Virus record (IMG/VR): IMGVR_UViG_3300047678_000846
Coordinates: 1-27,520 of that record
Reading direction: 5' to 3' (one strand)
From: a virus
Length of the DNA stretch: 27,520 nt
The position numbers were made by a program, and so were the translations under genes. The first letter of the stretch is position 1. Every line of letters starts with the position of its first letter. The notes below the pieces were generated by a model. That model was not told the DNA's origin, did not search any database, and saw only the letters and a program-made list of their open reading frames with translations. Positions 1 through 27,520 of the stretch are shown one piece after another.

Positions 1-894
1 TTACGGCTTCACGATGCGCTTGAGGCCGGCAGCGATGGCGACCTTGAAGCCGTAGAGGCACTCGACCGTGACGAAGATGCGGTTGCTGCTCGTCTCGGTG
101 TAGCGCAGGTAGCCGAACGTCAGGCCCGTGTCGGGGTCGGTGACGGCGCCGGCTTCGTCGTAGTCGGCAACGGGCATGAGGTAGCGCATTGCCACCGCGA
201 GGCAGCTCGGGTGACCAGCGAAACCGACGAGCTTCTCGCCGTTCTCAGGCAGGATCGAAGTCTCGAAGACATCGAATCCCGCGAGCCGGCGAATCAGTCC
301 CTCGACGACGCCCGGTTGCGCGATGGGCGTCATGAAGCTCTTCGCCACAATGTCGTCGCCGAGCAGGTTCGTGAAATACGCGCCGTCGAGCACGAGCGCG
401 CGGTCGCTCACCGGCATCTTCGCCACCGCGCACGCTTCGCGGACGCCGAGGACTTTCTTGTAGTCGAAAGCACTCGCGGCGAGCGCGGGGATGGCCGGGG
501 CACCGAAGGGGTCGGCAGTGATCGCGGAGAAGATGTCCTGGAGAACATCCTGCGCGAGCTGCTTGACCGCGCTGGAGACGAGCGTTTCGAGCACATTGAG
601 TGCGGTCTCGGCGGCCTCGCGCGCAGTGACGTGGACGGTCTTGAACTTGTGCCGGTTGAGCTGCACCGGCACGACGTCGATCGTGCCGTCGGCGGCCGTG
701 GTGTAGCTGCCCGCGAAGTCACTCGCAGGCGACGGTGCGCCGACGACCGGCACGCGCACGGTGTCGAGCTTGTCGGCTGCCTCCGGCGAGAAGTTGGTGG
801 AAAAGGCACGCATCGGCAGCAGCGCCGCCATGAAAGGCTGGAGCGCGTTCTGCGCGACTTTGATGTCTTTGACGTTGGTGAGTGTGTTGGGCAT
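1..894 (-). CDS. Major capsid protein, HK97/P22-like phage coat
   Basis: This 297-residue protein is complete, with its stop at the left edge of the window. It is probably the coat protein that forms the icosahedral head shell. The sequence shows an N-terminal helix-rich part (residues about 1-35), a central alpha/beta region and a beta-rich C-terminus ending in GLKRIVKP. There is no signal peptide or membrane segment, as expected for a cytoplasmic assembly protein. It is called mainly by position: last in the order portal, S49 protease, coiled-coil protein, capsid, which is the standard lambda-like head order. Length fits compact HK97-fold coats. The gap to the upstream scaffold-like gene is only 12 bases, so the two are surely cotranscribed. 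The HK97 fold itself is inferred; no catalytic motif exists to confirm it. Confidence 0.8.
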   Translation of the reverse strand: MPNTLTNVKDIKVAQNALQPFMAALLPMRAFSTNFSPEAADKLDTVRVPVVGAPSPASDFAGSYTTAADGTIDVVPVQLNRHKFKTVHVTAREAAETALNVLETLVSSAVKQLAQDVLQDIFSAITADPFGAPAIPALAASAFDYKKVLGVREACAVAKMPVSDRALVLDGAYFTNLLGDDIVAKSFMTPIAQPGVVEGLIRRLAGFDVFETSILPENGEKLVGFAGHPSCLAVAMRYLMPVADYDEAGAVTDPDTGLTFGYLRYTETSSNRIFVTVECLYGFKVAIAAGLKRIVKP

Positions 895-906
895 TGGAGT
901 GGTTGG

Positions 907-1485
907 TTACTTGGCGTTGAGGATGAGGGCGCGTTTCTCGGCGGAGAGGCTGCGCCAAAAGGCGGTCTGCTCGGCGGGGTCGGTGATGGCTTTGAACTTC
1001 TCGATGAGCGTCGCGGCCTCGGCGTCGCCGCGCGGAGTGACCGGGAGCGGCTGCGGGCTGGCCGCGCCGTAGCGTTCAGCCGCGATGCGCTCGGCGGACT
1101 TCGCGTTCGCCTTGAGCGTTTCGACTTCCGTGGCGAGCGCGGTGATCTGCTCCTTCGCCTTGGTGAGTTCCTCGGCGGCGGTTGCGGCGGAAGTGAGCGA
1201 CTGCTTCGCGGTGGCGAGGGCGCGGGAAAGCTGGTCGCGCTGGTCGGTCAGCTCACCGTTGGCAAGCGTGAGCGTTTCCTTTTCGGAATTCAGCGCAGTG
1301 ATTTGCTCAGCGGCCGTGGAAGCCGCGAGGGCGTCTTTTTCCTTGCTCAGCGTGGCGATCTCCTGGCGGAAGCGTTCGTGCTGATGACCGGATTCCGTAA
1401 GCAGGGAAGCGCTGGCGGTAGCGTCGCTCTCGAGCTGCGTGATCCGCGCGAGGGCTTCTTCGAGTTGTTCGTCGATGGTTTTCAT
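907..1485 (-). CDS. Coiled-coil scaffolding-like head protein
   Basis: A 192-residue protein dominated by a long Ala/Glu/Lys/Gln-rich helix. Heptad-like spacing of Leu, Ile and Ala runs from about residue 5 to 130 (for example EQLEEALARITQLE near the start). It is followed by a short Pro-rich linker and a compact C-terminal segment with FKAITDPAEQTAFWRSL. The position between a capsid-maturation protease and the major capsid gene is where phages encode a scaffold or a capsid delta-domain equivalent. The neighbouring S49 protease would be expected to degrade it during head maturation. No sequence family is recognised directly; the role rests on the coiled coil and gene order. A head-decoration protein is less likely because those are usually beta-rich. 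Confidence 0.65.
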   Translation of the reverse strand: MKTIDEQLEEALARITQLESDATASASLLTESGHQHERFRQEIATLSKEKDALAASTAAEQITALNSEKETLTLANGELTDQRDQLSRALATAKQSLTSAATAAEELTKAKEQITALATEVETLKANAKSAERIAAERYGAASPQPLPVTPRGDAEAATLIEKFKAITDPAEQTAFWRSLSAEKRALILNAK

Positions 1486-1512
1486 TTCGTGCTTCGCGTT
1501 GTGTCAACCGCG

Positions 1513-2325
1513 TCAGTCCTCGACGTGCCGCTCGCGCAGCTTCATCAGCGCCTCCGCACGGCTGAGCACCACGCCCGACGTGAGCGAGTTGTAGGACGCC
1601 TTGCGCCCGGAGAAGCACTGGCCTTCCATCACGTCCGGCGTGATGCGGCGACCGCGCGCGAGCACCGCCGCTTTGAAATCGGCATACGTCTCGTCCAACT
1701 GCGCCTGGAGCCACGTCCGCTGCTCATCGGTGAGCGAAGTGCCGGCGACGCCGATGCTCTTGTATTTGCCTGCGGCGAAAAGTTCGACCTTCAGACCCGC
1801 CTGCTCGAACGCCTTCGTCTCATCGAGCATCGGCATCAGCACGCCGATGGAGCCGACTCGCGCGCTCGGCGTGGCGAAGATCGCGTCCGCCTGCGACGCG
1901 ATCCAGTAGGCCGCGCTGCACATCTGCCCGTCGGTAAAAGCGTAGGTGTATTTCGCCTTCGACACTTCGGCGACGAGCGCAGCCAGCTCCGGCGTGCCGT
2001 TCACGCTGCCGCCAGGTGAATCCACATCGAGAAACACAGCCTGCACGTCCGCGCGGTCGCGCGCCGCTTCAAGCGCCGCGGCCACGTCCTCCATGTCCGT
2101 CGCGCCGAGCAGCAGCCGCGCGAAGAAATCCGGCCGCTTCATCAGCGCGCCGTGGACGGTCACGATGCCTACGCCGCCCTCGACGGTGAGCAAATCCGGC
2201 TCCGGCGGCTGCGGCGAATCTTGCGAGAACAACTCAACGCGGCTCGATGCACGGAGCATCGCGGCGTGCGTCTCCGGCGTGATGAGCCACGGTTGAAAGT
2301 GGAGAGCGTGGAGCATTGGCGTCAT
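1513..2325 (-). CDS. S49-family phage head maturation protease (SppA/lambda C type)
   Basis: A 270-residue serine protease of the S49 (ClpP-crotonase fold) family. It should cleave scaffold and/or portal during prohead maturation. Visible motifs are the oxyanion region DVDSPGGSVNG (residues about 100-110), the nucleophile region DGQMCSAAYWIAS with Ser137 as candidate nucleophile, and the downstream AAGKYKSIG segment, where Lys187 or Lys189 would be the general base of the Ser/Lys dyad. The size is that of the single-domain phage form, about half of cellular SppA. There is no signal peptide, unlike cellular SppA. It lies between portal and scaffold/capsid genes, as in lambda (B-C-D-E). The assignment is firm; substrate is inferred from position. 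Confidence 0.9.
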   Translation of the reverse strand: MTPMLHALHFQPWLITPETHAAMLRASSRVELFSQDSPQPPEPDLLTVEGGVGIVTVHGALMKRPDFFARLLLGATDMEDVAAALEAARDRADVQAVFLDVDSPGGSVNGTPELAALVAEVSKAKYTYAFTDGQMCSAAYWIASQADAIFATPSARVGSIGVLMPMLDETKAFEQAGLKVELFAAGKYKSIGVAGTSLTDEQRTWLQAQLDETYADFKAAVLARGRRITPDVMEGQCFSGRKASYNSLTSGVVLSRAEALMKLRERHVED

Positions 2326-2373
2326 GCCACGCCGCCGATGTCAAAGACGCGCGCTCGTTGCGCAACGAACCCG

Positions 2374-3825
2374 CTATCCCGGCTGTCGAAGGCCGGTCAG
2401 CGTCGGCGGGTCTTCCGGCTCGCCGACCGCGGGCGTCGCCGCGATGCCGCCACTCGGCTTCCAGAGCATATCAATCGGCACACCGAACTTCTCCGCGAGG
2501 TCGAGCAACGCACGAGCGTTTTGTGCGCGGATCTCCATTTCCTCGGCGAAGTCCATGCCCTGCTCGGCAAAATGTTCGCTCAGCGTCTTGAGTCCCATCT
2601 CCACATCGGAGCGGTTCTGCTGCGCCTCACGCCCGGCATCGACGGTGATGCGGCGCGGCGTGGTGAATGCGACGCGCGTCCAGCCGTCCTGCTCCGGCAG
2701 CCGCTTTGCCGCGATGGCGTCGCCGATCACGAAAAGCCAAACGGGTTTGATGAACCGCTCGATGAGGATGAGCTGCCGATACGAGAAGCGACGATCCGCC
2801 TTGGCGACGACGAGCCGCACACCCGCACCGCCGATCTTGCTGGAATCCGCCGCGAACTCGAATGGGATGTGACCGAGTGCCGAGTCGCGCCGCAGATGTT
2901 CGAGAAAGCCGGTGAACGTCGGGCTGGGACGATTGGGCTGAAAGCTGTCCAGAGACTCACCGGGCTTCAGCGATACGAGCTTGCCGCCGATGATCTTTTG
3001 CAGCGCGCCGGGTTCGCTTGCTTCGGCTCCGGCGGTGCCGGGTTTGCCGATGGAGAAATCTCCGTCTTCATCCAGCTCACCGCGCTCGGTCTTGAGCACG
3101 CGCGACACGTCGCAGTTGTCCTTTACCGCGTGCTTCTCCAGGGCGATCAGTTCCATCTCGTCGAGGAGGTGGTTGATCGAGTGCTGCAAGGTCGGCGCGT
3201 TCCTCACTGCGCTCGCGCTTTCCGGCTCGAAGACGTGGAGCATGAGCCCGGCTGCGAGGTCGCGAAATCTTCCGTCGTCGAGCTGCACGCGGTAAAAGCC
3301 GGGCGCGCCGTAGGCGTCGAAGCCGATGCCGTCGTCGGTGTCATTGCGGTCGCAGTCGTTGATGCGGTGCGACTCGATGAGTTGAAGTCGCGGGAGGGCA
3401 TCCGCGTTGCGCGTCTTGTGGACGAAATACTCACCGTCCACGTCCATGCCACGGCACACGAGCGCCTGGCACTCCGCGAAGCAGAAGCGGTTGGTGACCT
3501 CGCAGCGCGCCGCCCAACGCGCGAAGTATTCCTCGGCGGCCTTGTTCCATTCCGGGCTGGGCGAAAGCGCCTGCGGTTTGATGCCGTCCCCCGTGGCGTA
3601 GATCGCCATGCTTCCGACCAGCTCGCGCACGAAGCCGGAGTTCTTGTGCAGGTAGCGCGAGCGCCGCACCAATTCGCGACGCGTGCCCGGCAGCAGATCG
3701 AGCTTGGCGTCGCGCGGTGCCGCACCCGGCACACGCCCGCGCCGGGGCGATTGATTAGCGGCCTCGTAGGGGCTGAACCACGCCTTCGGTAGAATCCGAG
3801 TGATGATCGAGCGCAGCGGATTCAT
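2374..3825 (-). CDS. Phage portal protein, lambda gpB family
   Basis: A 483-residue portal, the dodecameric ring at the head vertex through which DNA enters and tail joins. Recognisable lambda-portal segments are the N-terminal SRYLHKNSGFVRELV stretch, the VCRGMDVDGEYFVHKT core and the conserved IPFEFAADSSKIGGAG region that precedes the clip/wing. The start chosen is MNPLRSIITRILPKAW: the reading frame is open 90 bases further upstream, but this ATG overlaps the stop of the upstream head-joining gene as ATGA, the same junction type used elsewhere in this operon. The C-terminus is rich in Pro and Gly, common in this family. The gene is complete and shows no frameshift. Confidence 0.92.
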   Translation of the reverse strand: MNPLRSIITRILPKAWFSPYEAANQSPRRGRVPGAAPRDAKLDLLPGTRRELVRRSRYLHKNSGFVRELVGSMAIYATGDGIKPQALSPSPEWNKAAEEYFARWAARCEVTNRFCFAECQALVCRGMDVDGEYFVHKTRNADALPRLQLIESHRINDCDRNDTDDGIGFDAYGAPGFYRVQLDDGRFRDLAAGLMLHVFEPESASAVRNAPTLQHSINHLLDEMELIALEKHAVKDNCDVSRVLKTERGELDEDGDFSIGKPGTAGAEASEPGALQKIIGGKLVSLKPGESLDSFQPNRPSPTFTGFLEHLRRDSALGHIPFEFAADSSKIGGAGVRLVVAKADRRFSYRQLILIERFIKPVWLFVIGDAIAAKRLPEQDGWTRVAFTTPRRITVDAGREAQQNRSDVEMGLKTLSEHFAEQGMDFAEEMEIRAQNARALLDLAEKFGVPIDMLWKPSGGIAATPAVGEPEDPPTLTGLRQPG

Positions 3826-4079
3826 TTGGGCAGATGACCGATGACGACGCTCGTGCCGACACGAACGGCGCGTCCGTAGATTTCCGGCGCGAGCTTCCGC
3901 AACGCCGTCTGACACGCCGCGATGATTGCGTGGATTTCGTCAACGCGACGCTTCGTGATGCTCGATCCAGATTCCGACCACGCCGCAAGCGTGCGCTTTA
4001 GCTCCGCCTTTTGGGCAGCGAGGATTTCCTCCACCTCCGCGCGGGTGAAGCCAATGGAATAGTCGGGCGTGGACGCCAT
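3822..4079 (-). CDS. gpW-like head-tail joining protein
   Basis: An 85-residue protein immediately before the portal gene, with its stop overlapping the portal start (ATGA). In lambda, gene W sits exactly here between large terminase and portal and encodes a small protein closing the connector after DNA packaging. The sequence has two predicted helices (TRAEVEEILAAQKAELKRTL and the DEIHAIIAACQTALRKL segment) followed by a short basic C-terminus, which matches gpW-type topology. It is the last head gene before the 16-kb cargo block, so the terminase-to-gpW junction is where the accessory DNA sits. Family membership is inferred from size, helices and synteny. Confidence 0.7.
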   Translation of the reverse strand: MASTPDYSIGFTRAEVEEILAAQKAELKRTLAAWSESGSSITKRRVDEIHAIIAACQTALRKLAPEIYGRAVRVGTSVVIGHLPK

Positions 4080-4276
4080 GTGGTCGGCAACCTGTCAACG
4101 TGCGACGGTTTTTCGAGTATCCGCGGCGGGTGCCTAGACGAGATATTGATTCCTTGCCGGCACCGTAGAGGCATTATTGGCGGACTTTTCACGACGATCT
4201 CTTTCCTTTGTTCCATGTCGCACTAACCCTCGATGCCAACTTCCGCGCACATTAACTCTTACGATAAAACGCGAGA

Positions 4277-6982
4277 ATGAAGATCATTTTTGGCACGGCT
4301 CTCGATGGCGCTCGGCGATTGAGCACAGACCCAGTTTTTGATGAAGTCACGTGCGGACCGGCAGGATTGACGGCTCTGCTGGACTTACGACTCGGGCTCG
4401 GAGCCGCAGCGGCATCGGAGGCTAGGCGAGTGGTGCAGTATCGAAAGGCGTTGGTGAGCGCAGCGGAGAACGGACGGCGGTTCTTTTCGCGGTCACTGGA
4501 GTGCGATTCGTTCGCGACGGCAGAGACACTGCTGCTGTGGCGGGACGAGTTGCGCCTTGCGGGTTGGAGCGGGGAAGCGGCGCCAGATGCCTCAGACCGA
4601 TTGCGTGAGCTTGCCGAAGTGGAACGGCTCGCGGGTGAAGAATTGAGTTCCGGACTTGGCGACCGATTGCAGACAATCCTCGCTGAGCTTGATTTGCGTT
4701 CCCCGCAGATCGAGTCGGTTTCGGTGCTTGATGCACCCGCGCATCTACCAGACGTTTTGCGGCGCGTGCTCGAGAAGCTCGGCGCCACCTTTGATGCATC
4801 CCCGACTCCAACGGGTGCTGAAGGCAGCGATTTGTGGCGCGTTCAAAAAGCTCTCGCCACAGGTGCGAGCGAGAAACTGACGCTCGCAGGAGACGGAACG
4901 CTCGTGGCGCTGACGGCGTATTCGGAAATCACCCTCGCCCACGGCGTCGCACAGCTCGTTGCTGATACACGCGCGTCCGCAACGAAGACGACACTGCTCG
5001 CAACGGGCGACGCGCGGCCTCTTGAAACCGCACTTGGAGCGCTCGATGAGCCGCTGGTGCTGCTCGGCGCACGGTCGCAGCATCGTCCCATTCTCGCCCT
5101 GCTCTCGCTGGCATTGCGGCTGCGCTGGCAGCCGCTCGATCCGGGTCACTTGCTGGAATTTCTTGTTCATCCAGTTAGCCCGATGCGCGGCCGTTTGCGA
5201 CGCTCCCTTGCCCGCGTGGTCGCGGAGTATCCGGGGCTTGGCAGCGCGGCCTGGTTGACGGCGATCGCGGAATCGCATGCACGGATCGAAGCCGATCACA
5301 AAGACGATGCGGCGCTGAGAACGGCTGAGCTTGCGCGCATGGCGAACGATCTCGCCGAGTGGATTGATGTGACGCGCTTCGACACGAGCGGCGGAGCGCC
5401 GGGTGCCGCGCTCGCGGAGACGTGTGATCGCGTCGGGCGCTGGGCGTCGGCCCGAACTGGCACCGCAGGGTCCCAAGCGGAGCGGGCGCAATTCATGGTC
5501 GCTGCGTCGCAGGCGGTTGAGCTTGGTGAAGTTTTGCGGGAACTCCCGAATGTGACGCAAGCAGTGGTCGATCGGCTGTTTGAACAGATTGGTGTCGACG
5601 GAACGTTGTGTGGTGACACGACTGCTGAGTTGAGTCACGTCCATCACGCGGTTTCGCCGGCTGCCGTGCTTGAGACGCCGGCGGTTCTTGTATGGTGGGG
5701 ATTTCACGGTTCGGCACAGGCAAGCACTTCGCCGTGGACCAGAGCCGAACGAAGCGCGCTGGCAGCCCGCGGTGTTGCGCTGGTCGAACCGGCTGCGGCG
5801 CTCGAAGCGGCGAGCCTCGCTGCATTGCGACCAGTCCTCGCTGCGCGCGAACGGCTGATTTTAGTGATTCCACGCCAGCGAGCAAACGAACCGCTCTCAC
5901 ATCATCCGCTGCACGACAGGCTCGATGCCCTAATTAAAGGCGGTCTGCGCATCGTCGATCTCGACGCTGAGATTGTGCGTGCTAGCGAATGGCCGCGTGC
6001 GGCAGCTATTCCACGACGACCGCTCTCGCCGCTGCGCAGATGGTGGAAACTTGCGGATGGCAGTCGCCTCGCGGCACGCGACGCTGAATCGTTCAGCGGA
6101 GCGCGCCTGCTGATCTACGATCCTTTCGCGTGGGTGCTTCAATACAAGGCCGGGCTGAGGCCGGGTGCACTGGCAGCAATCGATGAAGCGCGGCAGCGCG
6201 GTAATCTCCTGCATCGCGTGACCGAGCACCTCTTCGGAGATCACGCCGGGATTGACTGGCGACGCGCAACTGAAGCTGAGTTTCACGCGTGGCTGAACGC
6301 TTTCTGGCCGGAGCTTCTAGAGGCAGAAGGCGCCAACTTCTGCATCCGTGGCAGACAGGCCGATGGCGAGCGATTGCTGGAGGAAGCCCGACGCGCAGTG
6401 TGGCGTTTGATCGTGCATCTTCGCGAGGCGGACGTGGCACGCGCGGTGGTGAAAGTGCGTCCAGCCGATGCTCGGTTTGGAACTGGAGTCTTCGGCGGCG
6501 AGATCGATCTCGAAATCGAAACGCGGCGCGGAAGCCGTGCAGTGATCGACCTCAAATACGGCCAAGAAAAAATCAAACGTGCCGAGCTCGCCGACAACAT
6601 TCAACTCCAGCTAGCGACTTACGGTTTTCTCCGGAACGCCGAAGGCGGAGGGTCGTGGCCGGAGGGTGCCTACTTCATATTTCGAAAGGGTGTGCTCCTC
6701 GCGCAGAATCGGAATCTTTTTCCAAATGCCACGATCGTCCCTCCGAAGGGTGCGTCACTCGGATTGGAGGCGTGCTGGCGCGACTTCGAGCGGATTTGGC
6801 AATGGCGTCGAGAACAGCTCGACGGCGGTTGGATTGAGTTGCCACTTGAGGGCACCGATCCGACAGACGGCACCGGTCAGGAACCAGCGTCACCGCCGCC
6901 CGACCCGCGCTGGATCAAAGACGCAAAGGCGAAGCGGTTCGACGATTTCACTGCGCTCACTGGTTGGAGGAACGATCAATGA
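4277..6982 (+). CDS. addB: AddB-like inactive-helicase/PD-(D/E)XK nuclease subunit
   Basis: A 901-residue partner of the helicase encoded just downstream, with ATGA overlap at 6979-6982, so translationally coupled. The C-terminal part carries a RecB/Cas4-type PD-(D/E)XK nuclease: an early acidic motif GGEIDLEIE (about residue 740), the DLK-type catalytic motif VIDLKYGQ (about 756) and the trailing Gln of QLQLATYGF. The N-terminal 600 residues are helical and Ala/Leu-rich without a Walker A motif, which fits the degenerate helicase domain of AddB. Together AddA/AddB process double-strand ends. It opens the plus-strand cargo operon after about 200 bases of gene-free DNA (4080-4276), where I see no confident promoter. 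The four-cysteine iron-sulphur cluster of some AddB proteins is not obvious. Confidence 0.75.
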   Translation: MKIIFGTALDGARRLSTDPVFDEVTCGPAGLTALLDLRLGLGAAAASEARRVVQYRKALVSAAENGRRFFSRSLECDSFATAETLLLWRDELRLAGWSGEAAPDASDRLRELAEVERLAGEELSSGLGDRLQTILAELDLRSPQIESVSVLDAPAHLPDVLRRVLEKLGATFDASPTPTGAEGSDLWRVQKALATGASEKLTLAGDGTLVALTAYSEITLAHGVAQLVADTRASATKTTLLATGDARPLETALGALDEPLVLLGARSQHRPILALLSLALRLRWQPLDPGHLLEFLVHPVSPMRGRLRRSLARVVAEYPGLGSAAWLTAIAESHARIEADHKDDAALRTAELARMANDLAEWIDVTRFDTSGGAPGAALAETCDRVGRWASARTGTAGSQAERAQFMVAASQAVELGEVLRELPNVTQAVVDRLFEQIGVDGTLCGDTTAELSHVHHAVSPAAVLETPAVLVWWGFHGSAQASTSPWTRAERSALAARGVALVEPAAALEAASLAALRPVLAARERLILVIPRQRANEPLSHHPLHDRLDALIKGGLRIVDLDAEIVRASEWPRAAAIPRRPLSPLRRWWKLADGSRLAARDAESFSGARLLIYDPFAWVLQYKAGLRPGALAAIDEARQRGNLLHRVTEHLFGDHAGIDWRRATEAEFHAWLNAFWPELLEAEGANFCIRGRQADGERLLEEARRAVWRLIVHLREADVARAVVKVRPADARFGTGVFGGEIDLEIETRRGSRAVIDLKYGQEKIKRAELADNIQLQLATYGFLRNAEGGGSWPEGAYFIFRKGVLLAQNRNLFPNATIVPPKGASLGLEACWRDFERIWQWRREQLDGGWIELPLEGTDPTDGTGQEPASPPPDPRWIKDAKAKRFDDFTALTGWRNDQ

Positions 6983-9900
6983 GCGACATAATCCAACTCA
7001 CCACCGCCGGCGCGGGTAGCGGAAAGACCACTGAACTGACGCGCATCATTGAGGATGCGATCAGCACCGGCGAATGCCGGCCCGAGGCGATCATTGGAAC
7101 GACATTCACGAACAAAGCCGCGGAAGAGCTGGTGGAGCGGGTGCGGCGGCGGCTGTTTGCGGCCGGCCGCGTGAGCGACGCACAGCGGCTGGAAGAATCG
7201 TTGCTCGGCACGGTCCATAGCATCTGCGCGCGGCTGCTCGGGCGATTCGCCTTTGAGGCTGGTATTTCGCCGGAGATCGTGGTGCTCGATGAAGGCGATG
7301 CGCGCGTGCTCTTGAGCGCAGCGATCGAAGAGGCCTGCCCGACGCAGCTCGTGCGCGAGATGGAGCGACTTTCCACCCGCCTCTGCCAGCGCGACGACAA
7401 GACCGGCGAAAGTTTTTGGAAAGCGCGCGTCGGCGACCTGACGAAAGCGGCGCGCGAGAATGGTATCGATCCCGCACGGCTCGCGGCGATGGCAGATCCG
7501 AGTATCGCGGAGATCATCCAGCATCTGCCTCCCGCGACGAATAGCCCGCTCGACGAACAACTCGCGGCTGCATTGCGGACGGCGCTCGGACAGATGGAGG
7601 GCAACGGCGACACGACGGCCAAGAGCGCGACTGCAAAGAACGAATTCGAGCAAGCTTTGCGCGAGCTTGGCGAGGGCCGGATGGCGTGGGCTCAATGGTG
7701 GCGTGTGGCAAAGGCTGATTTCGGCAAAACAAGCGTCGCCGCGGCGAAACCAGCGCAGGAAATTGCGCGCCATGTAGAAGAGCATCCGGCGTTGCGCAGC
7801 GAACTCGCTGAGTTCATCCGCGGCATCTTCACCGTCGCCGCAGAAGCTCTCGTCTTTTATCAAAGCCGAAAGGAAGAGCGCGGCTGGCTCGACTTTGCCG
7901 ATCTCGAAGCGCGCACGCTCGCGCTGCTCGCGCACCCGGCGGTCGCAGGCGTGATCTCGGACGAATTTGATCTCCTCCTCGTGGACGAGTTTCAGGACAC
8001 GAGCCCACTCCAGCTCGCGCTCTTTCTGCGGCTGGCAGAGCTGGTGCGTGTGCGCACGGCTTGGGTTGGCGACGTGAAGCAGGCGATTTACGGGTTTCGC
8101 GGCAGCGACCCCGAGCTGATGAACGCGGCCGTCGCGCTGGTGCGCAGCCGCGACGGTATCACTCCGCCTCTCGACATGACCTACCGCGCGCGGCCGGAGC
8201 TGGCGCAGTTTTTCAACGCGGTCTTCGTCCCCGCCTTCCAGCGAACGCTGGCGCTGCCCGCGAATGAAGTCACATTGCAGCCGAGCCGGCCAGCGCGCGC
8301 CGAGCTGCCTCCGCCGATCGAGCGATGGCTGCTCTCCAGCGGTCAGAATTACGCCAACGGAAATCCGAAGCCGCTGAACAACGATCAGTGTGCGGTCGCG
8401 ATGGCAGAGGGCGTCCGGCGCCTGCTCGCAGGCGGTTATTCCGTGGAAGACAAGCACAGCCACGAACTGCGACCACTTCGCGCAAGGGACGTGGCCGTGC
8501 TTTGCCGAAAGAACGATGTCGCGGCTGAGATCGCGGGTTGTCTCGTAACGCGTGGCATTGCGGTGACGCGCAAAACTCCTGGTCTGCTCGCGACACCGGA
8601 GGCGTGTCTCGCGCTGGCGTGTCTGCGGAGACTGCTCGATCCAGGCGATTCGCTCGCGGCTGCGGAGATCATCGCGCTCGACGGCGAGCTGACTGCCGAG
8701 CAATGGCTTGAGCAGCGACTTGCCTGGCTGGAAGACTCTGCGCCGGAGCGATGGGGGCTCGATGGCACGCTCGCGCATCCTTCGCTGCTGGCGCTGGAGA
8801 AGGCACGAGAGCATCTCGTTCTTTTCACCCCGCAAGAGGCGCTCGACACTGCGATGAGCGCCGGTGGCGTTTTCCGGGCGGTAACTGCCTGGGGTCCGAC
8901 CGAAGCTCGCGCGGCGCAGCGGCGAGCGAATCTCGAGGTGCTCCGCGGCCTCGCGGTGCAATACGAAGAGCGCTGCGGGACGGCGCATCGTCCCGCCACG
9001 GTCGCTGGCTTACTGCTCTGGTATGCCAAGCTGAAAGCAGAATCGCTGGATTGCATCGCCGCCGATGAGAGCGCCGATGCGGTGCATGTCGTGACGTGGC
9101 ACGGCGCGAAAGGTCTCGAATGGCCGGTAGTCATCTGCGCGGAGATCGAGACCGAGCCGCGTCCACGTCTTTGGAACCAAGTCCTCGTCGTGCAGGAAAG
9201 TGCGGTCGATCCACGCGCTCCGCTCGCGGCTCGACGGCTGCGCTTTTGGCCGTGGCCGTTTGGTAAACAATGGAACGGGGTGCCGCTGGCCGCGAACGTC
9301 GAGAACAGCGCCGCCGGCCAACGTGCCGCGCGTGCGGCGATCGAAGAGGAGTTGCGGTTGCTCTACGTCGCCTTCACGCGATCGCGAGACGTGTTGGTGC
9401 TGCCCTTCCGTCATGGAAAGAATGCCGCTGCGCTCGCGCCGCTCAACGCTGCGGCGTGGCTGACTCTGCCCGCCACGGCTGACGAGGTGATAGATGGAAG
9501 TGTTGGAGAATTTCTCAGTCGCGCGCGTTGCGTGATTCCGCCTGAGGCGTTCCCGGCTCAACAGCCCGAACCGCAATCAAGATGGTTTCCTCCCGGCGCA
9601 GCCCGGACACCGAAACTTCCGGCTGCGATATTGCCGCACGCCGCGCCGCCGCTCGATGGCGCAAGTGTGGGTGAATGCATCGAGTTTCAGCGGAGGCTGC
9701 CCATCCGTGGTCGCTGCGACGAAAAGCTCCTCGGCAACGCGTTGCACGCGCTCCTCGCATTCGAGTTCCTCCATCCGGACGACCGGGATCGCGGCGCCGT
9801 CGCTGAGCGACTCCTGCGAGCGCATGGCACCGCCGATTTCCTCGACGCGGCCGATGCGCTCGCGATGGCCTCGGGTTTTCGCACCGAAGTCGCGCGTCGC

Positions 9901-10182
9901 TTCAGCCCAAAGCGCGTATTTCTCGAAGCACCTTTTTCGTTCCGCAACGCGGAAGGCCAGCTCGTGAACGGCACCATCGATCTCCTGATCGAGAGCGCTG
10001 CTGGCTGGGTCGTCATTGACCACAAAACGTTTCTCGGCCCGAGCACCGACTGGCCCGCTCGTGCTCTGTCGCACTCCGGCCAACTCGGAACCTATCGCGC
10101 TTCACAAAACGCTCTCGGACGTCAGCCGTGCGCATCATGGATTCACTTCGCGACCACTGGCGGGTTGGTGGAAGTTCAGTAA
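6979..10182 (+). CDS. addA: AddA-like UvrD/RecB-family helicase-nuclease
   Basis: A 1067-residue superfamily 1A helicase fused to a C-terminal nuclease. Motifs in order are Walker A in TTAGAGSGKTTEL (residues 8-20), the DEFQD box in LLVDEFQDTSPLQ (about 335), GDVKQAIYGFRGS (motif III, about 365), HGAKGLEWPVV (motif V, about 708) and LLYVAFTRSRD (motif VI, about 793). A RecB-type PD-(D/E)XK domain follows, with NGTIDLLIE, VVIDHKTF and a trailing GQLGTYRAS Gln (about 998-1037). The start is the ATG overlapping the addB stop; a slightly earlier in-frame ATG exists. The pair should unwind and resect DNA ends, either for recombination or to degrade foreign DNA. It is convergent with the HNH gene, with no clear terminator in the 112 bases between them. 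Confidence 0.88.
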   Translation: MSDIIQLTTAGAGSGKTTELTRIIEDAISTGECRPEAIIGTTFTNKAAEELVERVRRRLFAAGRVSDAQRLEESLLGTVHSICARLLGRFAFEAGISPEIVVLDEGDARVLLSAAIEEACPTQLVREMERLSTRLCQRDDKTGESFWKARVGDLTKAARENGIDPARLAAMADPSIAEIIQHLPPATNSPLDEQLAAALRTALGQMEGNGDTTAKSATAKNEFEQALRELGEGRMAWAQWWRVAKADFGKTSVAAAKPAQEIARHVEEHPALRSELAEFIRGIFTVAAEALVFYQSRKEERGWLDFADLEARTLALLAHPAVAGVISDEFDLLLVDEFQDTSPLQLALFLRLAELVRVRTAWVGDVKQAIYGFRGSDPELMNAAVALVRSRDGITPPLDMTYRARPELAQFFNAVFVPAFQRTLALPANEVTLQPSRPARAELPPPIERWLLSSGQNYANGNPKPLNNDQCAVAMAEGVRRLLAGGYSVEDKHSHELRPLRARDVAVLCRKNDVAAEIAGCLVTRGIAVTRKTPGLLATPEACLALACLRRLLDPGDSLAAAEIIALDGELTAEQWLEQRLAWLEDSAPERWGLDGTLAHPSLLALEKAREHLVLFTPQEALDTAMSAGGVFRAVTAWGPTEARAAQRRANLEVLRGLAVQYEERCGTAHRPATVAGLLLWYAKLKAESLDCIAADESADAVHVVTWHGAKGLEWPVVICAEIETEPRPRLWNQVLVVQESAVDPRAPLAARRLRFWPWPFGKQWNGVPLAANVENSAAGQRAARAAIEEELRLLYVAFTRSRDVLVLPFRHGKNAAALAPLNAAAWLTLPATADEVIDGSVGEFLSRARCVIPPEAFPAQQPEPQSRWFPPGAARTPKLPAAILPHAAPPLDGASVGECIEFQRRLPIRGRCDEKLLGNALHALLAFEFLHPDDRDRGAVAERLLRAHGTADFLDAADALAMASGFRTEVARRFSPKRVFLEAPFSFRNAEGQLVNGTIDLLIESAAGWVVIDHKTFLGPSTDWPARALSHSGQLGTYRASQNALGRQPCASWIHFATTGGLVEVQ

Positions 10183-10294
10183 TTGGCGCACCATCCCGCT
10201 GCTGAATGCGAGGCAGCAAGGTCCAGCGCTCATTGAACGTCGCCAACAGCAAGCCTTCCGGGATCTCGTTGATTTCGCCCAAAGGCAGTTGTCG

Positions 10295-10876
10295 CTAACC
10301 GAGAAAGTGCTCCCAGTCGCGGACGCCGTGGTGGTTGCGGATCTGCAAGCTTGCGGGCACCACGCGAGGGGCGACCGGTTGCTTGCGCAGGCGCAGGCCG
10401 GCTTCGTGAGGCAGGCGATTGGCTTTCCGCGAGTTCACTTCGCGGTGGGCGAGCACGCAGTTGTCCCACGACGTCTTGCCGCCGCGGGAGCGCGGGACGA
10501 CATGGTCGATGTTGCCTTCTTTCGGCGTGAGTTTGCGGCCGGTGTATTGGCACACGCCACCGTCGCGCTCCCAAATCCCACGCGCGCCGAAACGCGGGCG
10601 GCGCATCGGGACTTTGGCGTAGTTGGCGGCGACGATGACGGTCGGCACGCGCACGGGACCGCGTGGGGTGTTCACGGCGTTGTCGTGCTCGCGGACGGGC
10701 AGCTTGAGCCAGTCGTCCCAGCGCACGGGCGAAATGTATTCGTCGCTTTGAACGTCGAGCGCGGTCGCAGCGCCGCTGGCGATCATGCAGAACGCCTCGG
10801 CGGGCGTCTTCACATGGATCGCCTGCCAGTGCCGGTTCAGCACTAGCACGGTCGATTTGTTGAGGATGTCGTTCAT
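10295..10876 (-). CDS. HNH endonuclease (McrA-like class)
   Basis: A 193-residue HNH nuclease. The betabeta-alpha-metal signature is visible as NIDHVVPRSRGGKTSWDN (residues 122-139: Asp124, His125, Asn139), followed by CVLAHREVNSRKANR, which supplies the distal His/Asn. An upstream VCQYTGR segment carries one Cys, but the paired CxxC zinc knuckle typical of many HNH proteins is reduced. The N-terminus (ILNKSTVLVLNRHWQAIHV) is characteristic of a widespread group of bacterial HNH proteins of unknown target. It is the last gene of the minus-strand cargo series, downstream of rtcB and separated from it by a strong hairpin. Whether it cuts DNA or RNA cannot be read from sequence; proximity to an RNA ligase makes either possible. 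Confidence 0.85.
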   Translation of the reverse strand: MNDILNKSTVLVLNRHWQAIHVKTPAEAFCMIASGAATALDVQSDEYISPVRWDDWLKLPVREHDNAVNTPRGPVRVPTVIVAANYAKVPMRRPRFGARGIWERDGGVCQYTGRKLTPKEGNIDHVVPRSRGGKTSWDNCVLAHREVNSRKANRLPHEAGLRLRKQPVAPRVVPASLQIRNHHGVRDWEHFLG

Positions 10877-10900
10877 GGAAAAATGAATGTTGAGAGTAAT

Positions 10901-10934
10901 GCGGAGGCGAGACGAGTTGGCGTCCCGCCTCCGC
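10901..10934 (-). terminator. Strong hairpin between rtcB and the HNH gene
   Basis: A 14-base-pair stem with one A-C mismatch (gcggaggcg at 10901-10909 pairs with cgcctccgc at 10926-10934, plus four inner pairs; loop agttgg). It begins just after the rtcB stop and ends about 25 bases before the HNH start. No U-run directly follows it on the minus strand, so it may be a processing, attenuation or mRNA-stability element rather than a full terminator. Confidence 0.55.
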
Positions 10935-10939
10935 GGTGA

Positions 10940-12322
10940 TCAGTCTTCGGCGCGGTCGCCGGCCGGACACATCTTCACGAGCTTCGGATCGAACTGGCCG
11001 AGGACTTCGACCAGATCGGTCTGCGCGGCCATGACGGCGTGGATGTCCTTATAGACACCCGGCACTTCATCGAGGCCGGCGGAGAGCAGTTCGACGCCGC
11101 GTTCGGCGAGCAGCTTCTTGGTCGCGCTCCAGGTGAAGGACTGCATCGCCTTGGTGCGGCTCATCACGCGGCCTGCGCCGTGCGACGCGCTGTTGAGCGA
11201 CTCGGGCGAACCCTTGCCGCGCACGACGTAGCCGGGCGACGCCATCGAGCCGGGAATGATCCCGAGCACGCCGGCGCCCGCGGGCGTTGCGCCTTTGCGA
11301 TGCACGATCACCTCGCGTCCGCCGTGGGTTTCTTTCCACGCGAAATTGTGGTGATTCTCGATGTCGAGCACTCGGTGCGCGCCGAGCTTGCGCCCGATGT
11401 GGTGGTGGATGAGCGCGTGATTCGCAGCGGCGTAGCGGCCCATCAAGTTCATCGCGGCCCAGTATTCCTGGCCGTCGGCTTCGTCGAGCGAGAGCCACGC
11501 GAGGTGCTTGAGTTCCTTCGGCAAGTGCTCGTGGCGAGCCATCGCGCGCTTGCTGTAGTAGTCGCACACCTGCGCGCCGGTGCCGCGCGAACCCGAGTGC
11601 GTGAGCAGTGCGAGGTATTCGCCCGGCTCAAGGCCAAGATCGTTTTGTCCGACGGTGAACGCGCCGAATTCGACGAAATGGTTACCGGAGCCGCTCGTGC
11701 CGAGCTGTGACCACGCCTTGTCGCGCAGTCGGTTCGTCACCGGCGAAACGCTCCAGTCTTCGTCCATCACGTCATGTTCGCGCCGTTCCTTGAACGAGCA
11801 ACCCATGCCAAAGCGCGTCTCGCTCTCAATGAGGTTTGCGAGGCGATCCCGCTGACCGGCGAGGGTGTTCGCCTTGCGATCATAGACGCTCAGCTTCATG
11901 CGGCACGCGATGTCCACGCCCACGGCGTAAGGGATCACCGCGTTCTCCGTCGCGAGCACGCCGCCGATCGGCAGGCCGTAACCGACGTGCGCATCCGGCA
12001 TGAGCGCGCCCGCCACCGCGACCGGCAGCGCACACGCATTGGCCATCTGCTTCACCGCCTCAGCTTCGAGCCCCTCGCCCCACTGACGCCACGGCGCGAG
12101 TTCCGCGCGCGGCGTGAAAGCAGGGCGATAGATCGCGCGAGCGAGCGGCGCGCGCAGCTCATCGGCGAAAAACGCCGGCGGATTGGCAACGATGTTGAAG
12201 ATCTCGGCCTCCAGCAACGCACCGTCCTGGCCCTGCGCGATGAAGTTCTGGATGAACTCGTGCGCGAGCTTGATCGGCTCGCCGACAGGCACGCCGAGGC
12301 GAATGAGGTCTTTGGTGCTCAT
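10940..12322 (-). CDS. rtcB: RtcB-family tRNA/RNA-splicing ligase
   Basis: A 460-residue GTP- and Mn-dependent RNA ligase that joins 2',3'-cyclic-phosphate (or 3'-phosphate) ends to 5'-OH ends, the break chemistry left by many anticodon nucleases. Family motifs are PDAHVGYGLPIGGV, GVDIACRM (canonical GVDIGCGM with changes), GTSGSGNHFVEF, LTHSGSRGTG, ENHHNFAW, VIVHRKGATPA, GIIPGSMASPGY and SASHGAGRVMSR. These supply the metal-binding Asp/Cys/His set and the guanylylated His region. The start chosen is MSTKDLIRLGVP: the frame is open 99 bases further, but that stretch is low-quality and contains a repeat shared with another locus. It lies between the receiver-TIR gene (upstream) and the HNH gene. 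No PrfH or archease gene is in the window. The ACRM variant suggests a paralogue outside the housekeeping RtcB group. Confidence 0.93.
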   Translation of the reverse strand: MSTKDLIRLGVPVGEPIKLAHEFIQNFIAQGQDGALLEAEIFNIVANPPAFFADELRAPLARAIYRPAFTPRAELAPWRQWGEGLEAEAVKQMANACALPVAVAGALMPDAHVGYGLPIGGVLATENAVIPYAVGVDIACRMKLSVYDRKANTLAGQRDRLANLIESETRFGMGCSFKERREHDVMDEDWSVSPVTNRLRDKAWSQLGTSGSGNHFVEFGAFTVGQNDLGLEPGEYLALLTHSGSRGTGAQVCDYYSKRAMARHEHLPKELKHLAWLSLDEADGQEYWAAMNLMGRYAAANHALIHHHIGRKLGAHRVLDIENHHNFAWKETHGGREVIVHRKGATPAGAGVLGIIPGSMASPGYVVRGKGSPESLNSASHGAGRVMSRTKAMQSFTWSATKKLLAERGVELLSAGLDEVPGVYKDIHAVMAAQTDLVEVLGQFDPKLVKMCPAGDRAED

Positions 12323-12379
12323 TGGTTGTGTTTGTTTGAAAATGTGGTCTGCCGCGTGTGGGCGCAATGCGGCTGCGGA

Positions 12380-12404
12380 GCAGCGGTGTTTGTTCTTCTT
12401 GTCG
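12380..12404 (-). repeat. Dispersed 25-bp element, copy in the rtcB leader
   Basis: On the minus strand this 25-mer begins CGACAAGAAG and ends with AACAAACACCGCTGC, 57 bases upstream of the rtcB start. A second copy, identical at 24 of 25 positions, lies on the plus strand at 19281-19305. In one frame both copies read DKKNKHRC and the single difference is silent (AAG/AAA). Confidence 0.7.
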
Positions 12405-12439
12405 CAAAAACCTCCCCGCAAATCGTCGAGAATCGACGA

Positions 12440-13348
12440 CTACCTCCTCCGTGAATGACCTTTCACGTTACGACCTCCCTTGGTTCGCGTCCCTTTTATG
12501 CCCCAGATCAACAGGCTCAGTGCTTCCTCATACGAAGAGGCCTTTGAAAAAGTCACCGCGCTAAACTCGCGAAGGAATAATGGCATTTCCACTCGCTTCA
12601 CGAATGATGGCAACAGCACGGGAATGACCGGCATCTTTCGCCGCACAAACTGGCTGATCGCAGCCTTCTGCTCCAAGTCCTCCCATGGTCCCACACCATC
12701 TTTTCCGATGAAAACTGCAGCTGCCTTCGTCTTCGGAATCGCGCGGGAGATCTCGTCTTGAAAAGAACGCCCGGGCGGTATCGCCCATCTGTCGAACCAT
12801 GGCCTTAATCCGGATCTTTCCAAGTCGCGAGCAATCCTCTCCACTGCATCTTTTTCGAGGCTGTTGTGTGCCAAAAAAACATCGAATTCGTATTCATCCC
12901 CCGCTTGCGTTTCGGATGGTCGCCCACAAAGGTCCGATTCGATGCGCCGCCAAGGAGAATCAGACTTCCGACCTAGATAGTAGAGTTTTGGAAACCAATT
13001 CGAGACCAACACGGCACGGCGATCAGCTTTTTGGCGCATCTTCGGATCATCTGGAAAAAAGCTGATGACGTATGCCTTGGCCTCAGGGCGCGCAGAGTGC
13101 GCAAACGCCAAGAGATCAATCCCATCAACTAGCTTCTTTGACGGGCATCTCGCAGCCTCATCAAAAAACACGTCGGTCAGTATTGCGTCCAGCCGCAGTC
13201 GGGTGTCCGCAATGAGAGACGCGGCTTGCATCAAACTCTCAGCCGCAAGGCAAACCAACATTGTTTCCTCATGGACCTTGTTTACGATGAATCGACAGCA
13301 TGAGGCGTCATCATCAACAACGAGAATTGTCCTTCTTGTTTGCTTCAT
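12440..13348 (-). CDS. Response-regulator receiver fused to a TIR domain
   Basis: A 302-residue fusion. Residues about 8-125 form a receiver (REC) domain: acidic pocket ILVVDDDAS (Asp12-14), candidate phosphoacceptor Asp59 in AILTDVFFDE, and FPK (Lys121) as the distal lysine. Residues about 153-250 form a bacterial TIR domain: YEFDVFLAHNSLEKDAV, GLRPWFDRWAIPPGRSFQ, then AAAVFIGKDGVGPWEDLEQ, where Glu226 (or Glu223) is the candidate NADase glutamate, and MPVIPVLLPS. A basic tail follows. The histidine kinase gene lies 11 bases upstream on the same strand and an SD-like AAAGG precedes the start, so kinase and regulator form one unit. Known TIR effectors of this class cleave NAD or make signalling nucleotides; control by phosphorylation is inferred from architecture. 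Base composition is visibly more AT-rich than the flanking genes. Confidence 0.85.
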   Translation of the reverse strand: MKQTRRTILVVDDDASCCRFIVNKVHEETMLVCLAAESLMQAASLIADTRLRLDAILTDVFFDEAARCPSKKLVDGIDLLAFAHSARPEAKAYVISFFPDDPKMRQKADRRAVLVSNWFPKLYYLGRKSDSPWRRIESDLCGRPSETQAGDEYEFDVFLAHNSLEKDAVERIARDLERSGLRPWFDRWAIPPGRSFQDEISRAIPKTKAAAVFIGKDGVGPWEDLEQKAAISQFVRRKMPVIPVLLPSFVKRVEMPLFLREFSAVTFSKASSYEEALSLLIWGIKGTRTKGGRNVKGHSRRR

Positions 13349-13359
13349 GCATTGACCTT

Positions 13360-14139
13360 TCAGATGACACGCTTCCTCGGGACGTCGAGACGAAAAGCGG
13401 CGGGGCGTGTAGAGAGTAGCGTGAGCGTCCCATTAAAATATTGCTCTACCAAAGATCTTGCGACTGACAGCCCGACACCCGTTCGTCCCAGGCGACTTGT
13501 CACTCCAATCTTAAAAATTGTTTCCGATTCTTTGATCTCCGGAGAGATGCCTGGACCGGAGTCCGAGACGATTATTTCAACGCTTCGTGCCGAGCTACGA
13601 CGGGTTTTGGAGAATACACTAATTGTGCGGTCAATCTGGCGTGGATTACCTGTGATGGCGTCTATCGAATTGAGGATCAGATTCGCGATAACTTGGGAAA
13701 AGACCTCCTCCGGTCCAACTAGCTCTAAGTCAGCTGCTACGTTGATTGTGAAATTGATGCGGCGGCTCTCAAAAACCGGCGCGAAGTTGAGTGCGATCCG
13801 TTTCACCGCTTGGTGAATTTTGAAGCGCGTTTCGCGTGGTTCCCGATCAAATTGAAGCGATCGGATGCTGGCAAGCATTTCGGAGATTCTGGCTGCATCG
13901 TGAACGATTGATTCCGCAGCTTCGAGCAATCGGCTTCTAGAGCTTAGCCCTTCTAGTTTCTTGATCTGTGAAGCGAGATCGGATGTGCTCGCACAAAGAT
14001 GAAACGCACGATGCCCCAAATCATGTGCAACGAGATTCATCAACTCAATCACCGTGGAGCGTCGCGCAACGTCCCGAAGCAAGTCGTCGTTTGATGAAGG
14101 TCGTGGCATAAAAGAGCCGTTAGCACCGGTTTGCCTCAT
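13360..14139 (-). CDS. Soluble histidine kinase without sensor domain
   Basis: A 259-residue histidine kinase made of little more than its catalytic core. The dimerisation/phosphoacceptor helix contains NLVAHDLGHRAF with His39 as the likely phosphorylated residue. The HATPase domain shows the N box (NLILNSIDA, Asn157), G1 box (DSGPGI, Asp193) and G2 box (RTGVGLSVA, 219-227). Only about 30 residues precede the phosphoacceptor helix and no membrane segment or PAS/GAF domain is present, so the signal must arrive through a partner or directly through the core. A second in-frame ATG (MPRPSSND) lies 30 bases in and could be the true start. It is cotranscribed with the receiver-TIR gene. Composition is more AT-rich than neighbours, suggesting the pair arrived together. 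Confidence 0.88.
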   Translation of the reverse strand: MRQTGANGSFMPRPSSNDDLLRDVARRSTVIELMNLVAHDLGHRAFHLCASTSDLASQIKKLEGLSSRSRLLEAAESIVHDAARISEMLASIRSLQFDREPRETRFKIHQAVKRIALNFAPVFESRRINFTINVAADLELVGPEEVFSQVIANLILNSIDAITGNPRQIDRTISVFSKTRRSSARSVEIIVSDSGPGISPEIKESETIFKIGVTSRLGRTGVGLSVARSLVEQYFNGTLTLLSTRPAAFRLDVPRKRVI

Positions 14140-14193
14140 GATCGAGCTTCGCGTTCGATCGTCAAAATACGCGACCCTGAGATCGCAGCATCA

Positions 14194-14220
14194 CCCCGAC
14201 GGAGACGAATCCCGCCGGGG
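14194..14220. terminator. GC-rich hairpin between kinase and nucleotidyltransferase genes
   Basis: An imperfect 9-pair stem (ccccgacgg at 14194-14202 with ccgccgggg at 14212-14220, one A-C mismatch). It lies just downstream of the nucleotidyltransferase stop on the minus strand. No strong U-run follows on that strand; the plus side has ctttgcttt. It may separate the tRNA/nucleotidyltransferase transcript from the kinase-TIR unit. Confidence 0.45.
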
Positions 14221-14234
14221 CTTTGCTTTCCTCC

Positions 14235-15011
14235 TCAAGCTGCGAGCGCGTAGCGGCGGAAGAAGCCGTTCAGCTCGTCCACATCGCCGACGGCATCGTC
14301 CGGCTCGTTCAGCGCTTCGAGCCTCGGTAGTTCGGCCTCGATGAAACGCGAGAGCGCTTCGACCGGCGGCGCAACGGCCAGTTCGTCGCCGGCTTGCTTG
14401 CGCGCGACGAGTTCGTTGAGCGCGAGGCGCACGTCGGCTTCGTCGAGCACGTTCTCCACGAGTTGCGCGAAGAGCATCGGCACCTGACCGAGCTGGCGCT
14501 CGATCCAGCGGCACGCAAGCAGCGGACGGAAGACGTAGAGATACTTCTTCAGACTCACTTCCTCGCGGCCACGCAGGTAGTCGCGCCAGTTGCCGAAGGC
14601 CATGTGCAGGTAGTGCGCGAAGCAGCGCCGCGGCGAATAGAACTCCGTCGCGAGCGCGCCGAACTCGGCGGCGAAGACCGGATCGTGGCGATACACGACC
14701 GGCGACTTCAGCCATTCGAGCAGCGGCGGGTTGCTCTTGCGGAGCAGTCGAAGCGCCTTGCGCAGCTCCCAGCCGCTCACGTCGAGATCATGGGCGATCG
14801 GCTGTTCGATGACGTCGCGCCGGTCCTCGACCGAGAGATACCAGTCGCGCCGGTGGACGTAGAGGAAGCGCACGTCGTAGTCGCTGTCGCGCGAGGCAAA
14901 GCCCCACGCCCGGCTGCCGCTCTCGCACGCGAAAAGCACGCGCACGTTCCGCTCGGCCTCGACCTGAGCGAGCGCGTTGCGGACGCGCTGGAAGACTTCA
15001 TTCCCGTGCAT
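14235..15011 (-). CDS. COG3541/YcgL-type predicted nucleotidyltransferase
   Basis: A 258-residue polymerase-beta-superfamily nucleotidyltransferase. The signature is clear: ACESGSRAWGFASRDSDYDVRFLYV, with the GSRAWG loop (residues 32-37) and the metal-binding pair Asp44 and Asp46. The rest is a helical domain with FGNWRDYLRG and KKYLYVFRPLLACRWIE, typical of this group. Substrate is unknown; members of this fold add nucleotides to RNA ends, small molecules or proteins. It begins 77 bases after the CCA end of the last tRNA and has a perfect Shine-Dalgarno, so it is probably cotranscribed with the array. Several array tRNAs lack an encoded CCA, which makes an RNA 3'-end role attractive, but that is inference: the fold is shared with antitoxins and antibiotic-modifying enzymes. 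Confidence 0.82.
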   Translation of the reverse strand: MHGNEVFQRVRNALAQVEAERNVRVLFACESGSRAWGFASRDSDYDVRFLYVHRRDWYLSVEDRRDVIEQPIAHDLDVSGWELRKALRLLRKSNPPLLEWLKSPVVYRHDPVFAAEFGALATEFYSPRRCFAHYLHMAFGNWRDYLRGREEVSLKKYLYVFRPLLACRWIERQLGQVPMLFAQLVENVLDEADVRLALNELVARKQAGDELAVAPPVEALSRFIEAELPRLEALNEPDDAVGDVDELNGFFRRYALAA

Positions 15012-15016
15012 GGGAA

Positions 15017-15024
15017 CCTCCTTT
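15017..15024 (-). promoter_or_regulatory. Strong ribosome binding site of the nucleotidyltransferase
   Basis: On the minus strand the sequence AAAGGAGG stands five bases before the ATG at 15011. It fixes that start and is the strongest such site I see in the cargo. Its position just after the final tRNA fits translation from the tail of the tRNA transcript. Confidence 0.75.
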
Positions 15025-15087
15025 CTATGTTGGGTTGTTGGATGCGCAGCACCGAATCCGGCGATGCCGGTCGGCTGCGTTGTGAAA

Positions 15088-15162
15088 TGGTGAACCCGTT
15101 GGGACTTGCACCCACCTGAGCCGCTTAAAAGGCGGCGGCTTCGCTATCAAAGCTTCGGGTTC
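15088..15162 (-). tRNA. tRNA-Lys(UUU)
   Basis: 75 nt, 7-bp acceptor GAACCCG/CGGGTTC, anticodon loop CTTTTAA, CCA encoded. T-loop TGCAAGT (G55), D-loop TGATAGCG with AGC and no GG. Position 8 is A and position 14 is T, the reverse of the usual U8-A14. Confidence 0.88.
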
Positions 15163-15166
15163 TAAA

Positions 15167-15243
15167 TGGTAGTCGCGGCTGGAGTCGAACCAGCACTGGC
15201 GGCGCTCTCGACGCCGTGCCTCTTCCAGTTGGGCTACGCGACC
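15167..15243 (-). tRNA. tRNA-Leu(GAG), short variable loop, canonical elbow
   Basis: 77 nt, CCA encoded. Anticodon stem CGGCG/CGCCG with loop TCGAGAG gives anticodon GAG but C at position 33. D-loop keeps GG (AACTGGAAGA) and T-loop keeps TTC, one of only three canonical elbows in the array. The variable loop is 5 nt, although bacterial tRNA-Leu normally has a long arm. Confidence 0.8.
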
Positions 15244-15255
15244 GTTGTTGTGAAA

Positions 15256-15331
15256 TGGCACCCGTGGCCGGACTCGCACCGGCTAGGACTCGCTTGAAAG
15301 GCGAGGCGCTCGGCTCTTTGCATTCACGGGT
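15256..15331 (-). tRNA. tRNA-Glu(UUC)
   Basis: 76 nt, acceptor ACCCGTG/CACGGGT, discriminator G, CCA encoded, anticodon loop CTTTCAA. T-loop TGCGAGT, D-loop AAAGAGCCGA with AGC, no GG; D-stem only three pairs. Confidence 0.87.
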
Positions 15332-15340
15332 GTTTTGAAA

Positions 15341-15433
15341 TGGCGGAACGCGGAGGGCATGCTCCCCATCACGCGAAATGCGCGACGATCTCTTTAGCAA
15401 AGAGCCCCGGCTCGCTTGTCCGGTTCACGTTCC
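15341..15433 (-). tRNA. tRNA-Ser(GCU)
   Basis: 93 nt with a long variable arm, discriminator G, CCA encoded, anticodon loop TTGCTAA (pair 27-43 is G-A). T-loop AGCATGC (G55), D-loop ACAAGCGAG with AGC. Confidence 0.86.
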
Positions 15434-15435
15434 AA

Positions 15436-15511
15436 TGGTGCCCACGGCGAGAGTTGCACTCGCACTGTCCGAGGTTTGAAGTCGGTGCCTCTGCTATTGG
15501 GCTACGTGGGC
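15436..15511 (-). tRNA. tRNA-Leu(CAA), short variable loop
   Basis: 76 nt, acceptor GCCCACG/CGTGGGC, CCA encoded, anticodon loop TTCAAAC with a C-C mismatch closing the stem. T-loop TGCAACT, D-loop AATAGCAGA. Short variable loop (ACAGT), unusual for Leu. The stop codon of the protein gene 15494-16390 falls inside its D-arm. Confidence 0.82.
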
Positions 15512-16390
15512 GTTGAGATGAAGTGCTCCCGGCCGGATTCGCACCGGCACTGAGCGGGGTTTAAGTCCGCTGCCTCTTCGTTGGGCTACGGGAGCGAAAG
15601 TGGTCCCGGCGGCAGGATTTGCACCCGCACTGGCTCCGTTCTGAGCGGAGTGCCTCTTCTGTTGGGCTACGCCGGGAAAAATGAAAATGATTCGCCGGAA
15701 GCTGAGCCGGATGCGCCGCACGGACGTAGCCGGATCAACCTCCGACGGATTGCACATCACCTCGCGCAGTTCGCGCAGCGCGATTCTGTCGAGCAGATCC
15801 TGGCGTTGTGGATCGCGCCAGCGCCAGCGATTGGAATTGCCGCAGAGCCAATCGAGGCGGTGCATCGCATTGCGATGCCGGAGCCAGCCTTCGATCTCAG
15901 CGATGCGCTGCTCGACGGCCGGATCGCAGATGTAGGTTTCCGTGATCCAGTTCGGCTCGACCTTTAGCTCGAAGACATACGGGCTGGCGAAGATGAGCGC
16001 GTCGTGCCAGACGCGGAAGTGGCACCGCTTCTCTTGGCGGAAGTAGGGTTTCCATTCCTCCGGCAAGCGGCGCCAATTCCACTCGCCGACGCTGAGTTCG
16101 TGGAGCGGCTGTTCGATTTCCACGTAGCGACGACGACGGCCACGCCCGCGCCTTTTGCGAAAGTCCGGTGAGTTGCGGAGTTTCACGGTGCCGATGAATT
16201 CGAGCAGTGCGAGAAGCACGTCTTTGTCGGCGCGCTTTTCCGCCTTGGCCGTGAGGACGTGAAAGCGACGCCAGCCGCGCTGAATGGGTTCGTCGAGCGG
16301 AACGCGGATGTGGCGTCGCCGCCACAGATCGCGCAGTTCGCTTCCGAGTCTGAGGAGATGTTTGTCGAAGTAGTCTTGTGCGTTGAGCAT
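15494..16390 (-). CDS. Basic protein of unknown function; reading frame runs through tRNA genes
   Basis: I do not recognise this family. The frame is 298 codons, starting 23 bases after the CCA end of tRNA-Arg(UCG). Residues 1 to about 237 look like a real protein: helical, Arg- and Trp-rich, with a basic patch RKRRGRGRRRRYVEIEQ near residue 80 and motifs WNWRRLPEEWKPYFRQEK and FRVWHDALIFASPYVFELK, suggesting nucleic-acid binding. The final 60 codons are the translated sequences of tRNA-Leu(CAG), tRNA-Leu(UAA) and part of tRNA-Leu(CAA); no stop occurs earlier. Either an original stop was lost when tRNAs moved in, or the message lacks a stop after RNase P cuts the downstream tRNA. It sits inside the array on the same strand. 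Confidence 0.65.
   Translation of the reverse strand: MLNAQDYFDKHLLRLGSELRDLWRRRHIRVPLDEPIQRGWRRFHVLTAKAEKRADKDVLLALLEFIGTVKLRNSPDFRKRRGRGRRRRYVEIEQPLHELSVGEWNWRRLPEEWKPYFRQEKRCHFRVWHDALIFASPYVFELKVEPNWITETYICDPAVEQRIAEIEGWLRHRNAMHRLDWLCGNSNRWRWRDPQRQDLLDRIALRELREVMCNPSEVDPATSVRRIRLSFRRIIFIFPGVAQQKRHSAQNGASAGANPAAGTTFAPVAQRRGSGLKPRSVPVRIRPGALHLNAHVAQ
15524..15595 (-). tRNA. tRNA-Leu(UAA), short variable loop, no encoded CCA
   Basis: 72 nt plus CTT where CCA is expected. Acceptor GCTCCCG/CGGGAGC, anticodon loop CTTAAAC with an A-C mismatch at 31-39. T-loop TGCGAAT, D-loop AACGAAGA (no GG, no AGC). Overlapped by the reading frame of the protein gene 15494-16390. Confidence 0.82.
15601..15676 (-). 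tRNA. tRNA-Leu(CAG), short variable loop
   Basis: 76 nt, acceptor CCCGGCG/CGCCGGG, CCA encoded, perfect anticodon stem CTCCG/CGGAG with loop CTCAGAA. T-loop TGCAAAT, D-loop AACAGAAGA. The body closely resembles the other three Leu genes, so they form one local family. Overlapped by the 3' part of the protein gene. Confidence 0.85.
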
Positions 16391-16413
16391 GGTGTGATTG
16401 GTGGTGGTTGAAA

Positions 16414-16489
16414 TGGTGCTCCCGGCAGGAATTTCGCCTGCAACCTCCGCGTTCGAAGCGCGGTGCTCTATACATTGAGCTACGGGAGC
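16414..16489 (-). tRNA. tRNA-Arg(UCG)
   Basis: 76 nt, acceptor GCTCCCG/CGGGAGC, CCA encoded, anticodon stem CCGCG/CGCGG, loop CTTCGAA. T-loop CGAAATT is the most deviant of the array (G55 but A56); D-loop AATGTATA has neither GG nor AGC. Confidence 0.86.
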
Positions 16490-16499
16490 GTTGTTGAAA

Positions 16500-16574
16500 T
16501 GGTGCGCCGGGGCGGTTCTGCCCCGCCTGCCTCCGCAATGTCGGTGCGGCGATCTGCTAATGATCTACCGGCGC
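16500..16574 (-). tRNA. tRNA-Val(GAC)
   Basis: 75 nt, acceptor GCGCCGG/CCGGCGC, CCA encoded, anticodon stem CCGCA/TGCGG, loop CCGACAT with C33. T-loop GGCAGAA, D-loop ATTAGCA. Confidence 0.8.
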
Positions 16575-16580
16575 GTGAAT

Positions 16581-16599
16581 GCCGCGCGATGTGCGCGGC
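16581..16599. repeat. Perfect hairpin in a tRNA spacer
   Basis: Seven-base inverted repeat gccgcgc/gcgcggc around a 5-base loop, in the 31-base spacer between tRNA-Val(GAC) and tRNA-Gln(UUG). No U-run follows; possibly a processing signal. Confidence 0.5.
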
Positions 16600-16605
16600 G
16601 ATGAG

Positions 16606-16681
16606 TGGCTGCCCCGGATGGATTTGCACCATCAACCTCCCGATTCAAAGTCGGGCGCTCTGCTGGTTGAGCTACAGGGCT
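16606..16681 (-). tRNA. tRNA-Gln(UUG)
   Basis: 76 nt, discriminator G, CCA encoded, anticodon stem CCCGA/TCGGG, loop CTTTGAA. T-loop TGCAAAT, D-loop AACCAGCA. The 1-72 pair is A-A; the sister Gln(CUG) gene has T-A there. Confidence 0.86.
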
Positions 16682-16689
16682 AGAAGGAG

Positions 16690-16761
16690 AGCCGGCTACC
16701 GGTGCTGCCCCGGTCTGATCTCGTTTACAGGACGAGTGCATGGCTGCTCTGCCAAGCCGGC
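16690..16761 (-). tRNA. tRNA-Thr(UGU), no encoded CCA
   Basis: 72 nt, acceptor GCCGGCT/AGCCGGC, followed by CTC instead of CCA. Anticodon stem CTCGT/ACGAG, loop CCTGTAA with C33. T-loop GGCAGCA, D-loop contains AGCAGCC. Confidence 0.78.
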
Positions 16762-16767
16762 ATAAAG

Positions 16768-16858
16768 TGGCGGAAGCCGGAGGTCATGCTCCCCATTCTG
16801 CGTAGCAGAACGATCCGCTTTCGAGGCGGTCCCGGCGCGCTTGTCCGGTTCAGCTTCC
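16768..16858 (-). tRNA. tRNA-Ser(CGA)
   Basis: 91 nt with a long variable arm (TTCTGC/GCAGAA), discriminator G, CCA encoded, anticodon loop CTCGAAA. T-loop AGCATGA, D-loop ACAAGCGCG. Closely related to the Ser(GCU) gene. Confidence 0.86.
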
Positions 16859-16868
16859 ATCTTTGAAT

Positions 16869-16942
16869 TGGTGAGTCGCCACGGTGCTGCCCCGTGCTCC
16901 GCGGTTTAAGAGACCGCTGCATCGCTGCAATGCTTGCGACCC
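16869..16942 (-). tRNA. tRNA-Lys(CUU)
   Basis: 74 nt, acceptor GGGTCGC/GCGACTC, CCA encoded, anticodon stem GCGGT/ACCGC, loop CTCTTAA. T-loop GGCAGCA, D-loop TGCAGCG. A8/T14 as in the Lys(UUU) gene. Confidence 0.87.
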
Positions 16943-16946
16943 AAAG

Positions 16947-17035
16947 CGGAAGTCAGTGGACATGCTCCACAAGCTGCGATTGCAGCTTCGTCCGGCTTCC
17001 AACCGGCGGCGGCGCGCTCGTCCGTTTTGACTTCC
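16947..17035 (-). tRNA. tRNA-Ser(GGA), no encoded CCA
   Basis: 89 nt with long variable arm (AAGCTGC/GCAGCTT), discriminator G followed by CTT in place of CCA. Anticodon loop TTGGAAG. T-loop AGCATGT, D-loop ACGAGCGCG. Confidence 0.83.
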
Positions 17036-17040
17036 AAAAG

Positions 17041-17116
17041 TGGCTGCCCCGGATGGATTCGCGCCATCAACCTCCCGGGTCAGAGCCGGGCGCTCTTGCT
17101 GTTGAGCTACAGGGCA
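17041..17116 (-). tRNA. tRNA-Gln(CUG)
   Basis: 76 nt, acceptor TGCCCTG/CGGGGCA, discriminator G, CCA encoded, anticodon stem CCCGG/CCGGG, loop CTCTGAC. T-loop CGCGAAT, D-loop AACAGCAA. Near-duplicate of the Gln(UUG) gene. Confidence 0.87.
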
Positions 17117-17121
17117 AAACG

Positions 17122-17193
17122 ATCCGCCAACCGGAGTTGCACCGGTCTCTCGCCGATACCAGCGGCGTGCGTCGCTACCAACGCTTTGGCGGA
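17122..17193 (-). tRNA. tRNA-Thr(GGU), no encoded CCA
   Basis: 72 nt, acceptor TCCGCCA/TGGCGGA, no CCA. Anticodon stem CGCCG/CGGCG, loop CTGGTAT. T-loop TGCAACT, D-loop TGGTAGCG with A8/T14. Confidence 0.84.
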
Positions 17194-17201
17194 ATTGGAA
17201 A

Positions 17202-17276
17202 TGGTCGGGCACCTCGGTGCTGCCCCGAGTGTCTCGCCGATCCGAACGGCGCGGATTGCTGTCTTCCTCGTGCCCG
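17202..17276 (-). tRNA. tRNA-Pro(CGG)
   Basis: 75 nt, acceptor CGGGCAC/GTGCCCG, CCA encoded, anticodon stem CGCCG/CGGCG, loop TTCGGAT. T-loop GGCAGCA, D-loop with GACAGCAA. G at position 8. Confidence 0.85.
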
Positions 17277-17282
17277 ATGAAG

Positions 17283-17356
17283 TGGTGGAGCCACGGGGAA
17301 TCGCACCCCGATCTACGCAATGCCATTGCGTCGTCCTGCTGTTGGACGATGGCCCC
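17283..17356 (-). tRNA. tRNA-Ala(GGC)
   Basis: 74 nt, acceptor GGGGCCA/TGGCTCC with a G-T at 3-70, the alanine identity pair, CCA encoded. Anticodon stem ACGCA/TGCGT, loop ATGGCAT. T-loop TGCGATT, D-loop AACAGCA. Confidence 0.88.
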
Positions 17357-17360
17357 GAAA

Positions 17361-17437
17361 TGGAGCGCGCGCCCGGACTTGCACCGGGTAAGAGCGGGTT
17401 TGCAAGCCGCCGCCTCGACGACTTCGGCATCGCGCGC
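17361..17437 (-). tRNA. tRNA-Cys(GCA)
   Basis: 77 nt, acceptor GCGCGCG/CGCGCGC, discriminator U73 as expected for cysteine, CCA encoded. Anticodon loop TTGCAAA with a C-C mismatch closing the stem. T-loop TGCAAGT, D-loop GAAGTCGTCGA with neither GG nor AGC. Confidence 0.82.
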
Positions 17438-17446
17438 TTTTGGAAA

Positions 17447-17521
17447 TGGGGAGGCCGACGGGTGCTGCCCCCGCTCGGCGATCTTCACAGGATCGAATGC
17501 TGGCTGTTACATCACGGCCTC
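17447..17521 (-). tRNA. tRNA-His(GUG)
   Basis: 75 nt, acceptor GAGGCCG/CGGCCTC, discriminator C73, preceded by an encoded G (position -1, base 17522), both histidine identity features. CCA encoded. Anticodon stem CGATC/GATCG, loop CTGTGAA. T-loop GGCAGCA, D-loop AACAGCC. Confidence 0.88.
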
Positions 17522-17533
17522 CGTTTGAAAGGG

Positions 17534-17607
17534 ATCCTCCGGCCGGCGCTGCCCCGGCATGGTCTTCTTTACGAGAGGAGTGCATTGCTGGCCTCTGCCA
17601 CGGAGGA
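17534..17607 (-). tRNA. tRNA-Thr(CGU), no encoded CCA
   Basis: 74 nt, acceptor TCCTCCG/CGGAGGA, followed by CCC rather than CCA. Anticodon loop CTCGTAA, stem with one C-A mismatch. T-loop GGCAGCG, D-loop GAGGCCAGCAA. Confidence 0.8.
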
Positions 17608-17615
17608 ATCTGAAA

Positions 17616-17692
17616 TGGTGCTCCCGCGAGGACTTGCACCTCGAGCTTCCGCCTTCGCAGAGCGGCGTGCAGAACTCTTACACTTCGGGAGC
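17616..17692 (-). tRNA. tRNA-Arg(GCG)
   Basis: 77 nt, acceptor GCTCCCG/CGGGAGC, CCA encoded, anticodon stem CCGCT/GGCGG, loop CTGCGAA. T-loop TGCAAGT, D-loop TAAGAGTTCT. GCG is rare in bacteria, which usually read CGU/CGC with ACG modified to inosine. Confidence 0.84.
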
Positions 17693-17698
17693 TAAAAA

Positions 17699-17773
17699 TG
17701 GTGCGCCATGCCGGTGCTGCCCCGGCGCCCGCGGTTTGGAAGACCGCCGTGCTTGCTGTTACACCAATGGCGC
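17699..17773 (-). tRNA. tRNA-Gly(UCC)
   Basis: 75 nt, acceptor GCGCCAT/ATGGCGC, CCA encoded, anticodon stem GCGGT/ACCGC, loop CTTCCAA. T-loop GGCAGCA, D-loop with AACAGCAAG. Confidence 0.87.
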
Positions 17774-17782
17774 TTTTGAAAA

Positions 17783-17857
17783 TGGTGGCTGCGTCCGGTA
17801 TCGCGCCGGACTCTCCTCGTCTTCAGCGAGGCGCTAATCTATCTCAGCTACGCAGCC
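17783..17857 (-). tRNA. tRNA-Phe(GAA)
   Basis: 75 nt, acceptor GGCTGCG/CGCAGCC, CCA encoded, anticodon stem CCTCG/CGAGG, loop CTGAAGA. T-loop CGCGATA, D-loop GAGATAGATT (no GG). Confidence 0.87.
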
Positions 17858-17859
17858 AG

Positions 17860-17933
17860 TGGTCCCTCCGCGCGGTATTGCGCCGCGGTCTCTCGCTTAT
17901 CGGGCGAGGGCTCTGCTTTTGAGCTACGGAGGA
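17860..17933 (-). tRNA. tRNA-Ile(GAU)
   Basis: 74 nt, acceptor TCCTCCG/CGGAGGG, CCA encoded and only 2 bases from the next gene. Anticodon stem CTCGC/GCGAG, loop CCGATAA with C33. T-loop CGCAATA, D-loop AAAAGCA. Confidence 0.83.
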
Positions 17934-17942
17934 ATTGAAGAA

Positions 17943-18016
17943 TGGTCGCCCGACGAGGTAACGCTCCTCGGTCTGCCGGGTGTGGGCCGGCTGCTCTCCT
18001 TTTGAGCTATCGGGCG
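17943..18016 (-). tRNA. tRNA-Val(CAC)
   Basis: 74 nt, acceptor CGCCCGA/TCGGGCG, CCA encoded, anticodon stem GCCGG/CCGGC, loop CCCACAC with C33. T-loop AGCGTTA; D-loop AAAAGGA keeps GG despite G55. Confidence 0.82.
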
Positions 18017-18024
18017 AATGAAAG

Positions 18025-18098
18025 TGGCACCCGCACCCGGTAATGCTCCGGGGTTTCCTGGTTGAGAACCAAGCGTGCTGCTATTGCACCATGCGGGC
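18025..18098 (-). tRNA. tRNA-Glu(CUC)
   Basis: 74 nt, acceptor GCCCGCA/TGCGGGT, discriminator G, CCA encoded, anticodon stem CTTGG/CCAGG, loop TTCTCAA. T-loop AGCATTA, D-loop AATAGCA. Confidence 0.87.
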
Positions 18099-18103
18099 GT
18101 AAG

Positions 18104-18178
18104 TGTCCCTGGCGAGAGTCGCACTCGCATCTGATCCTTTAGGAGAGGATCGCTCTAAGTCTATTGAGCTACAGGGAC
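18104..18178 (-). tRNA. tRNA-Arg(CCU), no encoded CCA
   Basis: 75 nt, acceptor GTCCCTG/CAGGGAC, followed by CTT. Anticodon stem ATCCT/AGGAT, loop CTCCTAA. T-loop TGCGACT, D-loop AATAGACTTA. Confidence 0.86.
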
Positions 18179-18188
18179 GTGAGAAAAG

Positions 18189-18273
18189 CGGAGCGCCAAG
18201 GACTCGAACCTTGGACACCATTGCTGGTGCGACTTTTTTCAAGACAGCGTCCTCGGCCAGCCGGACGCGCTCC
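18189..18273 (-). tRNA. tRNA-Ser(UGA), canonical elbow, no encoded CCA
   Basis: 85 nt with a long variable arm, acceptor GGAGCGC/GCGCTCC, discriminator G followed by CTT. Anticodon loop CTTGAAA; stem with a G-A mismatch. D-loop contains CTGG and T-loop is TTCGAGT, one of three canonical elbows. Confidence 0.83.
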
Positions 18274-18282
18274 GTTGTGAAA

Positions 18283-18357
18283 TGGCTCCTCCCCTTGGCA
18301 TCGCACCAAGCTCACACCGCTTAACAGGCGGGCCGCACACTCTGTGCGTTGAGAGGA
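18283..18357 (-). tRNA. tRNA-Asn(GUU), compact D-arm
   Basis: 75 nt, acceptor TCCTCTC/GGGAGGA, discriminator G, CCA encoded. Anticodon loop CTGTTAA. The D-arm is a five-pair stem CGCAC/GTGCG with a 5-nt loop AGAGT, so no room for G18G19. T-loop TGCGATG. Confidence 0.84.
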
Positions 18358-18359
18358 AT

Positions 18360-18434
18360 TGCTCCCGGCAGGAATTGCACCTGCGTCGTTCCGTTTAGAA
18401 GGCGGATGCCTGTGGTCTGCTCGGCCACGGGAGC
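18360..18434 (-). tRNA. tRNA-Arg(UCU), no encoded CCA
   Basis: 75 nt, acceptor GCTCCCG/CGGGAGC, followed by ATT; only 2 bases separate it from the next tRNA. Anticodon loop CTTCTAA with a C-A at 31-39. T-loop TGCAATT, D-loop GAGCAGACCACA. Confidence 0.83.
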
Positions 18435-18444
18435 GTTGATGAAA

Positions 18445-18519
18445 TGGTCGCGCGCCTCGGTGCTGCCCCGAGTGTCTCCTCGGCCCAAGCGAGGCGGATT
18501 GCTGTCTTCCTCGCGCGCG
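18445..18519 (-). tRNA. tRNA-Pro(UGG)
   Basis: 75 nt, acceptor CGCGCGC/GCGCGCG, CCA encoded, anticodon stem CCTCG/CGAGG, loop CTTGGGC. T-loop GGCAGCA, D-loop GACAGCAA. D-arm and T-arm are identical to the Pro(CGG) gene. Confidence 0.86.
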
Positions 18520-18541
18520 CCACGATTCGTGTCGTGTGAAA

Positions 18542-18618
18542 TGGCGGCCTGTGCGGGCATTGCTCCCGCGACCTTCCGCTCGACAGGCGGCTGCTCTTCA
18601 TCGCTGAGCTAACAGGCC
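18542..18618 (-). tRNA. tRNA-Asp(GUC)
   Basis: 77 nt, acceptor GGCCTGT/ACAGGCC, discriminator G as expected for Asp, CCA encoded. Anticodon loop CTGTCGA. T-loop AGCAATG, D-loop AGCGATGAA. Confidence 0.87.
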
Positions 18619-18623
18619 AGAAA

Positions 18624-18708
18624 TGGTGCGGCGTCCGGGTAATGCTCCCGACCGGTCGATGACTCCGGTTTTACAGACCGGCTCGCGTCTTTAGCGAACT
18701 ACCGCCGC
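18624..18708 (-). tRNA. tRNA-Tyr(GUA)
   Basis: 85 nt with a long variable arm as in bacterial tRNA-Tyr, CCA encoded, anticodon stem CCGGT/ACCGG, loop CTGTAAA. T-loop AGCATTA; D-loop TAAAGAC without GG. Pair 7-66 is G-A. Confidence 0.86.
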
Positions 18709-18715
18709 ATCAAGT

Positions 18716-18787
18716 TGGTTGCGGGACGTGGAGTTGCACCACGATGAAGAAGCTTATGAGACTTCTCGGGTTCTCAACCTTCCCGCA
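18716..18787 (-). tRNA. tRNA-Met(CAU), truncated D-arm
   Basis: 72 nt, acceptor TGCGGGA/TCCCGCA, CCA encoded, anticodon stem GAAGT/GCTTC, loop CTCATAA. The D-arm is reduced to GGTT/AACC with a 3-nt loop. T-loop TGCAACT. It could be elongator Met or, if lysidine-modified, Ile(CAU). Confidence 0.82.
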
Positions 18788-18794
18788 ATTGAAA

Positions 18795-18869
18795 TGGTGG
18801 ACCGCCACGGCTTTGCACCGTGCTCTCCCGCTTGCGAGGCGAGTGACCTCCTGAATGATCGAGCGGCCC
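18795..18869 (-). tRNA. tRNA-Ala(CGC)
   Basis: 75 nt, acceptor GGGCCGC/GCGGTCC with G3-T70, the alanine identity pair, CCA encoded. Anticodon stem CTCGC/GCGGG, loop CTCGCAA. T-loop TGCAAAG; D-loop ATTCAGGA retains GG. Confidence 0.86.
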
Positions 18870-18880
18870 GTTTTGAAAAT

Positions 18881-18956
18881 TGGTCGCAGGGGCGGGAATC
18901 GAACCCGCTCATTTTCGGCTTATGAGGCCGGCGCCGTCCCATCTGGCTCCCCTGCA
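18881..18956 (-). tRNA. tRNA-Met(CAU), canonical elbow
   Basis: 76 nt, acceptor TGCAGGG/CCCTGCG with a T-G first pair, CCA encoded, anticodon loop CTCATAA. D-loop contains ATGGGA and T-loop is TTCGATT, both canonical. The weak first pair could hint at an initiator, but the three G-C pairs of the initiator anticodon stem are absent. Confidence 0.84.
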
Positions 18957-19069
18957 AAATGCACGAAGGTTCGCAGGGCGGACGCAACCACGCATCGTCA
19001 GCGCCCGCCCCGCGGTTTCCCCCTTGCAATCGAATCCGCGTACTCTCGTTGCTGCGCGCGGATGAAAAA
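18957..19069. other. 113-base spacer in the array without a foldable tRNA
   Basis: No cloverleaf fits here. Two stems are visible: gggcgg (18976-18981) with ccgccc (19005-19010), and cgcgg (19011-19015) with ccgcg (19036-19040). This may be a decayed tRNA gene or a separate structured spacer. Confidence 0.5.
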
Positions 19070-19143
19070 TGGCACGGCGTCTCGGTGCTGCCCCGAGCCC
19101 GCGGAGTTTTGGAGACTCTGCTGCGCAAGCTGGCGCCCGCCGT
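19070..19143 (-). tRNA. tRNA-Trp(CCA)
   Basis: 74 nt, acceptor ACGGCGG/ACGCCGT (G7-A66 mismatch), discriminator G73 as expected for Trp, CCA encoded. Anticodon loop CTCCAAA. T-loop GGCAGCA; D-arm is a GCGC/GCGC stem with loop CAGCTT. Confidence 0.83.
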
Positions 19144-19161
19144 GTTGTTGAATTTGAAAAT

Positions 19162-19236
19162 TGGAGCGGTCAGCCGGACTTGCACCGGCATCCCCTGAAT
19201 GGCGTTCAGGAATCTTGGCTCTTGGACGATGACCGC
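19162..19236 (-). tRNA. tRNA-Gly(GCC)
   Basis: 75 nt, acceptor GCGGTCA/TGACCGC, discriminator U73 as usual for bacterial Gly, CCA encoded. Anticodon stem CCTGA/TCAGG, loop ACGCCAT with C33. T-loop TGCAAGT, D-loop AAGAGCCAA. It is the first gene of the array in transcription order. Confidence 0.83.
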
Positions 19237-19242
19237 AAATGA

Positions 19243-19277
19243 GCGGCGCGGGCTGCGACTGTGCGCACCCGCGCCGC
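19243..19277. repeat. Very strong hairpin directly upstream of the tRNA array
   Basis: gcggcgcggg (19243-19252) pairs perfectly with cccgcgccgc (19268-19277), and tgcg (19254-19257) with cgca (19264-19267), giving 14 pairs with one bulged C and a 6-base loop. It sits 6 bases from the 5' end of tRNA-Gly(GCC). It has no U-run, so it is more likely a leader structure than a terminator. Confidence 0.6.
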
Positions 19278-19280
19278 ATA

Positions 19281-19305
19281 CGACAAAAAGAACAAACACC
19301 GCTGC
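19281..19305 (+). repeat. Dispersed 25-bp element, copy upstream of the tRNA array
   Basis: It reads CGACAAAAAG followed by AACAAACACCGCTGC on the plus strand and differs at one base from the minus-strand copy in the rtcB leader (12380-12404). No other copy was seen in the window by eye. Confidence 0.7.
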
Positions 19306-19612
19306 CAACTCGGATTTGAGTTCGCACCCGCAGGATGATTTCACGGCGGTTGTTTCGGTGTTTCAGGCACACCTCCCGGTGCATGACTAAGTTATAAGTC
19401 ATGCGAAGCCTCTGGACTGGAAAAGTCAGGGGCGAGGAATCAGACAATACAGATCCGCTAGCTAGTCATTGTAAATTGACTGGCTTGACAGTTACTCCGC
19501 GAGCTGCCACCGTTTGTGCGGTTACTAACTCACAGGCGTCTCCGCTAGGGACTAATCTGGATTGGTGACCGATTCCGCCCCGTCGTCAGTTTGCGCTGGC
19601 GGCGGGGTTTTT
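19294..19612 (+). ncRNA. Candidate structured RNA ending in a rho-independent terminator
   Basis: About 320 bases of lower GC without a credible protein gene contain successive stems. These are aaacaccg (19294-19301) with cggtgttt (19356-19363), enclosing aactc/gagtt (19307-19311/19318-19322); gcatgact/agtcatgc (19381-19388/19397-19404); a 10-pair stem with one bulge at 19408-19433; agctagtca (19460-19468) with tgactggct (19477-19485); and a terminator at the 3' end. The plus-strand T-run sets the direction. It matches none of tmRNA, RNase P, SRP or 6S RNA that I could recognise. It points away from the array, toward the lysis genes. The 5' end is unknown; a TTGACA-like box at 19485-19490 would give a shorter transcript. 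Confidence 0.5.
19578..19612 (+). terminator. Rho-independent terminator, plus strand
   Basis: A 12-pair stem (ccccgtcgtcag at 19578-19589 with ctggcggcgggg at 19596-19607, two G-T pairs), loop tttgcg, then TTTTT. It is a textbook terminator and the best in the window. No plus-strand protein gene precedes it, which argues for a non-coding transcript upstream. Confidence 0.85.
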
Positions 19613-20042
19613 ATCGCCCACGTTGTGGTTCAAATGTGTTGGTCGATCAGTATGGTTGTTTTGGATTGAGCGGCCATCGAGCCGCGGTTTGGAAATTGAG
19701 GGGATCACCCGGAAACGAAGAACCCTGCTGGCTTTTCAGGCGAGCAGGGTTCTCGAAAATCGGTGACCTATGGTCGGATTGTGAACTACCTGCTTGCCTC
19801 CTTGGTGAGGTCTTCGCCTGCGAAACTCGGCTGCGTATTTCTTGCGCCGGTGCCGAGCCCCATACCGGGTTTTCCGATACGCAGGGACATACCAACGCAA
19901 CGCAACCACGCGGTCGCTTGCGAATGTAATGGATATGTCCGTAGTGAGTTCATTGGTGATGAAGGTAGCAGTGAGTATGCCTGCGGCTTAATGTAGTCAA
20001 CAACAAAGTTTGGATATTTCGAGATATGTCTATGACCGCTGA
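19613..20042. other. Gene-free stretch between terminator and endolysin
   Basis: Apart from a hairpin at 19720-19752 I see nothing convincing here. Short open frames exist but have no start signals or recognisable product. Composition is close to balanced, unlike the GC-rich genes on both sides, which suits a regulatory or junction region of the cargo block. Confidence 0.5.
19720..19752. repeat. Ten-base perfect inverted repeat
   Basis: gaaccctgct (19720-19729) pairs with agcagggttc (19743-19752) around a 13-base loop. Neither strand has a clear T-run next to it. It could be a terminator remnant or a protein-binding palindrome downstream of the endolysin. Confidence 0.5.
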
Positions 20043-20645
20043 CTATGCCACGAACACCGCAGCTCCTTGCGAGTTGCGCCGACGCAGTTCCGCGAGCATG
20101 TCGCGCTCACTCATCTCGCGCGCCCATGCAGGCCGGAGTTGGAAGTGCGGCTCGTCCTGGATCGTCTTCCAGTTGCCGCCCCATTCGAGGCCGAGCTTCA
20201 TGCCGAGCGCGCCCACGGCTTTGTAGGCAGGGGATTCGTCGAGGTAACGACCGCCCTCGAATACGCCGATGTCGAACGCGATGCCGAAATTGTGATTCGA
20301 GTAGCCGCCGCGCGCGTTGGTCACGATGCGCCCGGCCTTCGTGCGGCCTTGTTCGTAGAGCGCATCCTGCTCGGCGAACGTCCGAGTGCCGCTGATAATC
20401 TTGATGGCGATGCCGATGGCAGCGGCGCTCTCGATGAGCGCGCGGGCGAGCGGCTGAACCTGCGGGAGCAACGTGGCGATGGTTCGCTCGCTGCGCTCAT
20501 CGGCGAGCGACGTCGGAGCTGACGGAACGGGAGGCTCACCGACAATCGAGCGGTAGATCGCATTCCACGTTTGCAGCCCGGGATTTCCGTCCACGGTCAC
20601 ACCGATTTTTGCCTGCACTGCGCGGATGGTGGCATCGAGGCTCAT
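20043..20645 (-). CDS. M15-family peptidase endolysin (D-Ala-D-Ala/L-Ala-D-Glu type)
   Basis: A 200-residue lytic enzyme. Residues about 3-35 resemble a short peptidoglycan-binding helical repeat (IRAVQAKIGVTVDGNPG). The catalytic domain has the zinc site of M15/VanY peptidases: NARGGYSNHNFGIAFDIG gives the SxHxxGxAxD motif (His118, Asp125), and DEPHFQL supplies the second histidine (His167) after a conserved Glu-Trp-Gly-Gly. It should cleave stem peptides for host lysis. Its start overlaps the stop of the upstream lipoprotein (ATGA). It is the last structural/lysis gene before the cargo block. No signal peptide is present, so a holin or other route is required; no holin gene is recognisable here. 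Confidence 0.88.
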   Translation of the reverse strand: MSLDATIRAVQAKIGVTVDGNPGLQTWNAIYRSIVGEPPVPSAPTSLADERSERTIATLLPQVQPLARALIESAAAIGIAIKIISGTRTFAEQDALYEQGRTKAGRIVTNARGGYSNHNFGIAFDIGVFEGGRYLDESPAYKAVGALGMKLGLEWGGNWKTIQDEPHFQLRPAWAREMSERDMLAELRRRNSQGAAVFVA

Positions 20646-20821
20646 TTCGCGTAGCCCTCCTGCTTCGGCAGCGTGAACTCGACAGAACCGCCGCCGTATT
20701 TCGGATTCTGATACTCGACCCGCACAAGCGAGCCGCAACCGCTGAACATCCAAGCGATCAAAACGACGGCGAGGAAACTGAGGATGAGTTTGAGGGGATA
20801 AAAGAAAGAGTGCTGCTTCAT
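20642..20821 (-). CDS. Small lipoprotein, spanin-like candidate
   Basis: A 59-residue protein between large terminase and endolysin, with ATGA overlaps on both sides. It begins MKQHSFFYPLKLILSF, continues with a hydrophobic stretch to AWMFSGCGS, a lipobox with Cys as the likely lipidated residue (about residue 29), and then a short soluble tail with many Gly and polar residues. Placement beside the endolysin suggests a role in the last step of lysis of a host with an outer membrane, as for o-spanins such as Rz1, but the tail is not proline-rich, so this is tentative. An alternative is a superinfection-exclusion lipoprotein. Confidence 0.65.
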   Translation of the reverse strand: MKQHSFFYPLKLILSFLAVVLIAWMFSGCGSLVRVEYQNPKYGGGSVEFTLPKQEGYAK

Positions 20822-22650
20822 GCCGACTCGGCCGCGTCAACTTCCGCGTCCTCGCCCGCCGGTTCTGCGGGCACGACGGCCTCGCGCCCGATGAGTTTCA
20901 GCATGGTCGCCGCGGCGGCCTGCATCGCCTCGCAGTCGAGATAATGGTTGGGACGTTTTCCGACCTGTTTCCAGAGCCATTTCCCGCCGTCCTTCACGCG
21001 CTGCTCGCTTTCCATTTGCGCGAGGTAGTCGTCGTCGATGTCGTCGGGCACTTCCCACGTCGCACCGCGCTCCGGGTCTTGATTGCGCCGCAGCCGCGCG
21101 AGCGTGTCCTTGATGTTCAGATTGCTCCAATAGTGGACGAAGCAATGCCGGGTGTGACCGAGCACGACCTTGCGGCGCGGCGAATAGAACCGCTGGACGC
21201 TCTTTCCGCTCTTGGTGCGGTGAACGAAGGTCGCGCGCCGGTCGCCCATCAGCGCGACCCAGCCGCGGTCGGCGCACTCGCGATAAACGTCGTAGGTCGC
21301 GTGGCCGGCATCGAGAAAGACCAGGCTCGGGTGGATGCCAAACCGCGCCTGCAACGCCTCCACGTCCTCGAAAGTGAGCAGCCGCTCGTTCCAGACCAAG
21401 CGGGAGGAACCAGTCGCGCTCCACGAGCGCACGATGGCGAACAGGTGGTCGAGCTGGCAGTCCACGGTCAGGACGCGGAGTGGTGCGGCAATGTCGCCCG
21501 GCTCGAACGGCGCGGCGACGAGCTTGCCGCGTGCGTTCACACCCGCTTCATCCTCCCAAAGCTCGCCCTTGTGGTAGCCACTGCGCGTGATCTCGAGCTT
21601 GTAGTCCTCGGCATATTCGCGCCACGGCACCGCGAGCCGCTTTTGGTAGAATTGCTTGAGCGCGGTGATGTCGCCACGTCGCACGATGGCCTTCGCCCGC
21701 AGATACAGCTCCGCGAGCGCGCCCCAGCTCATTGTGCAGAGAGCGTTCCAGTGGAAGCCGACGTTCTCTTTGGCCGCGCGCGGGTTCTGCACGACGAAAC
21801 GCCCGGTTGCGTTCAACTCGCGCCGCGTGCGGTCGCTGTCGTCGAAGTAGTGATTGCACGACGCGCACCGCATCGCTGCCGTGCGCCGGACCTCGGCGTA
21901 GTCCCACTCGCCAGCTTCATCGCGTGCCGACTTCGACCACTCGATTTGATCCCACGTCCACGGCTGCCGTGCGCCGCACTTCGGGCACTGGAACATCCAC
22001 TCCCGCATGTCGGTCGTCTCGAATTTGCGGTGCGTGTCGTCGTTCTCCTCGCCGCCCTGCGACATGAACACGCACTTGCCCAGCCAGCCGAACGCCGTGA
22101 CGCGCGCCTCGGCCTCGGCCATGTGACCCACGGGCCAGCGCCACGTTTCGTCGCCGATGAGCCAGCGGATCGAGCGCCGCTGGAGGTTCGTCTTGTTGTG
22201 CGCGCCGAGCACCCAGAGCGTCATGCCGTTGCGAAAGTGGATCGTCGTGTTCCGCTTCTTGTGCCGGTCAGTGGGAAAGAGCGCCTTCACCGGGGCGCAG
22301 TCCTCGAAGAGCTTGTGCAGCCGAGATTCCGCCTGATCCTTGGCGTCGTCGTCGGTCTGGTCGAGCCAGAGCGTCGGGCCGGGGAGGTTGGCGATGATGT
22401 GGCAGAGGCCCAGCTCGCCCACGCTCGTCTTGCCAGACTGAATCGCCGCGATAATGAACACTAGGCGGACACGCGGGTCGATCAGGGCTTCGAGCGGCTC
22501 ACGGATCTGCGGTGAGTTGTCCGAACGAAAGCGGCCGGGAATCGGCGAGTATGGAATCGAGCCGATGTGCTGTTCGGCCCACGCCCACGGCGGGCGACGA
22601 TCCGGCGGACGCCACGCCTCGCGCCACACGCTGACGAGATTCGCGTTCAT
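20818..22650 (-). CDS. Terminase large subunit, lambda GpA family
   Basis: A 610-residue packaging motor. The ATPase half has Walker A in AAIQSGKTSVG (residues 68-78) and Walker B in RWLIGDETWRW (Asp167, Glu168). A zinc-knuckle pair, QCPKCGARQ and RCASCNHYF, lies roughly at residues 220-270. The nuclease half contains LTVDCQLDHLFAIV and LVFLDAGHATYDVY, supplying the metal-binding aspartates, as in the GpA group of terminases. The start chosen is MNANLVSVWREAW, which overlaps the small-subunit stop as ATGA; 15 further open codons upstream lack support. The family generates cohesive ends. Gene order TerS-TerL agrees. The C-terminus is acidic (GEDAEVDAAESA). Confidence 0.95.
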   Translation of the reverse strand: MNANLVSVWREAWRPPDRRPPWAWAEQHIGSIPYSPIPGRFRSDNSPQIREPLEALIDPRVRLVFIIAAIQSGKTSVGELGLCHIIANLPGPTLWLDQTDDDAKDQAESRLHKLFEDCAPVKALFPTDRHKKRNTTIHFRNGMTLWVLGAHNKTNLQRRSIRWLIGDETWRWPVGHMAEAEARVTAFGWLGKCVFMSQGGEENDDTHRKFETTDMREWMFQCPKCGARQPWTWDQIEWSKSARDEAGEWDYAEVRRTAAMRCASCNHYFDDSDRTRRELNATGRFVVQNPRAAKENVGFHWNALCTMSWGALAELYLRAKAIVRRGDITALKQFYQKRLAVPWREYAEDYKLEITRSGYHKGELWEDEAGVNARGKLVAAPFEPGDIAAPLRVLTVDCQLDHLFAIVRSWSATGSSRLVWNERLLTFEDVEALQARFGIHPSLVFLDAGHATYDVYRECADRGWVALMGDRRATFVHRTKSGKSVQRFYSPRRKVVLGHTRHCFVHYWSNLNIKDTLARLRRNQDPERGATWEVPDDIDDDYLAQMESEQRVKDGGKWLWKQVGKRPNHYLDCEAMQAAAATMLKLIGREAVVPAEPAGEDAEVDAAESA

Positions 22651-23240
22651 CCGGCGTGCAGCACCGAAAGCACTTCGTCGATGGCTTTGCGGCACTCCTC
22701 CTGGATGCCCGTTGCGTCGAGGCCGGAGAGGATCGGCGGCAGCTCGTTTTCAAATTTGCGCCGCAGCAACGCCGTCGCCTGGCCGACGAGATTCGTCCAG
22801 TCCGCACGCACCTGCTCGACCGGGATGAACTCACCGCGCTTCACCGCCAGCCGCAGCTCACGCTCCTCGACCTCGGCCAGAAGTTTTCGCGCCTTGAGCG
22901 CCTGCTGGATGTCGGGCGTTTCCTCGCCGCCTTTGAGCCCGCGCTGGCGCATGAACTCACGCCACTGCGCCACGTCGTGAAAGCCGTTGGATGCAGGCTT
23001 CGGTGCGTCCTCGAATTTCTTCCAGCCGTTGATCGTCTGGCGCGTGACCTTCAGTGCCGTCGCCAGCTCGACGAAGTTGCGCACAAACGCCGGGCCGTCA
23101 CCGCCCGCGCCGGCGGCCATCGACTGCAACATCGCCCGCTCGGTGCGGCTGATCTTCCCGCCCGCCTGCACTCGTTTGACGAGATTGGCGAAATCGCGGT
23201 TGAGCAGCTTTTTGGCAACGTCCGGCGGAATGGAGTCCAT
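22647..23240 (-). CDS. Terminase small subunit (DNA-recognition)
   Basis: A 197-residue protein directly upstream of and overlapping the large terminase. A helix-turn-helix is visible around residues 55-80 (ELATALKVTRQTINGWKKF), the type of domain Nu1-like small terminases use to bind the packaging site. A long charged helix rich in Glu, Lys and Arg follows (KARKLLAEVEERELRLAVKRGEFI), then a C-terminal helical segment that would contact the large subunit. Length is near that of lambda Nu1. The assignment rests on the HTH, the architecture and the position. Confidence 0.85.
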   Translation of the reverse strand: MDSIPPDVAKKLLNRDFANLVKRVQAGGKISRTERAMLQSMAAGAGGDGPAFVRNFVELATALKVTRQTINGWKKFEDAPKPASNGFHDVAQWREFMRQRGLKGGEETPDIQQALKARKLLAEVEERELRLAVKRGEFIPVEQVRADWTNLVGQATALLRRKFENELPPILSGLDATGIQEECRKAIDEVLSVLHAG

Positions 23241-23302
23241 GCGCCCTCGCGGGCGTCAACGGTCGCCGGTTCGTGGCGACACGAACCCCTGCTATTGCTC
23301 GA

Positions 23303-23860
23303 TTATTTTCCCCAGCAAAGCAGCCCAAATTTCTCCGCGGCAAGCATGTGTCGAAACCTACTCCACGGCACCACCTTCTTGCTTAGGAACGGAATACCGT
23401 TTCCGGCCACGAAAATGCGCTTGGGGTTTTCGCCCACACCGTAAACCACGACCCAGTGTGCCGTGTCTCGTTCCCGAGTTTTTACCAATGTGATCGCCGG
23501 AAATCCCTGTTCGATAGCACAGGCAAAAGTGGCGTAGGTTAGCTTCTTAACCACACGCACTCCAAGGCCGCTTTGCCGCAATGCCTGGATGAGTCGGGTG
23601 TTTGTTACACCGTCAATCTCACGCGGCCTCACCTTCTGCCAAAACATGTCGATGCTCGCTTTCGGCTTAAAAGTATGGAGAACCATGAGGCCCGCAACAA
23701 ACGCACATGAGTAAGACTGAGTTTGCCTGTATCCGGGGACGTTGAGCACCGTGTCGGCATCCGACTGCGGGCCAGGAAGCCGGTCGCCGACATACGCCCA
23801 TCCCTTTGAGTCCATAAGGGAGTCCCAAGCCCGCGTTAGAAGATTTCTAGAATCGTTCAT
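23303..23860 (-). CDS. Papain-like C39-type cysteine protease domain protein
   Basis: A 185-residue protein with the residue pattern of C39-like peptidases: GYRQTQSYSCAFVAGLM (oxyanion Gln46 or Gln48, nucleophile Cys52), DTAHWVVVYGV (His135) and a following FVAGNG (Asn154). A stand-alone peptidase of this class could trim a phage or host protein; the usual ABC-transporter partner is absent. There is no signal peptide, so it acts in the cytoplasm. Its start overlaps the stop of the upstream HTH gene (ATGA), so the two are translated together, a toxin-like or regulator-processing pairing. Base composition is lower in GC than the terminase genes. Substrate unknown. Confidence 0.7.
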   Translation of the reverse strand: MNDSRNLLTRAWDSLMDSKGWAYVGDRLPGPQSDADTVLNVPGYRQTQSYSCAFVAGLMVLHTFKPKASIDMFWQKVRPREIDGVTNTRLIQALRQSGLGVRVVKKLTYATFACAIEQGFPAITLVKTRERDTAHWVVVYGVGENPKRIFVAGNGIPFLSKKVVPWSRFRHMLAAEKFGLLCWGK

Positions 23861-24090
23861 GGGGTTTTGATCCGGCTTCTCCGTCGCTGCGGCTTCGCGG
23901 TGGCCTTTGTCGGCCCTTCGATGAGCCTGAGCATTGCCTTCAATCCGAACCCTTGCGGCATCGCGCGCTCCTGCTCCCAGTTTTCTAGCGAGCGTTTGGA
24001 GACTCCGAGCATCTCAGCGGCGGTGCGCTGGGTGTAGTTGTTTCGTTCCCGCCAGGTGACGAGCGTCTTGGCAAAATCTCGGTGGGTCAT
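23857..24090 (-). CDS. XRE-family helix-turn-helix regulator
   Basis: A 77-residue DNA-binding protein. The HTH spans about residues 16-50 (NNYTQRTAAEMLGVSKRSL, then ENWEQERAMPQGF), followed by a basic tail (KPQRRRSRIKTP). It probably binds the 67-bp divergent region in front of it, shared with the plus-strand ParB-like gene, and may control both directions. It overlaps the protease gene by four bases. Confidence 0.85.
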   Translation of the reverse strand: MTHRDFAKTLVTWRERNNYTQRTAAEMLGVSKRSLENWEQERAMPQGFGLKAMLRLIEGPTKATAKPQRRRSRIKTP

Positions 24091-24157
24091 GCAGCGCGAT
24101 TGTCCGCAGGCTGCGGAGGTGCGTCAAGGTCGTGTCCTTTGACAAGCAGCGGGCGTC

Positions 24158-24961
24158 GTGAAGATCCATTGCGCGCACAACGCCCTCGTCGATCCTGCGA
24201 CACTCAAGCCGAATCCGGTCAATCCGAACCGGCATAGCGCGCATCAGATTCAGCTTCTAGCCTCCATCATTCAGGAGCAGGGCTGGCGCGGGCCGATCAC
24301 CGTCAGCAAACGCAGCGGGTTGATTGTCCGCGGCCACGGGCGTCTGGAAGCCGCACTGCTGATGAGCGCGGAGAAGGTGCCCGTGGACTATCAGGACTAC
24401 GCGAGCGACGCGGAGGAACTCGCCGATCTGCTCGCCGATAACCGCCTCTCGGAACTCGCCGAGCTGGACGAGGACGATTTGAAGCGCGTCATCGAAAGCA
24501 TCCGCGCGAGTGATCCGTCGTTCGACGTGGAACTCACCGGCTTCATGGAAGACGAGATTGCGCGTCTCTACGATGAGAAGCCGGAGGACGACGTGGAGAC
24601 GGTGCCTCGCATGGAGATTCAGGCGTTCGAGCACCACGACTATCTCGTGTTCATGTTTCACGACCTTCGCGACTGGATGCTCGCGCTCCAGCTCCTCGGC
24701 GTCCGCGAAGTGGATTTCTCAATCACCCGCAAAACCAAAAAAATCGGCATTGGCCGTGTGCTTCATGGAAAACGAATCCTCGAACTCGCCCGCCGCGCGT
24801 CCGCCGGCGGAAATCAACCTGCTCTCCCCGAAGGACTGGCCGGAACTGGCCCCGCTGAGCCTGCGCCTGGTGATCATGTCGCGGAGCCGCCCGCGAACGA
24901 TCAACAGTCACCGCCTGTTCCCGAGCGCGACGCTCGTGGTTCCCGAAAGCGAGCTGGCTGA
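24158..24961 (+). CDS. ParB/sulfiredoxin-like domain protein
   Basis: A 267-residue protein whose first 100 residues are a ParB N-terminal-type domain: LKPNPVNPNRHSAHQIQLLA, WRGPITVSKRSGLIVRGHGR (the conserved GHGR, residues 59-62), and LADNRLSELAELDED. In phages such domains bind or cut DNA and often sit beside DNA-modification genes. The middle (FMFHDLRDWMLALQLLGVRE) is a separate small domain. The last 60 residues are Pro/Ala-rich and overlap the next gene by 197 bases, so either the tail is real overlapping coding or the protein ends effectively earlier. It is not the chromosome-partitioning ParB: no parA gene or parS site is seen. Confidence 0.82.
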   Translation: MKIHCAHNALVDPATLKPNPVNPNRHSAHQIQLLASIIQEQGWRGPITVSKRSGLIVRGHGRLEAALLMSAEKVPVDYQDYASDAEELADLLADNRLSELAELDEDDLKRVIESIRASDPSFDVELTGFMEDEIARLYDEKPEDDVETVPRMEIQAFEHHDYLVFMFHDLRDWMLALQLLGVREVDFSITRKTKKIGIGRVLHGKRILELARRASAGGNQPALPEGLAGTGPAEPAPGDHVAEPPANDQQSPPVPERDARGSRKRAG

Positions 24962-25595
24962 TTACGCACACATCGCGCTGGAGAAGGTCACGATTCCCGA
25001 CGATGTGACGGGCGTGAGCGCCGTGCGGAACTGGATTCTGCGGCGCTTCACCGAGGACTCCACCGTGATGCTCGACGACGACATCACCGCCTGCGTCTGC
25101 ATGGTGTCGCTGCGCTGCCGCAAGCTCTCGACCGACGAGACGCTGGCGATGCTGGAGAACTCGGCTTACTGCGCACGCGGCGCCGGGGCTCGGCTGTTCG
25201 GCTGGCACCAGCGCAGCGATCCGCGCCTGCTCCAGCGCAACGATCCGTTTGGCGTCCACCATTGGGTCGGCGGCGCCGTGGGCGTCGTGCGCGATGTGAA
25301 CGGCGGCGTGCCGAAGTGGGACGAGCTGCTCAAGTGCAAGTGTGACATCGACGCCACGCTCGAAGAACTGATGGTCAATCGCCTGGTCTGGAATGAGGCC
25401 CGATTCTGTTTCGTGCAGGAGCGGGACAAAAACCTGGGTGGCAATTCGATCTTCCGTTCCGCCGAGCGCATCGCCGCCGAAAAGCGTTACCTCAAGCGGA
25501 AGTGGAAAGCCCACATCCGGTTCGAGAGCTATCAAAGTCAGGACAAGACCGCGATTGATGCGCCCCGCCGGCAATCCTTCTCCCTCGATGCGTAG
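24765..25595 (+). CDS. TET-associated-type GT-A glycosyltransferase (TAGT-like)
   Basis: A 276-residue GT-A-fold enzyme. It shows an N-terminal strand LRLVIMSRSRPRTI, the motif LVVPESELADYA, then GVSAVRNWILRRF and STVMLDDDITACV, where Asp104-106 form the DxD-like metal and sugar-nucleotide site. This order matches glycosyltransferases of phage DNA-hypermodification clusters that decorate hydroxymethylcytosine made by TET/JBP dioxygenases. A later segment VHHWVGGAVGVVRDV and basic C-terminal helices follow. The start chosen is MENESSNSPAARPP, inside the end of the ParB-like gene; a later start would remove the first strand. No TET gene is in the window. The substrate base and sugar are inferred from family only. 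Confidence 0.7.
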   Translation: MENESSNSPAARPPAEINLLSPKDWPELAPLSLRLVIMSRSRPRTINSHRLFPSATLVVPESELADYAHIALEKVTIPDDVTGVSAVRNWILRRFTEDSTVMLDDDITACVCMVSLRCRKLSTDETLAMLENSAYCARGAGARLFGWHQRSDPRLLQRNDPFGVHHWVGGAVGVVRDVNGGVPKWDELLKCKCDIDATLEELMVNRLVWNEARFCFVQERDKNLGGNSIFRSAERIAAEKRYLKRKWKAHIRFESYQSQDKTAIDAPRRQSFSLDA

Positions 25596-25760
25596 CCGGA
25601 CAGTTACGATGCAAATGGTGCGGCTCAGCGATGGACAACGCGAGGCTCGTGCGACGAGGGAAAGGCCATGCCCACATCACCTACGCGCGACCGCTCGAAG
25701 CACCCCTCAACACCCTCCTTTCTTTTTGGCCCAACGTGCTCGGCGAACGAACATCAAGAC

Positions 25761-26309
25761 ATGCGATTTCTAACTAAACGAGGCTATGAGTTTGGCGAGG
25801 TTTCCTCGGCGATGCAGAAGGCTATCCGCCGTGGAGACACTCGCCTTGCGGGTTATTGGTCTCTGGAACTCTGGGCCAGCGGCTACGGCAACTATGTCTG
25901 GAAGCGGCTGCTCACCGTGAGCGCCGAAGACTGCTGGGGGATTCTTACTCAGGAAGTAAAGGCACTCCATGATGGCTACACCCTTGTGAACGCCAACGTG
26001 CCGGCAAAGCAGGCCAAGGGCCGAATCTTCATCAGCAAGGCCGTGATCCTTCTCTGCGCGGCGAAAAAGAACCGGGACGCCGACCACCTGCAAAACTTCG
26101 TGTATGACCAGTGTGCGGGCCTCGACGCTGACAAGCTCGCCGCCGATTTAGAGAAAGCCGGGCGCGAGAAAATCCCCGACTACGCCTTCGACTGCCACAC
26201 GCAGAAGGGCCGTAAGATGGGCAAGAGCAAGGCGGAGTTTTTCCGCGATGAGCAGGCGGCACTTGAACCGTTTCAGCCCGGGTTGTTTGATGACATCATC
26301 GACGGGTGA
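25761..26309 (+). CDS. RarA/MgsA C-terminal-domain-like protein, no ATPase domain
   Basis: A 182-residue helical protein starting MRFLTKRGYEFGEVSSAM. The segment AIRRGDTRLAGYWSLELWASGYGNYVWKRLLTVSAEDC (split at its middle) resembles the tetramerisation/helical domain of replication-associated ATPases RarA/MgsA, where a similar tryptophan-lysine-arginine and SAEDxG pattern occurs. The AAA+ ATPase half is missing entirely and nothing upstream encodes it. An in-frame ATG lies 93 bases earlier but without supporting sequence. It could act as a clamp-loader or SSB-interacting adaptor in phage replication. Family call is by pattern memory only. Confidence 0.5.
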   Translation: MRFLTKRGYEFGEVSSAMQKAIRRGDTRLAGYWSLELWASGYGNYVWKRLLTVSAEDCWGILTQEVKALHDGYTLVNANVPAKQAKGRIFISKAVILLCAAKKNRDADHLQNFVYDQCAGLDADKLAADLEKAGREKIPDYAFDCHTQKGRKMGKSKAEFFRDEQAALEPFQPGLFDDIIDG

Positions 26310-26392
26310 ACAAACGCCTACTGAGTGAGCCGTTGCCCTGTCTTTCCAAGTCCCTAAGTCCAATCGCTGGGAGCGCCCGCGAGAACGCCCGC

Positions 26393-27520
26393 TCAGAACA
26401 GCACACCGAAGCCGATCGTAAAGGTATCCACTTGCTGTTTGGTGAAATTCAAGCCGCCCCATTCGTAGCTGGCATTGATGGCTACCTTCTGATTCAGTTC
26501 CTTGTCCTTGAAAAGGTCGTATGAGAGCGTCGAACGGAAATAGGAGGGATGGCTGTTCGAACCGGAGATTGCAGCAAGATAACTATAAACGGTGGTCAGC
26601 GAGAGTTCCCGACCTCCCGGCAGGGATGGCATGGCGAGCTGCAGTTGCACAGTCGGCCCCATCCGGAAGAACGAACCTTTGGTGCCCGTCCAGGCTTTCC
26701 CCGTATCCTGAATATCGCCGCCTTCCATATGGAGCCAAGCGCGGAGCTGCATCTCGATGATGGAGTTGTCACTCTTGTCGGCCTGCGCGGGGATCTTTTT
26801 TATTAGGACAGTGCGGTAGCCGAGGATTCCTTGAGAACCCGAACGAAAACGAGGTTCGAAATCCATCTCAAAACCAGCAAGACCAGCACGATGGTCATGA
26901 TCTGTCGCATAAACACCCGCGGCACGGATCTGGAGACCATAATTGAAGGCTGGCGTGAATTTCCGATCCGAACCCCAAAAGTCCATATAAAACCCCAAAC
27001 GATACAGAAGGGAATCCGTTTCATCTGTGGGTTTGCCATTTGTTGTCACGCGATCATAGGTGATGCTTGGAGCGACGGCAAACCGGCGCAACGAGAATGA
27101 TGATCCCTTGAGCCAGGCAAGCGTGTATGGAAGGATAATCGCTCCATGGGCGCTCCATGTGTCGGACTTGGCCTTTCCATCGTGGGAATATGAAACTGTT
27201 GCACCTTCCAAGTCTCCAAGCACCTTGCTTCCATCCTTCTTGTCGGGATTGAACACGCTCGCATCTTCGTCGAAGACCACGTCGCGCCAATCGCGGCGGA
27301 TTCGCGCCATGCGCAGGCCCTGCTCAGCTTGAAACTCGCCGAGCCGTGCTTTTCCGACAGCGCTTGCTAATGCGTCAATCCGCGCCTGTTCCTCTGGAGT
27401 ACCTGAAACCCGCTTGGCGGGTTCGAAGCTGGGAAGTAACATGGCAGCAGAGCCGCGGCGGGCGACAAAGGACTTGCCAGAGGCGCGCCGGGCGGGCACA
27501 AAGCCATGCGGAACGCAAGC
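26393..27520 (-). CDS. Outer-membrane beta-barrel-like protein, 5' end beyond window
   Basis: The frame is open to the right edge, so the start is not seen; at least 375 codons are present. The C-terminal 250 residues are alternating-hydrophobic strands with many aromatic residues (for example KFTPAFNYGLQIRAAG and REL-SLTTVYSYLAA) and end in Phe after FTIGFGVLF, the C-terminal aromatic signature used by outer-membrane assembly machinery. The visible N-terminal part is charged and helical (QARIDALASAVGKARLGEFQ). Strand and lower GC differ from the phage module, so it may be host flanking DNA. No enzymatic motif is seen. Confidence 0.6.
   Translation of the reverse strand, partial: ACVPHGFVPARRASGKSFVARRGSAAMLLPSFEPAKRVSGTPEEQARIDALASAVGKARLGEFQAEQGLRMARIRRDWRDVVFDEDASVFNPDKKDGSKVLGDLEGATVSYSHDGKAKSDTWSAHGAIILPYTLAWLKGSSFSLRRFAVAPSITYDRVTTNGKPTDETDSLLYRLGFYMDFWGSDRKFTPAFNYGLQIRAAGVYATDHDHRAGLAGFEMDFEPRFRSGSQGILGYRTVLIKKIPAQADKSDNSIIEMQLRAWLHMEGGDIQDTGKAWTGTKGSFFRMGPTVQLQLAMPSLPGGRELSLTTVYSYLAAISGSNSHPSYFRSTLSYDLFKDKELNQKVAINASYEWGGLNFTKQQVDTFTIGFGVLF

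Follow-up and report, generated by a model that had tools for sequence, protein, structure and literature searches.

The contact between G18 and pseudouridine 55, one of the base pairs that give tRNA its L-shaped bend, is regarded as a near-universal feature of tRNA. The window analyzed here, a stretch of 27,520 nucleotides covering positions 1 to 27,520 of the virus record IMGVR_UViG_3300047678_000846, contains a tRNA array in which base 55 is almost always G. It was therefore asked how the elbow of these tRNAs is built, and whether their loops are decayed or compensated.

The tRNA array of the window

By structural fit and hand reading, 39 tRNA genes were located on the minus strand between 15091 and 19236 (Table 1), and all 20 amino acids are represented within this one array. 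ARAGORN reported 19 of the 39 genes and the Rfam tRNA model 20, both undercounting because the loops are deviant. No fits were obtained in six Markov-shuffled copies of the window; the elbow pattern is far above chance. The same G55 pattern was found in related phages (L022/L023, 27 of 27 tRNAs; L317, 30 of 32). The host of the virus is probably a member of the Verrucomicrobia, an assignment based on matches of 73-81% of its RtcB and HNH to Verrucomicrobiota loci.

The first-pass annotation had counted G55 in 36 of 39 tRNAs, and the same numbers were obtained here. U55 occurs only in tRNA-Met (18884-18956), tRNA-Leu GAG and tRNA-Ser TGA, and these three do retain the canonical GG in the D-loop together with TTC, as had been noted. 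Among the 36 G55 genes, 31 have AG in the D-loop, giving A18-G55 in place of the canonical G18-U55; the longer form AGC is present in about 22 genes. Val-CAC and Ala-CGC had been listed as exceptions that combine GG with G55. This reading was not upheld, as their D-loops (AAAAGGA and ATTCAGGA) fit A18-G19-G20. Genes fitting neither state do exist, as had been stated for Arg-UCG, Cys and a few others: the true exceptions are Asp, Cys, Leu-UAA, Arg-UCG, where A56 replaces C56, and the tRNA-Met with the short D-arm (18716-18787).

Table 1. Genes of the tRNA array and neighboring protein genes in the window
Feature	Position	Strand	D-loop / T-loop and remarks
tRNA-Gly GCC	19165-19236	-	A18 G19 / TGC
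tRNA-Trp CCA	19073-19143	-	CAGC / GGCAGCA; hand reading
tRNA-Met CAT	18884-18956	-	canonical GG / TTC
tRNA-Ala CGC	18798-18869	-	ATTCAGGA / TGC; G3-U70
tRNA-Met (or Ile2) CAT	18716-18787	-	very short D-arm / TGC; exception
tRNA-Tyr GTA	18627-18708	-	AAAGA / AGCATTA; hand reading
tRNA-Asp GTC	18545-18618	-	AGCGATGAA / AGC; exception
tRNA-Pro TGG	18448-18519	-	A18 G19 / GGCAGCA
tRNA-Arg TCT	18360-18434	-	AGA / TGC
tRNA-Asn GTT	18286-18357	-	AG / TGC
tRNA-Ser TGA	18188-18273	-	canonical GG / TTC
tRNA-Arg CCT	18104-18178	-	AGA / TGC
tRNA-Glu CTC	18028-18098	-	AGC / AGCATTA
tRNA-Val CAC	17946-18016	-	AAAAGGA (A18 G19 G20) / AGCGTTA
tRNA-Ile GAT	17863-17933	-	AGC / CGC
tRNA-Phe GAA	17786-17857	-	AGA / CGC
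tRNA-Gly TCC	17702-17773	-	AGC / GGCAGCA
tRNA-Arg GCG	17619-17692	-	AGT / TGC
tRNA-Thr CGT	17534-17607	-	AGC / GGC
tRNA-His GTG	17450-17521	-	AGC / GGCAGCA; G-1 and C73
tRNA-Cys GCA	17364-17437	-	AAGTCGTCG / TGC; exception
tRNA-Ala GGC	17286-17356	-	AGC / TGC; G3-U70
tRNA-Pro CGG	17205-17276	-	AGC / GGCAGCA
tRNA-Thr GGT	17122-17193	-	AGC / TGC
tRNA-Gln CTG	17044-17116	-	AGC / CGC
tRNA-Ser GGA	16947-17035	-	GAGC / AGCATGT; hand reading
tRNA-Lys CTT	16872-16942	-	AGC / GGCAGCA
tRNA-Ser CGA	16771-16858	-	AAGC / AGCATGA; hand reading
tRNA-Thr TGT	16690-16761	-	AGC / GGCAGCA
tRNA-Gln TTG	16609-16681	-	AGC / TGC
tRNA-Val GAC	16503-16574	-	AGC / GGC
tRNA-Arg TCG	16417-16489	-	AATGTATA / CGAAATT; G55 A56, candidate U19-A56; exception
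tRNA-Leu CAG	15604-15676	-	AGA / TGC; 5-nt variable loop
tRNA-Leu TAA	15524-15595	-	AACGAAG / TGC; 5-nt variable loop; exception
tRNA-Leu CAA	15439-15511	-	AGC / TGC; 5-nt variable loop
tRNA-Ser GCT	15345-15432	-	AAGC / AGC; 6-nt T-loop (by hand)
tRNA-Glu TTC	15259-15331	-	AGC / TGC
tRNA-Leu GAG	15170-15243	-	canonical GG / TTC; 5-nt variable loop
tRNA-Lys TTT	15091-15162	-	AGC / TGC
RlaP, RNA-ligase-associated nucleotidyltransferase (PF10127)	14235-15011	-	
RtcB RNA ligase (PF01139)	10940-12421	-	adjoins arrays in other phages and bacteria too
HNH endonuclease	10295-10876	-	homologues in 26/80 array loci vs 0/108 loci without tRNA clusters

Covariation at the tRNA elbow

Covariation was analyzed in approximately 1,570 array tRNAs, fetched without use of the D-loop. 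Pattern-fetched loci were chosen by the T-arm only and were kept as tRNA loci only after structural fit; because selection was on the T-arm alone, the D-loop result is not built into the sample. The T-arm pair pattern also matches FMN riboswitches in other phyla, so counts of the pattern alone are not tRNA counts.

In tRNAs with 7-nt D-loops, where no choice of register is involved, base 18 was A in 93% of the G55 class and G in 98% of the U55 class (A18/G55, 269; A18/U55, 1; G18/G55, 14; G18/U55, 123). Base 19 was G in both classes, and base 56 stayed C. Across all pairings of a D-loop with a T-loop position, mutual information peaked at 0.70 bits for 18-55 and did not exceed 0.14 bits elsewhere. 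With one sequence per cluster (>20 differences), the four counts were 115, 1, 8 and 77 (p ~5e-45); within 40 mixed arrays they were 94, 1, 3 and 87. Of the 229 changes at 55 inferred on a tree, 203 share a branch with a change at 18; for other columns, no more than 20% of changes coincide. On the sequence record, 18 and 55 have switched in parallel many times among array tRNAs. About 5% of the G55 tRNAs fit neither state (e.g. Cys, Asp and some Leu).

Position 56 behaved correspondingly. Where it was U, A or G, base 19 was mostly A, U or C (48 of 70; permutations reached 38 at most), and in these tRNAs base 18 was still set by base 55. G19-C56 is thus kept or mostly swapped for another Watson-Crick pair. 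The correlated change of 18/19 with 55/56 that the first-pass annotation had asked for was therefore found, at both 18-55 and 19-56. Such covariation argues for the contacts of normal tRNA: judged from the sequences, the elbow contacts are 18-55 and 19-56 in the canonical register, with A18-G55 replacing G18-U55 and G19-C56 kept.

The first-pass annotation had proposed instead an antiparallel pairing between the GC of the D-loop and that of the T-loop, as G18-C56 and C19-G55. It was right that the elbow is rewired and that D- and T-loops change together, and no D-loop form is more frequent in the window than AGC, but the proposed pairs are contradicted. They require C after G, and in the G55 tRNAs (non-Arg) the base after AG was C in only 48%, U in 33%, A in 12% and G in 8%, a variability similar to that of position 20 in canonical tRNAs. 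The motif is A18-G19-N20 with a variable N20. Moreover, mutual information at 20-55 was just 0.02 bits, and changes at 56 accompany changes at 19, not 18. We consider this pairing extremely improbable.

A precedent for the A18-G55 contact is provided by riboswitch T-loops, in which an A is received opposite G at position 2; in the FMN riboswitch the A lies between positions 4 and 5 and forms a trans sugar-edge/Hoogsteen A-G pair (PMC11363276). FMN-riboswitch hairpins letter-identical to array T-arms were found (U-G-N-R-A loop closed by G-C pairs). Both have this loop and a position-2 G matched by an A, with which the G covaries in array tRNAs; in the array, however, the motif lies inside a tRNA as its elbow, where the same geometry is predicted. 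Compared with the canonical tRNA elbow, the array elbow has the same positions, register, G19-C56 pair, cloverleaf and identity elements, but 18-55 is A-G instead of G-U, 19-56 is sometimes A-U, U-A or C-G, and neither pseudouridine 55 nor Gm18 can be carried.

The literature searched contained no paper naming A18 and G55 with the T-loop and no report of an 18-55 swap. The Steinberg group reportedly performed in vivo selections of D/T-loop variants, and the A18-G55 pair may have been described previously in selected suppressor tRNAs.

Distribution and genomic neighbors

Arrays were found in viruses and bacteria, at loci that fall into 79 groups; those in bacteria come mostly from Verrucomicrobiota and Planctomycetota. 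Two bacterial genomes were checked for their housekeeping tRNAs, which outside the arrays were canonical GG/TTC (G001, 35 of 35 fits; G109, 29 of 30); in these array-bearing bacteria the elbow variant is confined to the arrays. A host without TruB was rejected as the cause of G55, since TruB is encoded in 7 of 8 array-bearing genomes checked.

HNH and RtcB genes are enriched beside arrays. Several lineages have RtcB or RlaP next to their tRNA genes, and in the DNA examined this holds for a minority of the loci; a search of viral contigs with RlaP as query gave no matches. RtcB and RlaP, occurring together in phage with tRNAs, have been described as phage tRNA repair (PMC7824862). The window likewise has both, but here, as also in bacterial chromosomes, they are tied to an altered-elbow array and an HNH gene. 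Mycobacterial arrays, the Anabaena trn operon, which is under a common repressor with rtcB (PMC10272220), and Planctomycetes clusters resemble the array as dense, near-complete sets on mobile or accessory DNA.

Several other arrays were rejected as members. Those of the cultured phages CcrColossus, CcrRogue, DSS3_MAL1 and MD18 have canonical elbows only (4 checked). Unlike the window array, the Mycolicibacterium and Curtobacterium plasmid arrays are also canonical; a single Phe gene of the Curtobacterium plasmid array carries both the 18 and the 55 change.

Integrity of the array tRNAs and alternative explanations

Array tRNAs could be degenerating genes, that is, decayed, horizontally acquired and functionless copies, as in the Planctomycetes clusters described as degenerate (PMC4807772). 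Their Rfam scores are lower, and 54-58, U8 and U33 are somewhat less conserved. Loops with 54-58 other than U-A (GG, AU, CA, CC) make up 23% of the G55 class versus 6%, so that the T-loop of this class is less tightly constrained. However, identity elements matching the anticodon survive (Ala G3-U70, 37/37; Cys U73, 39/39; Lys A73, 35/35; His G-1; the Arg base A20, 79% versus 12%), which argues against decaying pseudogenes. The cloverleaf stems are under selection: between the window and L317, 13 of 18 altered stem pairs still pair, 6 of them via a double change. Random decay, the outcome that would have undone the first-pass annotation, also fits poorly with directional covariation at two sites, many parallel switches and the joint retention of all 20 amino acids in one array, and we regard it as very unlikely. 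The identical exchange of two letters has turned up in dozens of further viruses and bacteria, which makes these "degenerate" tRNAs look less like products of decay than like a second, internally consistent design.

Intact tRNAs might still serve outside translation. A role as decoys or sponges, binding host factors such as tRNA-targeting nucleases, would agree with the view of tRNA arrays as putative antidefence (PMC12803027) and with the RtcB and RlaP neighbors, which suggest tRNA damage; a decoy, however, needs neither a full amino acid set nor synthetase identity elements, and this role seems unlikely. Charged tRNAs with a non-translational function are known from the Staphylococcus cell wall, where a single isotype, tRNA-Gly, is used. 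The T-loop of Staphylococcus petrasii tRNA-Gly has the U54 G55 C56 of array tRNAs, but in place of A18G19 the Staphylococcus D-loops carry U18U19 or C18U19, and the array covers all 20 amino acids; the window array does not show the Gly-only combination of a U18U19-type D-loop with G55. A function of this kind is even less likely than decoys, and about as improbable as decay.

Discussion

The explanation that we find likely as a whole is a selected spare tRNA set with a compensated alternative elbow. Its structural part is the firmest: A18 is very probably inserted into the T-loop opposite G55, replacing G18 opposite pseudouridine 55, with the outer G19-C56 pair retained. The T-loop would thereby have switched from the tRNA type (G receptor, U at position 2) to the riboswitch type (A receptor, G at position 2). 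That outer pair is the surface on which the ribosome, RNase P and the L1 stalk stack. Neither pseudouridine 55 nor Gm18 would be required for array tRNAs to adopt the usual L shape, and, as a near-complete set apparently maintained by selection, these tRNAs would be charged; their use in translation is probable, at lower confidence than the elbow. An anti-damage role, in which the replacement set acts with the repair enzymes RtcB and RlaP when infection or conflict damages cellular tRNAs, is plausible, and we place it slightly short of an even balance. The best reading is an RNA-repair island carrying a spare set of tRNAs, with an elbow that does not need pseudouridine 55 and a presumed role in translation.

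The array would represent a natural, repeatedly evolved double replacement of G18-pseudouridine 55 in which the outer face of the elbow is kept, and its elbow corresponds to the riboswitch T-loops that receive an A. Both elbow contacts are supported directly by covariation here, a signal that the near-invariance of cellular tRNAs normally hides. The deviant elbow explains why gene finders miss array genes, so-called degenerate tRNA clusters become candidate working spare tRNA sets, and the need for pseudouridine 55 becomes testable with natural tRNAs. More speculatively, in Verrucomicrobiota and Planctomycetota, phages and mobile elements may keep a full parallel tRNA set with its own A18-G55 elbow code, independent of pseudouridine 55 and Gm18, and so translate on when effectors reading the normal elbow or its modifications destroy the cellular tRNAs.

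The tRNA array and related loci

The 27,520-nt window, a viral record from IMG/VR, encodes a gpA-type terminase, a lambda-type portal and an S49 protease in addition to the tRNA array. Thirty-three array genes were placed by a script fitting all four stems, which yielded no fit in six Markov-shuffled copies of the window, and the remaining six were placed by hand. ARAGORN made 19 calls in the window, including one false plus-strand tRNA. The first-pass annotation had counted the T-loop bases correctly: 36 genes have G55 and three U55. A segment of ~730 bp that interrupts the array holds most of an ORF and is missing from the near relative L317. Related DNA was collected through terminase relatives, through RtcB relatives, and with a T-arm pair pattern, D-loop unspecified, in viral and bacterial collections. 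The four-stem fit gave 1,331 distinct tRNAs initially and 1,574 with more loci.

Features of the window
Feature	Position	Strand	Remark
PDDEXK nuclease and UvrD/RecB-like helicase-nuclease genes	4277-10182	plus	
HNH gene	10295-10876		
RtcB	10940-12421		
TIR-domain and histidine-kinase-like ATPase genes	12440-14139		between RtcB and RlaP
RlaP	14235-15011		
tRNA array	15091-19236	minus	39 genes, all 20 amino acids
tRNA-Leu genes	15170-15243; 15439-15676		5-nt variable loops
Interrupting segment	15682-16410		
ORF	15494-16390		

Covariation of the D-loop and T-loop

The D-loop and T-loop were found to covary across related arrays, at 18-55 and 19-56. Seven-nucleotide D-loops were used, in which bases 18 and 19 can be assigned without choosing a register. 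Base 18 was A in 269/289 G55 tRNAs and G in 123/126 U55 tRNAs; base 19 was G in both classes (275/289 and 124/126, respectively), and base 20 varied in both alike. Mutual information for 18-55 was 0.70 bits, compared with ≤0.14 bits for every other D-loop/T-loop pair. The association does not stem from close relatives, because it persists among sequences more than 20 differences apart (115 A18/G55, 1 A18/U55, 8 G18/G55 and 77 G18/U55). Nor does it reflect lineage, since it holds inside the 40 loci that mix both kinds (94, 1, 3 and 87, in the same order). On a tree of 1,104 tRNAs, crude and with the D-loop register assigned by a simple rule, 203 of 229 inferred base-55 changes fell on the same branch as a base-18 change; no other column had more than 20% of its changes coincide, a large contrast. 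About 5% of G55 tRNAs (Cys, some Leu, Asp) match neither state.

A second, independent test was provided by the 70 tRNAs whose base 56 is other than C. With U56 (n = 16), the D-loop had G18-A19 (if U55) in 94%. With A56 it was mostly, not always, G18-U19 or A18-U19, and with G56, again with exceptions, G18-C19 or A18-C19. The exactly predicted dinucleotide was present in 48 of the 70; permutations gave 24 on average and 38 at most. Taken together, these data show that both canonical tertiary contacts covary in the arrays. They contradict the register proposed earlier, G18-C56 with C19-G55: what reads as AGC is A18-G19, and the C20 after it is frequent yet not conserved. Val-CAC and Ala-CGC, previously listed as exceptions, both read A18-G19-G20 and fit. 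Replacement of G19-C56 was concentrated in array tRNA-Arg (36 of the 70), often with A20 retained.

Proposed structure of the elbow

The second residue of a T-loop motif (tRNA 55) touches the base that inserts between the fourth and fifth residues (tRNA 18), and the third (tRNA 56) pairs with 19; the 19-56 pair is exposed and forms the stacking surface for RNase P, the ribosome and T-boxes (PMC4810234). In T-loops of structured RNAs, an inserted adenosine is held by a trans sugar-edge/Hoogsteen pair with a position-2 guanosine, the FMN riboswitch being the structural example (PMC11363276). Our T-arm pattern incidentally matched FMN riboswitches as well, and the letters of their hairpins GGGUGCAAUUCCC and GGUGCAAUUCC are identical to array T-arms. 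Given this likeness and the A opposite a position-2 G, the array tRNAs appear to have swapped a G-receptor T-loop (U55) for an A-receptor T-loop (G55), with the outer face kept. An A18/G55 elbow can bear neither pseudouridine 55 nor Gm18, so that TruB and TrmH should not be needed. Pairs other than U-A at 54-58 (G-G, A-U, C-A, C-C) were commoner with G55, mostly alongside A60; A-U was frequent in Ile-GAU array tRNAs.

Distribution

At least three A18/G55 tRNAs were present in 79 locus groups, defined by sharing no identical tRNA (45 viral, 34 from bacterial assemblies); since some groups may derive from one contig, independent elements number somewhat fewer. By record titles, the bacterial groups belong mainly to Verrucomicrobiota and Planctomycetota. 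The variant is not confined to phage, since a Verrucomicrobiota genome carries, on a contig of 5.96 Mb, a 28-tRNA array with G55 throughout (L378). The strict pattern matched in 10/241 Verrucomicrobiota genomes and in 8/119 Planctomycetota genomes, some of the latter matches being non-tRNA. Elsewhere in array-bearing bacteria the tRNAs have GG and TTC (35/35 fits in genome G001, 29/30 in G109), and TruB was found in 7/8 such genomes. In Curtobacterium plasmid pCPAA3 (L376), a lone tRNA-Phe at 17487 has both changes (D-loop ATGCAGTA, T-loop CGCAAGT); the rest of that array is canonical.

Integrity of the tRNA genes

tRNA clusters of Planctomycetes have been read as degenerate (PMC4807772), and decay into pseudogenes had been raised for the window array. 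Identity elements are intact: G3-U70 in 37/37 G55 Ala tRNAs, U73 in 39/39 Cys, A73 in 35/35 Lys, G73 in 28/28 Asp, A20 in 79% of Arg tRNAs versus 12% of others, and G-1 with C73 in the window His gene. Between the window and L317, pairing was kept in 13 of 18 changed stem pairs, six by double change. Such intact elements and compensated stems argue, at the level of sequence, against degeneracy of the array clusters.

A long variable arm is normal for bacterial tRNA-Leu. Short variable loops, found in the window and in the arrays of many loci, occurred in 35/63 G55 and 32/54 U55 Leu genes. In CcrColossus (L331), tRNAs assigned to Trp, Lys and Asn, by annotation or by reading, have long variable arms.

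Neighboring genes and possible role of the array

The PDDEXK nuclease and helicase-nuclease genes of this small phage resemble AddB/AddA; the L317 alignment continues without them. A tblastn search of L317 did not detect the TIR-domain and ATPase genes.

RtcB, RlaP and HNH genes all adjoin the array in a sister phage (L022 and L319; identity to the window 73% for terminase, 66% for RtcB). Among pattern-fetched loci, HNH homologues were present in 26/80 with arrays versus 0/108 without tRNA clusters, and RtcB in 12/80 versus 0/108. In L379, a further locus, a TROVE protein and RtcB accompany the array. RtcB with RlaP in phages has been interpreted as tRNA repair (PMC7824862), and a single stress-relieved repressor controls both rtcB and an accessory tRNA operon in Anabaena (PMC10272220). 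In view of these neighbors and this precedent, the likeliest role for the array would be that of a spare tRNA set which, with the repair enzymes, may act against tRNA damage.
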